Assembly (NCBI RefSeq): GCF_019857205.1
Contig: NZ_JAHWXO010000001.1
Coordinates: 248,001 to 312,000, forward strand
Length of the DNA: 64,000 nucleotides
Reading direction: 5' to 3'
Source: Qipengyuania pacifica
GTDB taxonomy: Bacteria; Pseudomonadota; Alphaproteobacteria; Sphingomonadales; Sphingomonadaceae
Under the pieces are notes generated by a model that was not told the DNA's origin, made no database searches, and worked only from the letters and a program-made list of their open reading frames with translations. The position numbers were made by a program, and so were the translations under genes. Below, one piece after another: positions 1-64,000 of the stretch (the first letter of the stretch is position 1; each line of letters begins with the position of its first letter).

Positions 1-129
1 GATACGGGGAACCGCCACTGTGCGTGGCGGGCTGCACTGGTAATGCTGGGCCGCAAGCGGGGCCGCCTGATACGCGAGGCCAGCCATTGCGAAGGCGGCC
101 AGCATCCTTGGACGGGTTGACGAGAGCAT
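1..129 (-). CDS. Secreted protein, N-terminal fragment (gene continues beyond the window)
   Basis: An ATG on the minus strand at 129 opens a frame that stays open to base 1. The first ~28 residues form a signal peptide with a basic start (MLSSTRPR), a hydrophobic core and an Ala-x-Ala cleavage region (PLAAQ). The mature start, HYQCSPP, is vaguely like ribonuclease T2 family proteins, but 43 residues are too few to assign a function. It lies downstream of, and co-directional with, the 174-599 membrane protein gene. Confidence 0.5.
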   Translation of the reverse strand, partial: MLSSTRPRMLAAFAMAGLAYQAAPLAAQHYQCSPPRTVAVPRI

Positions 130-173
130 GAGTTCGGCGGGGCTTCGCTCGAAGCGAAGCGTCAGCGGCCAGC

Positions 174-599
174 TTATGGCTGCCCGTCGCCGCCCTTCTT
201 TTCGGCAAACCATGCTTTGGCATCCGGCTGAAACAGGAACCAGAGAGCGACGATCGTCATGATCGTGCTGATCAGGCCCCACGCCACGCTGGAATCGAAA
301 ACGGATGCGGCCGCAGTGGCGGTTGTCAGGACGGACCAGGCCGTCAGCAGGAGGAGTAGCCATTTGGCCAGTTCGATGCGCAAGATAGAGATCATGAACC
401 ATAGTGCCAGGCTGATCGCCGTTCCGAACAATAGGCCGCCGATCAGCACTCCGGTGCTCAGGCCCTCGACACCCTGGGCGGCGAGTTCTGCATTGGTCTG
501 GGCGGCGATCGTGTCGTAATTGAAGACAAAACCCAGCAGGCTGACGGCGATCGACCCGAGATAGAGCCAGTCGAATTTTCTGATGGAGCCCGGTTTCAT
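174..599 (-). CDS. Small hypothetical inner-membrane protein
   Basis: A 141-residue protein with four predicted membrane segments (about residues 11-27, 47-70, 77-96 and 104-123). The C-terminus is hydrophilic and lysine-rich (AWFAEKKGGDGQP). I recognise no enzymatic motif. It is transcribed in the same direction as nadC, 42 bases downstream of it, so it may be the last gene of a lytS-lytR-nadC transcript. The coding frame is clean and I see no better start than the ATG at 599. Function unknown. Confidence 0.65.
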   Translation of the reverse strand: MKPGSIRKFDWLYLGSIAVSLLGFVFNYDTIAAQTNAELAAQGVEGLSTGVLIGGLLFGTAISLALWFMISILRIELAKWLLLLLTAWSVLTTATAAASVFDSSVAWGLISTIMTIVALWFLFQPDAKAWFAEKKGGDGQP

Positions 600-641
600 G
601 AATTCCCCTCTCGCAAATGTCGGAGACAGGAATATCCGAAA

Positions 642-1502
642 TTACAGCGGCGTAAAGTCGAGGCCGATATCCGCAGCGGGCGCGCTTTGCGTGAGCCGAC
701 CGACGGAAACGTAATCGACCCCTGTCGCAGCCTTGGCGTGAATGGTGTCGAGATCGATCCCGCCGCTCGCCTCGGTCGGGACCCTACCAGCCACAAGCGC
801 GACAGCTTCACGCAGTACTGCAGGCCCCATGTTGTCCAGCAGCAGCCGCGTGGCGCCCGCCTGCAGCGCCGGTTCGATCTGGTCGATCCGGTCGACTTCG
901 CAAATGATTTCCTGCACCCCTGCCGCGACCGCACGCTGCACCGCTTCGGCGACCGATCCTGCGACAAGGACGTGGTTGTCCTTGATCATCGCGGCGTCCC
1001 ACAGACCCATCCGGTGGTTCGACCCGCCGCCCATGCGCACGGCGTATTTCTCAAGTTGGCGCAGACCGGGAATGGTCTTGCGCGTATCCAGCAATGTGCA
1101 GCCCGGATTGTCCATCGCGCGAACATATCGGGCAACCATCGTGGCGATGCCGGAAAGGTGCTGAACGGTGTTGAGCGCGCTGCGTTCGGCGGTCAGCATC
1201 GCGCGAGCATTGCCTTCGAACCGCATGAGATCGGTGTTCGCAGGTACGCTCGCGCCCTCTTCGACGAGAATCTCGACCGTCATGTCAGGATCGAGAGCGC
1301 GAAAAAATGCTTCGGCGATGGGCAGACCGGCTACATGGATGGCATCCCGCGTATCCATGACGCCTGCAAAGCCTGCATCGGCAGGGATTACGCTTTCGCT
1401 GGTCACATCGCGCCCACCACCCGGCAGGCCCGTACCGAGATCCTCGGCAAGGGTGTCGTTCACGAACCTGATGAGGTCGAAGCCCTCTAGCTCGAATGCC
1501 AT
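642..1502 (-). CDS. nadC: Nicotinate-nucleotide pyrophosphorylase (carboxylating), quinolinate phosphoribosyltransferase
   Basis: Converts quinolinate and PRPP to nicotinate mononucleotide, CO2 and pyrophosphate in de novo NAD synthesis; cytosolic. The 286 residues match the usual length. Hallmarks in order: EDLGTG near the N-terminus, the TAERSALN stretch, DTRKTIPGLRQLEKYAV with the active-site basic residues, GGGSNHRMGL, IKDNH, EVD in the middle of the barrel, and LLLDNM and ASGGI near the C-terminus. Its ATG overlaps the stop codon of the LytTR regulator gene in a TGATG arrangement, so translation is probably coupled. nadA and nadB are not in the window. Confidence 0.95.
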   Translation of the reverse strand: MAFELEGFDLIRFVNDTLAEDLGTGLPGGGRDVTSESVIPADAGFAGVMDTRDAIHVAGLPIAEAFFRALDPDMTVEILVEEGASVPANTDLMRFEGNARAMLTAERSALNTVQHLSGIATMVARYVRAMDNPGCTLLDTRKTIPGLRQLEKYAVRMGGGSNHRMGLWDAAMIKDNHVLVAGSVAEAVQRAVAAGVQEIICEVDRIDQIEPALQAGATRLLLDNMGPAVLREAVALVAGRVPTEASGGIDLDTIHAKAATGVDYVSVGRLTQSAPAADIGLDFTPL

Positions 1503-2299
1503 CAGTGGACGAAACGCGCCACGACGTCGCGGTAGCTACGGCTCACCTTCACCTCCGCCCCGGAGTCCAGGACGAGGAAGCATTCGCCATTGGTGTGCGG
1601 CTTTACCTGGCGCACCTGATCGAGATTGACGATGGTCGAACGGTGGACGCGCTGGAACTTGCGCGGGTCGAGCCGACGTTCGAGATCCTTCATCGTTTCC
1701 CGCAGGATCAGCGAATTGTCGCCCGTGTAGATGCACATGTAATCGCCGGCGGCTTCGATATGTTCGATCGTGCCGACTTCCACACGGAATATCTGGCCGC
1801 GGTCCTTCACATTGATGAGCTTTTCGAACCGGCTTGCCGCTTCGGTATCCTCGCCAGCGAGATTTTCGGCTGCTTCGGGTGCCACTTCGGACAGAACGTT
1901 CTTGAGCTTTTCAGCTTCTTCGGTCGATTTCTTTTCCGCCAGACGCTGGCGCACACGCTCGACCGTATCGGCCAGCTTGTCCTCGTCCACCGGCTTCATC
2001 AGGTAGTTGACCGCATTCGCCTCGAAGGCGCGAATGGCATGTTCCTGGAAAGCGGTAACGAACACGAACAGGGGCGGATCGATTTCCATGACGCCCTGCA
2101 CCACGGAGAATCCGTCGAAACCGGGCATCTGGATATCGAGGAAGACCAGATCGGGCTTCTGGGTCTTGATCGCGCGGATCGCCTCGCGGCCGTTCTGGCA
2201 GGTGTCGATGATTTCGACATCCTCAAACGGTTCGAGGCGAAGCTGGAGACCCTGGATGGCGAGCTTCTCGTCGTCGACGAGTATGGTGCGGATGGTCAT
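1502..2299 (-). CDS. LytTR-family response regulator
   Basis: A cytosolic transcription regulator of 265 residues. The N-terminal receiver domain (about 1-120) has the acidic pocket (VDDEKLA), the phospho-acceptor aspartate in DLVFLDIQMPG and the conserved lysine in LMKPVD. An alanine/glutamate-rich linker (about 130-160) follows. The C-terminal LytTR DNA-binding domain (about 168-265) includes IEHIEAAGDYMCIYT and FQRVHRSTIVNL. It overlaps the upstream histidine kinase gene by four bases (ATGA), so the pair is an operon. LytTR regulators bind paired 9-bp direct repeats; I did not identify a target here. Confidence 0.92.
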   Translation of the reverse strand: MTIRTILVDDEKLAIQGLQLRLEPFEDVEIIDTCQNGREAIRAIKTQKPDLVFLDIQMPGFDGFSVVQGVMEIDPPLFVFVTAFQEHAIRAFEANAVNYLMKPVDEDKLADTVERVRQRLAEKKSTEEAEKLKNVLSEVAPEAAENLAGEDTEAASRFEKLINVKDRGQIFRVEVGTIEHIEAAGDYMCIYTGDNSLILRETMKDLERRLDPRKFQRVHRSTIVNLDQVRQVKPHTNGECFLVLDSGAEVKVSRSYRDVVARFVH

Positions 2300-3531
2300 G
2301 TCGTCTGGGGTGCTTTCGGGGGTAGGTGTGGGGGTATAACGGCCGTGGGGGGCGTGGGTTTCTGCGAAAACGCGGCCTGCTGGGCGGGCGCTGATTGCCC
2401 CTGGCTTAACGCATCTTCCGAATCGGGCTCGAACGGCAGCTCGACGAGCACGGAAAAGCCGCCGCTTTCCGGTGAGCGGATTTCGAACCTGTGCTCCTCA
2501 CCGTATGCTTGCGCCAGCCGGTCGCGAATATTGGCAAGTCCCACCCCGGTCGAATCGCGGCGGGCATGGGTTGGCCGGACAGCAGGCAGGCCCTCTTCCG
2601 TGCCGTTCATGGTCATGCCGGGCCCGGTGTCCGAGACGGTCACGCGCAGGCGCGGGCCGACGATCTGCGCAACGATGGCGATCTCTGCGCCTTCTTCTTG
2701 CGGGCTGACGCCGTATTTGATCGCATTCTCCACCAGAGGCTGGAGCAGCATGGCGGGCAATTGCGCTCCTGCCGCCTCGGGTTCGATCCGGAATGTGGAG
2801 CGCAGGCGTTCTTCGAACCGCATCTGCTCGATACCGAGATAAAGCTTCAGCGTTTCCACTTCCTGCGCCACCGAAACCTTGCCGCCCGGCTGAGTGACCA
2901 GCGTATGCCGCAGGAAGCTGGACAGCCGGGTGAGCATGGCGTTGGCGGTCTCGCTCTGCTTGAGAAGCACCAGCGTACTGATCGAATTGAGCGTGTTGAA
3001 GAGGAAGTGCGGATTGAGCTGATAGCGCAGCATCGCAAGCTGCGCGCTGGTTGCCTGCGCTTCCAGCCGTTCGAGCCGGTCGGCCTGTTCTTCGATCTGA
3101 AGGAAGAAGTTGATCGCGAAATACAATGCGGACCAGGCGCCGAGCAGGGTAAGGTCGATGAAGTAGATGCCGACGAACAGGCTGACGAAATTGCCGCTGC
3201 CCGTGGCGCCGCCCGCCACATTGAGTACCCAGCTGTCGATGAAAGCGTGCAAGGCGACGGCGAAGGCCAGCACGACTGCCGTCGCGCTCCAGGTGATGAC
3301 CGGCCGCTGTTTTATCAGCTTGCTGTAGATGACCGCCAGGATCAGGCTGATCGAGAACCCGGTGATGCTGGATATCAGGATGATGACCAGGCGGTCGGGC
3401 GACTGGCCGTTCGCCAGGGTAGACATCGCGCGCAGCATGGCTGCACCGCCCCAGCCGGCCAGCTGGAGGTTCCAAAACGCCTGGTTCTTGTTGGCGAAGA
3501 ACGGCGTGGGGCGAATGGGCAAGACTGCCAT
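2296..3531 (-). CDS. Sensor histidine kinase, LytS/YehU type (HisKA_7TM-less, His_kinase family)
   Basis: A 411-residue membrane kinase that should phosphorylate the overlapping LytTR regulator. Four membrane segments lie between about residues 20 and 150, followed by a short coiled coil (QIEEQADRLERLEAQ). The phospho-acceptor His is in YQLNPHFLFNTLNSIS, the His_kinase (PF06580) signature. The ATPase domain shows the N box (LVENAIKYG) and the G boxes (DTGPGM, GVGLANIRDRL). There is no recognisable extracytoplasmic sensor domain, so the signal is probably membrane-related. The tail is rich in Ser, Pro and Gln and is probably disordered. Transcribed divergently from the HD gene at 3614. Confidence 0.9.
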   Translation of the reverse strand: MAVLPIRPTPFFANKNQAFWNLQLAGWGGAAMLRAMSTLANGQSPDRLVIILISSITGFSISLILAVIYSKLIKQRPVITWSATAVVLAFAVALHAFIDSWVLNVAGGATGSGNFVSLFVGIYFIDLTLLGAWSALYFAINFFLQIEEQADRLERLEAQATSAQLAMLRYQLNPHFLFNTLNSISTLVLLKQSETANAMLTRLSSFLRHTLVTQPGGKVSVAQEVETLKLYLGIEQMRFEERLRSTFRIEPEAAGAQLPAMLLQPLVENAIKYGVSPQEEGAEIAIVAQIVGPRLRVTVSDTGPGMTMNGTEEGLPAVRPTHARRDSTGVGLANIRDRLAQAYGEEHRFEIRSPESGGFSVLVELPFEPDSEDALSQGQSAPAQQAAFSQKPTPPTAVIPPHLPPKAPQTT

Positions 3532-3613
3532 TGGAACGCCCCTCTAGCGCAATTGCGACGAATTGCACCAGCCGCTACACTCACCGTAACAGGCAAAACG
3601 AGAGAGAGACGCG

Positions 3614-4228
3614 ATGGGCATTCAGGAAAACATCGAACATTCGGCCGCCGAACGGGCAAAATTCCGCGAGATGAAGGAAGGCACGGCCGAAGACTGGGCG
3701 ATCATCGGCGGCGAATACCGCGCTTTTGCCAAGGGACTGCCGGACCGTGTGCTGGACCATCTTAAGCTTCTCGATGGCGATTTCGGCGGCTTTCCCGTCT
3801 GCCGGCTCGAGCATTCGCTGCAGACCGCTACGCGCGCGCACCGTGATGGGCGCGACGAACAATATGTAGTGATGGCCCTGCTGCACGACATCGGCGATAC
3901 GCTCGGCAGCTACAATCATCCCGAAGTCGCCGCTTCCATCATCAAGCCGTTCGTCACTGACGAAATCCACTGGATATGCCAGAACCACGGCGCGTTTCAG
4001 GGATATTACTACTTCCATTTCCTCGGGATGGATCAGAACGCGCGGGACAAGTTTGCCGAGCATCCGCATTTCGAAGCGTGCCGCGAATTCTGCGAGAAAT
4101 ACGATCAGGCCGCCTTCGATCCCGACTATGAAAGCGAACCGCTCGAGTTCTTCGAACCGATGGTGCGCCGCGTGATGGAACGCCCCTTGGCTTCCATGTA
4201 CGCCAAGGCAATGGAGGAAGAGGGCTAA
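3614..4228 (+). CDS. HD-domain protein (putative metal-dependent hydrolase/oxygenase of the PhnZ-like class)
   Basis: A 204-residue cytosolic protein. Metal-binding HD motifs are visible: a His in EHSLQTATRA, the paired His-Asp in ALLHDIGD, and later histidines (NHPEVAAS, NHGAFQGYYYFHFLG). The layout, with an EHSLQ-type first ligand and LLHDIGD, resembles small HD proteins related to PhnZ/TmpB. That class includes both phosphohydrolases and di-iron oxygenases, so substrate and reaction are open. The ATG at 3614 follows an AGAGAG purine run. It converges on the dsbA-like gene with four bases between them. Confidence 0.7.
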   Translation: MGIQENIEHSAAERAKFREMKEGTAEDWAIIGGEYRAFAKGLPDRVLDHLKLLDGDFGGFPVCRLEHSLQTATRAHRDGRDEQYVVMALLHDIGDTLGSYNHPEVAASIIKPFVTDEIHWICQNHGAFQGYYYFHFLGMDQNARDKFAEHPHFEACREFCEKYDQAAFDPDYESEPLEFFEPMVRRVMERPLASMYAKAMEEEG

Positions 4229-4232
4229 GCCA

Positions 4233-4922
4233 CTATCCGGCTGCCGATTTCAGCGCTTCCGCCAGCCGTTCGGGCGGCACCAGACCTTCGATCACTTCGT
4301 CGCCTGCGATCCAGCTGGGCGTGCCGCTGAACTGCATGGACCGGGCAAACGCCATGTTCCGGTCCAGCTCTGCCGTGGCTTCATCGGACTGGGCGAACGC
4401 CTTTGCCGCGGCTTGATCCAGTCCGGCAATCTGCGCTGCGCGAGCAATCGTCGCGTCGCTGGGCGGTCCCTGTTCGAACATGGCGTGATAGAATGCGGCG
4501 TATTTACCCTGCTTCGCGGCGGCCAGTGCCATGCGCGCAGCCGCTTCACTGCCTTCGAAGATGGGCCATTCGCGCACGACGACCTTCAGTTCCGGATCCG
4601 CAGCGATCAGCTCGTCCGTTCCCGCGATCGACTGACGGCAATAGGTGCAGCCGTAATCGGTGAACTTGACCAGGACGTGGGAGCCTTCGGGATTGCCGAG
4701 CACCGCGCCAGGGAAGGGCTGCTTGACCCCTTCAGGCGCCTGAGCAAGACGATCTTTCGCCTGTTCGCGCTGGTACGCCTCGGCCATGTCCGGCAGGATC
4801 TGAGGGTTCGACAGCAGATAGTTGCGTGTCTGATTGTGACCCAGGCCCGATAGCGACCAGAGGCCTGCACCGGCGAAACCGCACACCAGCGCTATCAGCG
4901 CCGTCAGCAGATGATTTTTCAT
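4233..4922 (-). CDS. DsbA-family thiol-disulfide oxidoreductase, secreted or membrane-anchored
   Basis: A thioredoxin-fold oxidoreductase of 229 residues acting in the periplasm. I chose the ATG at 4922 because it starts the export signal (MKNHLLTALIALVCGFAGAGLW), while a longer frame only adds unlikely upstream residues. The active site is CTYC in FTDYGCTYCRQS. The cis-proline region is near the C-terminus (FSGTPSWIAGDEVIEG). About 55 residues between signal and thioredoxin core form a helical N-terminal extension, as in ScsC/Com1-like DsbA proteins, which often oligomerise or act as isomerases. It sits 18 bases downstream of the M48 protease gene, so a protein-quality-control operon is plausible. 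Confidence 0.88.
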   Translation of the reverse strand: MKNHLLTALIALVCGFAGAGLWSLSGLGHNQTRNYLLSNPQILPDMAEAYQREQAKDRLAQAPEGVKQPFPGAVLGNPEGSHVLVKFTDYGCTYCRQSIAGTDELIAADPELKVVVREWPIFEGSEAAARMALAAAKQGKYAAFYHAMFEQGPPSDATIARAAQIAGLDQAAAKAFAQSDEATAELDRNMAFARSMQFSGTPSWIAGDEVIEGLVPPERLAEALKSAAG

Positions 4923-4939
4923 GACGTTCCTTCGTTTCG

Positions 4940-6319
4940 TCAGCCGGGCGCACAGTTGCGTTTGCGTTGCATTTCGCACTGCCGTTCGAGCAGGGCGCGT
5001 GCCTGCATCCCGATATCCTGTGACCGGATCCAGTCCGGGCTGCCGTGGTCCAGTCCGCTTTCCGCTGCCTGCGCGCTGCGTATGGCCAGCCCGTATTCGC
5101 CGTTCATCACCTGTTGTTCCGCGGAAGCGAGGCGGGCCCGTGCGGTATCGCCGCGCGCTGCATAGACGACGCCGAGCTGATACCAGGCGAAGGGATTGCG
5201 ACGATCCCGCCCAACGGCGGCTCGCAACACACGCTCGGCCTCTTCGTAATTGCTCTTGTCTTCGGTAGCGATCAGCGCATGACCGAACAGGCTGGCGATC
5301 AGCGGTTCGGAATTGGTCAAATCGGTCGCCCGGCGCAGCGGCTCGAGCGATTCGCGAGGGCGGCCCGATTCAAGCAAGACCTGTCCCTTGAGTTCGAGGA
5401 AATATGGGTCGTCGGGATCCTTTGCCAGCAGCTTGTCCGCCGTCTCGAGCGCGAGATCAACGCGGGCATTCTGGTGGTAGGCATAGGCGCGGGCGTAGAG
5501 CGCGGGTATCGTCTGGTCGGTTTCGGGATAATCGCGCAGTGTCGTCGACGGCTTCGATATGTAACCGATGAGCTTGGCCTTCACCCGTTCGAAATTCGCC
5601 TGGTTGCGGGCGTTCGCGGGACGCTGCCATGCGGGGTCTTTTTCATACACGCCGCGCAATGCCGAAATACGGTCACCCGAAAGCGGGTGCGTGCGATAGA
5701 AACCTGCCTCATCGCTCTGGCTGTAGCCATAGCGGTATTCCTGATTGAGCAGCTTGCCGAAGAAATCGAGCGAACCCTGTCCGGAAATACCCGCCTTGGA
5801 CAGATATTCAGCCCCGGCAAAATCGGCAGACGATTCCTGGGTCCGGCTGAATGAAAGGAACTTGCCCATCGCCGCCTGCTGCCCGGCCATCATGATGCCC
5901 ATGGCCGCATCGCCAGCACCTACCAGCGCAGCGCCAAGGCCGGCCAAGAGCGAAAGCACCGTGATCTTGGTGGCCGACGCCATACCTTCGCCATAACGAA
6001 GGATATGCCCACCGGTGATATGGCCCAGTTCGTGCGCAATCACGCCCTGAACCTCTTCGGCCGTATCGGCGGCGTCGATCAGACCAGAATGGATGTAGAC
6101 CGCCTGACCGCCCGCCACGAAGGCGTTGATCGACGGATCGTTGATTAGAATTATATCGACGTTGTCGGGCTGCAGTCCGGCCGCCTCGATTAGCGGAGCC
6201 GATATTTCATCAAGAAATGCTTCGGTTTCTGCATCGCGCAGAATGGACTGGGCAGCAACCGGCTGCGCCGCGAGCATGGCGGCAGCAAGCATGGCGAGCA
6301 GGCGGGCAAATAGGCGCAT
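4940..6319 (-). CDS. M48-family periplasmic metalloprotease with TPR domain (BepA-like)
   Basis: A 459-residue secreted Zn protease. A cleavable signal (residues 1-23, ending VAAQ) is followed by the M48 catalytic domain, with the zinc motif HELGH in GVIAHELGHITGGH and the downstream Glu ligand region SADFAGAEYLSKAG. The C-terminal half (about 250-440) is built of TPR-like helices (ARAYAYHQNARVDLALE, WYQLGVVYAARGD). Proteins of this layout (BepA/YfgC) degrade or chaperone stalled outer-membrane proteins. The neighbouring DsbA-like gene fits a role in envelope quality control. Confidence 0.9.
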   Translation of the reverse strand: MRLFARLLAMLAAAMLAAQPVAAQSILRDAETEAFLDEISAPLIEAAGLQPDNVDIILINDPSINAFVAGGQAVYIHSGLIDAADTAEEVQGVIAHELGHITGGHILRYGEGMASATKITVLSLLAGLGAALVGAGDAAMGIMMAGQQAAMGKFLSFSRTQESSADFAGAEYLSKAGISGQGSLDFFGKLLNQEYRYGYSQSDEAGFYRTHPLSGDRISALRGVYEKDPAWQRPANARNQANFERVKAKLIGYISKPSTTLRDYPETDQTIPALYARAYAYHQNARVDLALETADKLLAKDPDDPYFLELKGQVLLESGRPRESLEPLRRATDLTNSEPLIASLFGHALIATEDKSNYEEAERVLRAAVGRDRRNPFAWYQLGVVYAARGDTARARLASAEQQVMNGEYGLAIRSAQAAESGLDHGSPDWIRSQDIGMQARALLERQCEMQRKRNCAPG

Positions 6320-6330
6320 TGGCGGCGAGC

Positions 6331-7251
6331 CTAAGGGCTTTCGGCCTGAACCGGAACTGAAACCTTGCTCACCCGGCGGGCGAATTCGACCACGGCATCA
6401 TCCACATCGCGCGAATTGCGCCACGGGCTGGCGAAGGAAATGAGCGGGGCATTGTGGTCGAAGCTGTCGTAAAACCGAGTTTCCACAGGCGCTCCCGCAT
6501 CTCTCAGGGCTTTTGCCAGACCGCGGGTATTGCGCGGTTTTACCAGCGTGTCGCGCTCTCCATGTATAAGCAGCATAGGCGGCGCGTCGGCGCGCGCGTG
6601 ATTGACCGGCTGGCTCTCGGGTCCGGCGCCTACCGAACCAAATGCGTCCCGACTCGAATCCTTATCGAATGGGTAAAAATCATAGGGCCCGGCCAGGCCG
6701 ACCACGCCGCGCGGCGTCACTCCGATGCGGGAGAGCCACTTTTCCTCCAAAGCCGCCTGAACCACATTGTACGCGCCTGCCGAATGTCCGGCCAGGATCA
6801 CGCGGCCCGGATCACCGCCGAATTGCGGCGCGATCCGAACCGTTTGGCCGATGACGGTTACGGTATCTTCCAGCATGGCGGGATAGCGTCCGTCCTCGCC
6901 CAGCCGGTAACCGGCCAGCGCAACAACGAAGCCTTCCGGAGCTAGAGCGCGCGCGATGAATGTGTAATCATCCGGGTCGCCCCAGCTCCAGCTGCCACCA
7001 TGAACAAAAAGGATGATCGGTAAGGGTTGGTCATGGTCGGCTTTCGCAGGCGCATAAATTCGCAACTTCTGGTCTCGGTGCGGGCCATATTGGGTGTTCG
7101 AAACCAGCGTGACGCCCCGGCCGCCACCTGTAAGCCGGTCGATGCCATTCAACACTGCGGGACCGTTCGTGCGTATGGCCAACAACAGCAGGCCGCCGGC
7201 CAACAACAGGAACAGAACGATGCCGAGACCGATCTTCATCGCGCGCTTCAT
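6331..7251 (-). CDS. Alpha/beta hydrolase, membrane-anchored carboxylesterase-like (BD-FAE/Hsl family)
   Basis: A 306-residue hydrolase. Residues 5-27 form an uncleaved hydrophobic anchor. The oxyanion-hole motif HGGSW, nucleophile motif GHSAG, acidic residue in GERDTLVKP and catalytic His in DHNAPL give a complete triad, as in arylformamidase and lipase-like esterases. The substrate cannot be read from the sequence. Its ATG overlaps the stop of the upstream App1-like phosphatase gene (ATGA), so the two are probably co-translated and may act on the same lipid or ester. Confidence 0.85.
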   Translation of the reverse strand: MKRAMKIGLGIVLFLLLAGGLLLLAIRTNGPAVLNGIDRLTGGGRGVTLVSNTQYGPHRDQKLRIYAPAKADHDQPLPIILFVHGGSWSWGDPDDYTFIARALAPEGFVVALAGYRLGEDGRYPAMLEDTVTVIGQTVRIAPQFGGDPGRVILAGHSAGAYNVVQAALEEKWLSRIGVTPRGVVGLAGPYDFYPFDKDSSRDAFGSVGAGPESQPVNHARADAPPMLLIHGERDTLVKPRNTRGLAKALRDAGAPVETRFYDSFDHNAPLISFASPWRNSRDVDDAVVEFARRVSKVSVPVQAESP

Positions 7252-8351
7252 GCCTTCCGCTTTTTCGTTGCTTCTACCGTGTCGACGATCGCCTTTGCCT
7301 CTCCGTCGCCAAGGAGGCCGATGGAGGCGAGGAATTCGTGACCAGTATCATAGCCATCGCCCAGCCATAACGGTATTTGGGCCGCTTCGAGATTTGCGGT
7401 AGCCGTCAGTTCCTCCGAGCTCATCGCATCGCCAACCTTTCGGATGAAGATTGCGCGAACCCGCCCGGGATGGTCGACCGCAATCTGGGCAAATGCGGTC
7501 AGATCGCCCTGGCTGTCATCCCCGATCAACGCGAATTTTATCTCGGGATAGGTTTCAATAATGGCTTCGATGGCGGCGCGCTTGTGTGCACCGTGGCTGG
7601 CAGATCCGAAGGTAGCACGGTTAAGGCCCCAGTCGCGCAGCGCAATGGGCCCCAATGGCAGGCCCCGGCCACGAATATAGGTCACCAGATAGCTGAACAG
7701 GTTCCACGGGCTCGAGGAAACATAGAAAAACGGCCGATGAGTCGCAGGCTGCGTCTCGCCGGCATGACCTTCTCCGCTGGTGAGCGCTTCTCCACCGCCC
7801 AGCGCGTTGTAGAATACGTCGGCGCCCGGAACGAGGATGCGTTCTTCCGGCATTTGGATCAGGATCCTGCGCCAGTTACGCAATACTGCGCGAAAATCGC
7901 CAGTGATGCCGGTTTCGACGATTGTGTCGTCTATGTCCGAAATAACTGCCAGACCGGTATCGGCCCCTGGCGCAAGCACATGCGCATCGACGCATTGTTC
8001 TTCCTCGCCCGCTCGCCAGTGGAAAACGACCGTATCCCACACAGGGTGGGTACCGTAATCCCAGCAGGGTTCGAGCGGGATATCGAAATTGACGAAGCCT
8101 TCGCTGTCCGTTCGCCCCAGATGGCGTTGAGCCTTTCCGTCGGGAAGGGCGATTTCCAGTTCGACAGGTAGATCGGGGACTTCATGGCTGACGAACTGGC
8201 TCAGCATGGTTTTCGCTGCACGCCACTTGCTGCGCTGCTCGAACTTGCCGACGCGCGAACGCAAGGCCCTGGCCGAAATGCGCAGCCGTTCACGGTTTCT
8301 ATAGCCGAAATAGGGCTGAATGCGGACGGGTGCAGTAGGGAAAAACGGCAT
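7248..8351 (-). CDS. App1-like phosphatase (DUF2183, HAD-type phosphatidate phosphatase domain)
   Basis: A protein of about 367 residues. The C-terminal half carries the catalytic DIDDTIVETG (DxDxT) motif, FFYVSSSPWNLF, and LIGDDSQGD near the end, which together are the DUF2183/App1 signature. In yeast App1 this domain is a Mg-dependent phosphatidate phosphatase. The bacterial activity is inferred. I prefer the ATG at 8351 (MPFFPTAPVRIQPYFGYRN) because a longer start at 8369 would lie inside a strong hairpin. The gene overlaps the downstream alpha/beta hydrolase by four bases. Confidence 0.82.
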   Translation of the reverse strand: MPFFPTAPVRIQPYFGYRNRERLRISARALRSRVGKFEQRSKWRAAKTMLSQFVSHEVPDLPVELEIALPDGKAQRHLGRTDSEGFVNFDIPLEPCWDYGTHPVWDTVVFHWRAGEEEQCVDAHVLAPGADTGLAVISDIDDTIVETGITGDFRAVLRNWRRILIQMPEERILVPGADVFYNALGGGEALTSGEGHAGETQPATHRPFFYVSSSPWNLFSYLVTYIRGRGLPLGPIALRDWGLNRATFGSASHGAHKRAAIEAIIETYPEIKFALIGDDSQGDLTAFAQIAVDHPGRVRAIFIRKVGDAMSSEELTATANLEAAQIPLWLGDGYDTGHEFLASIGLLGDGEAKAIVDTVEATKKRKA

Positions 8352-8384
8352 CGCCCCCGCGCTAGCCAATCGAGCGCGGGGGCG
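8352..8384 (-). terminator. Perfect 12-bp GC-rich hairpin between the PAS-like gene and the App1-like gene
   Basis: CGCCCCCGCGCT at 8352-8363 pairs perfectly with AGCGCGGGGGCG at 8373-8384 across a 9-base loop. On the minus strand it lies 26 bases after the stop of the 8410-10263 gene and ends at the ATG of the next gene, with TTTTT 6-10 bases further on. It may be an intrinsic terminator, or it may hide the ribosome-binding region (GGGGGCG) of the App1-like gene, or both. Confidence 0.65.
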
Positions 8385-8409
8385 ACAAGCGAATTGTAGC
8401 AGCGTTGTC

Positions 8410-10263
8410 CTAGGCGAGCAGCTTGCGCGCGGCGCGTTCCACCAGCGGCACGTCGTCAGGTATTTCGCCGACGATTTCCAACGTACCGGCAGCGGTGCGC
8501 CGGATCATGACCAATGCGAATTCCGTGCCGTCCTCGTCTAGATCGGCGAGGGAAAGCGGTTCCAGGGCGCGAAGCTTCTTCGCAAGGGCAGGGCGAACGG
8601 TTTTCTTGTCCGCGACGGCCTTACCCTGCTCTTCCTTACGCGCATCGCGTTCGGCATTGACGATCCCTTTGAGGCCGCCCTCGGCTTCGCGCAGGAACGT
8701 TGCGAGCTTGCCGCGTTCCACACCGATACGGTGGGCATGCATCAGCACGGCGGCGTATTCGGTCAGGCGAGTCTTGTCGTAATCGGCACCGAAAACCAGC
8801 TTGACGATCGGCGTCATCGGCGCGCGATCCTGAACGGTCAGGCCGTTGTCGATAAGCAGTTCGTTGAAATCTCCGGGAGCGCTCTGCGCTTCAAGGCTGA
8901 AGTCGTAAGCCCTTGCGACCGCCGAATAAAGTGTCTTGCGGCTGCGATCCTCGGTGTTCTGCGCAGCCTGCGCCATTTCGCGCGCCGCAGCGAGACAATC
9001 GTAGAGGCCCTCAGGCGAAGCGTCCTCCGAGTTGGCATCTGGCGCAGCCGCCACTTCTTCGACGTCCTCTGGTGGAATATCGGTGAGCTGCGGTTCTTCG
9101 GCAGGTGCCTCGTAGGGCTCGGGAACGCGCGGCGGAGGGGCGAAGCCTTCGCCTTCATAAGCCTGCGGAATGGCAGGCGCGGGTTCCTGATGTGAAAGGT
9201 CGACGCTCTTCTTTGTCCGGCCGCCACGGCTGACCAGCGAGATCAGACTGCTCGACGTCTCATCGTCGGCAAGCGGATCGACCACGGCGTCAACGTCCTC
9301 GTCGCCCTCTTCCTCGTCGTCCCAATCCGGCAAGCCATAATCTGCGGCAGTCTTGATAGGATGATCGAAATCGTCTTCGTATTCCGGCTCGCCCATGTCG
9401 TCTGGAACGTAGTTGCCGATCGGGTTGCCCAATGCATCGACACGCGTTGCGGGCTGATCAGCGACGCTCGGTTCTGCGAATCGGTCTTCATCATCATCTG
9501 CCGCGCCGAAAGAAGGTTGTGGCAAGGCATTGTGCGCAGGGCTGTCGGTCATGGTGTCGTGTCCGAGTTCAAGTATGCTGTCGGAGTGTTCCGCGTCCAT
9601 GCCCGACGTGAGCATTTCGGCCGTCTCGACCATGGTATCAAGATCGCTTTCGCCATCATCTACCGGGCCGAGAGCTTGGTCTATCGCCAGAAGCAGTTCG
9701 TCGGCGGTCTGCTGGTCGGCCATTTCCTTCCAGTTGATCACGCCATAGATGAAATCGATCGTCTCGTTATCGCTCGAGTAGGGGAGCAATATACCGCGAT
9801 AGAGGACGTTCGCGCCCCGTTCGTTGGAGAATTCCGCTTCGAATCCGATCGGTGCCTGATTGGCGATGATTTGCATGTAATGATCGGTAATGCGGCTCAG
9901 CACCGATCGACTGGGCACGGCAGACAGACGGGAAAGCGTGCTGTCCTGACCGGACTCGACCGTCAGTTCGGAGCCGACGAACGCAACCTTTGGATCGTCG
10001 ATATCGTCCGACAGGTCGAGCAGAACCGAATAGGGCCCGAAGTCGTCGAGCGTGTCGGGTTCGAGGTCGGAAATGTGTGGGAAGTTGAGATCGCCGAGAA
10101 GCGTCGCCCAGTGATTGTAGGCGCGAACCTGCATGCGGCGTTCGTCCTGGCCGACCGGCGATGGCGGCGGATCGAGATCGGTGTCGTCCTCCTCGACGTA
10201 ATCGTCGTCGAAGTCCTCCTCTCGATCACGGAAGCCGAAAAAGCCGCCCAGCCTGTCTATCAC
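8410..10263 (-). CDS. Large acidic protein with N-terminal PAS-like domain, function unknown
   Basis: 617 residues, strongly acidic. After a low-complexity acidic start (EEDFDDDYVEEDDTDLD), residues about 45-190 look like the PAS_5-type domain common in sphingomonads (RMQVRAYNHWATLLGD, GPYSVLLDLSDD, LYRGILLPYSSDN, FIYGVINWKE). A long disordered acidic/proline segment (about 200-400) follows. A helical C-terminal part (about 405-617) has SPEGLYDCLAAAREMAQAAQ and RAALYSAVARAYDF-like helices and a final strand-rich piece (LVMIRRTAAGTLEIVGEIP). It may be a scaffold or sensor, but no catalytic motif is visible. It stands alone, with the 8352 hairpin downstream. Confidence 0.7.
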   Translation of the reverse strand: MIDRLGGFFGFRDREEDFDDDYVEEDDTDLDPPPSPVGQDERRMQVRAYNHWATLLGDLNFPHISDLEPDTLDDFGPYSVLLDLSDDIDDPKVAFVGSELTVESGQDSTLSRLSAVPSRSVLSRITDHYMQIIANQAPIGFEAEFSNERGANVLYRGILLPYSSDNETIDFIYGVINWKEMADQQTADELLLAIDQALGPVDDGESDLDTMVETAEMLTSGMDAEHSDSILELGHDTMTDSPAHNALPQPSFGAADDDEDRFAEPSVADQPATRVDALGNPIGNYVPDDMGEPEYEDDFDHPIKTAADYGLPDWDDEEEGDEDVDAVVDPLADDETSSSLISLVSRGGRTKKSVDLSHQEPAPAIPQAYEGEGFAPPPRVPEPYEAPAEEPQLTDIPPEDVEEVAAAPDANSEDASPEGLYDCLAAAREMAQAAQNTEDRSRKTLYSAVARAYDFSLEAQSAPGDFNELLIDNGLTVQDRAPMTPIVKLVFGADYDKTRLTEYAAVLMHAHRIGVERGKLATFLREAEGGLKGIVNAERDARKEEQGKAVADKKTVRPALAKKLRALEPLSLADLDEDGTEFALVMIRRTAAGTLEIVGEIPDDVPLVERAARKLLA

Positions 10264-10367
10264 TGCATTAGCCCCCGAAGAGTTCTGCCCAATCGAAGGC
10301 GGTATGAAGCGGGTGCGGTAAAGATCGGGTTAAAGAAATTAACCATGAGGCTGCGCCAAAAGCGGCG

Positions 10368-10820
10368 TCAGAGCATGTAGCGCATCCGGATGGTCAGCTT
10401 GCGGTCCTGCGCACCGATATCGATTGCGGCATCGGAAAAGCGCGGCGGGCCCATCCGGACCTTGGCGTCGCGAGAAAAGCCGAAGCCTTCCTTCGGCATC
10501 ATCCCCAGGGCGCGATCGGCCTTGCCGTTCGAATTCTCGTCATGGAGCAAGGCTATGGCATACTGCCCTGGTTTCACGCCGGAAAACGTGAAGGTGACGC
10601 TGCCTTCTCTAGCTTGCGCCGTCGCACCATATGCGCCCGGCACGCCGCGGCAGCGCGGAAACGTCGCTTCGCCCGCGGTCATGCAGGCACGGACGATACC
10701 TTTGGAATTGCGCAGATCGGTAACCGTGACCGTCACGGTGGCCCCTTCCTGCGCTGGCGCAGTTGAAGCGATGAGCAACGGTGCGAAGACCAGTGAAATC
10801 AGTGCAAAGACATGATTCAC
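10368..10820 (-). CDS. DUF2141 secreted protein
   Basis: A 150-residue exported protein. I chose the GTG at 10820 because it overlaps the stop of the upstream desaturase gene (GTGA) and starts a good signal peptide (VNHVFALISLVFAPLLIASTAPAQ). The mature part has the DUF2141 pattern: TVTVTDLRNSKGIVRACM, a beta-rich core with FSGVKPGQYAIALLHDENSNGKAD, and KEGFGFSRDAK. DUF2141 proteins are commonly encoded beside sterol desaturases and carotenoid or lipid genes in this order. The molecular role is unknown. Confidence 0.82.
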   Translation of the reverse strand: MNHVFALISLVFAPLLIASTAPAQEGATVTVTVTDLRNSKGIVRACMTAGEATFPRCRGVPGAYGATAQAREGSVTFTFSGVKPGQYAIALLHDENSNGKADRALGMMPKEGFGFSRDAKVRMGPPRFSDAAIDIGAQDRKLTIRMRYML

Positions 10821-11533
10821 GCGTCCGGACTTAGCCCGCGATCCGTGCCGCAAAGCCGATCCCAGATGCGAAAATAGAGGCCGTAATTGCATTTGTACTC
10901 TTCGTGATGACGCTGATGGTGGCTCGCCGTTATCAACCAGCCTCCCAACCTGGAATGAACCAGCCACTTCGGGAACATCTCCCATCCCATGTGATTGGTG
11001 ACGCCCATTACCGTCATCACGAGCAAAACCACGCCAAGCATGGCCACGTGGATGGGGATCAGGAAGACAAGCGCCGGGATCACCACCGCGCCGGTCAGCG
11101 CTTCCCACGGATGGAAGCTCATCGCTGCCCAAGCCGTAGGCGGGCGGCTGGCATGGTGGACGGCGTGCATGGTGCGAAACCACGCTGGCCGATGCATCAG
11201 GCGATGGGTCCAGTAAAACCAGCTGTCATGAGCCAATAGGTACAGCATCGGAGCGACGGGCAAATACCACAGTGGGTAAGCGTCCCACTCTGTGTAGATC
11301 CGCGTCCATCCGAGCGCCTGCCAGCCCCAGGCAACCACACCTGCCGGTATCCCGTAGATCGCGGCAGAGGCGAGCGACCAGCCGATCTCCTTGCGGATCT
11401 GCGTCCCCAATTTGGCGTGATAGCCGGGCCGGACGCGGTTGGTTACAAAAGCGAATAATCCGCTCGCGGCGAGGTAGCGGACCGAAACGATAGCGGTCAT
11501 CGCGAGTACCGAAAGGATTATGGCGCCGAGCAT
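10817..11533 (-). CDS. Sterol desaturase / fatty-acid hydroxylase superfamily membrane di-iron protein
   Basis: A 238-residue integral membrane oxidase. Several hydrophobic helices surround the histidine boxes of the superfamily: HDSWFYWTHRLMH, HAVHHASRPP, and SHHQRHHEEYKCNYG near the C-terminus. Those histidines bind the di-iron centre. Members hydroxylate or desaturate sterols, carotenoids (CrtZ-type) or lipids; the substrate is not evident here. The gene is translationally coupled to the DUF2141 gene. Confidence 0.85.
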   Translation of the reverse strand: MLGAIILSVLAMTAIVSVRYLAASGLFAFVTNRVRPGYHAKLGTQIRKEIGWSLASAAIYGIPAGVVAWGWQALGWTRIYTEWDAYPLWYLPVAPMLYLLAHDSWFYWTHRLMHRPAWFRTMHAVHHASRPPTAWAAMSFHPWEALTGAVVIPALVFLIPIHVAMLGVVLLVMTVMGVTNHMGWEMFPKWLVHSRLGGWLITASHHQRHHEEYKCNYGLYFRIWDRLCGTDRGLSPDA

Positions 11534-11581
11534 ATTGCGTTGATGGTAGGCGGCAATGCACCTTCCGGAAACAACGAAAAG

Positions 11582-12061
11582 CTATTCCGGTGTACCCCAA
11601 GGTGCACATTGTGGGTCGAGTGCAACGGTCGCGCGGCGCAGCGCGGCACGGGCAAGCCGTTCGACCTCGACCTTTCGGCGCGCCGCGGCAAGCGGGTGTA
11701 GCGGAGCAGGCCGCAGGATCTCGCCATCGTAACCATCTGCCACGATAATCCCGCAGCAATCCGGACGGTAGCCTTCGCCCTCCAGAGGACTGCGATCCAA
11801 GCCCGGCGGTACCCCCCAAAAGAAGCGATCGCAGAAATCGAGATAATCGGGCCATTTCCCGTCGCCCAGCAGATCTGCGCGCTGGACCTTGATCTCGACA
11901 ATTATGACGCGGCCCTTGGAATCCACGCCCATCAGATCCGCTCTGCGCCCATTTCTGAGCGGCATTTCCGACAGGCACCAGATGTCATTACGCGCAAAGA
12001 GCCGCGCAATGCCCCTTGCGACTACTCCGGCTTTTTGCGCTTCCATTATCGAGTCCATCAT
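11582..12061 (-). CDS. mmcB: MmcB-family DNA repair protein
   Basis: A 159-residue protein when started at the ATG at 12061 (MMDSIMEAQKAGVVARG). The longer frame upstream looks noncoding, and MmcB proteins are about 150 residues. It has the restriction-endonuclease-like core: ADLMGVDSKGRVIIVEIKVQRADLLGDGKWPDY (Asp and Glu-x-Lys catalytic pattern), FFWGVPPG, and a C-terminal RRATVALDP. In Caulobacter mmcB belongs to the SOS-inducible damage-resistance genes. I found no clear LexA box in the short upstream region. Confidence 0.85.
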   Translation of the reverse strand: MMDSIMEAQKAGVVARGIARLFARNDIWCLSEMPLRNGRRADLMGVDSKGRVIIVEIKVQRADLLGDGKWPDYLDFCDRFFWGVPPGLDRSPLEGEGYRPDCCGIIVADGYDGEILRPAPLHPLAAARRKVEVERLARAALRRATVALDPQCAPWGTPE

Positions 12062-12231
12062 GCGCCGTGATTGGAACAGATCGCGAACGCACGCAAGATC
12101 GAATTGTTGCGCAAATATCTGGCCGCTTATCGCACAGCGAGCAGTCCAACGTGGTAAACAAGCTGTTAAACAGACCGGCAGCGTTCTAACCAATGGATGA
12201 CCAAAGCACGTTTGGGCACAACTGGAATGAG

Positions 12232-12714
12232 ATGAAGCCGATTTTCGCCTTTTCCGCCGCCATCACGGCGATGACGCTTTGCACACCGGCCGAGGCGCGC
12301 CAGGCCGAAGCCGTGTTGCACGTCAGCGCAGTGGTAGAGGAAAGCTGCAGCGCGAGCGCCGATCCATTGGACTTCGTTCTCGATACTACCGTTGGCGCAA
12401 GCGCACATGGGCAAGCGTCAATCGACCTGTCGTGTTCGGGACCAACCGCATTCGAGATAGCCTTGGATACGGGGCAAAACGGTGCGCGGCGCATGTTGGA
12501 TTCAGCGAGCGGGCAGACGCTCGCTTACGAAATCTATTGTGATGCAGCACGCAGTGTGCGGTGGGGCAACGCCGCGGGCGTCGATACAGTTGCAGGTGCG
12601 GCAGACGCGAATGGAAAAGCCACGCTAACCGCGTATGGCGCAACATTCGCGAATGTAGAACGCGTGGCGGCCGGAACCTATTCCGACGCGGTCGTTGTAA
12701 CCGTCAATTTTTGA
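12232..12714 (+). CDS. Secreted spore coat U (SCPU)-domain protein
   Basis: 160 residues from the ATG at 12232, chosen because it opens a signal peptide (MKPIFAFSAAITAMTLCTPAEA); an ATG 39 bases upstream gives a non-signal leader. The mature protein is a single Ig-like SCPU domain with cysteines in EESCSASADPLDF, DLSCSGPTAF and EIYCDAARS, ending in the strand GTYSDAVVVTVNF. SCPU proteins are usually pilin-like surface or biofilm proteins made by chaperone-usher systems, but no chaperone or usher gene is adjacent. Confidence 0.8.
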   Translation: MKPIFAFSAAITAMTLCTPAEARQAEAVLHVSAVVEESCSASADPLDFVLDTTVGASAHGQASIDLSCSGPTAFEIALDTGQNGARRMLDSASGQTLAYEIYCDAARSVRWGNAAGVDTVAGAADANGKATLTAYGATFANVERVAAGTYSDAVVVTVNF

Positions 12715-12717
12715 AAA

Positions 12718-13116
12718 TCAGCGATCGTAGGCCAGATCGACGATCGCCGAACGCGAAGCATGAAATTCGCGCCACAACGTGAGCGCCGCTGCGGTCGTGT
12801 CCTGGCCACGCGCGGTCAATGACAGCAAGGCACGCAGCCCTGGCTGCATGATCGCTGCCAGATCATCGATACCGCGGGCAATCGTCTCGAAGCGCCAGCC
12901 GCTCAGTTCGGCAGCGCGAAGCGGCAGCTTGGCGATCTGCTCTGACTCGGCTTCGCGACCTAGCTGAGCCAGATTGGCCACGGCCGCGGCGGCCTCGTGC
13001 ACCGCTTCCCACTGCTCGCAAAGCCTGCCCAGTTCCGGCAGTTCGTGCGGCCCGCAGCTTTCCGGAGGAAGCATCATGGCATGCGCCAGGTCGAATTCGT
13101 GGGACAATGCGTTCAT
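12718..13116 (-). CDS. Conserved hypothetical helical protein
   Basis: 132 residues, almost entirely alpha-helical, without signal peptide or membrane segment. It has alanine-rich helices (WEAVHEAAAAVANLAQLG) and one basic turn. I recognise no domain. It ends three bases from the SCPU gene end (convergent) and its upstream side borders the tRNA-Arg locus, so it marks the last core gene before the island. Confidence 0.6.
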   Translation of the reverse strand: MNALSHEFDLAHAMMLPPESCGPHELPELGRLCEQWEAVHEAAAAVANLAQLGREAESEQIAKLPLRAAELSGWRFETIARGIDDLAAIMQPGLRALLSLTARGQDTTAAALTLWREFHASRSAIVDLAYDR

Positions 13117-13245
13117 GGCTGCGAAGAGTACAAACCCCGTCTTGCCAAATCGCTAACGACGCCGCTACGAACCCACCCGACCTTTTAAGACTGGCGAGCC
13201 GCCCCACGCTTTGCTAAGCGCCCCGCTCGCCATAAGGTGAACAAA

Positions 13246-13289
<44 letters not shown>

Positions 13290-13411
13290 GTGTCAAGCCC
13301 TAAAGAATGACGATTTTTGAAGGGAATGGATTAGATTTCAATAGCTTACCGAAACGCGCTACAACGGCTTCACACAGCCGTTGTTTCCGCGTAAGCATCG
13401 CGTAAGCACAG

Positions 13412-13488
13412 GCACCCGTAGCTCAGCTGGATAGAGTGTCGCCCTCCGAAGGCGAAGGTCACAGGTTCGAATCCTGTCGGGTGCGCCA
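13412..13488 (+). tRNA. tRNA-Arg(CCG), intact, island-borne replacement copy
   Basis: A complete cloverleaf of 77 bases with encoded CCA: acceptor GCACCCG/CGGGTGC, D stem GCTC/GAGT, anticodon stem TCGCC/GGCGA around loop CTCCGAA (anticodon CCG), T stem ACAGG/CCTGT with TTCGAAT. Compared with the split original, the D stem and anticodon stem carry different but still pairing bases (CTGCC/GGCAG to TCGCC/GGCGA). That is the mark of a functional, independently evolved copy rather than a duplication. It is 122 bases inside the island. Confidence 0.92.
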
Positions 13489-13609
13489 CCCCCAAATTCT
13501 GAAATTCCAACTTAAGCTGCAAGAGGGCCGATTGCAGACCGTCTGGTTTCATACGACTAAATTACCGAAGCAGACATTCCGCTCACGACCCATGTGTGGA
13601 CGGCTCTCC

Positions 13610-13854
13610 GTTGGCAAGGGTTAGTTTGAACTTAGCGTAGCGTGTTGAGGCGCCCATGTGTCCGGCCTTTGTGTGCGGTTCACATGGACCGCTGGCCTTG
13701 ATGCCTTTCGCGCGGTTCAGGTCCCTGTCCAATTGCACGCACTTCAAAGTGCTCGGGTCGTTCGGGTTGTCCTGCTCCGGCGGTTTCAACCGGCTTGTTG
13801 CGTCAGTTCATTCATGCCCTTTCCAACTCTGGTAGCGCCACCGGGCGCGTGTCT
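13610..13854 (-). ncRNA. Candidate bridge-RNA region at the 3' end of the IS1111-type element
   Basis: About 245 noncoding bases lie between the transposase stop and the 13596 inverted repeat, against about 26 bases at the other end. IS110-family transposases are guided by a structured bridge RNA encoded in a noncoding end of the element, and in the IS1111 subgroup this is the end downstream of the transposase gene. The region has several local inverted repeats. I did not resolve the target- and donor-binding loops, so the RNA is inferred from position only. Confidence 0.5.
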
Positions 13855-14877
13855 TCAGGCAGCCTGCATCTCGCGATAGCTCTCGCCTCTTGTCATCATT
13901 GCCCAGATGATCCGGGCGTTCTTGTTCGCCAGCGCCACCGCGGCCACCTTGGGCTTCTTGCGTTCGAGCAGCTGTCCCAGCCAGGGCCGCTTGGCGCTGC
14001 TGCGCTGCGCATGGCGCACGACCGCCATCGCGCCCACCACCAGCAGCTCGCGCAGATAGGTGTTGCCCGCCTTGGTGATCGAGCCAAGCCGCTCCTTGCC
14101 GCCGCTCGAGTTCTGACGCGGGGTGAGCCCGATCCACGCCGACAGGCTCCTGCCATTGGAGAACATCGCCGGGTCAGCGACCGAGGCAAGGATCGCGCTG
14201 GCGAGCAGAGGTCCGATCCCCGGGATCTTCATCAAGCGGCGACCTGCCTCGCTCTTGCGGGCATCGGCCATGATCCGCCGGTCGTTGTCGAGGATCTGCT
14301 CCTTGACCATCTCCAGCTGGCTGGCGAGCACGGCAAGGCTCTCGCGTGCCTGTGCAGGCAGACGGTCATCGTTGGGGTCGGCCACTACAGCGAGAAGGCG
14401 ATCGAGGCCGATCCGACCGACCGGTGCCGTAATCCCGAACTCGGCGAGGTGCGCGCGCAGGGCATTGGTCAACTGCGTGCGCTGGCGGGTCAGGATCTTC
14501 CTCACCCGGTGCAGCATCATCACCGCCTGCTGCTCGGGCGTCTTCACGCCGACAAAGCGCATGGTGGGCCGGGTTACCGCCTCGCAGATCGCCTCGGCAT
14601 CGGCGGCATCGTTCTTGCCGCGCTTGAGATAGGGCTTCACATACTGGGCCGGCATCAGCTTCACCTCGTGGCCCAGCGCCATCAGCTGTCTGGCCCAGTG
14701 ATGCGAGGACGAACACGCCTCCATCCCCACCAGACACGGCGGCAGCTTTGTAAACAGCTTCACGAACTGACCCCGCGAGACGCGCCTGCGCAGAACCACC
14801 GCGCCGCTCTCGTCTACCCCGTGCATCTGGAAAACCGACTTCGCCAGGTCCACGCCTACTACCGCAACTGTCTCCAT
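13855..14877 (-). CDS. IS110-family (IS1111 subgroup) DEDD transposase
   Basis: 340 residues from the ATG at 14877, which has a strong AGGAGAG ribosome site eight bases upstream; an in-frame ATG at 14901 lacks one. The N-terminal RuvC-like DEDD domain shows VGVDLAKS, VGMEACSSSHHWA, and KNDAADAEAI. The C-terminal part has the Tnp2 helix-hairpin-helix region (KIPGIGPLLASAILAS, FSNGRSLSAWIGLTPRQ with the conserved serine in NSSGGKERLGSI). The frame is intact, so the element may be active. The tail KNARIIWAMMTRGE is typical. Confidence 0.92.
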   Translation of the reverse strand: METVAVVGVDLAKSVFQMHGVDESGAVVLRRRVSRGQFVKLFTKLPPCLVGMEACSSSHHWARQLMALGHEVKLMPAQYVKPYLKRGKNDAADAEAICEAVTRPTMRFVGVKTPEQQAVMMLHRVRKILTRQRTQLTNALRAHLAEFGITAPVGRIGLDRLLAVVADPNDDRLPAQARESLAVLASQLEMVKEQILDNDRRIMADARKSEAGRRLMKIPGIGPLLASAILASVADPAMFSNGRSLSAWIGLTPRQNSSGGKERLGSITKAGNTYLRELLVVGAMAVVRHAQRSSAKRPWLGQLLERKKPKVAAVALANKNARIIWAMMTRGESYREMQAA

Positions 14878-15004
14878 CTTCGCTCTCCTTTTCCGACTCA
14901 CTCGAGGGAATTATCCCCCAAGGGATGGAGAGCCGTCCACGGCAACAGTTGCGGACGTCAGCACCGGCCCGCGACTGCTCGCTTCTCGCTCAACAAAATC
15001 GAAG

Positions 15005-17392
15005 CTAGAATTCTCTCGAAACTGCAATGCTAAATGTTCGAGGCTGAAGCGGTGTGGCTTGTTCCTGCTCCAAGACAGTGAATGGATTTCCGAACGAGAA
15101 ACGGTTGTTGGATTCATCAAAAAGATTGCGGATTGTGAGGGTCAATCGATTGTGTCCGAGGCGGTAATCAAGCCAAGCACTGACCATCGAGAGGTTGCCC
15201 TGATCCAGTTCCAGGTTAGGTTGAGGCGCTAAGACAGATTCGCCCACAAAGGTGTAATCCGCCCCGATCCTTAAGTTTGATTGCTCGCGTTCAAACAGCG
15301 ATTGTCGTGCGGTCAGTGTAATCCCGAGCTCCGGGATGTTTGGAAACTCGCCCTCTTCGCCAACTGCTCCTTGCTCAATCGCTATCGTATCCGAACGTGA
15401 AAGGAAGGCTCTCGTTTCGACCTCGAAGCCGTCCCAAGGTTCTGCGGTCAAGGAGAGGTTGACCGAGTAAATCTCACCATTTCCGACGTTAGTAGTGAAG
15501 GGGAATCCATTCTCATCGATGAGGTCTGATTGGATGTTCTCCCAGTCAGCGTATGAGAGCGAAAAGTTGAATTGTGTAATGCTCAGAGCCGGGAACGTGC
15601 CACGGATGCCAATTTCATAGAATGTCACTTCATCTGCATCGAAGTTCTCAATGTCAGGGTCGTTGATATCATCCACGACAATGGTCGAGCCTCCTGCGCG
15701 AAACCCTTCCTGATAGCGCCCATAGGCATACCAACCGTCGCGCGGGCGATATCCCAATGCGAAAGTCGGAAGGGCCCTAAATTGCCCGCGCCTTGGCTCG
15801 ATATCCCCCTGCTCACCCAAGTCGAGTTCGGTGACTGTTTCGGTGTGAACCAGCCTGAGTCCAAGAGTAAGATCGAGCCGGTCGAGGGGTTCGAAGTTCA
15901 CTTCGCCAAAGCCTGCGATTTCTCTTGTTCCGACTTTCAGGACTTCGAACTTGTCAAGATCAGCCTCAGTGCCGATAAACTGGCTGCGCCTGTCAGCGTT
16001 TTGAAGAGCCGAAATCCCGGCCAACCATTTGAGACTTCCGGTTGTGCCATTGATGCGGGTCTCATGGTTGAGAAGCTGCACGTTGCGTTGTTCTTCGAAC
16101 AGTTCCGGCAGGCCCTGAGAGGTCTCGGAATTGAAATCAAAGCGGGCCTCAAGGTCGCTCTCTGTCCAGTTCGTAGCAGAGACGAGGTCCACGCTGTCCC
16201 AGCTGCGAGAGATCGTAAGACCCGCGAGAGATACATCGCTGCTAAAGGGCTGAGCCACCGCCGAGCTGCGCACATAGATGCCGATGTCGGGCTGTGAATA
16301 CTGCCCGTCTTGCGTGTCGAGGTCTTGCTGCAAGACGTCGAGCTGCACATCCCAATCCGAAAAAGCGGTTGTTGCAAAGCTCGCCCGCCAACCCCCGACA
16401 GTGCTGCTGTTCACATTTTCTAGATCACGGCCAACATCATCAATATAACCAGGCAAATTCTGGCGGTAGCCGACCACACGAAGCGCGCTGCTGTCGCCGA
16501 TCGGCAGGTTGAATGACCCGGCGAACGATCCGGCGGTTCCTCCGCCTTCGACCGAAGTCAGCTCTGCGCTGGCAAAGGCAGACAGGTCACTAGGGTCAGG
16601 CCCATTTTGCCCGATCCGTAGTGTCCCTCCGATCGAGCCAGCTCCATATAGCGTGCCTTGCGGTCCCTCGAGGAGTTCAATGGCTCGCAAGTCCGTCGAT
16701 CGAAGGTCCGGATTGGGTGCAGAATAGACTAGGCGGTATTCGTCGAGATAGATTGCGGTTGTCGATTGGCTAGGGCCGTTGAAGCTGCTGTCGGCAAATC
16801 CCCTGATGAATATCTTGTTTCTGCCCGGCCCCAGATGCGTCGTCGTGAAGGCAGGAAGGCTAGCGGCAATGTCTTCTATGCCTCCTGACATCCTGGCTGG
16901 AGATACATCAGCAAGATCGAGCACCGTCGCAGCGCCAGGGTAGGTCTGAAGTTCCGCATCACTCTTGGAAGCTGTAACAATGATCGGTGGCCCGACCGTC
17001 TGTCGTACTTCGGGCGCCGTTCTACGAGGCGTCTGCGTCTGTGTCGCCCGTGACGGAGCGCGACGCGACGCTGACCTTGGACGCTCGACGATCCGAAAGG
17101 CATGCCCCGATAGTCTCCGGTAGGTATAGGGAGTACCGTTCAACAACCGGCGAAGCGCAGTCTCCGCTGTCATGCGACCACGGACCCGCCTTGTTCTGAT
17201 TTGACTCATGCCTGACTGGGCGCCGCCAATCGTCACGCCGGTCTGACGTGCGAGGCTGTTGATCGAAGCGATGAGATTGCCTGCCGGTACATCGATCTGG
17301 CGCGGTTCATCGTGGCCGGCGTTGGCAGCGCTCGGCACAAACGCGAGCGCAAAGGCGCTCAGAAAGCCTAGGATTAGCTGGCGAAGACCCAT
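15005..17392 (-). CDS. TonB-dependent outer-membrane receptor with N-terminal STN signalling domain
   Basis: 795 residues. Signal peptide 1-25 (ending ANAG), then an STN (secretin/TonB short) domain at about 35-105 (IDVPAGNLIASINSLARQTGV, TAETALRRLLNGTPYTYRR), which in FecA-type receptors contacts the FecR anti-sigma factor. A plug domain (PPIIVTASKSDAELQTYPGAATVLDLADVSP onward) and a beta-barrel end in an aromatic residue (IAVSREF), as outer-membrane barrels do. Cargo is unknown; the FecI/FecR neighbours suggest iron or another scarce nutrient. It overlaps fecR by 19 bases. Confidence 0.9.
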   Translation of the reverse strand: MGLRQLILGFLSAFALAFVPSAANAGHDEPRQIDVPAGNLIASINSLARQTGVTIGGAQSGMSQIRTRRVRGRMTAETALRRLLNGTPYTYRRLSGHAFRIVERPRSASRRAPSRATQTQTPRRTAPEVRQTVGPPIIVTASKSDAELQTYPGAATVLDLADVSPARMSGGIEDIAASLPAFTTTHLGPGRNKIFIRGFADSSFNGPSQSTTAIYLDEYRLVYSAPNPDLRSTDLRAIELLEGPQGTLYGAGSIGGTLRIGQNGPDPSDLSAFASAELTSVEGGGTAGSFAGSFNLPIGDSSALRVVGYRQNLPGYIDDVGRDLENVNSSTVGGWRASFATTAFSDWDVQLDVLQQDLDTQDGQYSQPDIGIYVRSSAVAQPFSSDVSLAGLTISRSWDSVDLVSATNWTESDLEARFDFNSETSQGLPELFEEQRNVQLLNHETRINGTTGSLKWLAGISALQNADRRSQFIGTEADLDKFEVLKVGTREIAGFGEVNFEPLDRLDLTLGLRLVHTETVTELDLGEQGDIEPRRGQFRALPTFALGYRPRDGWYAYGRYQEGFRAGGSTIVVDDINDPDIENFDADEVTFYEIGIRGTFPALSITQFNFSLSYADWENIQSDLIDENGFPFTTNVGNGEIYSVNLSLTAEPWDGFEVETRAFLSRSDTIAIEQGAVGEEGEFPNIPELGITLTARQSLFEREQSNLRIGADYTFVGESVLAPQPNLELDQGNLSMVSAWLDYRLGHNRLTLTIRNLFDESNNRFSFGNPFTVLEQEQATPLQPRTFSIAVSREF

Positions 17393-18342
17393 CCATCGGG
17401 ACTAGTTTGTGCGGTGCAGCCAAGCAAGTCGGCGATCAACGAGATGTCTTCTTCTGGGTCGCCGGAAAGCTGGATTGTGCCCGCAAAGTCTGCTGGCGGG
17501 CTACAACTTCCTTTCTCTAGGGATACTCCGACAATCCGTGAGGCATCGAGCAAGACCTGATCGACGCTCGCCCCGGTGTATTCCAGACGCTGCTCAGTCC
17601 AACCGCCGATCGTTGCCGGATCAAAACGGGCCACCTCGAGCGAACCCGCCACTATGTCAAAAAGCCCGATCTGCCCGGCTTCAAGGCTGATTGCCTGGTC
17701 GGCATGGAGCAGGTCCACTGCGCCTTCCGAAACCGAGATGCGATGCTCGTTAGTGCCCTTGGAAACGTTGAAGACCGTGCCACGATCGACAATTGTTAGA
17801 TTGCCTACAATAACGCGTATGCCAGACGAGTACTCCGGACCCACAGCGAAAAGCGCCTCACCCTCGATGAGCTCAAACTCGGAAGCACCGCTCGATGCTT
17901 GGACAAGCTCCGTATCGCCGTTAAGCGTCACATTCAGCCCGCTCGCAATCTCGAACTCGCGTAGTTCTGCCGATCCTGTTGCGAGGCGAACTGGTTCATC
18001 TTTCGATGGGAGAACGCCAGGTATCAGAGCAAGCGAAGCGACCAGCATAAGAGCAACGGAAGCGGCGATCGCCCAAGGCTTCCAGCGAGGCTCGGCAAAT
18101 TCTTCCTCAACTGTCTCTTCGGGATACTGTTCAAGATAATCGACGAAAGCGCTCTCGTTTTCCGAGACGATGTCATACGCTACGGCATGTTCGGGCGCGC
18201 CATCCATCCAGTCCGTGAATGCGGCCCATTCCCCGGCTAAGGCCTCGCCAGCATGGAGTTTGGCGCGCCATTCAGCAGCGCGCTTCATGATTGCATCGGA
18301 TGGTCGCTGATTTGCCATATCTGTGTCTTTTGACGCCATCAC
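17374..18342 (-). CDS. FecR-family anti-sigma factor
   Basis: 322 residues. The N-terminal DUF4880 part (MKRAAEWRAKLHAGEALAGEWAAFTDWMDGAPEHAVAYD) should bind the ECF sigma factor in the cytosol. A membrane helix (about 92-110, AIAASVALMLVASLALIPGVL) follows, and a periplasmic FecR beta domain (about 120-235, RLATGSAELREFEI, TIVDRGTVFNVSKG) and a C-terminal STN-like segment complete it. It relays receptor occupancy to the sigma factor. It overlaps both neighbours, the sigma gene by four bases (ATGA). Confidence 0.9.
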   Translation of the reverse strand: MMASKDTDMANQRPSDAIMKRAAEWRAKLHAGEALAGEWAAFTDWMDGAPEHAVAYDIVSENESAFVDYLEQYPEETVEEEFAEPRWKPWAIAASVALMLVASLALIPGVLPSKDEPVRLATGSAELREFEIASGLNVTLNGDTELVQASSGASEFELIEGEALFAVGPEYSSGIRVIVGNLTIVDRGTVFNVSKGTNEHRISVSEGAVDLLHADQAISLEAGQIGLFDIVAGSLEVARFDPATIGGWTEQRLEYTGASVDQVLLDASRIVGVSLEKGSCSPPADFAGTIQLSGDPEEDISLIADLLGCTAQTSPDGWVFAS

Positions 18343-18881
18343 GATGGCAAATCCTCAGTTTGTCTGGTGCGAAGTTCTGCAATGCGCGCGTAAGCTTTCA
18401 GCAAGTGCTTCTCCACGCCGCTGACTGAGATCTCCAGCTCGGCTGCAATCTCCTTTTGCGTGTATCCCTCGATTCTCGCTTTCCGAAATACCATCAATGT
18501 GCGCTCAGACAGATCTTCCAGTGCAGTCTCAACCTCGCGCAGCTCGACATTTGCATCGATGCTCCGCTCACCGCTTTCGGAATTCTGCTGACTTGTTGTT
18601 TCCCCATATGCTTCGTCGCGCTTCTCCCGCCGCTGGCGCATTTTACGCGCATCCAGCACGACATTGTCGGCGACCTTGTATATGTAGGGCAAGGGATCGC
18701 GTATGGGCCCGCTCGGCTCTATCCGACCCAGCTTGATCCAGGTGTCGTGAAAGCGATCTTCGACTTCATCGGTCTCGCCCCGCATGCGAACCCTCAGGAA
18801 GCGTATGATTGCGTCCTTATTCAGGAGCAGAAGGGCTTGGAGGCTGTTTTCCGGCGCGTTCACGACCGCGCACCTGTGCAA
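18339..18881 (-). CDS. ECF RNA polymerase sigma factor, FecI-like
   Basis: 180 residues. Sigma region 2 is at about 20-85 (FLRVRMRGETDEVEDRFHDTWIKL, LPYIYKVADNVVLDARKMRQRR) and region 4 at about 115-170 (LEDLSERTLMVFRKARIEGYTQKEIAAELEISVSGVEKHL in two helices with the DNA-binding HTH). It is the first gene of a sigma/anti-sigma/receptor operon, which should be self-activated when the receptor is loaded. No other target was identified. Confidence 0.9.
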   Translation of the reverse strand: MHRCAVVNAPENSLQALLLLNKDAIIRFLRVRMRGETDEVEDRFHDTWIKLGRIEPSGPIRDPLPYIYKVADNVVLDARKMRQRREKRDEAYGETTSQQNSESGERSIDANVELREVETALEDLSERTLMVFRKARIEGYTQKEIAAELEISVSGVEKHLLKAYARIAELRTRQTEDLPS

Positions 18882-18968
18882 GGCACGCTAATGTGGCTAG
18901 AGGCCTGAAAAAATGCACGATCAGCCATCTATCCGAGCTGTAGCGAAACAAACAGGAATGAGCCACTT

Positions 18969-19508
18969 TTGCCTAAGAAATTCTCGTCGACTGTGGGCAA
19001 GTTTGACCGGGCATTGCTTGATGGGCTGAATGGCGCCCGATTGGTCGCAAAGCGCAAGCGCTTCACGGCTGTCCGCGACATCACGGCCCTAGGCGGAGAT
19101 GCGTTTCTCATTGTCGGCGGACTGCTAGCTTGTGCGCTTCAAGCGACGCTTGCAGGTCCAGTCGCGGCAGCAAAACTGTTCGCTTTTCTTGCTTTAGGAC
19201 GAGGCGCTGCATGGGCGCTCAAAGCCATTTTCCGGCGCAAAAGACCCTCGGATCCAGTGGCAGGCGTCGAGACCTTCACTTCGAGTTTTCCGAGTATTCA
19301 CACGTTTAATGCCTCCTGCTTGTTTACCGCCCTTGGCTTTGTTTCCTCTCAAGGAAACGCCGGTGTCGCTCTGGCTTGCGGTGCTGTCCTGGCGGCGCTC
19401 GTCGGAAGCACTCGTCTGATTTTTCGAATACACTGGCCAAGCGATGTGCTTGCCGGATACGCGTTAGGCTTGGCTTACTCGGTTGTGGCACTCGAACTCT
19501 TGCTCTGA
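18969..19508 (+). CDS. PAP2-superfamily membrane phosphatase
   Basis: 179 residues from a TTG at 18969; the ATG at 18958 is out of frame and no other start precedes the coding region. Membrane segments cover much of the protein. The acid-phosphatase motifs are partly classical: KAIFRRKRPSD (KX6RP), FPSIHTFNASC (PSGH-like, with Ile for Gly), and RLIFRIHWPSDVLAG (SRX5HX3D-like). It probably removes phosphate from a lipid phosphate or polyprenyl diphosphate. It starts a plus-strand run with the nucleotidyltransferase gene. Confidence 0.8.
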   Translation: MPKKFSSTVGKFDRALLDGLNGARLVAKRKRFTAVRDITALGGDAFLIVGGLLACALQATLAGPVAAAKLFAFLALGRGAAWALKAIFRRKRPSDPVAGVETFTSSFPSIHTFNASCLFTALGFVSSQGNAGVALACGAVLAALVGSTRLIFRIHWPSDVLAGYALGLAYSVVALELLL

Positions 19509-19571
19509 ACGACTGAGGCAAAACCTGCCCCGTGTCGTCTCTGCTCCGAAACAACACTTTCGGAGCGCATC

Positions 19572-20480
19572 TTGGCATCTTGGACAGAGACAAACGCCCC
19601 TACTGATTGCGGAGAATGGACAGCAATCGTTCTCGCTGGCGAAAGGCCCGACGGCGATCCCTTAGCAAGGGAGCTTGGCGTCCCCGCCAAGGCACTGATC
19701 GAAATTGGCGGCAAGACAATGCTGTCGAGGGTCCTGCAAGCTCTGTTGGACAGTCCGAAGATCAAGCGCGTCTTGGTCCTTGCACAGCAGATCGATCAGA
19801 TCGCAGTGTCGGAACCATCCGATGTCTTGAATGATCCTCGCGTCGACACGGCGCGCAGCGGCAATGGCATTGCAACAAGCATTGAGGCGGTAATTGGCAC
19901 ACGCCAAGCGCCGTGGCCGGTTCTCGTCACCACCGCAGACAACGCGCTGCTTACCTCTGAGCGCGTAGATGATTTTCTTACCCAGTCAGAAGGGGCCGAT
20001 GTTGCGGTCGGATTGGGCGAACGTTCGATCGTCGAACAGGATTTCCCAGACACAAAGCGAACTTGGCTCAAGTTCTCTGACGGGCACTTTTCGGGAGCCA
20101 ATCTCTTCGCACTTACAACCGAGCGCTGTCTTCCAGCCTTGCGGCATTGGCAGGCGGTCGAGCAAGACCGCAAGAAGGGACTGAAGCTGATTGCTAGCTT
20201 TGGGCCGATCCTCTTGTTGCGAGTGCTGACACGCACGATTGGCCTAAAGGATGGCTTGGCCAAGTCGGGAAAGAAGATGGGCTTTGATGCCAAAACCGTC
20301 GTGCTCGACGCCGAAGCCCCTATCGATGTCGACAAGAATGATGACTTAGAATTGGTTGAGCGAATTCTTGCCCAAAGGCCAACCAAACTGCTTCCTTCTA
20401 GTCAGAAGAAACCGGTTCTTGCTTCCGGCGCAACATCGCCAGCGTCGGCACCGCCAGCACGAGTAGCCCAGCGTAGCTAG
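19572..20480 (+). CDS. MobA-like NTP transferase-domain protein
   Basis: 302 residues from a TTG with GGAG seven bases upstream. The GT-A nucleotidyltransferase fold shows AIVLAGERPDGDPLARE, a conserved Lys in VPAKALIEIGGKTMLSRVL, TTADNALL at the metal-binding DxD-like place, and SGANLFALTTERC. Proteins of this type activate sugars, cyclitols or alcohol phosphates with CTP, GTP or UTP. Next to a PAP2 phosphatase, flippase and glycosyltransferases it probably makes the head-group donor for a glycolipid or glycan. Its end overlaps the convergent flippase gene by about 80 bases. Confidence 0.75.
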   Translation: MASWTETNAPTDCGEWTAIVLAGERPDGDPLARELGVPAKALIEIGGKTMLSRVLQALLDSPKIKRVLVLAQQIDQIAVSEPSDVLNDPRVDTARSGNGIATSIEAVIGTRQAPWPVLVTTADNALLTSERVDDFLTQSEGADVAVGLGERSIVEQDFPDTKRTWLKFSDGHFSGANLFALTTERCLPALRHWQAVEQDRKKGLKLIASFGPILLLRVLTRTIGLKDGLAKSGKKMGFDAKTVVLDAEAPIDVDKNDDLELVERILAQRPTKLLPSSQKKPVLASGATSPASAPPARVAQRS

Positions 20481-21729
20481 CGATCAGGAGGGCAAGACCA
20501 AGGTCACCGAGACTCATCTGGTCGCCGAGCGTAAGTATGGCCGTCACCGACAAACCCACGATAGTTGCTCGCGCCAGGACCGGAGATAATGCCCGACCGC
20601 TTCCCAGCATGAAGGTTTCGCAGATTGCAGCGAGAAACAGGGCGGGAAGCGTCCAAGCAATGACGGACAGAAGAGAACCAGCGCCCAGATACTCTTCACC
20701 GGCAAGAATGCTGACAAAGATACCTGCTCCCAAGAAAAGTATAGCGCCCGCCGGGACCGAGACCAATAGAGAGGTTAGCCCTACGTGGCGCATGACTTCC
20801 TTGAGCCGCTCACCTTTTGCCGCCTGGAGCTTTGAAATCTCCGGAAAGAGGCTGCGCATCGCCAGTTCAGCGGGAGCAAGAACGGCGTCCAGCAGCGTCT
20901 GCGCCAACCGATATGCCCCTGCGGCAGACGGGCCAAGAACGCCACCAATGACCAGCGTCATCAGAGGAAGAGCGCCTTGTTGCAGAGAAGCGTTAAAGTT
21001 TGTTCCGAGCAGATATCTCCACAGGACTGAGCCGGATATGGCGGAACGTATGGATCCCGCCTTGCTCCGCAAAAGGTCTTTGCTCTTGGCGACGGCAAGC
21101 GCGCAGACCCATAGGAATGCGTCACCTAGGATGTCAGAAAGCACCCAGGCTATCACAACCGCCCAAAGCGGAGCGCCCATAAGATACGCGATGCACACGC
21201 CGATCAATCGTACGCCAGGGGTCACCAGGCTTTGCCAAGCCATCAAATCGAACCGATCTGTGAGGCGGAGAATACCTGTCGGTGTCCCCGCCACTTGCAG
21301 GGGAACAATGAGACAGTACGCGGCGGCAAGGTGCGCTACGTCTGCCGGTATGCTGACGATCGACGCGAAGCTTAGTACAAAAGCGCCGCCAAGCGCCATC
21401 GCTGCCAAGCCCACGACAAAATCGATAGCAGCAAGTTTCAGCCACAGTCTGCGGACTGAACCGAGGTCGTCTCGCTCGTACGGTTCGGCCCCAAAATGGA
21501 CAAGTGCCTGCCACGATTGGAATTTCGCGATTGCCGCGACGCTCTGGGCGACGCTCCGAAACAGCATCAACAGACCGAAATCTGTCAGGTCGAGAATGCG
21601 CGCCGTGACCGCAATGGATGCAAGGTGCAGTACTGCGCCGGCAACTTTACCGGCGCCCATCTTACCGGTGTTACGGAGCACTCTGCGTAAGACATCATCC
21701 TTAAGCCAAACGCGCATCAATGATTCCAA
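20398..21729 (-). CDS. Polysaccharide/lipid-linked oligosaccharide flippase (Wzx/MOP superfamily)
   Basis: 443 residues with about 12 to 14 membrane helices. The N-terminal MOP-type segment (MGAGKVAGAVLHLASIAVTARILDLTDFGLLMLFRSVAQ) is typical of Wzx-like flippases, and it resumes after the central loop with GVLGPSAAGAYRLAQTL. It should move an undecaprenyl-linked sugar across the inner membrane. It is divergent from the GT-C gene at 21769, with only 39 bases between starts, so both share one promoter region. Confidence 0.85.
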   Translation of the reverse strand: MESLMRVWLKDDVLRRVLRNTGKMGAGKVAGAVLHLASIAVTARILDLTDFGLLMLFRSVAQSVAAIAKFQSWQALVHFGAEPYERDDLGSVRRLWLKLAAIDFVVGLAAMALGGAFVLSFASIVSIPADVAHLAAAYCLIVPLQVAGTPTGILRLTDRFDLMAWQSLVTPGVRLIGVCIAYLMGAPLWAVVIAWVLSDILGDAFLWVCALAVAKSKDLLRSKAGSIRSAISGSVLWRYLLGTNFNASLQQGALPLMTLVIGGVLGPSAAGAYRLAQTLLDAVLAPAELAMRSLFPEISKLQAAKGERLKEVMRHVGLTSLLVSVPAGAILFLGAGIFVSILAGEEYLGAGSLLSVIAWTLPALFLAAICETFMLGSGRALSPVLARATIVGLSVTAILTLGDQMSLGDLGLALLIASYAGLLVLAVPTLAMLRRKQEPVSSD

Positions 21730-21768
21730 AAGTCGAACTACGCTCGGGCACTATGGGAGTGCGCGAGC

Positions 21769-23388
21769 ATGAGCAAGCAAATGGAAATGCGTGAAGCGGT
21801 GCGAGGATCTGAGAGTGCACCGGTTCGTACTGACGATTCCTACTTTCCGGCATTGAGTGACAAGGTCGGGTGGCTAGGCTTTCTGGCTGCCGCGCTCCCG
21901 CTTCTGGCTATCATCTCGCCCATCAATCACGACGAGACACAGTACATCGCAGCCGCTCAACTGGCGAGCGAAGGCTTGGTCCCGTTCCGTGACTTCCTCC
22001 ATCTTCAGACGCCCTATCAGATCTATCTCTTCGCGCCGCTTTTCAGCATATTCGGAGGAAGCGGTTTTATCGCTGCGCGCGTGGCGTCGGGAATGCTGGG
22101 CGCTGGGATACTTGCGACCACCTTCTTTGCGCTGCGAACAGCGAGGGTTGAAAAATCGCGAGCGGCCATTTGCTGCATTCTGCTGTGGCTGTGCCACACT
22201 TTTGTTTTCAGCGTGACAGTCGTTCGCAATGACGCGCTGTCTGCATTCCTGCTCACTATCGCCATCTGGATTGCCGCGAGCCAACTATCGGACAAATCCG
22301 AAGGCGAGAGACGTGCGGTCCCCTGGTTTGTTGCGGGTGCCCTGCTCGGCCTCGCTGCAGGCACCAAGATCTCATATCTGGCTCCCGCTCTTGCTTTCGT
22401 CGGGTTCCCCTTATGGGCGTTCCTGCTCAAAGCCTTTCCGCCTCGCGAAGCACTTACGCGATCAGCATCAATCGGGTTTGGATTGGTCCTCGCGCTCCTG
22501 CCACTTCTCTGGTTTCGCGACATCGCACCGCTTGCGTTCGATTACGGAAACTTCGAATACCACGCTAAGGCACCGCTGGCCTGGTACGCAGCCAATGGGT
22601 TGGAGGACCGGCTAACACTGCTGGCGAAGGTACGAGACGTACTGCTCACGCTTGTCAGGGGTCCGGCCCTTGTTGCCCTAGCGATCTATGGCTGGCTGCG
22701 GCTGCGCTCGTTCAGAAATCGGAATGTGCAATCGCCATCCTTGATCTTTATCGATGTGCTCGTTTTGGCAGGGCTCGCTGCCACCGTCGCCCCCACTCCG
22801 ACTTGGCGACAATATGCGATGCCTCTTTTGCCGCCGCTATTCATCGGACTTGGCCTCGTTTGGCAGGACGCTGGCAAGAAGCCGTCTAAGACGCTGCAAA
22901 TCGCCAAAGCGGCCATGCTGATCGCTGCGATCGTCGGAATTGGGCAGCCCCTTTTTCAAGTTTGGCAGGGAACACTGGGTTCCGAAGTGTCTCCACTGAC
23001 GATCAGCAAAGAGGGAGCTTATCTCGCTAAGGAGGCTAGAAATGCAGGTCTCGACGGCGAGAGTGTGAGCCTGAGCCCTGAAGTCGTGCTGGCGAGTGGC
23101 TTACCGCTAGATCCCACGTTTGCCACAGGCCCGTTTGCTTATCGGACTGGTTCAATGATTGCGCCAGCAGATCGCCGGACAATGAAGGTGACGTCGGTCG
23201 AAAGCGTGCGGGCCTATCTTGAGCAAACTCGGCCCGATACCATCGTAACGGGCTACGAGAACTTCGATCATGTCGACGCCCTAGGATTGGAGACCCCGAT
23301 TGAGGCCTATGCCAAGGCGAACGGCTATCTTCGTGTAGCAAGCCCATTCGGCGAAGCCGTGTTCTGGTTGAGGACCGACCAGGAATGA
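21769..23388 (+). CDS. GT-C family membrane glycosyltransferase (ArnT/GT39-like)
   Basis: 539 residues with about ten membrane helices. The acidic motif in the first periplasmic loop (SPINHDETQYIAAAQL) is the metal/donor-binding DE motif of ArnT/PMT-type enzymes that use polyprenyl-phosphate sugars. LHLQTPYQIYLFAPLF and the later helix ends (LPLLWFRDIAPLAF) fit the GT-C fold. A C-terminal soluble domain of about 120 residues (from about residue 410) follows. It overlaps the GT4 gene by four bases (ATGA), so both act in the same pathway. Confidence 0.82.
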   Translation: MSKQMEMREAVRGSESAPVRTDDSYFPALSDKVGWLGFLAAALPLLAIISPINHDETQYIAAAQLASEGLVPFRDFLHLQTPYQIYLFAPLFSIFGGSGFIAARVASGMLGAGILATTFFALRTARVEKSRAAICCILLWLCHTFVFSVTVVRNDALSAFLLTIAIWIAASQLSDKSEGERRAVPWFVAGALLGLAAGTKISYLAPALAFVGFPLWAFLLKAFPPREALTRSASIGFGLVLALLPLLWFRDIAPLAFDYGNFEYHAKAPLAWYAANGLEDRLTLLAKVRDVLLTLVRGPALVALAIYGWLRLRSFRNRNVQSPSLIFIDVLVLAGLAATVAPTPTWRQYAMPLLPPLFIGLGLVWQDAGKKPSKTLQIAKAAMLIAAIVGIGQPLFQVWQGTLGSEVSPLTISKEGAYLAKEARNAGLDGESVSLSPEVVLASGLPLDPTFATGPFAYRTGSMIAPADRRTMKVTSVESVRAYLEQTRPDTIVTGYENFDHVDALGLETPIEAYAKANGYLRVASPFGEAVFWLRTDQE

Positions 23389-24572
23389 CCCTAAGGGGCA
23401 AGATCGGCGCAGTCGTCTACGACTTGCGAGCGAGCGGTGTAGTTCGCAATCTTCTGCGCATCGCTGAGCGTGCCCGCAGCGATGGGTTTGACTTCGAAAT
23501 CTGGCCTCTGAGAGCCCAGGGCGAATTTGTGATTCAGGCCAAGGACGCCGCAACGGTCAACCCAATCCTGTCTGTGCCAGTCAATGCACAGCGCGATCTG
23601 GATTCACTTTTCCATCAAGATGCGTTGGCGGAAGCTCTTGGAAAGCGCGCTCCAGCTCTAGTCTTTTCCGCGGGCAATCAGATGCACTGGCACTTGGCGA
23701 AAGCTCTCCAGAAACTCCCGTCCGATGTCCGCCCCCGCGTTGTGGGCAGAGTGAGCAATGCTGTCGTCTCGCTTGGAGAGGCAAACCCGCTCTTTCGGGC
23801 TGTCATCAAGCCGCAGGAGAGATTCCAGTATCAGGCGATGAACCATGTCGTGGCGGTTTCGCAGGAACTACGAAATCAATTGGTCGGAGGCCTTGGATTG
23901 GAAGCAGAGCGCGTCTCGTGCATTCCCAACGGGATCGACGTGAACCGGTTTTCGGGCGGGCAGGACGGAGCGGCAGCAATTGAACGCCCAGTCATTCTGG
24001 GCATTGGCCGACTGTCCAAACAAAAGGATTTCGGCACGTTGATCGATGCCGTGGCAAAGTTGCGCACCTCACAAAGACCAATCCTGCGTATCCTTGGAAG
24101 AGGCACCAATGCGTGGAAGGCCAAACTGACAAATCATGCCAAGAGCAAGGGCATTGGAGACCAACTTGAACTGCTTGGTCATGTCGATGATGTGGCCATA
24201 CATTTGCGCCGCGCGGACCTGTTCGTTTCATCCTCACGCTGGGAAGGCGCCAGCAACGCGGTGCTAGAGGCGCTGGCTTGCGGGACACCAATTGTCGCGA
24301 CGAAAGCCCCTACCGGAATTGAAGAGGTTTTGCTCCCCCTGGGCCGAGACATTCTGGTGCCAGTAGGCGATCCAGATGCGTTGGCACGGGCTATCGAGAC
24401 ACGCCTTGGCCAACCTCGTGGTTCAGATGGTTTGATCGAACGAGCACGTGACTTCGGTCTGAGCTCGACACTCGATAGGTACAGCCAAATGTTCACAGAG
24501 CAACTCAGTTTGGCTGAGCGTCCTTCTCATCGCTCTCCCCGAACACCAGCCGCGCACTTGCAATATAATTGA
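23385..24572 (+). CDS. Glycosyltransferase family 4 (GT-B)
   Basis: 395 residues with two Rossmann halves. The N-terminal acceptor half includes YDLRASGVVRNLLRIAERA and VVAVSQELRNQLV. The C-terminal donor half shows NGIDVNRFSGG, ILGIGRLSKQKDFGTLIDAVAKL, GHVDDVAIHLRRADLFVSSSRWEGASNAVLEALACGTPIVAT (the E-x7-E nucleotide-sugar motif). The retaining GT4 mechanism is expected, using a nucleotide sugar at the cytosolic membrane face. The last ~70 bases overlap the convergent gtrA-like gene. Confidence 0.88.
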   Translation: MTLRGKIGAVVYDLRASGVVRNLLRIAERARSDGFDFEIWPLRAQGEFVIQAKDAATVNPILSVPVNAQRDLDSLFHQDALAEALGKRAPALVFSAGNQMHWHLAKALQKLPSDVRPRVVGRVSNAVVSLGEANPLFRAVIKPQERFQYQAMNHVVAVSQELRNQLVGGLGLEAERVSCIPNGIDVNRFSGGQDGAAAIERPVILGIGRLSKQKDFGTLIDAVAKLRTSQRPILRILGRGTNAWKAKLTNHAKSKGIGDQLELLGHVDDVAIHLRRADLFVSSSRWEGASNAVLEALACGTPIVATKAPTGIEEVLLPLGRDILVPVGDPDALARAIETRLGQPRGSDGLIERARDFGLSSTLDRYSQMFTEQLSLAERPSHRSPRTPAAHLQYN

Positions 24573-24939
24573 CAACCAGACCAGCGATCGAGCCACATGC
24601 GACTGCTAGCGCCGGATGAGACAGCAATCCTGATCCCCATGTAACAAGCGCGACATAGGTCAGATAATTGACCAATCCACCGCTAGTGTTTGCAAATACG
24701 TATCGTAACCATTCTATGATGGTGGGAGGCGTCTTTGCGGCAAAAGTGAAACGCCGATTGACGGCCCAGGTGAAGGTCGCGGCGCTCAGATAGGATGCAG
24801 CGCGCCCGGAATAGAGTCCAAGGCCGATTGCAAAGGCACTATAGAGCGCGGCAACATCGACGAGAAATCCCGCCGCGCCGACGAGCGCAAAGCGCACAAA
24901 CCGTCCGAACTGCACCTTAGTCTTGGCCTTCTGGGCCAC
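24505..24939 (-). CDS. GtrA-family membrane protein
   Basis: 144 residues with four membrane helices, the standard GtrA layout (FVRFALVGAAGFLVDVAALYSAF at the start, AATFTWAVNRRFTFA in the second/third helix, NYIASARLVFGE at the end). GtrA proteins are thought to flip or accompany polyprenyl-phosphate sugars made by adjacent GT2 synthases. That gene lies immediately upstream here and overlaps by 23 bases, a classical gtrA-gtrB-like pair. Confidence 0.9.
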   Translation of the reverse strand: MAQKAKTKVQFGRFVRFALVGAAGFLVDVAALYSAFAIGLGLYSGRAASYLSAATFTWAVNRRFTFAAKTPPTIIEWLRYVFANTSGGLVNYLTYVALVTWGSGLLSHPALAVACGSIAGLVVNYIASARLVFGESDEKDAQPN

Positions 24940-25936
24940 CCAAAGTCGTGTGCACGCCGGGCACGGCCAAATATCGCATACGCTTTGCCTCCTGTCGGCC
25001 CCTTGTCACGGTCTGGAGGATGAGGCCACTGAAGAAGAACAGGAATGCAAGAAGCATCAATGCACTGGATAGGATTGCCGTGGGGAAGCGCGGAACAAGC
25101 CCGGTTTGAAGATAGGTTCCGACAATCGGCACAGCCAGTGCAATCGAAACCAGCGAAAAGACCAGTGCAAAGGTAGCAAAGAGCTGCAGCGGGCGCTCTT
25201 GCTTCAGCAGGTTGATGATCGTCCCCAGGATCCTGAAGCCGTCATGAAATGTTCGCAGCTTACTTTCGGAACCGGGCGCGCGGTCACTAAATCGGATCGG
25301 CATTTCGCAAGCGGGCATTTCAAGCTCCAAGGCATGGATAGTGAGCTCTGTTTCGATCTCGAAGCCGCCAGCCATAACCGGAAACGACTTCACAAACCGG
25401 CGCGAGAAAACCCGATACCCGCTCAACATGTCGCGGAACTGATCGCCAAAAATCTTGCGCACCAGCACGCTCAGCATCCAATTGCCGAACTCGTGGCCCG
25501 GCCTGTACGTGCCCTCTTTTTCCTGCTGCCGTGCGCCGACGACCATATCCAGACCTTGCGCCTGAAGCGCTTCGACTAGGTGGCCAGCGGCGCTCGCATC
25601 ATAAGTATCGTCAGCGTCGCACATCAGGTAGATATCAGCCTCGATGTCCGCAAACATCCGGCGGACTACATGACCTTTACCCTGCCGTGGTTCGCGCCGG
25701 ACAATTGCGCCCGCATCCAATGCGATCTGGACCGTGTCGTCTGAGCTATTGTTGTCATAAACGTAGATTGTGGCCCTTGGCAGCGCTCTGCGGAAATCTT
25801 CGATGACTTTTGCGATACCGCCCGCCTCGTTGTAGCATGGAAGCAGGACCGCAATTTCCGGGTCGTTCGCAGGCCAGCTGCGGTCAGGACGGTGCTCTGC
25901 CTTTTCGCGCTCAAGAAGCATGTTCTGCCTCCCCAT
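24917..25936 (-). CDS. GT2 glycosyltransferase, polyprenyl-phosphate sugar synthase type (GtrB/DPM1-like)
   Basis: 339 residues. The GT-A domain starts with IAVLLPCYNEAGGIAKVIEDF, carries YVYDNNSSDDTVQIA, the DxD region YLMCDADDTYDASA and LSGYRVFSRRFVKSFP. Two C-terminal membrane helices (about 255-275 and 290-312) are typical of undecaprenyl-phosphate glucose/mannose synthases. Product: probably a polyprenyl-phosphate hexose used by the GT-C enzyme at 21769. It overlaps gtrA and the upstream phosphodiesterase gene. Confidence 0.88.
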   Translation of the reverse strand: MGRQNMLLEREKAEHRPDRSWPANDPEIAVLLPCYNEAGGIAKVIEDFRRALPRATIYVYDNNSSDDTVQIALDAGAIVRREPRQGKGHVVRRMFADIEADIYLMCDADDTYDASAAGHLVEALQAQGLDMVVGARQQEKEGTYRPGHEFGNWMLSVLVRKIFGDQFRDMLSGYRVFSRRFVKSFPVMAGGFEIETELTIHALELEMPACEMPIRFSDRAPGSESKLRTFHDGFRILGTIINLLKQERPLQLFATFALVFSLVSIALAVPIVGTYLQTGLVPRFPTAILSSALMLLAFLFFFSGLILQTVTRGRQEAKRMRYLAVPGVHTTLGGPEGQD

Positions 25937-26960
25937 CTTGAGCGCTGACTTGAGGCGTCAGCCGATAGGTGACAACGAACCCTACGTGATCGGACAACTC
26001 TTTGCCGGCGTTGGCCGCGCCGAAGGGAATTGAGGTTCTTGTCGCCTCTAGCTTCCATTTCGGTGATGAGAAATAGAACTGATAATCCGCGCCGTGGCTG
26101 ATGACTTCATCAATGCCGAGCGATCTATGACCTTGTGAAGCCAGAACTCGCAGCCCGTCGTTTTGATCTCCGACATCAAGCGGTGATGCGAAGAGATAGT
26201 CCCGCCGCTCTTCCACTGAACCCATGTTGAAGTCACCGGCGAAGACAAAAGGCAGCCGATCATCGCGGTTCTGGATCACGAACGCAGAGGCCACATCCAC
26301 TTGCCTGCGATAAGCTTCCAGTTGTCGCTCAGGAGGAGCCCCCGAGCTCTTCTTCGCATTCATGTGCGTGTTGCCGATCAAGAGCGCGGGCAAGCCTTCG
26401 CCAAGCGAGACTTCTGCCAGGACTACACCCTTTGCGGCCAGACAATCGTATCCTGCGCAAGCGCTTTGGGGAAACGCGCCGCTCGCGACCAACTCGATCG
26501 GTCGGTCCGAAAGAATTACGAGACCGCTATCGAGATAGCGACCAGCGCCTTCCCCTAAAAATGCACTTGAGTTGTCGGCGAACTGTTCATCCCAAAGGTC
26601 CGATGAAGCAAATTCGGCGTCGTCTTCGCTAGGTCCGCGCACGACATTGCGGTACCCCGAGCGTCTGATAAAATCCTCTGCGGTCTTCCCAAATGCTTCC
26701 TGCAAAACCACGATGTCAGGGCGCTCCGTGTCGCCGCAAAGTTGCTCTAGTCCAACAGCGATCTGACGAAGCGGTTCATCACGTTCGATCGCCAAGGGCC
26801 AAGGGAGACCCTTCACATTGTAAGTTAGGATCGAAATTTCGTTCATGGGAGCTGCGCTTGTCGCGCAAATCTCAGCGGCAGGTTCATGATCGCGCATACT
26901 GCTCAGCGCGAGGAGAGCTGCAGCAAGAATACTAGCCTTTAGTTTCAACGTCGATTGCAT
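25911..26960 (-). CDS. Endonuclease/exonuclease/phosphatase (EEP)-family secreted phosphodiesterase
   Basis: About 349 residues from the ATG at 26960, which begins an export signal (MQSTLKLKASILAAALLALSS). EEP motifs: ILTYNVKGLPWP, VLQEAFGKTAEDF (metal-binding Glu), SGLVILSDRPIEL, GNTHMNAKKSS (His), FVFAGDFNMGS (Asp/Asn) and SDHVGFVVTYRL (final Asp-His). Exported members include sphingomyelinase-like and phosphoinositide phosphatases. The context of glycolipid genes suggests a lipid head-group phosphodiesterase rather than a DNA nuclease. This is inference. Confidence 0.82.
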   Translation of the reverse strand: MQSTLKLKASILAAALLALSSMRDHEPAAEICATSAAPMNEISILTYNVKGLPWPLAIERDEPLRQIAVGLEQLCGDTERPDIVVLQEAFGKTAEDFIRRSGYRNVVRGPSEDDAEFASSDLWDEQFADNSSAFLGEGAGRYLDSGLVILSDRPIELVASGAFPQSACAGYDCLAAKGVVLAEVSLGEGLPALLIGNTHMNAKKSSGAPPERQLEAYRRQVDVASAFVIQNRDDRLPFVFAGDFNMGSVEERRDYLFASPLDVGDQNDGLRVLASQGHRSLGIDEVISHGADYQFYFSSPKWKLEATRTSIPFGAANAGKELSDHVGFVVTYRLTPQVSAQDGEAEHAS

Positions 26961-27331
26961 CGGTGAGTAGACGACACCCGATGCAGACTTCCTCACCATG
27001 CCAGAACGGTCGAAGATCGCCCCTACAAAGCCTCTACGCTCAAAGATGGGGCAAGCTAAAGGCTGCTGCTAATAATCGGGGCGTTGTACATGTTTGCCCT
27101 CACCCCCAATTTCAGACACTAGAACCCAAGTGTCAGATGTCTGCTCTCAGACCTAAGACGACTAGATTCGAACTTCCGACTTTGGGGTGCGAAGCGGACG
27201 TTCTCCGAGCGGACTTCCAGCGTCCTCTCACTCCCGCTGAGCCAAGGCCGCCACAACGCTGGCGGCCATGAATTCTTCAGCCTCGTGACGACGGCGACGA
27301 AAGGGTGAAACCTTCTTGCGCTTCGTGCCCT
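26961..27331. other. Noncoding spacer with a GC-rich hairpin
   Basis: About 370 bases between the EEP phosphodiesterase start and the small HTH gene. It holds a perfect 7-bp stem, GGCCGCC (27246-27252) and GGCGGCC (27261-27267), without a T-run. The frames here are short and show no protein family I recognise. It probably contains the promoter for the phosphodiesterase gene and the 3' end of the HTH transcript. Confidence 0.4.
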
Positions 27332-27661
27332 CTAGGGCCTTTGAAATTGCGGCCAACGCGACGGCATGAACAAGATCGGGATGCATATACGAGATGCGTC
27401 CTCTGCTGCGTTTCGCAAAATATTGCGCTTACTTTCGACCAGGCGCTTCAAGCTCTCAGTTAGCACGAGCGTCGAACTCCCCAGCTTGATAAACTCGATC
27501 TCGCCATCGCCGATCAGTACGTAAAGGGTGCTGCGTCCAATCCCGAGATAGCGACAGGCTTCTGGAACCCGCATCGCGATCGGCTCGATGTCGATCTGGC
27601 GTGTCTGGCTGCCTCGCTGTTCGTTCGCGCCTGATGTCGACATGCCGGTCGGTCCTTTCAT
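27332..27661 (-). CDS. Small HTH protein of the AlpA/excisionase type with a short C-terminal extension
   Basis: 109 residues, or 103 from an internal ATG at 27643. The MerR-like HTH is AMRVPEACRYLGIGRSTLYVLIGDGEIEFIKLGSSTLVL, the layout of helix-turn-helix domain 17 (AlpA/Xis). Such proteins control excision or expression of integrative elements. The last ~30 residues (ILRNAAEDASRICIPILF) are unusual and may be a frameshifted extension. It lies between the glycolipid cargo and the AbiV region of element A. Confidence 0.7.
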   Translation of the reverse strand: MKGPTGMSTSGANEQRGSQTRQIDIEPIAMRVPEACRYLGIGRSTLYVLIGDGEIEFIKLGSSTLVLTESLKRLVESKRNILRNAAEDASRICIPILFMPSRWPQFQRP

Positions 27662-28116
27662 CGTCAGGGTGATGACGGACCGACCTGGGGGACATGGAGG
27701 GGGAGCAGGTCAGGCCCGCCATCGAGACCAATTATCGGTGAATGTGGCCCAGTCGCGCCAAATGACGTTTCTACGCTGGGGCAGCCGTTCTCACTCCATT
27801 GCTCCGATGCCCATAACTGTTTGAGCAGAATGCATCTGCACAGATCCATGCGGACGAGCTCGGAGCAGCTCTTTTCGGTATGTCATGATCGCTTCGTGTG
27901 CAATTTGGTCAACCGCCATCGCTATTTAGATTGAAAAGAAACAGAAATTTTCGGAGACCGCCGCAGGTGTATCCCCGTTGCCGTCGCTATTTGCTCAGCA
28001 AAACCAACCACCTGCAGCCCGACCGACGGCGCTGCTTTTATCTCGCGCTCGATTCCTTCTTCTTTTTCAGACGCTCACGAACACTGAATTCTTTCGCTAG
28101 CAGTGCGGCTTGCAAG
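27662..28116. other. Noncoding region inside element A
   Basis: About 455 bases between the HTH gene and the end of the AbiV gene. All frames are short and without family resemblance. Scattered remnants (for example a K-rich reading near 28040-28080) may be decayed coding sequence. I see no repeat array, tRNA or clear terminator. Confidence 0.4.
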
Positions 28117-28935
28117 CTAGTATTCGCCCACCTCGTTCCAAAACGCGGCCTCTCGCTGTGCCTCCAGCCGTTCCAGCGGTACGTCGACCAAATCGAATTT
28201 GAGATTGTACATCGGAAGCTGCCAGTGGTTGTAGAAGAGCCGCGCGTGCTGCTCGGTGGCGACATCCGTGACCAAACCTTCCGAGTCTAAGCGAGCTCCA
28301 AGTTGCTTGGAGAGCTCGCGCGCTTCAACCGGGCCTTCGTCTTTTACGAAGTCGACGTTGCCCCAGATATCACTGGTAGCTTGAAGTCCTGCACGGGTCA
28401 TAACCCCCAGCACCTCAAGCGCTTCGACAATTTGCAAGGCGATGGGGCGTATAGCTATCGTAGAACCGCCCCAGCGATTGGGATCATTCCATTGCGGTAT
28501 CCCTTCCTCGTGGACCTCGATGTCGGCGTACATTGTGCTCTCACGCAAATAGAGCGACCAATTGGGAACGATGTATTCGCTCATACCTCCGTCGAGAAGG
28601 TGGCCTTGTCGCTCGTTGTCGACGTACTCTTGAAGCTGGGCGATGTTTGTTGGCCGCCATGACTGAGCATTGGCATAGATCATACGAGAGAGATGATCGT
28701 AGAGCGTCTTTTTAACGATCCGACCGATGCGCTTGCCAACCTCGGGCACCGGGCACCGCACCAAATCGATCAGGATAAGCGCCTTCGCTGACTCTTCCTC
28801 AGCCAAGCCCGAGAGCACTGCTGCCTCACGCGGATTGTCCTCCAACGTTTCCGCCGCTCGCCAAAAGCCCTGCGCGCTTTGAAGTATGATTGGAAGGCCT
28901 TCGGAAATGAAGTCGAGGCGCGCCGAATGCCTCAT
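28117..28935 (-). CDS. AbiV-family abortive infection protein
   Basis: 272 residues from the ATG at 28935 (MRHSARLDFISEGLPIIL). I prefer this start because AbiV proteins begin with this helix and a longer start at 28971 lies inside the upstream gene. The N-terminal helical domain has the AbiV signature ISEGLPIILQSAQGFWRAAE and AAVLSGLAEEESAKALILID, followed by a variable C-terminal part. AbiV from Lactococcus blocks phage protein synthesis; family members are HEPN-like. The gene directly follows a truncated NTase gene and may now be translated from its transcript. Confidence 0.72.
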   Translation of the reverse strand: MRHSARLDFISEGLPIILQSAQGFWRAAETLEDNPREAAVLSGLAEEESAKALILIDLVRCPVPEVGKRIGRIVKKTLYDHLSRMIYANAQSWRPTNIAQLQEYVDNERQGHLLDGGMSEYIVPNWSLYLRESTMYADIEVHEEGIPQWNDPNRWGGSTIAIRPIALQIVEALEVLGVMTRAGLQATSDIWGNVDFVKDEGPVEARELSKQLGARLDSEGLVTDVATEQHARLFYNHWQLPMYNLKFDLVDVPLERLEAQREAAFWNEVGEY

Positions 28936-29536
28936 GTTGCAGAGGGCGCGTGCCTGACGACCCGCCATCATCGATCAAAAACTCAGCAGCCTTCTTAAAA
29001 CGATTAGCGCTTGGAAACCACTCGTCGAAGTATTCCTGCGCCATGGTCAGCGCTTGTTCGGGCGTTTTGGGTTTAGGCGTGTGCAACTCGGTGTCGTCGG
29101 ACTGGTAAAGCGCTACGCCGTCCTGCTTCACGTCCATGAAGAAATAGCGACCGTGCGCCAGCCCATCGTTCACTTCCTGTAGGGTATGGACGATGAAGTT
29201 GACCGGGGTTTTGAGCGTCCCGGTTACACCATATTCGCGCATGAGCCGGTCATCGAGCTTGGACCAGTACTTCACTCGATCTGTAAGTCTGCTGTCGTTG
29301 ACGATCACGAGCAGATCGTAATCCGACTGGTAGCCCTTGGCTGTATGCGGCTCATCGACCCATGTTCCGCGCGCATAGCTGCCGTAGAGAATGACCTTGA
29401 GAATGCGACCGGCCTTCTTCCATTCATGCTTGGCAAGCGCGAACGCGTCATCAAACTCTTCGAAGATCAGCTGCACCACGCGCTCTAGTTCGCGCTGCTT
29501 TTGCGGGGGCAGATGATCGAGGTCGGTCTTCATCAC
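28826..29536 (-). pseudogene. Truncated nucleotidyltransferase-HEPN protein (HEPN domain lost)
   Basis: 236 residues. Residues 1-190 form an intact MNT-type nucleotidyltransferase: ILYGSYARGTWVDEP and SDYDLLVIV give the GSx(n)DxD catalytic pattern. Full-length relatives continue with a C-terminal HEPN domain after the linker MAQEYFDEWFPSANRFKKAAEFL. Here homology stops at FLIDDGG (about base 28960) and becomes a basic, out-of-frame tail that runs antiphase over the abiV start. A deletion has evidently joined the linker to abiV. The remaining NTase domain may still be expressed. Confidence 0.7.
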
Positions 29537-29899
29537 TCAATCTCTAGCAAGCGCTTGAGATTCTTGCACCTGCCAAGTGGCGAGGCGCGCGGCGACGGCG
29601 CACCCTAAAGCGCTGAGGAGCCGCGCGCTGGCGGTTCGCGTTAGCAGCAATCCGACAGGATTGTTTGTTAGGATAGTTAAGGGACTCTCGAGCCCAGCAT
29701 TTCTGCGGATTTGAGGCCTGATTCGGTTCCCGATAGTCCGAGCTTTCGGTTCCTGATCGTCCGAGTCCAGCGGTTCCCGATAGTCCGAATAGCTCACAGC
29801 TTTATCCACAGGGTTAGCCATCCCCATTTCTGGGGAGGGGGCTTGAATCGCGTTTCCAGTAGGAGTGTGCTGGGAGGCTTGCATCGGAACCTGCTTCAT
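29537..29899 (-). CDS. Hypothetical protein coupled to integrase A
   Basis: 120 residues, starting in an ATGA overlap with the integrase stop and ending one base before the NTase gene. The composition is low-complexity and it has no domain I know. The middle (SDYREPLDSDDQEPKARTIG) is simply the translation of the repeat array on this strand. It may be a small real protein, the N-terminal remnant of a replication gene, or a chance frame across an origin-like site. Confidence 0.35.
   Translation of the reverse strand: MKQVPMQASQHTPTGNAIQAPSPEMGMANPVDKAVSYSDYREPLDSDDQEPKARTIGNRIRPQIRRNAGLESPLTILTNNPVGLLLTRTASARLLSALGCAVAARLATWQVQESQALARD
29724..29810. repeat. Iteron array with DnaA box, plasmid-origin-like
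   Basis: Three 18-bp direct repeats CGGTTCCYGATMGTCCGA start at 29724, 29747 and 29771 (period 23-24, about two helical turns). The first and third are identical and the second differs at two positions. Fourteen bases after the last, 29802-29810 is TTATCCACA, the perfect DnaA-box consensus, followed by a CCCC/GGGG hairpin. Iterons plus DnaA box are the core of theta-replicating plasmid origins. No complete rep gene is adjacent. Confidence 0.72.
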
Positions 29900-31308
29900 G
29901 ACCCGGCTGCGCGCTCGGCGATGAATTCGCTCATGGCGCTCTTTCGTGCAGTGCGGTCGAGCGCAAAGCTACCTCGCTGGAAGTTCGTGCCATTCAGCAA
30001 AGCGCTGACATACCCTGCGATCATGTCCGCAGCGGTGATAAGCGTAGCGTCCAAGACGTGGATGTACCTGCTGGTGATTGATCCTTTTGCGTGCCCCAAA
30101 AGTGCGGCAATCGTGATCTCGGTAAATCCGAGATCATTGCCCATGCTGGCGAAGCTGTGACGCAGCACGTGGGCTGTGATCCCCTCCAATGGTGAGCCGC
30201 TAAAGAGGGCGTTCCAGTGGTTTGGGAAGCCGCCAAAAGCATTATCTTCGCCAAATCCCGGGAACACAAAGCTACCCGTGGCAGTCTGACGCTGTGCCTC
30301 AAGAAACTCGACAACAGGCAGGCCGATGGGCCGTATTGATCTGCCTTCCTTGCTTTCGGAAAGCCGCAGGCAGCTGCCATCCAGGTCCACGTCGCACCAT
30401 TTCAGATTGATGATCTCGCCCCGTCTGCAACCGGTTAAGGCGATCTGGCGGATGATGTCCGTTGTCGGCCAGAACTTTTCTTGCGTCTGCGCGTCTCGCA
30501 GCATGCTTCCTAAAATACCGTACTCGGCTTCGGTCAAACGCCGCTCGCGCACCTTGTATTTTGGCTTCTTGATCCCGTGCGTGGGATTGTGTTCGATGAT
30601 GCCCAGATCAATGGCGTAGGAGAGTATTCCTCCTATGAGGCCAAGGGTCCGCGTGGCAGTTCCAGGACCGCCCCTCACGATTGATTTGCCCCGCAGTTTC
30701 TTGGTTTTGACGATAATCCGCGACCGACCTGCCATAATGTCGCGCATTATCTTGACCATATCGGCTCTGGTCAGATCCTTGACGCGCCGGGTTCCGATGA
30801 GCGGAATGATGTGTCTCTTGATCCGACCGATATCGGTATCGATGGTCGATTGCTTCTTCGGTCGCCCTCCCTTGCCAAGAATCAGGCCATCATCGAGGTC
30901 CTGAATATAGCGCCTGCAGAGTTCTTTCATCGTCATCGCACGGTGATCTTCGAGGCGCTCCTCTGCCGGATCGTCGCCTCCTGCAACACGCCCCAGCTGA
31001 GCCTTCGCTTCTCGGCGGGCCAGTTCCGCTGTCCACACTCCGTGCAATCCAAGCGTAAGCCGTCTGGCGCGTCCCCTCTGTCGATACTGGATTACATAGC
31101 TGCGCTTGCCCGACCGGTATACCCGGAGCCCAAAACTGGGTAGCTCTTCATCCCAAATGATGTAGTCTTTCACCTGAGGCTTGGCTGCCTCGACGGTGCG
31201 CTTCGTCAGTTTGACCACGGCGATCTCCGTTTCCAGAGCCCCGTTTTGAGTAACTGTGGTGTCATCACTCGGAAGAAAACCGGGGCGTAGATTTGGGTAC
31301 GCCAGCAA
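29896..31308 (-). CDS. Tyrosine site-specific integrase of element A
   Basis: Up to 470 residues; the domain start VKLTKRTVEAAKP suggests a true start about 30 residues after the first ATG. The N-terminal DUF4102/Arm-binding domain includes IIWDEELPSFGLRVYRSGKRSYVIQYR. The core-binding and catalytic domains show ALTGCRRGEI (Arg I), AHVLRHSFAS (His-x-x-Arg) and TSRYIHV (Tyr nucleophile). It belongs to the large tRNA-integrating group of proteobacterial islands. Its 5' end is 80 bases from the 31389-31433 tRNA-derived att copy, the usual position. Confidence 0.93.
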   Translation of the reverse strand: MLAYPNLRPGFLPSDDTTVTQNGALETEIAVVKLTKRTVEAAKPQVKDYIIWDEELPSFGLRVYRSGKRSYVIQYRQRGRARRLTLGLHGVWTAELARREAKAQLGRVAGGDDPAEERLEDHRAMTMKELCRRYIQDLDDGLILGKGGRPKKQSTIDTDIGRIKRHIIPLIGTRRVKDLTRADMVKIMRDIMAGRSRIIVKTKKLRGKSIVRGGPGTATRTLGLIGGILSYAIDLGIIEHNPTHGIKKPKYKVRERRLTEAEYGILGSMLRDAQTQEKFWPTTDIIRQIALTGCRRGEIINLKWCDVDLDGSCLRLSESKEGRSIRPIGLPVVEFLEAQRQTATGSFVFPGFGEDNAFGGFPNHWNALFSGSPLEGITAHVLRHSFASMGNDLGFTEITIAALLGHAKGSITSRYIHVLDATLITAADMIAGYVSALLNGTNFQRGSFALDRTARKSAMSEFIAERAAGS

Positions 31309-31388
31309 AACCCGAGTTCAATATAAATCTATACAAAACAGTAGTTTAGAGTAGGATTTCGTAGTCTGGCGTACCCGTTCTGTACCGG

Positions 31389-31433
31389 CTCCGAAGGCAG
31401 AGGCCACAGGTTCGAATCCTGTCGGGTGCACCA
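31389..31433 (+). repeat. tRNA-Arg 3'-half direct repeat: junction attachment site between elements A and B
   Basis: The 45 bases run from the anticodon loop (CTCCGAAGGCAG) through the T arm to GTGCACCA. They match 36482-36526 except for one base (GCACCA for GCGCCA). The upstream half of a tRNA is absent (TGTACCGG precedes). It lies just upstream of integrase A, so it is the right-hand att of element A and the left-hand att of element B. Confidence 0.88.
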
Positions 31434-31501
31434 GCTTTTCAAAGACTTACCTTGGGGTTTCGCGAGCCGTACGGAATGAATACGAAAAACAAGGGTGGGA
31501 T

Positions 31502-31999
31502 GTGAGTGCGATCCTGAGTCCCTGCGGTTGCTACCGCTATCGCCTCGAACGCTCGATTTCGCTTTTTGGGAAGACTGCTGCCATTGTTATGGTGAACCCG
31601 TCGACAGCAGACGGTGAGACCGACGATCCCACGATCAGGCGGGTGATAGGCTTCGCGCAAAAGTTCGGCTGGGCGCGAGTGATTGTGGGAAACGTATTCG
31701 CGTTTAGAGCAACCGAAGTTCGCGCCTTGCGAACTGCCAAAGACCCTTGCGGACCACACAACGCGACGCATCTGAAACAAATCTTTGAAGAGGCCGAACT
31801 GGCTGTGTTCGCATGGGGTCCACTTGCGAAGCTGCCCCTCAATCTTCGCGATTCCTGGCGCTTCGTTTGGAGCCTTGCGGCCGAAACTAAGGTCCCGGTT
31901 CGGTGCTTGGGCACTGCGTTAGACGGTCACCCCCGTCATCCCTTAATGCTCAAGAAGGCTGCGGAGCTGATGGATTGGTCACCTCCGCCGGCTGGTTAG
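31502..31999 (+). CDS. DUF1643-domain protein
   Basis: 165 residues from a GTG at 31502; the nearby ATG is followed at once by a stop. It has the DUF1643 pattern: LSPCGCYRYRLERSI, VMVNPSTADGETDDPTIRRVIGFAQKFGWARVIVGNVFAFRATEV, VFAWG, and RCLGTALDGHPRHPLML. The family is common on phages and mobile elements and its activity is not established. Its end overlaps the convergent dCTP-deaminase-like gene by 50 bases. It is the first gene inside element B. Confidence 0.85.
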   Translation: MSAILSPCGCYRYRLERSISLFGKTAAIVMVNPSTADGETDDPTIRRVIGFAQKFGWARVIVGNVFAFRATEVRALRTAKDPCGPHNATHLKQIFEEAELAVFAWGPLAKLPLNLRDSWRFVWSLAAETKVPVRCLGTALDGHPRHPLMLKKAAELMDWSPPPAG

Positions 32000-32783
32000 G
32001 GCGTTCGATGCTTTTGGTTTGAACGGGCGTTTCCGCAGCATGCAACTCGGCCGAAGTGCCACCAAGCTCTGATTCATCCGAAAAAATCGGCTGAAGTGCG
32101 ACGACTGCTACAACCAATGCGATCACTGTCGCAACTCCAACGGCTACTCCTTTGATGATGCGGAATTGCTCAGCAATGGAGTTAATTTGCTCTGAGAGAG
32201 CCTGAAGCGAATGATTTTCTCGGGAGACTTCTCCAATCAATGAACTTGGAATGTCGATGTATCCCGGTTTCGTCTTGCGGAAGCGCTCATCGGAAGTGTC
32301 ACCCGACAAGTCTGCGATCCAGAGCAGAAAAAGAGAGTCTCCCCTCGCGAGCTGAATCGCGGAAGGTCCGGCGTTGAAGACCGAGTAAATCAGCCTCCCG
32401 CTGAAACCCGGATCAACGTGAAAGCCAGAGACGTTGATCAATCCACGAAATTTCGTGTGGGATTTGAGGGAAATGAACCCCATCGAATCAGGAGGGATCG
32501 AAACAACTTCTTCAGTCAGGAGAAACGCAAATTGTCCTGAGGGAATTTTGACATCGCCGCCCGCTTTGATCTTCTGTTTTCCAGCGACCGTTTCGACCGT
32601 GGGGGCAGCAAGCCTCTTCTTTAGATTTTGGCGCAAGTCGTCGCCGTGGCCGGGAGTGATGTAAACTTCTGCGCCCAGCGTCAGGGTGTAAGCAGAACAG
32701 TCTATTTTTTCCGGATCGAATGGGGCAACGATCTGATTTTTTGCCCCCTCGGAGAGCAACCGTTGTCCGCTCCAGAATCCCAT
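31950..32783 (-). CDS. Membrane-anchored dCTP deaminase/dUTPase-like protein with degenerate active site
   Basis: 277 residues from the ATG at 32783 (MGFWSGQRLL). Residues 1-165 match the Dcd fold: DCSAYTLTLGAEV, SGQFAFLLTEEVV, SGFHVDPGFSGRLIYSVFNAG, ARGDSLFLLWIADLSG. The catalytic Glu of Dcd (LEFYN) is Ser134 here, and the GRSSLAR motif is LKSHTKF, so deamination is unlikely. A coiled segment (about 190-208) and one membrane helix (about 211-233) are followed by a Ser/Pro/Glu-rich tail. The MazG-like gene lies ten bases upstream in the same operon. A nucleotide-sensing rather than enzymatic role is my inference. Confidence 0.78.
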   Translation of the reverse strand: MGFWSGQRLLSEGAKNQIVAPFDPEKIDCSAYTLTLGAEVYITPGHGDDLRQNLKKRLAAPTVETVAGKQKIKAGGDVKIPSGQFAFLLTEEVVSIPPDSMGFISLKSHTKFRGLINVSGFHVDPGFSGRLIYSVFNAGPSAIQLARGDSLFLLWIADLSGDTSDERFRKTKPGYIDIPSSLIGEVSRENHSLQALSEQINSIAEQFRIIKGVAVGVATVIALVVAVVALQPIFSDESELGGTSAELHAAETPVQTKSIERPNQPAEVTNPSAPQPS

Positions 32784-32793
32784 GTGAGTAGCG

Positions 32794-33390
32794 TCAAAGC
32801 TTTCCGTGGAAGAGCTTCTTCGCTTTGACCGCCGCAAGACGCTCACGCATCTTCTCCACAGGAGACCAGCCATTCGAGAAAAATACTCCGAGAGATGCTG
32901 AGATGACCTTCAAGACTTGCTCGGCAAGCGTTGGCCGGAAGGGGAAATCCTCAAGATGGTCGAGGCGCTCGCAGGCCGACGCCATTCGTCCCGCATAGAC
33001 AGTCATCTGCCTTGCAAATTCATCTCGCTGGTCTGGGGATATGGCATCACCCACTTTCGACAGGTCAATATTAAGAGTGTTCGCGCATGAGATACCAATT
33101 ATTAGAGCATCAGTTGCGAGGCGCTCAAAATCGGCATCTGTCGGCCCCTCGCTGAGTCGTCCCGCGTACTTCGCGAAGTGAAGCGTCATGTGCCTAAGGC
33201 GGTCTTGCACCGGCAACCTGCTGATTTCAGGGTGATACTTCTCATCGTGTTCGAACTGGGCGAACTGGATCGCCGGCCAATCCAAACTCACGGGGCGATT
33301 AGATGAAGCCTCCGAGTTTACAAGAGACAGTGCCATTTGCGTTCTTTCGTATGCCAGTAATTCATGTTCGCACGAGGCCGATAATCGCAT
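32794..33390 (-). CDS. All-alpha protein resembling MazG-type NTP pyrophosphohydrolases, degenerate
   Basis: 198 residues, helical, no signal. The core (DRLRHMTLHFAKYAGRLSE, then FERLATDALIIGISCANTLNIDL) has the spacing of a MazG-like helical pair, with the acidic Asp of the second helix kept but the EExxE metal motif of the first helix replaced by HFAKYAG. It directly precedes the Dcd-like gene and is likely its partner. The MazG resemblance is weak and based on pattern only. Alternatives include an unrelated helical effector. Confidence 0.5.
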   Translation of the reverse strand: MRLSASCEHELLAYERTQMALSLVNSEASSNRPVSLDWPAIQFAQFEHDEKYHPEISRLPVQDRLRHMTLHFAKYAGRLSEGPTDADFERLATDALIIGISCANTLNIDLSKVGDAISPDQRDEFARQMTVYAGRMASACERLDHLEDFPFRPTLAEQVLKVISASLGVFFSNGWSPVEKMRERLAAVKAKKLFHGKL

Positions 33391-33405
33391 CTTCCCGGCT
33401 GGGAA

Positions 33406-33762
33406 TCAACTTGATTCCCTAAAAAGTCCTACACATTTGCCCAACCATCTCTCCTGCAACTCGGTCCGAAAAACTGCTGCTGCCGCGGCGTCCGAACTGA
33501 GTCCGTGCGCGGCGGCATGATTGTTAAAGCGCTGCTTCAGATCGAGACGCGAAGTGCGCGCGGTAACGCGGCGACCCTTTCGAACAGGAGAGTTTATCAC
33601 GGGTTTTCGAGTCGCACCTAACTTCCCTTCGCTCAGCTCTTTCATCAGCAAGAGTGTGGCTAACGCGGCGGCGTCGATCCCTATCTGGGACGCGTATTCA
33701 GCGAACGTTGCGCCTTCCTCTTCGGAAAGCCATCCGCCGATTACTGACTTCGTCTTCTTCAT
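33406..33762 (-). CDS. Small basic protein, possibly a mobilization or DNA-binding accessory
   Basis: 118 residues from the ATG at 33762 (MKKTKSVIGGWLSEEEGATFAEYASQIG); the upstream extension to 33849 looks noncoding. The N-terminal half resembles the ribbon-helix-helix/MobC-like segment seen in relaxosome accessories (FAEYASQIGIDAAALATLLLMKEL). The second half is basic with a helical repeat (FNNHAAAHGLSSDAAAAAVFRTEL). There is no relaxase in element B, so a regulatory role is equally possible. Confidence 0.5.
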   Translation of the reverse strand: MKKTKSVIGGWLSEEEGATFAEYASQIGIDAAALATLLLMKELSEGKLGATRKPVINSPVRKGRRVTARTSRLDLKQRFNNHAAAHGLSSDAAAAAVFRTELQERWLGKCVGLFRESS

Positions 33763-34057
33763 CGAGCGATCACCTTTTCGACAAGTATCATGGCGATGCC
33801 AAGCAAACGACACGCAATCAGAAAGGGTAACACGATATCTGCACGGCAAATTTGAGCGATAACCGGATTATCCCACACCCACTCTGGCAATATTTTCTGC
33901 GGTTTTCAGCGTCGGGAGGAATGGCCGCCGCTACCGTGGCACAAAATAGGCGTTGTGATTCGCGCGCGCCGCGCCTGTCGCGGCTAGGGCTTCGAGCACT
34001 TTGGTTGTGCCCCATTGCAGCTCTAGATGCTGAGCAAGTGGTACGACATCAACTTAA

Positions 34058-34408
34058 TCAGTCGGCATTATTTAGTCGAAAGCACTTTCGGGCCTTACGA
34101 AAATAGCGGCGTCCATCATAAATCTCGATGCTGCTGCCTGTTTCGGTTGCAACCAATCTCCAAGCGGGAGGATTGCGTCCAGAAAGGGTTTGGAGCGTGA
34201 GAAAGAACACCGTCTCGTCCCGATCCCGTCCCATACGCACCGGGTAGGCCGATACCCCGGATGAAATTATGCAGTGTTCTGCCTCGACAAAATCCGAGCT
34301 TGAGAAAAGTACTTCGACGGCCTTTCGGCTTGCAAAAACGTCAGGCAGGCCTGCACCGGATTGCAAGCTCGCCAATACCGCAAAGAATAATCCGATGGTG
34401 TTCGTCAT
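34058..34408 (-). CDS. Hypothetical exported protein
   Basis: 116 residues with a probable signal peptide (MTNTIGLFFAVLASLQSGAGLPDVFA). The mature part is small and beta-rich with two Cys (EHCIISSG, KCFRLNN) that may form a disulfide. It has no family I recognise. It sits alone between the MobC-like and AlpA genes of element B, with about 200 noncoding bases on its downstream side. Confidence 0.5.
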   Translation of the reverse strand: MTNTIGLFFAVLASLQSGAGLPDVFASRKAVEVLFSSSDFVEAEHCIISSGVSAYPVRMGRDRDETVFFLTLQTLSGRNPPAWRLVATETGSSIEIYDGRRYFRKARKCFRLNNAD

Positions 34409-34498
34409 GGTCTCAATACCTCCCTGAGGACGCCGTGGTCAGTGAAGCCATACGTCACCCCTCTTCAGTTCGTATGACGCACAGGCGGCTGACCGAGT

Positions 34499-34690
34499 TC
34501 AATTCTCGCCAATCAGATTACGAAGATCGGAGGCACGAATCAGCCTTCGCCCTTTGAGCTTGATCGAAGGAAGATGACCATCTTTCATCAAGCCGTAGAT
34601 CATCGTCCTACCCAATCCAGTGACGCTTGCTGCCTCTGCCACACTGAAGGTCAATCGACCTTTCGCATCTGCTGTTGCCAGTCTTTCCAT
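34499..34690 (-). CDS. AlpA-family regulator / excisionase
   Basis: 63 residues: a MerR-like HTH (LTFSVAEAASVTGLGRTMIYGLMKDGHLPSIKLKGRRLIRASDLRNLI), the full length of AlpA/Xis-type helix-turn-helix proteins. Such proteins drive excision and early gene expression of P4-like satellites. The 34755-34964 dyad, with three palindromes that look like binding sites, lies immediately upstream, so this gene is probably autoregulated or controlled through it. Confidence 0.85.
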   Translation of the reverse strand: MERLATADAKGRLTFSVAEAASVTGLGRTMIYGLMKDGHLPSIKLKGRRLIRASDLRNLIGEN

Positions 34691-34754
34691 AAAGCTTTCT
34701 CCTTCGAAGGATGGTGTAGGTCTCCACGGAGGATAGGAAAGCGGTCAATCTCAG

Positions 34755-34964
34755 CTTACCAAGTAACCTTAGATTCTGAGTAGCCGCCCAACTCGCTTTA
34801 CAAGAAGGACGTTTTATCCAGCGTTACTTGGTAACAGATATCAAATAACTGATTTTAATACATATTCCTATATATATTATTTTCTTTTTAATGATGATCT
34901 AAGCCAAATGAATGATATAATATATATAGGAAAAACAGTTATTTAGCATACGTTACTTTGTAAC
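34755..34964. promoter_or_regulatory. AT-rich nested dyad with three 13-bp palindromes
   Basis: The palindrome GTTACTTGGTAAC is at 34823-34835, GTTACTTTGTAAC at 34952-34964, and an inverted near-copy CTTACCAAGTAAC at 34755-34767. Between the first two are perfect inverted arms AAATAACTG (34843-34851)/CAGTTATTT (34936-34944) and CCTATATATATTAT (34867-34880)/ATAATATATATAGG (34917-34930), all centred near 34894-34899. The interior is very AT-rich. This is an operator/origin-like structure in the 490-base gap between the AlpA gene and integrase B. The rest of the gap (34965-35182) shows nothing I recognise. Confidence 0.85.
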
Positions 34965-35182
34965 GTTCGGAAAAACAAAATCCTTAAGAAGCGAGGTGCC
35001 GCGGGTTATCGTCCCCACAATCTAACAGGGGTGAGAATGCCGCTAAGATGCTAGGGTGCCCTCAGATTCTTCAGAAATTCTTCAAATGGTTTTTGGGGCT
35101 TAGGTTAGTGGAGATTGAATTTTGGCCTTCAGAGAGCTCTAACGCCGTTCTGGCGAGGCATTGCGTTCCACAGTCTCGCAAA

Positions 35183-36343
35183 TCACAACGCCAACCTATC
35201 AAGGGCTTCGACTGCTGCATCATTCGCTAGATGTCCATAATGCCTTCCAATCATTTCAGCGCTCGTACCAGAGATCTGCGCGATTGTTAGCAGTGGCAAA
35301 CCTGCTCTTACTAGGTCCGTTATTGTACTGTGACGAAGAGTATAAGCTGTTGTACCCTTAGGCAAATTAGCCTCTTTCGCTGCAGCAGCGACAGGCAGTT
35401 TCCAGCTATTGCGATCCCAATGCTTGCCGTTCGACCGCATAAAAAGCGGGGCAGACGGCAGCTTGTTTTTCCCTTGAGCTGCAAGCAGCTTGGCGGCGGC
35501 GGCTGGGAGCTGGATACGACGCGGTTTGCCGTTCTTGTCCTTACCGATCGTAAGTTCGGCAGTCCGCTTGTCAAAATCCCCTACCGCTAGCGCAGCGAGT
35601 GCGCCTGGGCGCAATGGGAGCAAGCAAAGCGCACGAAAGAAAGGTTCTGCCTCGGCGCTGCAGTGCTGCAAAAGTACCCGGCGTTGGCTCATATCAAGAT
35701 AAAGAGTGCGCTGCCCATTGGCATTAGGCGTTGCTCTCAGCGCCTCTTGCCATGCGGCCTCACTGTTCGGCGCGCCGGGGGCTAGCACTTTCGCCAGCGC
35801 GGCTCGAAGCACTGCAATATCGCGGTTTACAGTAGACGCAGCACGCGTGCGGGTAACCACGGCGCCTTCCTTGCGTCGGCTCACAAGTGCCGGTTGATTT
35901 TCCAAACGCTCCCGCCATTGCCGGATGTGGTGCCGCCGCAGTTTGGCCAACTTCATCTTTGCGATTGGATCATCGTAGACGTAACGGCGAAATCGCTGTG
36001 CCGCTTCAGCTCGATTTTCAGCGTAAGCGCGGCATGCCTCTCCGACCGTCTCGACCTTCGAGCGAACCACGCCGCCCCCGTCCACGATTTCAGCTAGTGC
36101 CTCAGCTTCTCGCTTAGCTGCCGAGAAGATCTCGTTGCCAGCGAGAGTGCCGAAATCTCCGAGTGACTTAAGACGATATTTTTGAACGTCTTCATCATAC
36201 ACGCGGGCAATCCAAGTACCCTTCCCACCACGTTTTGACGGACGGAAGCCGAGATAGCACCTTGCCCGAAGGCGCTGCCAATAGGGTTCGCGCTTAGCCT
36301 TAAGCTTGGATCGCGCACCAACCCTGCTCAGGTCGATCGGCAT
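35183..36343 (-). CDS. Tyrosine site-specific integrase of element B
   Basis: 386 residues, of a different type from integrase A. The N-terminal part (MPIDLSRVGARSKLKAKREPYWQRL, GFRPSKRGGKGTWIARVYDED) is a short arm-binding domain. The catalytic domain has LLPLRPGALAAL (Arg I), TAYTLRHSTITDL (second Arg; the first His is Tyr) and IGRHYGHL (Tyr nucleophile). It begins 138 bases from the 36482-36526 att copy, with an inverted repeat GTACGAAAATTGTAC in between (near 36364). It should integrate element B into tRNA-Arg. Confidence 0.92.
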   Translation of the reverse strand: MPIDLSRVGARSKLKAKREPYWQRLRARCYLGFRPSKRGGKGTWIARVYDEDVQKYRLKSLGDFGTLAGNEIFSAAKREAEALAEIVDGGGVVRSKVETVGEACRAYAENRAEAAQRFRRYVYDDPIAKMKLAKLRRHHIRQWRERLENQPALVSRRKEGAVVTRTRAASTVNRDIAVLRAALAKVLAPGAPNSEAAWQEALRATPNANGQRTLYLDMSQRRVLLQHCSAEAEPFFRALCLLPLRPGALAALAVGDFDKRTAELTIGKDKNGKPRRIQLPAAAAKLLAAQGKNKLPSAPLFMRSNGKHWDRNSWKLPVAAAAKEANLPKGTTAYTLRHSTITDLVRAGLPLLTIAQISGTSAEMIGRHYGHLANDAAVEALDRLAL

Positions 36344-36481
36344 TTCGTTCCCCCTTTAACATGCGTACGAAAATTGTACGTAAAACATGCGCAGGCAAAT
36401 TTGAACAACTAAGGACACTAAACCCCGGAATTCTGCTGATTGTCAGTTCGGAAGTGTTCGAGGATGTTCAGAAACCCTGCA

Positions 36482-36526
36482 CTCCGAAGGCAGAGGCCAC
36501 AGGTTCGAATCCTGTCGGGTGCGCCA
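36482..36526 (+). pseudogene. 3' half of the original tRNA-Arg(CCG), right boundary of the composite island
   Basis: From CTCCGAAGGCAG through AGGCC, T arm ACAGG TTCGAAT CCTGT and CGGGTGC GCCA, this is exactly the missing portion of the tRNA whose 5' half is at 13246-13289. Upstream bases (GAAACCCTGCA) do not match a tRNA. It is also the right-hand att of element B. Confidence 0.88.
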
Positions 36527-36772
36527 GTCAACTGCCTCAGTGCGTTGTTTTCAAACAGAATTTGGCTGACTTGTAAAAAGCGTTCCTACGATTGACCCCA
36601 CACAATGTGCGGGCTTTTCCGGCACATTCTGGGGCCGTTCGAGACATCTTGGCCCGAACCCGGGATTCAAATTGAGAGACAATGTTCGGTCATAGCGGGA
36701 GATCGAGTAGGATTCGCCTCTACCTTCCACCTGAGAAGGTTAGTTGCACGTTGCCGTTCGTGATATTCGCTC
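36527..36772. other. Noncoding spacer right of the tRNA-derived att
   Basis: About 245 bases before the PIN-like gene. Together with 36344-36481 on the other side of the att this makes a 430-base gene-free stretch. It includes a local inverted repeat, GTGCGGGC and GCCCGAAC-like arms, of no clear meaning. Otherwise I see nothing. Confidence 0.4.
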
Positions 36773-37861
36773 TTGATGGCCTCCATAGAGCATCACATGG
36801 CGCATCCCGATGTCTCGATCGAGGCGCACATTGGGAAATGCTGCCAAGCGCTGAGCGATGACCTTGCCGAGCGCACGCCGGTCTATCTCGACCTTCGATT
36901 TTGGGTAATTGCCCGCGAGGTCCGCAGCGGCATCCGCACCGACCCGCGCGAGAGAAAGCTAGTCCATCATCTAGAGCGACTGGCACACCAAGGTCGCATC
37001 TTTTGCCCGATCTCAGCGACGTCATTCTTGGAGCTGATGAAAATCGGTGATGATGCCCGTCGCCAGGCGACTTTGGAGGTCATCGAGGAATTGAGCTTGG
37101 GCGTGTCATTGATGCCCGAGCCGGAGCGAACCGAGGATGAGCTTGAGGCTGTCATTCACTGGTCGCTTGCACCGAACGCGACAGCCCTGCCGCGCGTGTG
37201 GACGCGCCTCGCCTACACCATGGGCAATTTCCATGTGAGCGACGATCGATTCCCGCCTGAAACGCAGTTGGCCATCCAAAAGGCGTTCTTCGATCATGTC
37301 TGGCAGCAGCCGCTCTCCGCCGTCGCTGGAGGCCTTGATCGCACCGAATTCGATATGACCCGCGACATGGCCGCGCTGGCCGACAAGCTCAATGAGGGCA
37401 ATCGTGTCCATCAGGCGGAAATGACATCGTTCGAATCCGTGCTGTCGGATGAGTTGCGAGGCGTCGCTGAGGTGGCTGAGCCCATTCTTGGGCAGATTAT
37501 CGCTCGGCTAGGCAATTTCGGACCTGATGTGGAGCGCTCCGAACAGAACAGCCAAATGGCCGTGAATCTCGTGCACGCCATGCTAGGCGGGGAGCATCGG
37601 AGCCGACTGCCGACAATCCATGTGCACGCCTGCCTGAATGCCCTCTTTCGTTGGGATTATCGCAGCAAGGCGATGACCGGAAATGATCTATTCGATTTTG
37701 GCCATGCGGCTGCGGCGCTGGGCTATTGCGATGCGTTTTTCACCGAGGCCGGAGTTACCCGGTCTATTAGACATCAGGGGCTCAGGCTCGATCAGCTCTA
37801 TAGATGCGTGGTGACGAACGATGTCGATCAAGTGCTAAACTTTCTTCAATCGTTGAATTGA
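36773..37861 (+). CDS. PIN-like domain protein, candidate nuclease
   Basis: 362 residues, possibly starting at a second ATG a few codons in. The pattern fits a PIN-like fold: an early Asp in VYLDLRFWVIAREVRSG, SATSFLELMKIGDDARRQATLEVIEEL in the middle, and a C-terminal acidic pair in NDLFDFGHAAAALGYCDAFFTEAGV. Large PIN-like proteins next to defence genes are often toxins or effector nucleases. The first element residue Leu after YLD (usually Thr/Ser) is unusual. It is followed 37 bases later by a membrane-protein gene with the same orientation. Confidence 0.65.
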   Translation: MMASIEHHMAHPDVSIEAHIGKCCQALSDDLAERTPVYLDLRFWVIAREVRSGIRTDPRERKLVHHLERLAHQGRIFCPISATSFLELMKIGDDARRQATLEVIEELSLGVSLMPEPERTEDELEAVIHWSLAPNATALPRVWTRLAYTMGNFHVSDDRFPPETQLAIQKAFFDHVWQQPLSAVAGGLDRTEFDMTRDMAALADKLNEGNRVHQAEMTSFESVLSDELRGVAEVAEPILGQIIARLGNFGPDVERSEQNSQMAVNLVHAMLGGEHRSRLPTIHVHACLNALFRWDYRSKAMTGNDLFDFGHAAAALGYCDAFFTEAGVTRSIRHQGLRLDQLYRCVVTNDVDQVLNFLQSLN

Positions 37862-37898
37862 GGCTAGAGCTGCAATCAGGCGATCAAATCAGGGGCGA

Positions 37899-38570
37899 GT
37901 GACGATGTGCCTTGTGGAATCTTGGACGAATATTGATTGGGCCGCCACCGGGACGATGATGCAAGGTGTGGGAACGCTTGGCGGGGCGGTCGCCGTCTAT
38001 GCTGCCGCAAGGATGGGCTTGTCAGCTTGGAAGCATCAAAAGCTGGCAGAGCGGAATCGGGATCAAGCCGAGGTCATCCTGCACGCGGCCTACAACGCGA
38101 GGCGTGCGCTGGGATACCTTCGATCGCCATGGATGTCTGGAGGGGAGCTAGCGGCAGCAGAAGAAAAATTGAACAGCAGTGAGCCGAAATGGCGAAACAG
38201 CATCGTCGAGGAAAAGCAAAAGCGTCTCATCACCGCTCAAGCCTATTACATGCGGGCCAATCAATTGCTCGACGATCGGACGAAGCTAGAGGATTGCCTG
38301 CCGATGGCGCGCGCGCTCTTCGGCGAGGACTTGGAAAACGCGATCGAGACGCTGCACCATCAATTCCATATCGTGCGGACATACGCCGACGCCTACGTTG
38401 ACGATTACAACGGCACCGACCGCGATTTCACGGTCAAGATTCGCCGGGCATTGTTTGCCGCCAACAAGCGCACCGCGGGCGAGGAAAACGAGGTGTCGGA
38501 TGCGATTGACACGTCAATTGCGACCATAGAGGCGATTTGCCTGCCTTACCTGCGAATGGAAGCGCTATAG
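37899..38570 (+). CDS. Hypothetical membrane-anchored helical protein
   Basis: 223 residues with one N-terminal hydrophobic segment (TMMQGVGTLGGAVAVYAAARMGL, about 18-40) and a long charged helical remainder containing cationic/acidic coiled segments (AEVILHAAYNARRALGYLRS, EKQKRLITAQAYYMRANQLL). The layout resembles small membrane-bound helical proteins found with toxins or abortive infection effectors, but I do not recognise the family. It probably forms an operon with the PIN-like gene. Confidence 0.55.
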   Translation: MTMCLVESWTNIDWAATGTMMQGVGTLGGAVAVYAAARMGLSAWKHQKLAERNRDQAEVILHAAYNARRALGYLRSPWMSGGELAAAEEKLNSSEPKWRNSIVEEKQKRLITAQAYYMRANQLLDDRTKLEDCLPMARALFGEDLENAIETLHHQFHIVRTYADAYVDDYNGTDRDFTVKIRRALFAANKRTAGEENEVSDAIDTSIATIEAICLPYLRMEAL

Positions 38571-38631
38571 CCTATCTGGAGAAGGGATCGAGCAAGATTC
38601 GAGACCGGATAGAAACCAATGGATAGGAATT

Positions 38632-39402
38632 TCATGGGCGTCCTTGCGGCTCGATCTGAAACTCACAACCGACCGAACGCTCAACCTTTCCCGCTTTTTC
38701 AATGCAGCGTTCGAAGGCTTCACGGTTTGCGCTGAAGATGCGCTGCGCTGCCGCCAATTCTTCCCACGCTTCCGGGTTCTGTGACCGGATCAACCGTATA
38801 CCCGCTTCCAAAATGGTCGGTTCGCCAACCGCCTTGCGAGCGATCCTTTCGGGCCATTGCCAGCTTTCGGGCATGGCGCGGGCGATGGTGCCGGGAAGAA
38901 TCGACCACAGCAGGATGCCGACAACCAACCCCATACTTGCAAAGTGCGAGGCCTGCCGTTTCTGCTCGGCCTCGGCGCGGACACGCCCCACCATCGCACT
39001 GAGCTGCCCGGTTGCGCTGTCGAAGTCCCTACGTCCCTGCCGGAGCAGGTCGCTGGTATCGCGCAGCATGTCGTGCGAGGCACGCTTGATCTGAACGGCA
39101 ATGTCTTCCGGCGTCAGCTCGATGGCGGGTTTGTTGCCGATGGCTGTCAAACTGTCGGAGACCCGCTCTAGCTGATTGGCCATCTTGCTAAACGTTGCCG
39201 TGTAGTCCGGGATCACGATGTCGGCTCGCTCCCTGGCCATGTTCTGGACGGTATGGCGTACCATTGCCATTTCGCCTTCGAGACGGGCGAAGGCTTCCGT
39301 GGCCGGATCGGTTTCCGTCACCGCCTCCGGTTCTGGTTCCGGGGCTAGCGGTTCCTCGACTTCGAGGTCCAGCTGCACTTCTTCGATATGGTCGTCGTCC
39401 AT
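38632..39402 (-). CDS. DUF6118-family protein
   Basis: 256 residues. An acidic N-terminus (EEVQLDLEVEEPLAPEPEPE) precedes a helical region and one membrane helix (about 165-182, MGLVVGILLWSILPGTIARAM), then a helical C-terminus with EELAAAQRIFSANREAFERCI. This is the DUF6118 protein that often lies directly downstream of traA in sphingomonad mobilizable elements. It is 10 bases from the relaxase gene stop and is probably part of the transfer operon. Its role is unknown. Confidence 0.75.
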   Translation of the reverse strand: MDDDHIEEVQLDLEVEEPLAPEPEPEAVTETDPATEAFARLEGEMAMVRHTVQNMARERADIVIPDYTATFSKMANQLERVSDSLTAIGNKPAIELTPEDIAVQIKRASHDMLRDTSDLLRQGRRDFDSATGQLSAMVGRVRAEAEQKRQASHFASMGLVVGILLWSILPGTIARAMPESWQWPERIARKAVGEPTILEAGIRLIRSQNPEAWEELAAAQRIFSANREAFERCIEKAGKVERSVGCEFQIEPQGRP

Positions 39403-39412
39403 GTCGTTTCTC

Positions 39413-42310
39413 CTAAATGCCCATGTCGAAAGCGCGGGTGCGCTCGCGGGTGAGGGTTGCGGTCAGTTCTTTGGCGATGCTGCGTTCGGGCTTCGGATCG
39501 ATGCCGAGTTCGCGGGCCTTGCCGCGCAGCAGACCTTCGACCTGCGGATCGCGTTCAAGCCCCTTCAACAGTTCGTTCTGCTTGGCCGATACTTGGGCAG
39601 CGCCTGCGCGGTCGCCCTGTTGTTCAAGCTGCTTGCGCGCCGTGCTCAGACCCTGCCAGTCGCTGACAAAGCGCTCGGTTCGCAGCGCCGGATCGGTGCG
39701 AACGGCGGCTTCGTGCTGCATGGCGCGCATGGCCTCCTGGCTGCGTCCGCCTGCGGCCTCTGCGATCAGCGCAGGACGCCGCTCAAGTGCATTAGCGAGA
39801 TCGGTGGCGGCATGGGGCCGGATCGCGTCGAGGGCCTTTTCTGCCTTCTCCAGCGCATCCTTCTGGTGCGGGAGAACGGGCAAACCTTGCGCCTGCATCG
39901 AGCCGAGATCACCAAGCGCGCGGGCGTAGCGTTCGACCGCGCGGCGCTGTTCGTTTTGCGTGTTTCCCTGCACCGGCAGCGGCTCAAGCTGTCGGGCCTG
40001 CGGACGGAAATTCCCGAAGATGGATTTGGCCTTCTCCGGCACTTGCCAAACTATCTCCAAGATTCGCTCGCGGAAGGTGATGCCGCGTAGTTCGGCGAAA
40101 GCCTGCTCGGGCTTGTAATCGCCCGCCATGTCCTTCCCGCGCTCGCGGCTCAGCGTGCGGACAAGTTTCGACTGATCGGCAAAGTCATCGTGGCCATAAT
40201 GGAGCGCGAGCCCCTCGCGATGGCGCGACATGGCGACATAGGCGGAATGACTATCCATACCCGGCGTGGCGAGTAGATGGGCACGATCCACCGTGATGCC
40301 CTGCGCTTTGTGGATCGTGGCCGCGTAGCCATGATCGATGTGCGCGTAGTCCTTGGTGTCGAAGGTAACTTCGCGGCCATCATCGGTGCGCACGGCTATT
40401 CCTTGTGCGCTAGCCTTCTCCACCGTGCCGAGCGTCCCGTTCTTCACCCCAAGCCCGCGCTCGTTGCGCAGAAAGATAATACGGTCACCCGATGCGAACT
40501 GGCGCTCGCCGCGTGCCGCCTTGATCGCGGCATCTGCACCCAATGCGCCAGCCTCACGCATCTTTCCGCGCGCCATGTCGTTTAGCTCGCGCGCTTCGTC
40601 ATTGGTGTGGGTGAGGATGATGCGGCTGTCGTCTGGGGCGGTCCTCCGTTCCTGATTCCAGCGCTCGATCAGCGCCGTCCGTGCATCCGCGCGCGTGTGG
40701 GCGGCATGGACCATGCCGCGTTCCTCGTAGGTGCGGATCGCTTTGCCGGTTCGGCCTATTGCAAGCTGCCTGGTCGCATCCTGCTGCCATGCGGAAAGCT
40801 GGCGGCGAACCTCGCTGATCTCGACCCCTCCTTGGCGTTCGTGGATTGCCCGGAACGCCGCACCTGCTTCGATGGCCTGAAGCTGCTGCTGGTCGCCTAC
40901 CAGGATAACCTTCGATCCAGCTTTCGCGGCATGGGACAGTACGCGCTCCATTTGGCGTGTGCCGACCATGCCCGCTTCGTCGATGACGAGCACATCCCTG
41001 GCGGTGAGTTGCTCGCGTCCTTTGCCCCATTGGTGTTCAAGGCTGGCGATGGTGCTCGATGCGATGCCGGAACCGTTCTCCAGCCCCTCGGCGGCGATGC
41101 CGGACAGGGCTGCGCCGCGCACAGCGTAGCCTGCGCTTTCCCACGCTTCGCGCGCCACTCCCAGCATCGCGCTCTTGCCGGTTCCCGCATAGCCGACCAC
41201 GACCGCGAGGCCCTTGCTGTTGGTTGCATGTTCGAATGCAGATTTCTGCTCGCCAGAGAGGACCAGGCCGCGCTTGGCCGCGCTGACAAGCGCGGCGTTT
41301 CGTTGCACATCATTGACGGCGTGACCGGTGCGCTGCGCCAATGCGTCTGCGGCGCGATACAGGCGCTGTTCGGTCTCGATCATTGCCCGAGACGTGAAGC
41401 GATCCTGCCCGCGTCCGTCCTTGCCCAGCGCAATCAGGTCGGGCGATGCGCGCACCGCATTGTAGGCGGCATCGAACTGATCTTTGCCGTCGCTATGCCG
41501 GTGAACGAAGGCGGCAAGATCGCGCCTGGTGAAGGTCGCCTGCTGGTGGGTGATCGCATCCAGCGCCAGCGCCGGGTTGGCGATGATCCGCTCACCATTG
41601 CGCTGGGCAATCGCGCGGTGTTCCTCGATACGCTCGGCTTCCAGTCCACGCCCGCCAATGCGTGAGGCGGCAGGGCCGATCTTGTCCTGCGGCTCCAGCG
41701 CAATGCCCTGCGCTTCCAGGCTGCGGTGATCGATCCGCGCATCGATGTCGCGTTCCGCCAACGCGCGGTTCACATGATCGGCCCAGCGCTCACGCCATTG
41801 CTCGATCAGCGCGGTCTTGTTCCAGTCGCGGACCTTTGCGCCAAAGCCGTCCTTTGTGACCTCGCGCCCAATTTCCCGCATCGTCAGCATGACATGCGCG
41901 TGCGGCTTGGCCTTGCCATCTTCGCCGATATCCCAATGGACATTGAGGTCGGCGATCATGCCCTTCTCGACGAACTCGGCTTTGACGAACTCGCGCGCCA
42001 GCTTGATGTTGTCCTTCTTGGGCAGCTCGCGGGGCAGGGCGAATTCGACCTCGCGGGATAGCTGGGCATCCTTGCGCTTTTCGGCGGCCTCGACTGCGTT
42101 CCACAAGGTGGCCCTGTCGGCGAAGGTTTCAGGCGCGCCTTTTGGCAGCATCACTTCGGAATGAAGAACGCCTGCCTTGTTGGTGAAATCATGGGTTCTG
42201 TCGATCCGCTCATCGTGCAGGCGCTCGCCCGCGCGATAGGCCGCCGCCGCAACGGCGCTGCGTCCGCTCGACCTTCCGATGATCTTTGCGCTGAAGTGAA
42301 AGATTGCCAT
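39413..42310 (-). CDS. traA: Ti-type conjugative relaxase/helicase TraA (MOBQ)
   Basis: 965 residues from the ATG at 42310 (MAIFHFSAKIIGRSSGRSAVAAAAYRAGERL), chosen because TraA proteins start exactly so. The N-terminal MobA/MobL relaxase carries the catalytic Tyr in AAYRAGE and the histidine motif KPHAHVMLTMREIG. A RecD-like helicase domain (about 355-760) has Walker A VVVGYAGTGKSAM, Walker B DVLVIDEAGMVGT and GYAATIHKAQGITVDRA. It nicks oriT and unwinds DNA during transfer. It is divergent from traC-traD across the oriT, as on Agrobacterium Ti plasmids. No T4SS genes are in the window. Confidence 0.95.
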   Translation of the reverse strand: MAIFHFSAKIIGRSSGRSAVAAAAYRAGERLHDERIDRTHDFTNKAGVLHSEVMLPKGAPETFADRATLWNAVEAAEKRKDAQLSREVEFALPRELPKKDNIKLAREFVKAEFVEKGMIADLNVHWDIGEDGKAKPHAHVMLTMREIGREVTKDGFGAKVRDWNKTALIEQWRERWADHVNRALAERDIDARIDHRSLEAQGIALEPQDKIGPAASRIGGRGLEAERIEEHRAIAQRNGERIIANPALALDAITHQQATFTRRDLAAFVHRHSDGKDQFDAAYNAVRASPDLIALGKDGRGQDRFTSRAMIETEQRLYRAADALAQRTGHAVNDVQRNAALVSAAKRGLVLSGEQKSAFEHATNSKGLAVVVGYAGTGKSAMLGVAREAWESAGYAVRGAALSGIAAEGLENGSGIASSTIASLEHQWGKGREQLTARDVLVIDEAGMVGTRQMERVLSHAAKAGSKVILVGDQQQLQAIEAGAAFRAIHERQGGVEISEVRRQLSAWQQDATRQLAIGRTGKAIRTYEERGMVHAAHTRADARTALIERWNQERRTAPDDSRIILTHTNDEARELNDMARGKMREAGALGADAAIKAARGERQFASGDRIIFLRNERGLGVKNGTLGTVEKASAQGIAVRTDDGREVTFDTKDYAHIDHGYAATIHKAQGITVDRAHLLATPGMDSHSAYVAMSRHREGLALHYGHDDFADQSKLVRTLSRERGKDMAGDYKPEQAFAELRGITFRERILEIVWQVPEKAKSIFGNFRPQARQLEPLPVQGNTQNEQRRAVERYARALGDLGSMQAQGLPVLPHQKDALEKAEKALDAIRPHAATDLANALERRPALIAEAAGGRSQEAMRAMQHEAAVRTDPALRTERFVSDWQGLSTARKQLEQQGDRAGAAQVSAKQNELLKGLERDPQVEGLLRGKARELGIDPKPERSIAKELTATLTRERTRAFDMGI

Positions 42311-42346
42311 GACGGCAATCCAGTTACACCGCAAAGCCCGCGTCGG

Positions 42347-42371
42347 CACGACGTATAAGCGCGCCCTCTCA
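42347..42371. other. Origin of transfer (oriT) core, RSF1010/Ti (Q-type)
   Basis: ACGTATAAGCGCGCCCT at 42351-42367 closely matches the nick region of Q-type oriTs (ATAAnTGCGCCCT) and the Ti plasmid oriT (ACGTATAATTGCGCCCT). It lies in the gap between divergent traA and traC, 41 bases upstream of the traA ATG, exactly where Ti-type elements keep it. The flanking ~80 bases hold the putative divergent promoters. The exact nick base is inferred. Confidence 0.85.
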
Positions 42372-42483
42372 TGATAAAATCCTGATCGGGACTAGGCGGG
42401 TTCACACTGTCCCGGCGACCTTACTGCATTGGGAAAGCTCACCGATTATCATGGCTCCATCACATCAACGATGGAGACTTCTC

Positions 42484-42789
42484 TTGCGCAAACCCCGCGA
42501 TTTTGATTCGGAACTGAAGGCGCTTGCCGACAAGGCAAAGCAGCTAAAGGAGCGCCGCGTACGCGACCTTGGAGCGTTGGTGACGGCAACCGGAGCCGAC
42601 GCGCTCGATGCCGATATCCTGGCAGGCGCGCTGCTCGACGCTGCCGCCAATACCGACAAGGCAACCGGGGAGGGCTGGCGCAAACGCGGCGCGGCCTTCT
42701 TTCAGCGCAAGCCACGAGACACTGCGAACGGACCTGGCCAGCAGCCGGAAGGCACTCTCCCGTTCGATGGCGGCGCGGCATCGGCTTGA
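42484..42789 (+). CDS. traC: Conjugal transfer protein TraC
   Basis: 101 residues from a TTG at 42484 preceded by GGAG; a longer in-frame start at 42451 gives an unlikely leader. The sequence (MRKPRDFDSELKALADKAKQL, LVTATGADALDADILAGALLDAA, WRKRGAAFFQR) matches the small TraC-type relaxosome accessory, helical and mostly basic at its ends. It overlaps traD by 23 bases. In Ti systems TraC and TraD help the relaxase at oriT. Confidence 0.82.
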   Translation: MRKPRDFDSELKALADKAKQLKERRVRDLGALVTATGADALDADILAGALLDAAANTDKATGEGWRKRGAAFFQRKPRDTANGPGQQPEGTLPFDGGAASA

Positions 42790-43045
42790 GGCGGCAAAGG
42801 CACGGACCGACATGCGCGAATGGCAGGTCAAGCGCCGCGAGCGGACCCGGCAACTGATCGAACTGGGCGGCCTGGTCGCCAAGGCCGATCTGGTCGAGTT
42901 GACTGACGATGATCGCGCCGCGCTCTACGGTGCGTTCCTCACCGTCGCCGCCAAGCTGCGCGGTCCGGATGGTGCGCAGGCGCTGGTGCTGTTCCGGCGC
43001 AAGGGCAAGCGGGCGTTTGAGGCTGAGCAATCGAATGATGGATAG
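42767..43045 (+). CDS. traD: Conjugal transfer protein TraD (small)
   Basis: 92 residues from the ATG at 42767 (MAARHRLEAAKARTDMREWQVKRRERTRQLIELGGLVAKADLVEL), ending in LFRRKGKRAF. The WQVKRRERTRQLIELGGL segment is the hallmark of the small TraD of Ti-type elements. The frame continues upstream without a plausible start. Downstream, the traG coupling gene expected next is absent; a convergent helicase gene (end 43074) takes its place, so the element cannot self-transfer from this part alone. Confidence 0.85.
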   Translation: MAARHRLEAAKARTDMREWQVKRRERTRQLIELGGLVAKADLVELTDDDRAALYGAFLTVAAKLRGPDGAQALVLFRRKGKRAFEAEQSNDG

Positions 43046-43073
43046 GGGAGCAGTCCGAACGGCAATTGGTATG

Positions 43074-45248
43074 CTAATCCCGTCCTAAAATTGAGCGGGT
43101 CAACTCAGCCAATCCGCTAGCGTCTAGGTGAGCGGACAAGGCATCTCTTTGCAGCAATTCCTCCGTCAAGTGAGGATGGAATTTCTCGAACAACAGGTTC
43201 GGCGAATGCGCAAATAGGTCCACCTCTTTGCCATCTGCCAGGCCCGAAAGTGCGTTAATCAAATCCGGGCTTTCGTCCTTTCCGAACACTTCGAGAAACC
43301 CGTCGTGTGTCTGCACGGTAAAGCCGCTCGCGCGAAGGGCGAGTGCTAGGGTCGTTGTCCGAACGGAACCCGTTTTCGTCGCTATGACAGCAGCTTTGTC
43401 GCTGAGTTGCGCAATCCTTCCGGGGTTAAATTGCAGCTGGCCGTGATGGCTGCGCGCCTCGTCGAGTAGCTCCAGCGCTGTTGCATCAAGATAGATCGGG
43501 CGCTTCTGTCCCTCCAAAACATCGAACATTCGCTCGATCACGCGGTCGTGGATGTTGCCAAGGGTCGCCCCAAAAATGGGCGGCACTCCGGCTTTGGCCG
43601 GTGCAACCAAAATGACACGATCCCGGTCGAGAACTTCCTGCACCAGCCAGCGCCTACCCGAAAAAATGAGAAGCATTCCCGGCGCGATCATGTTGTCGAT
43701 CGGAAGTGTCCCAAGCTCCTTACCGCCGGAAATCAGCCGGTATTCCTCGGGTGTCTGAAATACGGCGTAGAAGCTATAGTGCTCAACCAGCTTCTCGCCA
43801 TTGGCACCGAGCAAGAGAAGGCCATCGCTGGCTTGCTCAATGAGCGCGACCTCGGGTTGCCCGAGTGCTCGCAAGACATCCAGAAACAACTGGGTATCGA
43901 TCTGGCGGAATGGTCCGCTTTGGCAGAGAATCCCGTATAGTTGTTGCGCACGTATTCCGCCCCTCTCGGCGATCACCGAGAGGATTTGGTGAACTAGGGT
44001 CGAAAGGTGCAGGGCCTCGCGTTGCGGCGGTTCGCACCAGCCTTCCAAAAGCAATTCGATCATCGCAATGGCCCGCACCATCCCAAGGCGAAGACGATCC
44101 GAAAAATTGCTGGTAGGCGTGAGCTTCGCCTCGACTGTGTATTGCCGAAGGATGGCTGGCTTGCCCGGTCGCCGCCCTGATCGGCCAAGCCTTTGCCTGA
44201 GCGACGCGACGCTGAATGGTGCGCCAATCTGGCCGACACAGGTCACATCGCCAATGTCGATTCCCAATTCCAGAGTGGAAGTGCAGATGGCAGTCGTCGG
44301 CGCAGTACCATCTTTCAGGCGGCGTTCGACGAAGTCTCGATGCTCGCGCGATAGGCTGGCGTGGTGAGGGTAAAACTCCTGCGGCAGATGTTCCTTTTCG
44401 CAAAGTGCGCGCAACCGATCTGAGTAGATTTCAACTGCCTGACGCGCACCGCCAAAGACAAGATTGTCGCTGCCTCTCAGGTGCTCGAATAGGTGCTGCG
44501 CAATGGCATCCGTCGCTGAAGGGCCTTCATCGTCCTTGTCACCAGCAACGTAGCCCCGGAGCTGAAGCTGCAATTCGGCTGCCCCACCTTCGGCAATGAT
44601 TTGTTCGACTTCGCCAGGGCTGTCAGGACGAAGATAAACCTTCGCCAGTTCCATATCTCCGAGTGTGGCCGACAAACCGACCCGGCGAATAGGTCTCTTG
44701 AGAGCAATTTCGAGACGCGTGAGAAGCGAACGCATCTGGATGCCACGCTCACTGTCGAGGACCGAATGCAATTCATCGAGAATGACTGCGCGCGTTGCGC
44801 CAAACAGCCTCGGAATCTCCAATCCGCGTCGAATGAATAGCGCTTCAAGGGACTCCGGGGTGATAAGCAGCACGCCCCTCGGTCGCTTGGTAGCCTTAGC
44901 CTTTACCGATGACGAAACGTCGCCATGCCACGGGGTGATAGGCATGTCTGTATTGCGACAAATGTCTTCAAGTCGCCGCGCCTGATCGGTGATGAGCGCT
45001 TTCAGCGGCGCGACATAGAGAACATCAAATCCGGAGTCCTCACTGGGTTCGTCGAGCACCTGCGACAGTAGCGGGAGAAATGCGGCTTCAGTCTTGCCTC
45101 CGGCGGTGCTGGCGGCGACAATCAGGTCGCGATTGCCGTCCATAAGCACGTGCGTTGCGCGCGCCTGAATATCGCGCAATTCCTTCCAGCCTTGCTGACG
45201 AATCCTTTTCTGGATTGGTCGAGCCAGCTTGTCGAACGCCGTGCTCAC
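43074..45248 (-). CDS. Lhr/BrxHI-like DEAD/DEAH-box superfamily 2 helicase
   Basis: 724 residues. Motif I is STAGGKTEAAF (residues 47-57), motif II VILDELHSV (DELH), motif III SATLGD, with a C-terminal helicase domain (VFGGARQAVEIYSDRLRALCE, STLELGIDIGDVTCVGQIG, RLGRSGRRPGKPA). The later domain resembles the Lhr-type winged-helix and C-terminal extension. In phage defence systems such helicases accompany BrxD (as BrxHI in BREX type 2/3-like loci). It overlaps the ATPase gene by four bases, so the two are co-translated. Cytosolic. Confidence 0.85.
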   Translation of the reverse strand: MSTAFDKLARPIQKRIRQQGWKELRDIQARATHVLMDGNRDLIVAASTAGGKTEAAFLPLLSQVLDEPSEDSGFDVLYVAPLKALITDQARRLEDICRNTDMPITPWHGDVSSSVKAKATKRPRGVLLITPESLEALFIRRGLEIPRLFGATRAVILDELHSVLDSERGIQMRSLLTRLEIALKRPIRRVGLSATLGDMELAKVYLRPDSPGEVEQIIAEGGAAELQLQLRGYVAGDKDDEGPSATDAIAQHLFEHLRGSDNLVFGGARQAVEIYSDRLRALCEKEHLPQEFYPHHASLSREHRDFVERRLKDGTAPTTAICTSTLELGIDIGDVTCVGQIGAPFSVASLRQRLGRSGRRPGKPAILRQYTVEAKLTPTSNFSDRLRLGMVRAIAMIELLLEGWCEPPQREALHLSTLVHQILSVIAERGGIRAQQLYGILCQSGPFRQIDTQLFLDVLRALGQPEVALIEQASDGLLLLGANGEKLVEHYSFYAVFQTPEEYRLISGGKELGTLPIDNMIAPGMLLIFSGRRWLVQEVLDRDRVILVAPAKAGVPPIFGATLGNIHDRVIERMFDVLEGQKRPIYLDATALELLDEARSHHGQLQFNPGRIAQLSDKAAVIATKTGSVRTTTLALALRASGFTVQTHDGFLEVFGKDESPDLINALSGLADGKEVDLFAHSPNLLFEKFHPHLTEELLQRDALSAHLDASGLAELTRSILGRD

Positions 45249-46549
45249 AGTCGGAAGCTGGCTAGCTCGTCATTCTCAGGGACAGCGCCAACGCTCTCAT
45301 CCACGTCGCTCATGTCGTCACCAGAATCCTCCGCCACGTCGAGCTCTTCGATGAGGTCCGACCATTCGACGCCGGGGTTTTGTTCGAGCACCGCCAGAAG
45401 ATTCACGAATGCCGTGACCGTGTTCCGAGGGGTTCTGAAATAGGCCTCCCCGATCCTGTCCGAACAGTGCGCCATAAACGCTTCCAAGGCGTTGTCTGGC
45501 AGGATTGCTTCATCGCCCTGCATAACGGCGCGAATGTTGGCCAGAAGCACGAACAAATCTTCGGGCGTGAGGCTGGCTAGTCGAATGACCGGCCCGGAGA
45601 GATCGACCAGTCCGTCACGCGCAAAGGTGTTCTCTGCGAGGCGAGACTGGAGGGCTTCATAGCTGTAGAGGCCGCGCCGCGTATTCATGAGGAATTCCGG
45701 CGTTCCTCCCATGAGGAACCCAAGGTTCTCCGCGCTGCCTTGGAGCACGTCGTTCAGAATGCGCAGGATTTGCTCATAGTTGGCGTTGCGTGCTTGCGAT
45801 GAAGTCAGCTTGTAGAGGTTGACCATCTCGTCAAGGCCAACGAGCAGGCCCTTGTAGCCAGCTTCACAGACAAAGGCCGACATCAGTTTGAGGTGGTCGT
45901 AGACGCTGGCGTCATGGACGATAGTGCGAACACCAAGAGCCTTGCGAGCATCCGTTTTGGTTGCAAATTCGCCGCGCAGCCATCTGATCGCCGCCGATTT
46001 CAGCTCTTCATCGCCGGTTTCGTGCCCCTCCCAATACCGGCGGATCACCTGCGCGAAGTCGAAGCCTCCAGTCAGTTCTTCAAAATGGGCAAGGCGCTGG
46101 CGAATGATGTCATCTGTCGATTGTTCTTGCGCCTCGGCATCGTGCTGGGCCTGGCTGATAAACCGCTCGACAACATTCGACAATGCACCTCCATCTGGCT
46201 TGGTACGGGTTGCAAGATTTCGCGCCATCTCCGCGTAGAGGCCCCGTGCTTGCCCGCCGGTCGCGTGGATGCGGCGATCCGGGGCAAGGTCGGCAAACAT
46301 GACGACCAGCCCCTTTTCGAGCGCGACAAGCCGGATCAGGTTCATGAAGAAGGTCTTGCCGGAGCCATACTCGCCGATGATGAAACGAATGGCTGAACCG
46401 CCATCGGCGATCCGGTCCATGTCCTTGACGAGTTCCTCGATCTCACGAGCTCGTCCAACCTGGATGTGCCGAAGCCCCAATTTGGGAACAACACCGGCGC
46501 GTAGCGCCTGAGCGATGGCGTCGCGTTCGCGCGGTTTCAGTCTCGACAT
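45245..46549 (-). CDS. BrxD-like ATP-binding protein (DUF2791)
   Basis: 434 residues of a BREX-type ATPase. Walker A is GEYGSGKTFF (residues 59-68) in IRFIIGEYGSGKT, Walker B is GLLVGLDEMVNLYKL, and the DUF2791 landmarks LRHIQVGRAREIEELVKDM, HATGGQARGLYAEMARNLATRT, GLYSYEALQSRLAENTF and AYFRTPRNTVTAFVNLLAVL are present. An acidic C-terminal tail (EELDVAEDSGDDMSDVDESVG) closes the protein. In BREX loci BrxD works with the BrxHI helicase. PglX, PglZ and BrxC are absent here, so this is not a BREX locus. Confidence 0.88.
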   Translation of the reverse strand: MSRLKPRERDAIAQALRAGVVPKLGLRHIQVGRAREIEELVKDMDRIADGGSAIRFIIGEYGSGKTFFMNLIRLVALEKGLVVMFADLAPDRRIHATGGQARGLYAEMARNLATRTKPDGGALSNVVERFISQAQHDAEAQEQSTDDIIRQRLAHFEELTGGFDFAQVIRRYWEGHETGDEELKSAAIRWLRGEFATKTDARKALGVRTIVHDASVYDHLKLMSAFVCEAGYKGLLVGLDEMVNLYKLTSSQARNANYEQILRILNDVLQGSAENLGFLMGGTPEFLMNTRRGLYSYEALQSRLAENTFARDGLVDLSGPVIRLASLTPEDLFVLLANIRAVMQGDEAILPDNALEAFMAHCSDRIGEAYFRTPRNTVTAFVNLLAVLEQNPGVEWSDLIEELDVAEDSGDDMSDVDESVGAVPENDELASFRL

Positions 46550-46552
46550 GAA

Positions 46553-49078
46553 TTAATCCCCCTTCGCCATCTCGGCTCGCAACGTATCGGCTATGTCCGG
46601 CGATACGTCATATCCGTCATATTCATCGAGCAAGGCCTCATCGAATTTCTCGAAAGCCCACTCGTTGACTACCTCAAGCGCGCCAGAGGGCATGAGCCCT
46701 TGCTTACTGGCGATCTCGTCAAACTCTTCGTCAGTCCAGTGATCGCGCTGGATTATCTGCTCTACAAGCATCGCGTGCTTGGGATCGAGGCCAGCCATTA
46801 ACGATGGAAGAGCATGTGTTGCGGCGGCCTCGTCGCTCACGTCTTCGTCGGCCGAGAAAATCTCGCCCAGTACGCTTGAAACGCGCTCGGTGTCATTTCG
46901 AATAGCGGCAATACGCGCTGCATCGAGCGAACCGGCTTTGGCTTTCGGCTCGTCCGGTATTTGTTCGCCTGGTGCTTCAGCTTCGGCGGCTTTGACGCGA
47001 ACAGGGCCGTCTGGCACGTCGCCAGCATGGAGGTCGGCGTAAACGAGGCCAGCATCGATCCCCAAAGCCTTGTAGATCTTCTCGATGCAAGCCACTTCTT
47101 CAGACTGAATCACGCTGTCAGCGTGGGCAATCGCGACAACTGCCGCGCGCAGGGCTAGATGATGCTCAGCGTCCGCATCTTTCAGCTTGCTGCGCAGCCA
47201 TGACATGTCTGGCGGAACATCGAGATACCATTCGAGGTTGGCGTGAAGCCGCTTTCTTTCAAGCTCAGTCAGGCCGCTAACAGCATCGATCTTTTCACGG
47301 AGTGCCCTGCGTTCGGCTTCCACAATTTTGCTATCGGCATGTGCGACGAAGGTCGCCAGCGCTAGTTCGAACAATTCGGTTCGATAGGCCGGGGATACGT
47401 CTTCAAGCTGTTCGACCGGCTCGCCGAGTTCGAAGATCACAACGGGTTCGTCGATCTTCGGTCCGCGCAGCGAGAATCTTGGGTCTGGAGCCATACCGAA
47501 TCCGATACGGGCGAGTGCATCTGCTGCGCCGGTGAGGTTCCGCTTGCCAAGCTTCTCCGGCGTTTCTCCTTCTAGGCGCGAGATCACATCAAGTGCTGGG
47601 ACCAACCCGCCTGCGGCTACTTGTTCGCGCGCCCAGTCTTTGAGTTTTTCCAACTCGTCTGATGGGAACAGACTCCAAAGCTCAGCGGGTAGCAGCGCCT
47701 GTGCTTCAATGGTCCCCCGACCATCTGGATTTCGTCCAAGATATCGGCTGAACTTGTCGAGTTCATCCATAGCCTCATCTGCGATCTTCTGCGCCTTCTG
47801 CATTGGCGACCGCAAATCAGACACGTTGGGGATTTGAGCTTCTCGGCCGCCTTTCGCGCTAAGATTAACCGAGCAGTTGAATTCGCTGGAGGCGGCGCGA
47901 TACATCATAGCCAGCATTTTCCGAGGCGCTCGCACTTTCAAGCCATCGGGATGCAGCGCTCCGAACTTAAGCTTGAAGAGTGCTCGGAACTCTTCGTCAC
48001 AACGCTCGGCAGGCGTGCGGAGGCGGCGTTCTGGATAACACAGCAACCACAGGAGGACCCAATCTGAGTCCAAGGCTTCGCCTTCGGAAATCATGCCTCC
48101 GAGGGCGAGCTTCAACAATAGGGGCAAATCCCAGCTGCGATTCTCCAAAATCGCCTGCTTTAGGGTGGGGTCGTCTGTTGAAAAGCCACCCAGTGCCGCC
48201 GCGCGGGCGATATTGAGGAATTCACCGAGATACCTTTGTGCGGAATGGTTGTGAGAAAAGAGGATCTTGAGGCGCTCAACCTCCGCTACGATTTCCTGCT
48301 TCTCATCCTCAGATGGCTGTTCGACCAGATACCGCCGCTCCAAGCCATAAAAGAACAGGAACATGTAGCCGGGGTCGATCGTCCCGTCTTGTCGCCCATC
48401 CGCAAGCCAATTTAGATAGGTGGCTCGGCAAACAGCCGGGATGTTCGAATAGCCCGGCCAATATGACATGTTAACGCCATTCCTGTCCGATCCAACCTGC
48501 GCGACGGACAACGATGGATCGATGTAGGCTCGACAGCTCTCGCCATAATGGGTTGAGCCGATGCGAGGCGGTTTGCCGACATAGACCATCCCATCGATCG
48601 TGCGACCTGCAATGGTGACGGATTGCCCTTTGCGCACCCAACCTTGGTGATGGCCTTGCGATCTCTCCGATGAACCTTGCTTTGGCCTCTTTGCTTCAGG
48701 CGAAAGCTTCTCTTCTTGGTCCGACCGACGCTGTAGTTCTGCAGATCGGGGCACTGCTTCCGCTGCAATTTGTGCCACGTTTCCGAGGTGGGGATCAAAC
48801 TGAGCTAGCTGATCCGGTCTCGAATTCGTAGACGCTCTAACTTCGCGCGAAAATGGGGGAGATTGCAGCTTTTCAGGGGCGGTCGTCTCAGCAACTCGCG
48901 CGCTTCGACGCTTTTCGTACCACCAGACAAAAGCAATCGGCGCGAGGAGTGCGAACAATGCTTCAAGCGCATCGGGTAGACTGTCCAATGCAATTGCCGC
49001 GATTATTACGCAAACAAAGAAAGAGGCGACGTAAAGCCCGATAATGCGGATGATTTTCCAGACAATCGACATGCGCAC
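46553..49078 (-). CDS. Membrane-anchored TerB_N/TerB/TerB_C-domain protein
   Basis: 841 residues. Two membrane helices lie at the N-terminus (about 8-30 and 38-53), then a disordered linker. The TerB_N domain (about 145-300) has WVRKGQSVTIAGRTIDG, YIDPSLSVAQVG, YWPGYSNIPAVCRATYL and FLFFYGLERRYL. A middle TerB-type helical metal-binding domain (about 590-700) has TFVAHADSKIVEAERRAL and AIAHADSVIQSEEVACIEK. The C-terminal TerB_C domain (about 760-840) has KHAMLVEQIIQRDHWTDEE. TerB proteins link membrane sensing to stress or phage defence. It precedes the ATPase gene by three bases, giving one TerB-ATPase-helicase operon. Confidence 0.85.
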   Translation of the reverse strand: MRMSIVWKIIRIIGLYVASFFVCVIIAAIALDSLPDALEALFALLAPIAFVWWYEKRRSARVAETTAPEKLQSPPFSREVRASTNSRPDQLAQFDPHLGNVAQIAAEAVPRSAELQRRSDQEEKLSPEAKRPKQGSSERSQGHHQGWVRKGQSVTIAGRTIDGMVYVGKPPRIGSTHYGESCRAYIDPSLSVAQVGSDRNGVNMSYWPGYSNIPAVCRATYLNWLADGRQDGTIDPGYMFLFFYGLERRYLVEQPSEDEKQEIVAEVERLKILFSHNHSAQRYLGEFLNIARAAALGGFSTDDPTLKQAILENRSWDLPLLLKLALGGMISEGEALDSDWVLLWLLCYPERRLRTPAERCDEEFRALFKLKFGALHPDGLKVRAPRKMLAMMYRAASSEFNCSVNLSAKGGREAQIPNVSDLRSPMQKAQKIADEAMDELDKFSRYLGRNPDGRGTIEAQALLPAELWSLFPSDELEKLKDWAREQVAAGGLVPALDVISRLEGETPEKLGKRNLTGAADALARIGFGMAPDPRFSLRGPKIDEPVVIFELGEPVEQLEDVSPAYRTELFELALATFVAHADSKIVEAERRALREKIDAVSGLTELERKRLHANLEWYLDVPPDMSWLRSKLKDADAEHHLALRAAVVAIAHADSVIQSEEVACIEKIYKALGIDAGLVYADLHAGDVPDGPVRVKAAEAEAPGEQIPDEPKAKAGSLDAARIAAIRNDTERVSSVLGEIFSADEDVSDEAAATHALPSLMAGLDPKHAMLVEQIIQRDHWTDEEFDEIASKQGLMPSGALEVVNEWAFEKFDEALLDEYDGYDVSPDIADTLRAEMAKGD

Positions 49079-49134
49079 TGCCTGCCATTTTGCGGATGAG
49101 AGGTCACGCTGATTTTCGCCAAGCGCATATTCGG

Positions 49135-50052
49135 TCAGCCGAGAAGTACTTTCTCCAGAACCTCGATCAGCTCTTTCCGCTTCTCAGACAGCATCTTTTC
49201 CAGATTCCGCTGCTTCCACAAGACTGCTGGCAAGTGCCTTGCTTCCGGTATGCCGAGAAGTTCCCAATTCGGGTCACCGCGCTTGAAGCCGATCAGGAAC
49301 TGGTGGTGCGCGTCTGGCATCTCGCCAACCATTGTGGCGACGAGTGCCTCGCGGGTAGCCTCTAGATCGGCAAGCTCGACATTCTCTTGCGTCATGCCGA
49401 CAAATCCGCGCTCAAATTCCTCCGCCAGCGGTTTGTGGGTCGGAGCGAGCACCTCGGCCATCGGGCGATTGTGGCTGATGAGGTAGACGAGGAATGCGCG
49501 CCGCAGTTCGTCACTTATTTCTTCGTTCGCCAGCAGGTCTCGCACGTCGAACAGGTCACGCGGGTGCTGGCGGTCCAGCGCCGCCACGATCTTTCCCGCA
49601 TAAAGGTCGGGGAAGGAAACAACCTGCATTTCGGCGAAACCGAACGTGTCTTCGACTGCGGGAACGACGCTCATGACCACGGGGTCGTAGACGGTGCCAC
49701 GCAAGACAGGCGTGACTTCGATCTTGATCTGCACACCTTCAGAGCGGACGATGAGCTTGGTGATGATGTTATCGCCTGCTGAACGTGATGGAGCGACCGC
49801 CGCGCCCGGTATCCCGCCTTCGATCCGCTCCTTGATCCGCACCATCGCCGCGTCGATAGCGGCGAGTGATGAAGCGCGATCCTCGACCGGCAAGTAGGTC
49901 AGGTCGATGTCAACCGAGAGGCGCGGCAAGTCGCGCACGAAGAGGTTGATCGCCGTGCCGCCCTTGAGCGCGAAACACTGCTCTTGCGCCACGAACGGTA
50001 TGGTGCGGATCAGGAGGGCAACCTGCTGCCGATAAGCGTCCTGGAAGGCCAT
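49135..50052 (-). CDS. AbiEii-family nucleotidyltransferase toxin
   Basis: 305 residues. Catalytic NTase motif FALKGGTAINLFVRDLPRLSVDIDLTYLPV (GG-x(n)-DxD), then LVRSEGVQIKIEVTPV, and DLYAGKIVAALDRQHPRDLFDVRDL, all typical of type IV toxin AbiEii/AbiGii. AbiEii adds nucleotides to tRNA or another target and halts growth. It directly follows its antitoxin gene (three-base gap), in the usual antitoxin-first order. It lies 56 bases upstream of the TerB operon in the same direction, so both may share a transcript. Confidence 0.9.
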   Translation of the reverse strand: MAFQDAYRQQVALLIRTIPFVAQEQCFALKGGTAINLFVRDLPRLSVDIDLTYLPVEDRASSLAAIDAAMVRIKERIEGGIPGAAVAPSRSAGDNIITKLIVRSEGVQIKIEVTPVLRGTVYDPVVMSVVPAVEDTFGFAEMQVVSFPDLYAGKIVAALDRQHPRDLFDVRDLLANEEISDELRRAFLVYLISHNRPMAEVLAPTHKPLAEEFERGFVGMTQENVELADLEATREALVATMVGEMPDAHHQFLIGFKRGDPNWELLGIPEARHLPAVLWKQRNLEKMLSEKRKELIEVLEKVLLG

Positions 50053-50055
50053 TTC

Positions 50056-50844
50056 CTATTGCCCTCCAAGATCGGCGGGCACCGTGATGTCGTATTGCGG
50101 ATCGAGCTTACCCCCCTTCACCAGAACCCGTTTTCCGGAACCTAAATCGATCTTGGCCAAGTCGAGTTTCGATCGCCAAGCATGGCGGTGCCGGTCGGCA
50201 AAGAACAGGAACAGCCGCTTCACCTTGACGCTGGAGCAGGCTTCGAGAAGAGTTTGCAGGCGACGAGGGCTGAGATCGCTCAAGCCTTCCATTAAGGCAT
50301 CGACCTGATGAAAGCTCTCATGCCTGGGCAGTTCGTCGAGCAATTCGAGAACGGCGCGCTCCTTGCTCGAATAGCGAACAGGCAATTGCACGCCAGCGGC
50401 ACTATACATGGTAGGGCTTGGCAATGGCGGCGTGTCGGCATCTGTCGGAAACAGGCGCAAGCTGTTGTGCCATGCGAATGTCACTTCGAGCGGCAAATCA
50501 CCCAGCCAGGTTGGCGGTCGTGTCGGTCCGTATAGGTGAACTGTCTGGACGTTTGCTGAAAGGTAGTGGGCATAGCCTTGCTGTTCGAGCGCGGTGCGAC
50601 CGCCAACGGTCAGTGGAAGGTCAAGCATGGTCTGGAGCGAGATTACGACCTGCTGCCAGGTCATAGGCCCGCGTGAACGGCGATAGACCCGTCGCGCTGG
50701 GCTATCCAGCCAGCCGGAACTTACATACTGGCTACGCAGCGCGGACGAATAGCCATTGGCCTCCAGCCAGGCGGCATCGACCAGAAGTCCTTCCGGGAGC
50801 TCCTGCTGGAGTTGGTTTAGCTTGCTGTCCAAACGCGTAGCCAT
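50056..50844 (-). CDS. AbiEi-family antitoxin
   Basis: 262 residues. N-terminal winged helix (LLVDAAWLEANGYSSALRSQYVSSGWLDSPARRVYRR) followed by the AbiEi C-terminal domain with VGGRTALEQQGYAHYL, ERAVLELLDELP and SRRLQTLLEACSSVKVKRLFLFF (approximate). AbiEi represses its own promoter and neutralises the AbiEii toxin in type IV fashion, without direct complex. A short inverted repeat, CTAAG at 50902 and CTTAG at 50912, lies upstream of the start and could be its operator. Confidence 0.88.
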   Translation of the reverse strand: MATRLDSKLNQLQQELPEGLLVDAAWLEANGYSSALRSQYVSSGWLDSPARRVYRRSRGPMTWQQVVISLQTMLDLPLTVGGRTALEQQGYAHYLSANVQTVHLYGPTRPPTWLGDLPLEVTFAWHNSLRLFPTDADTPPLPSPTMYSAAGVQLPVRYSSKERAVLELLDELPRHESFHQVDALMEGLSDLSPRRLQTLLEACSSVKVKRLFLFFADRHRHAWRSKLDLAKIDLGSGKRVLVKGGKLDPQYDITVPADLGGQ

Positions 50845-51254
50845 GCTTAGTGTTTTGCCACTTGTGTAAACTCGTGTCCAGTTTGAAATAACCTCAAAAG
50901 ACTAAGCTTAACTTAGCGTTCTGGCAAAGAATCAAACCGCCTAACCAAGCCGACTGCGCGAAAGAAGACATGATTCGTGCGCGAAATCCGGCAACGCTGG
51001 CGCGGAAATCCGTCGCTGCCGTCGCAAATTCGCGCGTGCCAGCCGTAAATTCGCGTCGAACGAAAAAAATCTCAAAACCAAGGGCAACGGAGCGGTTTGT
51101 CCGTAAAGGTCTCGAACCGTCCATAGTCGGTTCAAATCGTGCAAATCGTTGAAGAATTGCCCGAATTCCAACTGAACCGGGCGCTTGCGCCTTTCAGAAA
51201 AAGTTCTCATTATGTTCCGGAGAGGGGCTGCCGATACCAAAGAGAGAATGCCCC
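50845..51254. promoter_or_regulatory. Regulatory spacer between AbiEi and the AlpA pair
   Basis: A 410-base gap between divergent transcription units. Left part: CTAAG-CTTAA-CTTAG (50902-50916), a small dyad upstream of abiEi. Centre: the phased repeats listed separately. Right part: tandem CAAATCGT at 51133-51140 and 51142-51149, then a purine-rich ribosome region (GGAGAGGGG at about 51220) before the AlpA start. I see no tRNA or terminator. Confidence 0.5.
50956..51055. repeat. Phased short repeats (about 21-bp period), iteron-like
   Basis: Related 10-12 base motifs occur at 50981-50990 (GCGAAATCCG), 51002-51012 (CGGAAATCCG core), 51023-51034 (CGCAAATTCGCG) and 51044-51055 (CGTAAATTCGCG), with a weaker copy near 50956 (GCGCGAAAG). 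The AAAT centres are 20-22 bases apart, so all face one side of the helix. Likely binding sites for a regulator or initiator. The AlpA pair lies to the right. Confidence 0.6.
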
Positions 51255-51461
51255 ATGTCGAATACCGAACGCATCATCCGCCTCAAGACCGTGCTCGACC
51301 GCACCGGCCTTTCCCGCTCCACCATTTATCGTAAGATCGCAGAGGGCACGTTTCCGTCGCAGGTCAAGATCAGCATCCACGGCGCGGGCTGGCACGAGTC
51401 TGCCATCAATCGCTGGATTGCCGATCCCGCTCACTATCGTGAAGAGGAACCAGCAGAATGA
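51255..51461 (+). CDS. AlpA-family transcriptional regulator
   Basis: 68 residues, the length of AlpA. The MerR-like HTH is IIRLKTVLDRTGLSRSTIYRKIAEGTFPSQVKISIHGAGWHESAINRWI. AlpA proteins activate excision of P4-like and CP4-57-like elements. The gene overlaps the next HTH gene by four bases (ATGA), giving a two-gene regulatory operon preceded by phased repeats. Confidence 0.88.
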   Translation: MSNTERIIRLKTVLDRTGLSRSTIYRKIAEGTFPSQVKISIHGAGWHESAINRWIADPAHYREEEPAE

Positions 51462-51652
51462 GCGGCCATCAAACCGTCGAGCCGATCTGCGTCCGGATCA
51501 ATGACGCTGCCCTTATGATCGGCGTAGGGCGCACGAAGCTCTATGAGCTGATTGCGACGGGCGAACTCGAAACCGTGAAGATCGGCAAGGCAACGCGCGT
51601 CATTACCTCCAGTTTGCATGACCTGGTCAAAAGGCAGCGCGCTTCGAACTGA
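51458..51652 (+). CDS. Excisionase-type HTH protein
   Basis: 64 residues with an HTH_17 (MerR-like) fold: VRINDAALMIGVGRTKLYELIATGELETVKIGKATRVITSSLHDLV. It is co-translated with the AlpA gene. Both proteins are probably control genes of the traA-bearing mobilizable stretch, although no integrase for this third element is in the window. Confidence 0.82.
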   Translation: MSGHQTVEPICVRINDAALMIGVGRTKLYELIATGELETVKIGKATRVITSSLHDLVKRQRASN

Positions 51653-51812
51653 GCCGCCTGAGCAAGAACGTGGCTCTAAAACTTTCCTCCGGTTTGGATC
51701 GCAGCATCCCTCACCTGTGCAGCATAGCGCACAAGGGATGATCCGAGCGTCAAACCTTGTATGGAAACATGGGACATCTCCGGTCTGCCAATCACCGAAG
51801 TTAACGCCTTTG

Positions 51813-52408
51813 TGACCTGCCCCATCAGGGTGGTCCAACGGTTAAGTTAGAGTTCCGGCGGTTATGGTCGCCCTGCTGGGCGGCCTGAAGCGTAGCGTAA
51901 GGTAGTCTAGCAGGGCGATGCAAGATCGTTTGTGGTGCGGGCGGCTTGTATCCGAGCGATGAGTGCGGCCGGATGGTGTTGTAGTGGATGCGCCAGCGCT
52001 CGATCAGGATGACCGCTTCCTTGAGGGTGTAGAAGATCTCGCCGTTGAGCAGTTCATCCCTGAGCTTGCCGTTGAAGCTTTCATTGTAACCGTTCTCCCA
52101 TGGTGATCCTGGCTCGATGTAGAGCGTCTTCACGCCGATCCGACCAAGCCAGTCGCGCACGGCGTGTGCGGTAAACTCAGCCCCATTGTCCGAGCGGATG
52201 TGATCGGGCGGACCGTGCCGCTGGAACAGCTCAGTGAGCACCGCCAGCACGTCATCGCTCTTCAACTTGCGTTGGACATGGATCGCCAGGCACTGCCTCG
52301 TGTGCTCATCGATCACCGTCAGCATGCGGAACACCTTTCCGTCACGCGTGCGATCCATGACGAAGTCATAGCTCCAGACGTGACCAGGATCCTTCGCGAG
52401 CCGGCCCG
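51813..52408 (-). pseudogene. IS3-family (IS407-group) element remnant, 5'-truncated orfB
   Basis: The right terminus is clear: TGACCTGCCCC at 51813 is the typical IS407-group end. The reading frame 51825-52408 encodes the rve/DDE integrase core without its N-terminus: [34 protein letters not shown] (second Asp), and [21 protein letters not shown] (Glu). It is broken by the IS21 sequence at about 52408. The whole helix-turn-helix orfA and the left end are gone, so it is not mobile on its own. Confidence 0.82.
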
Positions 52409-52790
52409 TAAGTCTGCGGATCTATCCCGACCGTATTGTCATCGCCGCCGAAGGGCAGGTGCTATGCGAACATCGGCGGCTTATCACGCGGGCGCATCAT
52501 CTGCGGGGCCAGACAGTCTATACTGGCGGCATTATCTCGCAGTAATCCAGCGCAAGCCCGGAGCCCTGCGCAACGGCGCCCCCTTTACCGGGATGCCCGA
52601 TGCCTTCCGCCAGTTGCAGTCACACCTTCTCAGCACCCCGGCGGCGACAGGGAGATGGTCGATATCCTCTCGCTGTTTCTGCATCCCGATGAGCAGGCGG
52701 TGCTATGTGCGGTCGAGCTGGCGCTGGAAGCCGGCGTTCCCACCAAGACCATATCGTCAACCTGCTGCATCGGCTGATCGATGATAAGCC
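52405..52790 (+). pseudogene. IS21-family IstA fragment, frameshifted
   Basis: The reading starts abruptly with [21 protein letters not shown], the C-terminal region of IstA, then shifts frame to WRHYLAVIQRKPGALRNGAPF and shifts again near the end (LFLHPDEQAVLCAVELALEAG). Homology without start or continuous frame means a dead remnant. It abuts the truncated IS3 orfB with no spacer, so one inserted into or replaced the other. Confidence 0.75.
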
Positions 52791-52852
52791 GAGCAGTGTC
52801 GAGGTGATCGATGCCCCGCAGGCGCTCAGCCTGAACCGCGAGCCAAAGGCCA

Positions 52853-53640
52853 ATGTGGCACGATACGATACCCTGCGCGGAAAGGATCTTCGCCTTGCGT
52901 CATGATCCTGCCAGCGCGGCTGTGGTGGTCATGCTGCGTGGCCTGAAGATGTACGGCATGGCGCAGGCTGCCGACGACCTGATCGAGCAGGGAGCCCCAG
53001 CCTTCGGTACGGCGGTTCCGATCCTTTCCCAGCTGCTCAAGGCCGAGGTAGCCGAACGCGAGGTTCGCTCGATCGCCTACCAGATGAAGGCCGCCCGCTT
53101 CCCGGCCTACGTGGATCTGGCCACCTTCGATTTTGCGTCCAGCGAAGCGAACGAGGCCATGATCCGCCAGCTCCATCGCGGCGAGTTTATCGATGGCGCC
53201 CACAACGTCGTTCTGATCGGTGGCCCGAGCACCGGCAAGACCCATATCGCCACTGCGCTGGGAGATTAGGCAGTCGAGCACCACCGCAAAAAGGTGCGCT
53301 TCTCTTCCACGGTCGATCTGGTAAACGCGCTGGAGCAGGAAAAAGTGATGAACAAGGCTGGCCAGCTTGCCGAGCGGCTTCTGCGGCTCGACCTCGTGAT
53401 CCTCGACGAGCTTGGATATCTGCCGTTCAGCCCGTCAGGCGGGCATTGCTGTTCCACCTGCTCAGCAAACTCTACGAGCGCACCAGCGTCGTCATCACGA
53501 CCAACCTGAGCTTCTCGGAATGGGCCAGCGTGTTCGGCGATGCCAAGATGACCACTGCATTGCTCGACCGACTGACCCCATCACTGCCACATCTTCGAAA
53601 CCGGCAATAACAGCTTCCGCTTCAAGGCATCCGCTGTCAA
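52853..53640 (+). pseudogene. IS21-family IstB helper ATPase, inactivated
   Basis: Begins within an IstB-like N-terminus ([22 protein letters not shown]) and keeps Walker A as [18 protein letters not shown], but a stop codon follows at once (53269). The frame resumes with [24 protein letters not shown] and [14 protein letters not shown], then shifts again. The protein cannot be made intact. It follows the istA fragment. Confidence 0.78.
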
Positions 53641-53725
53641 GAGCAAACAGAAAAAGGAGACCACACAACACTAGACCAAATCCGAAGCCGGGAGAAAATA
53701 ACCCTCCCGCAACCCGGGTCACATC

Positions 53726-53922
53726 TCAGCGAAAATCAACAGGCGCAGATCGAGGCCTTCGTTGAGCATTACAATCACCAGCGCTACCATGAGAGCCTGA
53801 GCAACGTGACGCCCGCAGACGCCTACTTCGGCAGAGCTCCAGCCATCATCCAACAACGAGAAAGGATCAAACGCAAGACCATCGCACATCGGCGCTTGCA
53901 GCACCGCAAGCTTGCCGCCTAA
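53726..53922 (+). pseudogene. C-terminal fragment of an IS3-family (IS150-like) transposase
   Basis: The frame reads QAQIEAFVEHYNHQRYHESL, NVTPADAYFGRAPAII and RERIKRKTIAHRRLQHRKLAA and stops at 53922. This is the conserved tail of rve-type transposases; the DDE core is missing. No start codon belongs to it. It is the rightmost IS trace before the catabolic cluster. Confidence 0.78.
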
Positions 53923-54234
53923 CATCAACCCCAGACAAGGCCGACGCTTCGCTAATTTACGCCGCGAATTGTGCCAGATGTTCTGACGACTGACTTGGTT
54001 GGGGTGTTTTGTTCACGCGAACCTCTGGGCGCAGCCGTAGATTTATGGCTGATTGAGCTTGCCTGATGGTATCATGAGTGCATTGCCGGTATGACATCCT
54101 TGCAATATCCCGCCTCTATCTCGCGAGCAATAGCGGTTTCCTGCTCCGCTCTGTTCGTCCGTTTCCGTGTCAAGACTGAAAAGACCACTAAATGATGCAT
54201 CACCTAGACCAAAAAGCGATACGAAAGGCCGATA
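53923..54234. other. Noncoding spacer left of the TetR gene
   Basis: 312 bases holding the end of the IS remnant (to about 53990) and the upstream region of the TetR gene. No palindrome typical of TetR operators is visible here, which suggests the regulator acts on the target promoters rather than only on itself. A minus-strand frame of 67 residues (54043-54246) has no recognisable family. Confidence 0.35.
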
Positions 54235-54891
54235 ATGGCACGTCAAAATCTCGCCTGTGATAGTGAGCCCAACCTCCGCCGTGAACAGCTCTTACAGGCG
54301 GCGGCGCTGCTCTTCCAGAAAAATGGATATCAGGGCGCTACAGTGAGACAGATTGCAGATGCTACGGGCCTGACCTCCGGCAGCATCTTTTACTACTTTA
54401 AAAGTAAAGAAGACTTGCTCGAAGAAATAATTTCGCAGGCGATGAAGTCTGGACTGCAAATTGTTCACGAACATCTTTCAACCGCAACGGGCCCCTTGTC
54501 TAGATTCCAGGCTCTCGCCCTTGCGCACCTTACGGCTATAATGGGACCGTTGGGTTCAGCTCATGAGGTCTCCTTTCGAGATTGGAAATTGCTTTCTCCC
54601 GATGCAAGGGACCGATTGCGCACAGTCAACCAACAGTATCGCGAGGTGTGGATGCAGGTTCTGAACGAACTCAAATCAAATCAGTACCTGCTCAGCGATC
54701 CAGAGCGTTGTCGGCTTTACATGCTTGCTGCACTGAATTGGGGCCCCGCCCGAAAAAACCTCACAGAATCTTCTCAACTTGCAAGTGCCGCCAACCTCTT
54801 CTGTTCAATTGCGCTCAATCTAGATGAAGAAGAGTTTCATAAACTTTGTGCTGCGGAGAAGAGCGGCGACAAGCCGAAAGACGTAGATTGA
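54235..54891 (+). CDS. TetR/AcrR-family transcriptional regulator
   Basis: 218 residues. The N-terminal HTH is typical: NLRREQLLQAAALLFQKNGYQGATVRQIADATGLTSGSIFYYFKSKEDLLEEII. The ligand-binding C-terminal domain (about 70-200) is helical and variable (EVSFRDWKLLSPDARDRLR, FCSIALNLDEEEFHKLC). It is a likely repressor of the adjacent acyl-CoA ligase and dioxygenase genes, released by an acyl- or aryl-CoA. It is convergent with the ligase gene at 55169-56800. Two candidate operators are described at 56819 and 56972. Confidence 0.85.
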   Translation: MARQNLACDSEPNLRREQLLQAAALLFQKNGYQGATVRQIADATGLTSGSIFYYFKSKEDLLEEIISQAMKSGLQIVHEHLSTATGPLSRFQALALAHLTAIMGPLGSAHEVSFRDWKLLSPDARDRLRTVNQQYREVWMQVLNELKSNQYLLSDPERCRLYMLAALNWGPARKNLTESSQLASAANLFCSIALNLDEEEFHKLCAAEKSGDKPKDVD

Positions 54892-55168
54892 TGTAGAAAT
54901 AAGAGGGTCTTACTGTTTTTGCGCTACAGATCTAGCGCGGACCCATGCATCCTTCAGCGAGGCTGACATGATCCGCAATTTTTCCAATCTGCATCCTTGC
55001 ACAAGAGAATGACCCTGCCTGGAACCGGGCCCCACGCTCAAGCGCTGGTAGAGGGTCCAGGACCGGGCTGGCGCATTCATTCCATCTTGACCGTCGACGA
55101 TTGAAGCCATCGCTTTCTATCCCGATCCGCGCTCAACAAGACGCTCGCCAATTTCTCACGCAAGAAAT

Positions 55169-56800
55169 TCAAGAAAAGGGTGACAAGGCCTTCGCCTTCT
55201 CGCGAAGTTCGTATTTCTGGATCTTTCCTGTGGCTGTCTTGGGAAGCTCTTGAAGAGTGACGCGGGTCGGGCATTTGAAATGAGCGAGATGGTCTCGACA
55301 AAAGGCAATAATCTCGTCGGGGTCAGCGCTTTTGTTTGCGACAGTTTCGATGAAAGCGTGTGGCGTTTCCCCCCACTTTTCATGGGGGGCGGCCACTACC
55401 GCTGCTGCGGAAACAGCGGGATGTTTATATAGAACTTCTTCTATCTCAATGCTGGAGATATTCTCTCCGCCGGATATAATGATATCTTTGGAACGATCTT
55501 TGATCTCTACGTAGCCGCCGGGGTACCAGACGGCCAGATCGCCGCTGTGGAAATAGCCGCCAGAGAGCGCTTCCCGTGTTGCTTCGGGGTTTTTATAGTA
55601 ACCAGTCATTACCACGTTACCTCGGAACATGACTTCCCCGATCGTCACGCCATCTTGTGGAACCGGCAGCATTGTCTCGGGATTTATTACAGCTATCTCT
55701 TCCACAACTGGGTAGCCGACGCCTTGACGCGCCATCAGCGTGGCCTGCTCGTCTTGAGATAACGCATCCCACTCCGGGTGCCATTCACAGACAGCACAGG
55801 GTCCGTAGACTTCAGTCAACCCGTATGTATGTGTGATATCGAAGCCGGTCGCACTGGCCTTGGCCAACAAGGACGAGGGGGGCGCAGCACCCGCCGTCAT
55901 AATGGAGAGGGGTGCCCGCTCAGTGGTGATTGCGTTGGCGGCATCGACCAGCATTCTCACTACGATCGGCGCCCCGCACAAATGTGTAACCTTGTGCTTC
56001 TCAATCAAATCGAGAAGCGCGTTGGGATCGACCCCGCGAACGCAAACATTCACTCCCGCCTGCAATGCGATTGTCCAGGGAAAGCACCAGCCATTGCAAT
56101 GAAACAGGGGAAGGGACCAGAGGTAAACGCAGAACCGTGGCAACCCCCACGAAAGCGAGTTGCCTATTGCGTTCAGATAAGCCCCGCGATGATGAAGTAA
56201 AACGCCTTTGGGATCACCGGTTGTGCCAGAGGTATAGTTAAGAGCGATCGGATCAAGTTCGTTCAGATTGGGCGCTGGAAGATCGGTGATCGCCTCGCTC
56301 AGGAATTCCTCGTAGGATAATTGCGCAAAAGTAGGTTTGCTGCCGCTCGCCGCGTCCTCAATGTCGATCACCAGAAGGTTGCGTGTGCAATTGGAAATCG
56401 CTTCACCGGCAACCTTTGCATAGTGCCGGTCGACGAGGAAGACTCGCGTTTCTGCATGCTCAAGAATGAAAGCAATTGCATCGGGGTCAAGACGCGTGTT
56501 GATCGCATTGATGACACCCCCCGCCATAGGAATTCCGAAACTGGCCTCCAGCGCAGCGGGAATATTATCTGCCAAAATCGAAACTTTCTCGCCGCTTTTA
56601 ACGCCTCTTCCGGCCAGAGCTCCAGCCAGATTGTAGCAGCGGTTTGCGAATTGCGCCCAGGTCCAGCTACGCTCCTCAAAGATCACAGCCACATGATGAC
56701 CAAAGACTTGTGCGGTGCGCTGTAGAAAGCTCAACGGCGTCAACGGTGAATAATTGGCCTGGTGACCGATATTCTCTGGATTCCCGCTACCCTTCGTCAT
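55169..56800 (-). CDS. Acyl-CoA ligase, ANL superfamily (fatty-acid/aryl-acid type)
   Basis: 543 residues from the ATG at 56800, preceded by AGGGAGAT; the longer frame adds a nonconserved leader. The signatures: LNYTSGTTGDPKGVLLHHRG (P-loop), THTYGLTEVYGP, YHSGDLAVWYPGGYVEIKDRSKDIIISGGENISSIEIEE, and the lysine in PKTATGKIQKYEL. It forms an acyl-adenylate and then the CoA thioester. As the only gene divergent from the dioxygenase set it may activate a side-chain acid or an aliphatic product of ring cleavage. The substrate is unknown. Confidence 0.88.
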   Translation of the reverse strand: MTKGSGNPENIGHQANYSPLTPLSFLQRTAQVFGHHVAVIFEERSWTWAQFANRCYNLAGALAGRGVKSGEKVSILADNIPAALEASFGIPMAGGVINAINTRLDPDAIAFILEHAETRVFLVDRHYAKVAGEAISNCTRNLLVIDIEDAASGSKPTFAQLSYEEFLSEAITDLPAPNLNELDPIALNYTSGTTGDPKGVLLHHRGAYLNAIGNSLSWGLPRFCVYLWSLPLFHCNGWCFPWTIALQAGVNVCVRGVDPNALLDLIEKHKVTHLCGAPIVVRMLVDAANAITTERAPLSIMTAGAAPPSSLLAKASATGFDITHTYGLTEVYGPCAVCEWHPEWDALSQDEQATLMARQGVGYPVVEEIAVINPETMLPVPQDGVTIGEVMFRGNVVMTGYYKNPEATREALSGGYFHSGDLAVWYPGGYVEIKDRSKDIIISGGENISSIEIEEVLYKHPAVSAAAVVAAPHEKWGETPHAFIETVANKSADPDEIIAFCRDHLAHFKCPTRVTLQELPKTATGKIQKYELREKAKALSPFS

Positions 56801-56818
56801 TCCGATCTCCCTAAAAAT

Positions 56819-56874
56819 CGAATATAGTGATATTTTTCGCAAAAATTGCCGATCTGAATATACAGATATATTCA
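56819..56874. promoter_or_regulatory. Two similar AT-rich operator-like dyads upstream of the acyl-CoA ligase
   Basis: Site 1, near 56819-56837, and site 2, TGAATATACAGATATATTCA at 56855-56874, share GAATATA-2-GATAT. Site 2 has perfect 8-bp arms (TGAATATA/TATATTCA); site 1 has shorter AATAT/ATATT arms. They lie 19-74 bases before the ATG at 56800, where a repressor would block transcription. Confidence 0.65.
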
Positions 56875-56971
56875 CTAATGGCTTCAGCCACGGTTGCTCT
56901 CTTTCCCTCGCTTATCTCCGACAAGTGACGGGCGGAGGCCCCTTGACGAGCTGTTAGGTGCGACCTAGCTT

Positions 56972-56991
56972 CTAATCAAGCGCTCGATTAG
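56972..56991. promoter_or_regulatory. 20-bp near-perfect palindrome upstream of the dioxygenase gene, TetR-type operator candidate
   Basis: CTAATCAAGCGCTCGATTAG is self-complementary except for one symmetric pair of positions. It is centred 60 bases before the GTG of the dioxygenase alpha gene. Its length and AGCGCT core fit operators of TetR regulators of acyl-CoA and aromatic catabolism genes. The adjacent TetR gene at 54235 is the obvious partner. Confidence 0.7.
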
Positions 56992-57040
56992 CGATTCGAC
57001 ATCCATCAGGCGGCGTGCAACAAAGGACAGGAGGCTCAAA

Positions 57041-58342
57041 GTGCTAGATAATTCCAGGCCATCCGAAGGAATTCGCTTCGAAGAACTGATTCTCGACGAC
57101 CGCGTACATTCTACTCTCTACACCGACAGCGAGGTATTCGAGGCCGAGATGGACTCCATTTTTCGCAATGGATGGGTCTTCATTTGTCACGATTCGGAAA
57201 TTCCCAAGGCGGGCGATTTCGTAAGGCGTAATGTGGGGCGCGACCCGGTTTTTGCCGTCCGCGGTCGTGATGGCGAGATCTCCGTCATCGTCAATCGCTG
57301 TGCGCATCGCGGCAATATCATCTGCCAAGAGGAACGTGGCAATGCCAAGGCGTTTGTCTGCCAGTATCATGGTTGGGCTTACGACACGAAGGGTGGACTT
57401 GTTGATGTGCCGTATCCAGCCGGTTTCAAGGGCGATTTTTCTTGTCACGGTCTGGAGCGTCTCGCGAAAGTGGACAGCTATCAGGGTTTCGTGTTCGCAA
57501 GCTTTAACCCCACTGTGCCATCGTTGGGCGACCATCTGGGTCGCGCGACAGAATTGATCGATCGTGCGGTCGAGATGTCGCCGGTAGGGAGGATCAATTT
57601 ATCAGGCGGTTGGGTCCGCCATCAATTGAACTGCAATTGGAAGATGCTTCCAGAGAATGACACCGATGGCTACCATGTGAACTTCGTCCACCCTTCCTTC
57701 GCGCAGGCTATCAGATCCAATTATGACGAAGCGGTGCTGCAGGATGAGGAAAGTCTGAAATCCGAGGCAAAGGACTGGGGAAATGGTCACACTGAGCTGA
57801 ACTTTTCGCCGTCATATTCCCGCCCGCTCGAATGGTTTGGCTGTGCAGAGGATAGGTATCCTTCTTATTCAAAAGCCCTCAGGGAAGCGTACGGTCAGGA
57901 AAAGGGTGATAAGATATTGCTCGATGGGCCGCCGCATGCGGTAATTTTCCCCAACCTGTTCCTCGGGGAAATGAACATCGTTCGGTTTGAGCCCGTCGCG
58001 CCGGGCGTAGGCCTCCACATCCACACGCCGATGTATCTCGAAGGCGTGGATGACGATGTAAATCAGCGGATCTTGCGTCAATCAGAAGGGGCGTTGGGTC
58101 CGACGGCATTTTTGCTCGCTGATGACAGCGTGATCGCGGAGCGGACGCAGCTCGCCTTGGCCGGAAAGGGTGGCTGGCTTGATCTCAGCCGTGGCGCCGA
58201 AAGAGAGGTAACTGACGATAATGGTGTCGTAGTGGGCCATTTGACCGATGAGACATCCAATCGAGGGTTTTGGCGACACTACAAGCAAGTGATGCAGGGT
58301 CCAGATCAAAGTTCTCCGACCGCTGCTGCTGCCGCCGCTTGA
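57041..58342 (+). CDS. ipfA: Rieske aromatic-ring hydroxylating dioxygenase, large (alpha) subunit, ipfA-like
   Basis: 433 residues from a GTG with GGAGG ten bases upstream. The Rieske 2Fe-2S cluster is CAHRGN...CQYHGW (Cys87, His89, Cys107, His110). The mononuclear iron site is NWKMLPENDTDGYHVNFVHPS, with His212 and His217 and the bridging Asp209; the third ligand Asp is expected further down. The alpha subunit opens an aryl-CoA substrate with O2 to a cis-diol. The symbol is proposed because gene order after it (beta, thiolase-like, DUF35, CoA ligase) matches ipfABDEF of ibuprofen-degrading Sphingomonas. Substrate identity is not proven. Confidence 0.78.
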   Translation: MLDNSRPSEGIRFEELILDDRVHSTLYTDSEVFEAEMDSIFRNGWVFICHDSEIPKAGDFVRRNVGRDPVFAVRGRDGEISVIVNRCAHRGNIICQEERGNAKAFVCQYHGWAYDTKGGLVDVPYPAGFKGDFSCHGLERLAKVDSYQGFVFASFNPTVPSLGDHLGRATELIDRAVEMSPVGRINLSGGWVRHQLNCNWKMLPENDTDGYHVNFVHPSFAQAIRSNYDEAVLQDEESLKSEAKDWGNGHTELNFSPSYSRPLEWFGCAEDRYPSYSKALREAYGQEKGDKILLDGPPHAVIFPNLFLGEMNIVRFEPVAPGVGLHIHTPMYLEGVDDDVNQRILRQSEGALGPTAFLLADDSVIAERTQLALAGKGGWLDLSRGAEREVTDDNGVVVGHLTDETSNRGFWRHYKQVMQGPDQSSPTAAAAAA

Positions 58343-58414
58343 TATCGAAGCCTCAGGATTCTCTAGCGACTATTCAGGTCGACCTTGATTCCCCAAGTAA
58401 AAAGATTGCGAAAA

Positions 58415-58903
58415 ATGGTTACAATAGAAGAGCGCCTGCGGGTTGAAGAATTCTTGTTCAAGGAGGCGCGTCTCGCAGACGAATCGCGCTATTCGGAATG
58501 GGAGGCTCTGGCAGAGGATGACATGCATTACTGGGTTCCTGCCGAGGCGGGACAGGATCCGGATGATGGTCGGATTTCTATCCTCAACGACAACCGCACC
58601 AGGCTGGCCACGCGTATCCGCCAGTTGAACACCGGTGTGCGGCATGCGCAGGTTCCACCTTCTCGTATGTGCAGGATCATATCGAACGTTGAAATCGAAA
58701 CAATTGCTGATGGTGAGTATTTCGTTCGTTCGAATGTGGTTCTCTACGAATATCGCATTCAGGCAGACAAAGAGATGGAAGTTTGGCCTGCGCGTGTCGA
58801 GCATAAACTTCGAATGCGAGATGGCGAGATGAAAATGTTCAGCAAGCACATCCTCCTGCTCAATTCTGAAGGACCGGTGCGGGGTCTTTCATTCATCATC
58901 TAG
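58415..58903 (+). CDS. ipfB: Aromatic-ring hydroxylating dioxygenase, small (beta) subunit, ipfB-like
   Basis: 162 residues from the ATG at 58415 (MVTIEERLRVEEFLFKEARL); the TTG at 58385 gives an unlikely leader. This is the SnoaL-like, cone-shaped beta fold, with the characteristic WEALAEDDMHYWVPAEAG and RTRLATRIRQL. It has no metal site; it holds the alpha trimer together (alpha3-beta3). It begins 72 bases after the alpha gene stop. No ferredoxin or reductase gene lies in the window, so electron carriers must come from elsewhere. Confidence 0.82.
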   Translation: MVTIEERLRVEEFLFKEARLADESRYSEWEALAEDDMHYWVPAEAGQDPDDGRISILNDNRTRLATRIRQLNTGVRHAQVPPSRMCRIISNVEIETIADGEYFVRSNVVLYEYRIQADKEMEVWPARVEHKLRMRDGEMKMFSKHILLLNSEGPVRGLSFII

Positions 58904-58922
58904 GGTCCGTCGACTAGTTTTT

Positions 58923-60128
58923 ATGGAGCTTGGTTTGGGAAAAGTGAAGGCAGTCAGAAAATTCGTAGCGAAGGCCGCGATTACCGGGCTGGGGCAAAGC
59001 ACTTTTTCCCGCGAACCGGGCTCTTCGCCTAGGGCGCTTGCTGCGCAAGCCTGTCTCGCAGCGCTGGCTGACAGGTCAGCGGGAGTGGACATAATTGATG
59101 GGCTGCTGTTGAACAGAAGCCCGATCGAGCCAAGTGAGGTTCTACCACTGCATCTTAAGCGCGATCTGGGTCTTGGCGATCTGTCATTGCTGGCGAGCAT
59201 TGAGGCAGAAGGCAGTTCGGCAATACAGATGATCCAGTATGCGGCGCTCGCTATCGAAGCTGGTGGCGCAAGCAATGTCTTGTGCGTTTTCGCAGATGCT
59301 CCTGTCCGAAGCGCCGGGGCGGCCAAAACCTATTCTGGCTCGATGGATCTGACTGGCCTTCCTGGTTGGGATGCGAGCAGCGGTTTGCATGGCGCGGTCG
59401 GCGCATTCGCGATTTCTGCGCAGCGGTATTTTCATGTTTATGGAGCTGATGACCGGGCTCTCTATGCTGCGGCCTCCGCCGACAGGGCTTGGGCATCGCT
59501 TAACCCGCAGGCGTTTATTAGAAGGCCACTGGGGGAGGATGATTACTTCAACTCTCGCTGGATTGTGGAGCCGCTAAGGCTCTTCGACTGTGCCTTTCCG
59601 GTCAACGGCGCGGTTGCCGTAATCGTCAGTTCGCTGGACGAAGCGGACAATTGCCCTAAGCAGCCAGCCTACCTCCATGCGTTCGGACAAGGTCATTCTG
59701 GAGCGCGCAACCTTGCCGGCAATAGTCCTGAGACGCAGACCGGTGCCGAAATTGCTTCAGCTAAATTGCTTGAGACACTTGGTGCCACACCGGCACTCTA
59801 CGATTATTGTGAACTGTATAGCCCATTTACAATCACCTCGATACTTGCACTCGAAGGGTATGGCCTGTGCCAGCCTGGCGAAGCACCAGACCTTATTGCC
59901 AGCGGCACGACAAAACCGGGCGGGAAGCTTCCAGTAAATACCGGAGGAGGCCATCTTTCCTCCTACTATCTGCAAGGCATGACTCCGGTTCATGAGGCCG
60001 TGGTTCAAGCCCGTGGCGATGGCGGGGAGCGTCAGGTGCCCAAGAACGATATCGGACTTGTGACCGGCTTTGGCGGAAGGATGGAATATCATTCGGCGAT
60101 GACCATCAGTCCGCACAGGGAGCTATAA
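58923..60128 (+). CDS. ipfD: Thiolase-superfamily (SCPx/Ltp-like) protein, probable side-chain lyase, ipfD-like
   Basis: 401 residues of the SCP2-thiolase/Ltp fold (KAAITGLGQSTFSREPGSSPRALAAQA start; LPVNTGGGHLSSYYLQGMTPVHEAVVQARGDGGERQV end). The nucleophilic Cys of true thiolases is missing: the expected site reads EAEGSSAIQM. That is the pattern of Ltp2-type retro-aldol lyases, which pair with DUF35 proteins. The DUF35 gene follows two bases later. With it the protein probably splits the side chain from the dioxygenated aryl-CoA, leaving a catechol and propionyl-CoA. Confidence 0.75.
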   Translation: MELGLGKVKAVRKFVAKAAITGLGQSTFSREPGSSPRALAAQACLAALADRSAGVDIIDGLLLNRSPIEPSEVLPLHLKRDLGLGDLSLLASIEAEGSSAIQMIQYAALAIEAGGASNVLCVFADAPVRSAGAAKTYSGSMDLTGLPGWDASSGLHGAVGAFAISAQRYFHVYGADDRALYAAASADRAWASLNPQAFIRRPLGEDDYFNSRWIVEPLRLFDCAFPVNGAVAVIVSSLDEADNCPKQPAYLHAFGQGHSGARNLAGNSPETQTGAEIASAKLLETLGATPALYDYCELYSPFTITSILALEGYGLCQPGEAPDLIASGTTKPGGKLPVNTGGGHLSSYYLQGMTPVHEAVVQARGDGGERQVPKNDIGLVTGFGGRMEYHSAMTISPHREL

Positions 60129-60130
60129 AG

Positions 60131-60535
60131 ATGTCGGGCGGCGGTAGCAGTATCCCGAATGCAGTCGACGATCCGTTCTCGGGCAAGATCCGCCAGCTTG
60201 CGGAGGCGGGGCGACTATGTTGCCTGCAATGCGCGGACGGTTGCGGCGTGGTCGATTATGCCGCGCGGATATGCCCGAAATGTGCCGGTCCACTTGAGGT
60301 CTCGGAAACAAAGGGCTTCGGGGAGATATATTCTTTCGTCATATATCACACAAAATACGATCCGGAACTCGATCCTCCCTATACTACCATTCTCGTCGAG
60401 CTTGATGAGGGGTGCAGGCTCACCGCGTTACTCGAAGATGACGGTTCGGGTGCGCCTACGATTGGGGATCCAGTAAGTTTCAAAGAAATTCAGAACGGCA
60501 GGGTTTGGTTCCAATCATGCCGATCAAATAACTAA
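60131..60535 (+). CDS. ipfE: DUF35 / Zn-ribbon OB-fold protein, ipfE-like
   Basis: 134 residues. The N-terminal rubredoxin-like zinc ribbon has four cysteines as CLQC and CPKC (about residues 33-36 and 51-54). The OB fold follows (GEIYSFVIYHTKYDPEL, YTTILVELDEGCRLTALLEDD). DUF35 proteins bind the acyl-CoA of their thiolase-like partner and bring it to the active site. It starts two bases after the thiolase-like gene, so the pair is co-translated, as in ipfD-ipfE and ltp2-DUF35 sets. Confidence 0.85.
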   Translation: MSGGGSSIPNAVDDPFSGKIRQLAEAGRLCCLQCADGCGVVDYAARICPKCAGPLEVSETKGFGEIYSFVIYHTKYDPELDPPYTTILVELDEGCRLTALLEDDGSGAPTIGDPVSFKEIQNGRVWFQSCRSNN

Positions 60536-60579
60536 TAGAGCAAGTAAGTTGTTCATCAAAACTAAAACACGAGGTTGTC

Positions 60580-62250
60580 ATGGGAAGAGTTTCAGAGGCA
60601 AGAGATCAGTTCCCCAAGGACATTGGATGCGATCGGGCGGGGCAAAATGCCACCGAAGACGTGAATGTCCAGATGTTGCCGCGTGAATTGATACGTCGAA
60701 CCGGAAGCAATAATCCGAAAAAGGTCGCCTATGTCTGCGGGGACCGCGAAGCGAATTGGGGTCAAATGGATGCTCGCTCGGATCGCATTGCGGCCGTCCT
60801 GCTTTCGATGGGATGCCGTGTCGGCGACGCGGCTGCCATGATCGCTCCTGAATGCATTGAGGTTTATGAACATTTCTTCGCCTGCATGAAGACGGGCGCA
60901 ATCCGGGTGGGAATAAATCGCAGATTCACTCCTACTGAAATGATTCATGTGCTTAGAGATTCCAACGCAAGGTATCTCTTTGTTCACGCGTCTTGTACTG
61001 ATCAAATTGAAATTATCAGAGACGTTCTCGATGAGCTCGATATTGGGGTCATCGGTTTCGGCGGTGGTCATAATTTCGCGAGCGACCTTGATACATTGAC
61101 GGATGCCGTAGCCTCAGTGCCGGATATGCCCTTGCTCTCATCCGAAAATCCGTTGTTCTACAGCTATACTTCGGGAACTACCGGTGTGCCAAAGGGCGCT
61201 GTTTTAACCCACGGTGCGGTGACTGTCACAATACTTCATGCGCTGGCGGAATTCGGCTTCGTTCGCGATGATCGATTCTTCCTTCCAACCGGAAATGCCT
61301 GGGTTGCTGTGGTTCTCGCGTTTCTCGGTCTTGGCAATGGAATGACGCACATTATTGCTGATGGCGACTATGATCGGGGCACCTTCTTCGATACCGTGAA
61401 AGAGAAATCGGTCACGGCATTTCTTCTCGCTCCGACAATGCTCAAATGGGCACTTGAGGACAACAAGGCGACGCCGTTCGATCTCTCCTCCGTCCGCTTG
61501 ATTGTCTATGGCTCCTCCCCCGCTTCTCCGCACCTCATCAGGAGCGTGCATGAGACTTTCGGTAAAGACATGATCAATGTCTATGCGCTCACCGAGACGA
61601 CTTGGGGCGGGGTCTCCTTCCTCTCGCCGGAAGACCATCGGCGTGGTCTGAGCACAAAACCGAAGCTGCTTTCTTCAGTCGGGCGAGTTGCGTCTCATTT
61701 TGAAATTTCAATCCGAAGCGAAGACGGGCAACCAGTGGCCGTTGGGGAGCCCGGTGAAGTTTGGCTTCGCGGGCCCACGGTTATGGCCGAATACCTGAAT
61801 CTGCCGGAGCAAACGCAAGAAGTGCAGAGTGAGGGTTGGCTCCGCACGAATGATATCGGCTCGCTAGATGACGAAGGCTACCTATATCTTCTGGATCGAC
61901 AGAAGTTTCTCATAATTTCCGGGGGAGTTAATGTTTATCCCGCTTCCGTCGAGGAAGTGATCGTTAAGCATCCGGGTGTCGCGGATATTTGCGTTGTGGG
62001 ACTGCCTCACCCGGAATGGGGTGAAGCTGTTGTAGCGGTTGTTCATCGCGCTGATTCCCATCCCGAGCTGAGCCACACTGAATTGATCGAGTTCTGCAGG
62101 GACAAGCTCAACCGTCCCTCGGTTCCAAAGCACATTGTCTTCACACAAGAAGACTTTCCGCTGACGACAAACTTCAAAGTGCGAAAAAATGATGTTCGCA
62201 ATCTGCTGATGTCGAGGCCGCAGGACATACCTTGGGATCTCGAAGGGTGA
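60580..62250 (+). CDS. ipfF: Aryl-acid CoA ligase, ANL superfamily, ipfF-like
   Basis: 556 residues with an extended N-terminus. Motifs: YSYTSGTTGVPKGAVLTHG, VYALTETTWGGV, WLRTNDIGSLDDEGYLYLLDRQKFLIISGGVNVYPASVEE, and the lysine in PLTTNFKVRKNDVRN. It should convert the arylalkanoic acid to its CoA ester, the form needed by the dioxygenase and lyase. It is the second CoA ligase of the cluster and the closest counterpart of ipfF by position. Confidence 0.82.
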   Translation: MGRVSEARDQFPKDIGCDRAGQNATEDVNVQMLPRELIRRTGSNNPKKVAYVCGDREANWGQMDARSDRIAAVLLSMGCRVGDAAAMIAPECIEVYEHFFACMKTGAIRVGINRRFTPTEMIHVLRDSNARYLFVHASCTDQIEIIRDVLDELDIGVIGFGGGHNFASDLDTLTDAVASVPDMPLLSSENPLFYSYTSGTTGVPKGAVLTHGAVTVTILHALAEFGFVRDDRFFLPTGNAWVAVVLAFLGLGNGMTHIIADGDYDRGTFFDTVKEKSVTAFLLAPTMLKWALEDNKATPFDLSSVRLIVYGSSPASPHLIRSVHETFGKDMINVYALTETTWGGVSFLSPEDHRRGLSTKPKLLSSVGRVASHFEISIRSEDGQPVAVGEPGEVWLRGPTVMAEYLNLPEQTQEVQSEGWLRTNDIGSLDDEGYLYLLDRQKFLIISGGVNVYPASVEEVIVKHPGVADICVVGLPHPEWGEAVVAVVHRADSHPELSHTELIEFCRDKLNRPSVPKHIVFTQEDFPLTTNFKVRKNDVRNLLMSRPQDIPWDLEG

Positions 62251-62335
62251 AATAGATCGGCAATCCGAAGGTTGGTGTTGTTGCCTTCCTGAACGGCTTG
62301 CACTGTCAGTAATAGAAAAGGATTGGCTTAAAATC

Positions 62336-63187
62336 ATGGTAGATGCGAACCAAGAAGCCGCGCGCGCAGAAGTTGGCCAATCATTAGACTTTGGAGGATC
62401 CTCGACGAATTATCACGATGTCGGTGAAGGCCCGCCGGTTCTCCTTGTTCACGGTTCTGGCCCAGGGGTCACCGCCTGGGCAAACTGGCGTCTGAATATT
62501 CCGGTCCTTGCCGAGAGTTTTCGCGTCATCGCGCCCGACATGTTTGGTTTTGGCTATTCTGACAGCAAAGGCCGAATTCAGGACAAGCAGGTCTGGGTCG
62601 ATCAATTGGCCTCCCTTCTCGATGCGTTGGGTATCGACAAGATTTCGATGGTTGGAAATTCGTTCGGTGGGGGGGTCACACTCGCTTTCATGATTGCGCA
62701 TCCTGATCGGGTCGATCGTGCAGTTCTCATGGGGCCAGCAGGTCTGAATTTCCCCATCACCCCGGCGCTGGACAAGGTCTGGGGATACGAGCCATCGATT
62801 GAAGCGATGAGAGAGTCTCTCAAATATCTCGCCTGGGACCATTCTCGCCTGACGGACGATCTAATTCAATCACGTTACGAGGCCAGCATCCGTCCCGGCA
62901 TGCTGGAACCCTATCGCGAAACCTTTGGTGGCGAAGATCGCCAGAGCAATGTCGCCATGCTTGCCAGTCGCGAAGAGGACATCGGCAATATCGAGCACGA
63001 GACGCTAATTCTTCATGGAATTGCCGATCAGGTAATACCGCTGGACTCAACCGTGCGTCTGGCCGGCCTGATGAAGCGAGCAGATCTTCATCTGTTCTCC
63101 GAATGTGGTCACTGGGTCCAGATTGAACGCCTGGCGAGCTTCAACCGGATGGTGACGGAATTCTTCAAACACGGCCTCAAGGCTTAA
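62336..63187 (+). CDS. Meta-cleavage-product hydrolase (alpha/beta hydrolase)
   Basis: 283 residues. Catalytic set: oxyanion motif HGSGPGVTAW, nucleophile GNSFGG (Ser109), Asp in LHGIADQVIPLD and His in SECGHWVQIE. HGSGPG near residue 40 is typical of C-C bond hydrolases (CumD/XylF/DmpD/BphD). It cleaves the 2-hydroxymuconic-semialdehyde-type product of the next gene to an acid and 2-hydroxypenta-2,4-dienoate. It starts 85 bases after the ligase and ends 18 before the dioxygenase. Confidence 0.88.
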   Translation: MVDANQEAARAEVGQSLDFGGSSTNYHDVGEGPPVLLVHGSGPGVTAWANWRLNIPVLAESFRVIAPDMFGFGYSDSKGRIQDKQVWVDQLASLLDALGIDKISMVGNSFGGGVTLAFMIAHPDRVDRAVLMGPAGLNFPITPALDKVWGYEPSIEAMRESLKYLAWDHSRLTDDLIQSRYEASIRPGMLEPYRETFGGEDRQSNVAMLASREEDIGNIEHETLILHGIADQVIPLDSTVRLAGLMKRADLHLFSECGHWVQIERLASFNRMVTEFFKHGLKA

Positions 63188-63205
63188 TTAGAGAGGAGAT
63201 CGATC

Positions 63206-64000
63206 ATGGCAGTTACCGGAGTTATTCGTCCCGGATACGTACAGTTGAGGGTTCTGGATCTCGAGGAGGCGATTGAGCATTATCGCGATCGTATCGGCCT
63301 TAATCTCGTCTCACGCGAGGGCGACCGTGCGTTCTTCCAGGCTTTTGATGAATTCGACAGGCACAGCATCATCCTGCGCGAAGCCGACCATCCGGGCATG
63401 GACGTGATGGGTTTCAAGGTCGCTAAGGATACAGATCTCGATCATTTTGCCGAGCGTTTGCTCGATATGGGCGTTCATGTGGATGTGCTTCCGGAAGGTA
63501 AAGATCCTGGTGTTGGCCGCAAGATCCGGTTCAAACTTCCAACGCAACATGTTTTCGAACTCTATTCCGAGATGGAACTGTCGCAGACCGGCCCAGCAAT
63601 CAGCGACCCGGATGTCTGGGTGGTTGAACCGCGAGGCATGCGTGTGACCCGGTTCGATCACTGCGCACTCAACGGGGTAGATATCGCTGCTTCAGCCAAG
63701 ATCCTGGTCGATGCTCTCGATTTCTCGATCACTGAGGAACTGGTCGATGAGGCGAGCGGGGGACGCATGGCAATCTTCCTCAGCTGTAGCAACAAGGCGC
63801 ACGATGTCGCGTTCCTCGGCGCTCCGGAAGACGGCAAGATACATCATACGTCTTTTAACCTGGAATCGTGGCACGATGTGGGCCACGCTGCGGACATCAT
63901 CAGCCGCTACGATATTTCGCTAGATATCGGCCCGACGCGCCACGGCATCACCCGCGGTCAGACAATTTACTTCTTCGACCCGTCAGGCAATCGCAACGAA
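63206..64000 (+). CDS. xylE: Catechol 2,3-dioxygenase (XylE-type extradiol), truncated by the window end
   Basis: The window holds the first 265 residues; XylE has about 307. Two vicinal-oxygen-chelate modules are visible (VQLRVLDLEEAIEHYRDRIG, and RFDHCALNGVDIAAS). The Fe(II) ligands of XylE align with His152 (RFDHCA), the His pair in KIHHTSF (about 213-214) and Glu265 (PSGNRNE), the last in-frame codon of the window. It opens an (alkyl)catechol next to its hydroxyls. The AGAGGAG ribosome site is seven bases upstream. Fits the meta-cleavage route of the preceding genes. Confidence 0.92.
   Translation, partial: MAVTGVIRPGYVQLRVLDLEEAIEHYRDRIGLNLVSREGDRAFFQAFDEFDRHSIILREADHPGMDVMGFKVAKDTDLDHFAERLLDMGVHVDVLPEGKDPGVGRKIRFKLPTQHVFELYSEMELSQTGPAISDPDVWVVEPRGMRVTRFDHCALNGVDIAASAKILVDALDFSITEELVDEASGGRMAIFLSCSNKAHDVAFLGAPEDGKIHHTSFNLESWHDVGHAADIISRYDISLDIGPTRHGITRGQTIYFFDPSGNRNE

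Follow-up and report, generated by a model that had tools for sequence, protein, structure and literature searches.

A three-gene operon of Qipengyuania pacifica identified as the anti-phage system Shango, within a mobile stretch of DNA

The window (the whole stretch of 64,000 nucleotides that was analysed) carries at 43074-49078, on the minus strand, three intact open reading frames forming one tight operon, sngA-sngB-sngC. The close packing described in the initial annotation is confirmed by the list of open reading frames, with a gap of 3 bases between sngA and sngB and an overlap of 4 bases between sngB and sngC. The start codon of sngA is a GTG at 49078, and an ATG lies 6 bases further in. 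The operon and the features around it are the following:

13412-13488: tRNA-Arg (ccg)
35183-36343: tyrosine integrase, just inside the second of the apparently stacked tRNA-Arg elements
36479-52186, no strand assigned: mobile stretch that starts at a copy of the 3' end of tRNA-Arg and carries the relaxase, Shango and AbiE; its right end is approximate
36773-37861 and 37899-38570, plus strand: two small genes of the mobile stretch (open reading frames)
39413-42349: MobA/MobL relaxase (PADLOC, Pfam)
43074-45248, minus strand: sngC, Lhr-like superfamily 2 helicase of 724 aa (PADLOC SngC, 5v9x_A)
45245-46549, minus strand: sngB, BrxD-like AAA+ ATPase of 434 aa (PADLOC SngB, BrxD)
46553-49078, minus strand: sngA, TerB_N/TerB/TerB_C protein of 841 aa with an N-terminal membrane hairpin (PADLOC SngA, Pfam)
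48881-49078, minus strand: SngA residues 1-66, predicted membrane hairpin (hydropathy and predicted helices)
47003-47404, minus strand: SngA residues 559-692, TerB fold with two D...E pairs (2ou3_A, kept residues)
46556-46813, minus strand: SngA residues 756-841, acidic, winged-helix-like C-terminal end within TerB_C (fold search, charge)
49135-50844, minus strand: AbiEii and AbiEi pair, directly upstream of sngA

The domains read at first from the letters alone were all recovered by Pfam: TerB_N, TerB and TerB_C in SngA, each above the Pfam cut-off, BrxC_BrxD in SngB (519.9 bits) and DEAD plus Helicase_C in SngC. In PADLOC the Shango models were matched by the three proteins over all or nearly all of their length, SngA with E 2.3e-94 over residues 114-835, SngB with E 1.3e-178 (592.6 bits) and SngC with E 3.6e-269 (893.4 bits), values that leave no room for chance. 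The layout is also that of Shango, the SngA, SngB and SngC genes standing side by side in the order A-B-C. The trio is thus very probably (about 0.93) a complete Shango anti-phage system. The BREX models scored far lower: BrxD reached 161.5 bits (E 8.6e-48) on SngB and BrxHI 379.7 bits on SngC in PADLOC, and the NCBIfam BrxD model gave 158.6 bits on SngB, below its curated cut-off of 350. PglZ, found missing at first reading, had no match in the whole genome either, and neither PglX, PglW nor BrxC was among the families listed by PADLOC for the eight proteins of 36773-50844. A BREX origin was rejected on the far lower scores and the lack of PglZ. The proposal of a candidate defence module outside BREX therefore stands as to the type of function, phage defence, and as to its place outside BREX; it does not stand as an open candidate, since Shango is a named and experimentally tested system. 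The finding is true but it is of a system already known, and there is no need to chase the trio as new.

The operon lies in a mobile setting. Novosphingobium sp. PC22D (L009) has a copy of 36479-52186 with 99.4% identity, next to what appears by eye to be a whole tRNA-Arg. In the window, copies of the 3' end of tRNA-Arg were identified at about 31406-31433 and 36499-36528, and the 20-base core of this end occurs in the genome only at these two places and in the tRNA gene itself. The arrangement looks like elements stacked one behind another at a single tRNA-Arg, with the integrase in the second and Shango in the third. The mobilization gene and the AbiE pair reported next to the trio are both present, the latter with PADLOC E-values of 5.6e-127 (AbiEii) and 2.9e-99 (AbiEi). 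No match was found in PADLOC, Pfam or NCBIfam for the two small genes, nor in Rfam at the gathering score for 36400-56000.

The AbiE pair is separated from sngA by 56 bases on the same strand, both in the window and in L009, and AbiE and Shango are possibly on one transcript in the window. Upstream of sngA in L010 an AbiE pair lies at a distance of about 1.6 kb, and E. coli DETEC-S792 (L092), whose locus is one of two read in E. coli, likewise has an AbiE pair there. As a fixed partner of Shango AbiE was discarded: relatives of the AbiEii of the window, the query used, occurred in only 4 of the 80 loci described below, a search that more distant kinds of AbiE would escape, and they were upstream on the same strand only in L009 and L010. 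The AbiE pair is a neighbour, outside Shango.

Conservation of the trio, whose failure the initial annotation had named as grounds for refutation, was followed in a scan of genome contigs with eight aligned SngB. The sample comprises 80 loci, the best 80 of 529 SngB relatives, so that it was chosen by SngB, and near relatives were counted separately, including a block of Rhodobacteraceae. In these best 80 of 529 all three genes, whole or partial, were present on one strand in 77 loci, with the order A-B-C in 76 and C-A-B in one. Only part of SngA was identified in seven of the 76 A-B-C loci (L028, L036, L039, L059, L067, L075 and L088). Of the remaining loci, L011 lacks SngA because its contig starts 254 bases before SngB, and in L058 and L060, where 2.2-2.3 kb remain before the contig end, A-B is not followed by a SngC. 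By eye, the gene after SngB in L058 (11532-12506) resembles a C5 DNA methyltransferase, and in L060, after 3711, a convergent gene with repeats lies next to SngB.

In the 385 genomes of the class SngA occurs at 7 places in 6 genomes (own genome included), and the same counts, 7 places and 6 genomes, apply to SngB matches exceeding 500 bits and to SngC matches exceeding 700 bits. The adjacent trio was identified at five loci: one each in the own genome, G125 and G222, and two in G348. The other genomes hold broken sets. In G399 SngC is located on a different contig; G088 contains most of SngA, with short remnants of the other two genes after it; and G316 contains SngA fragments beside SngB, with a SngC bearing one stop about 29 kb away. 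Each genome with a strong member thus shows at least traces of the other two, and the three families track each other over the 385 genomes. The refuting outcome named in the initial annotation, a trio not kept together elsewhere, thus did not occur. The locus of G088 (L097, G088:C1:538000-552000) has at about 5426-7867 the appearance of a decayed Shango, much of it within one open frame of 1679 codons. Weaker matches were few: a neighbouring pair in G111 (118.7 bits with the SngB model and 395.2 with the SngC model), another in G208 (108.4 and 416.5 bits), both provisionally taken as BrxD-BrxHI, and a lone SngB match of 82.5 bits in G094. The own genome has a single SngB.

The structure model of SngA has a mean pLDDT of 83.8 and a pTM of 0.63, with 40 sequences. 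The two membrane helices of the first reading correspond to hydropathy segments at 12-30 (2.72) and 33-51 (1.65) and to predicted helices at 2-32 and 37-66; residues from about 67 to 140 are of low confidence in the model, and the TerB_N, middle, TerB and TerB_C parts follow. Relatives were compared in 71 complete SngA, which are the 80 loci minus nine (one without a SngA frame, eight open or short), with starts taken as the longest frame. An N-terminal hydrophobic segment was identified in 52 of the 71 at a threshold of 1.6, in 55 at 1.4 and in 47 at 2.0, and as a control a hydrophobic segment anywhere past the start of TerB_N in only 2 of 71. At the threshold of 1.6 the segment was not found in 19 of 71, some of them with doubtful starts and three just below the threshold. 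Both E. coli SngA read have an N-terminal hydrophobic stretch by eye. The predicted membrane helices of SngA are thus supported, and they are usual among the relatives counted.

An amphipathic helix in the SngA proteins without a hydrophobic segment was not supported, given that 30-393 of 500 shuffles reached the observed moment in a test of 14 such proteins. By eye, the N-termini of several actinobacterial and cyanobacterial SngA look amphipathic. When the longest frame is taken, some SngA have N-terminal parts of at least 450 residues that bear different hydrophobic segments (L006 3624-6995, L004 3574-6993 and L061 6465-10004), and the long part in L006 is annotated as DUF805. The membrane module may be swapped among SngA relatives.

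No solved relative of SngA was found by sequence at E up to 1, nor any Foldseek match at E 0.001 or better, and the fold search barely covered residues 358-558. The TerB part matched 2ou3_A with Z 9.3 and rmsd 3.2 over 122 aligned residues, and 43-45 of 47 relatives retain D582, E589, D654 and E661. TerB is a metal-binding domain, and the TerB parts of SngA probably bind metal. At the C-terminal end, alignments start at residue 732-764 in 43 of the 50 fold-search rows listed, with Z 5.5-6.6, which is below the safe level of the tool. Most of these matches are transcription regulators, which are winged-helix proteins; the winged-helix likeness is weak, at Z about 6. The net charge of this end is negative in 47 of 47 relatives (median -13), and it is therefore read as a putative protein dock and not as a DNA binder.

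In SngB, G59, E60, G62, G64, K65 and T66 as well as D240 and E241 are invariant in 8 relatives; no solved relative was found by sequence at E up to 0.01. In SngC, residues 2-724 matched the Lhr of M. smegmatis (5v9x_A) with Z 33.5 and rmsd 3.2 over 633 aligned residues, the next row having Z 25.5, in agreement with the Lhr-like helicase first named here. T48, A49, G51, K52 and T53, D158, E159 and H161, S193, A194 and T195, and Q352, R353, G355 and R356 are invariant in 21 SngC relatives. The helicase models matched by SngC include Cas3 core models, and a helicase tree in PMC12278908 groups SngC with BrxHI, DruE and DpdJ. PADLOC, Pfam and NCBIfam gave no nuclease-only family among the matches reported for the three proteins, with 25 of 51 PADLOC families listed for SngC.

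From this anatomy a mechanism is proposed tentatively, in which a membrane-tethered TerB platform works with an AAA+ partner that loads the helicase onto phage DNA. The N-terminal hairpin would anchor SngA in the inner membrane and a flexible linker would let the rest of the protein extend into the cytoplasm, where the TerB parts and the acidic winged-helix-like end would form a platform docking SngB. SngB, a BrxD-type AAA+ ATPase, would act as the loader, placing SngC on phage DNA near the membrane upon infection. SngC, a helicase of the Lhr type, would then travel along the phage DNA, unwinding or remodelling it so that copying is prevented. SngB and SngC are read as loader and helicase because of their BREX relatives, and SngA as a membrane platform because of its own anatomy. 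The support counted is the N-terminal segment, the TerB fold and the acidic end of SngA, the Lhr-like SngC and the published suggestion of BrxD as a loader; docking, loading, the direction of the signal and the DNA target are what we infer beyond these. A more specific form, itself doubtful, is a membrane-docked machine where the hairpin and linker of SngA fix an ORC/Cdc6-like loader of the BrxD type and an Lhr-type helicase at the inner membrane, the acidic end serving either to dock the AAA+ protein or, as a DNA mimic, to restrain it until infection, so that phage DNA would be met at entry. A 2026 review still lists Shango under systems of unknown mechanism.

In the initial annotation TerB would be a membrane sensor that triggers the ATPase and helicase against invading DNA. 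The flow could also be the reverse, with SngB and SngC sensing phage replication structures on DNA and SngA as the effector, whose damage to the membrane would arrest the infected cell (abortive infection). SngA does present a predicted membrane hairpin, and this together with a trio for which no nuclease-only family was reported makes a membrane effector possible; a helicase is moreover the sensor in Hachiman, according to PMC12278908. However, an anchor of one or two helices followed by a flexible linker resembles a tether, and 19 of 71 SngA have no N-terminal segment found, which leaves this reversal unlikely.

SngB was matched in 695 of 72,556 plasmid records, 545 of the 695 being typed as conjugative, and all nine plasmid loci read have the order A-B-C, including one Klebsiella and one Salmonella plasmid. 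The records matching SngB comprise 452 Klebsiella and 144 Salmonella plasmids, many at about 58% identity, and L100 and L101 carry the whole trio. At the DNA level an Aeromonas SngB matched 469 of 5426 E. coli genomes, in most cases along part of its length, and only one of these reached a coverage of 80% of the query; both E. coli loci read have the order A-B-C. The more distant matches in the plasmid and E. coli sets could be BrxD. No match of SngB was found in phage records. A Shango whose main targets are plasmids or other incoming DNA, and not phage, would fit a membrane tether with a helicase, suited to any incoming DNA, and a locus in a relaxase-bearing element, where excluding rivals would pay; nevertheless, the presence of SngB matches on 695 plasmid records, most of them typed as conjugative, and the phage effect in PMC10250203 make it improbable.

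The TerB domain, named after tellurite resistance, would suit an operon for tellurite or metal stress, or for housekeeping, with no relation to phage. Against this, SngA is rare and patchy (3 of 61 relatives and 6 of the 385 genomes, own genome included in both), the trio lies on mobile DNA, with SngB in 695 of the 72,556 plasmid records, and the family has been tested against phage in print (PMC10250203). Such a role is highly improbable and was ruled out by rarity and mobility. That the trio derives from BREX type 2, as a relic or an offshoot, and still works within BREX has next to no likelihood, the kinship of SngB and SngC with BrxD and BrxHI and the weak neighbouring pairs of G111 and G208 being outweighed by BREX scores far below those of Shango, a genome without PglZ and a constant TerB partner peculiar to the trio.

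The known system closest to the trio is Shango itself, with the same families, order and operon layout and no basic difference found. The SngA model of Shango has 528 positions, whereas the protein here has 841 aa, with an N-terminal hairpin as in most of the relatives counted. PMC10250203 describes Shango as a trio of TerB, ATPase and helicase from P. aeruginosa PA14, cites Millman et al. 2022 for it and also reports it from E. coli. According to the same paper, the PA14 system in PAO1 changed the plating of many phages 10-100-fold, with lower plating of several, left others unaffected and protected liquid cultures; the plating effect in this source is modest. Phage protection is published for the PA14 copy and predicted for the Qipengyuania copy. 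PMC12839542 and PMC10221251 were further sources of the analysis. The Lhr helicase core of M. smegmatis (5v9x) has its whole-length fold in common with SngC; it differs in sequence (22% identity) and in being a stand-alone gene, whereas SngC belongs to a defence operon. Bunzi and Dionysus, two other defence systems, are described in PMC10952713 and PMC12926258 as bearing a TerB domain, which they have in common with Shango.

BREX type 2 has in BrxD and BrxHI the relatives of SngB and SngC, and the BrxD-like ATPase and Lhr-like helicase are, as the initial annotation had pointed out, common to both systems; one difference is that the Shango trio has a TerB partner in place of the BREX genes. 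In the 2026 BREX survey, from which the words Shango and TerB are absent, BrxD and BrxHI are a tightly linked dyad in BREX type 2 and BrxD is suggested as a possible loader of BrxHI. If the membrane-docked machine proposed above were true, BREX type 2 would use in its BrxD-BrxHI dyad the same portable unit of loader and helicase, placed under another sensor.
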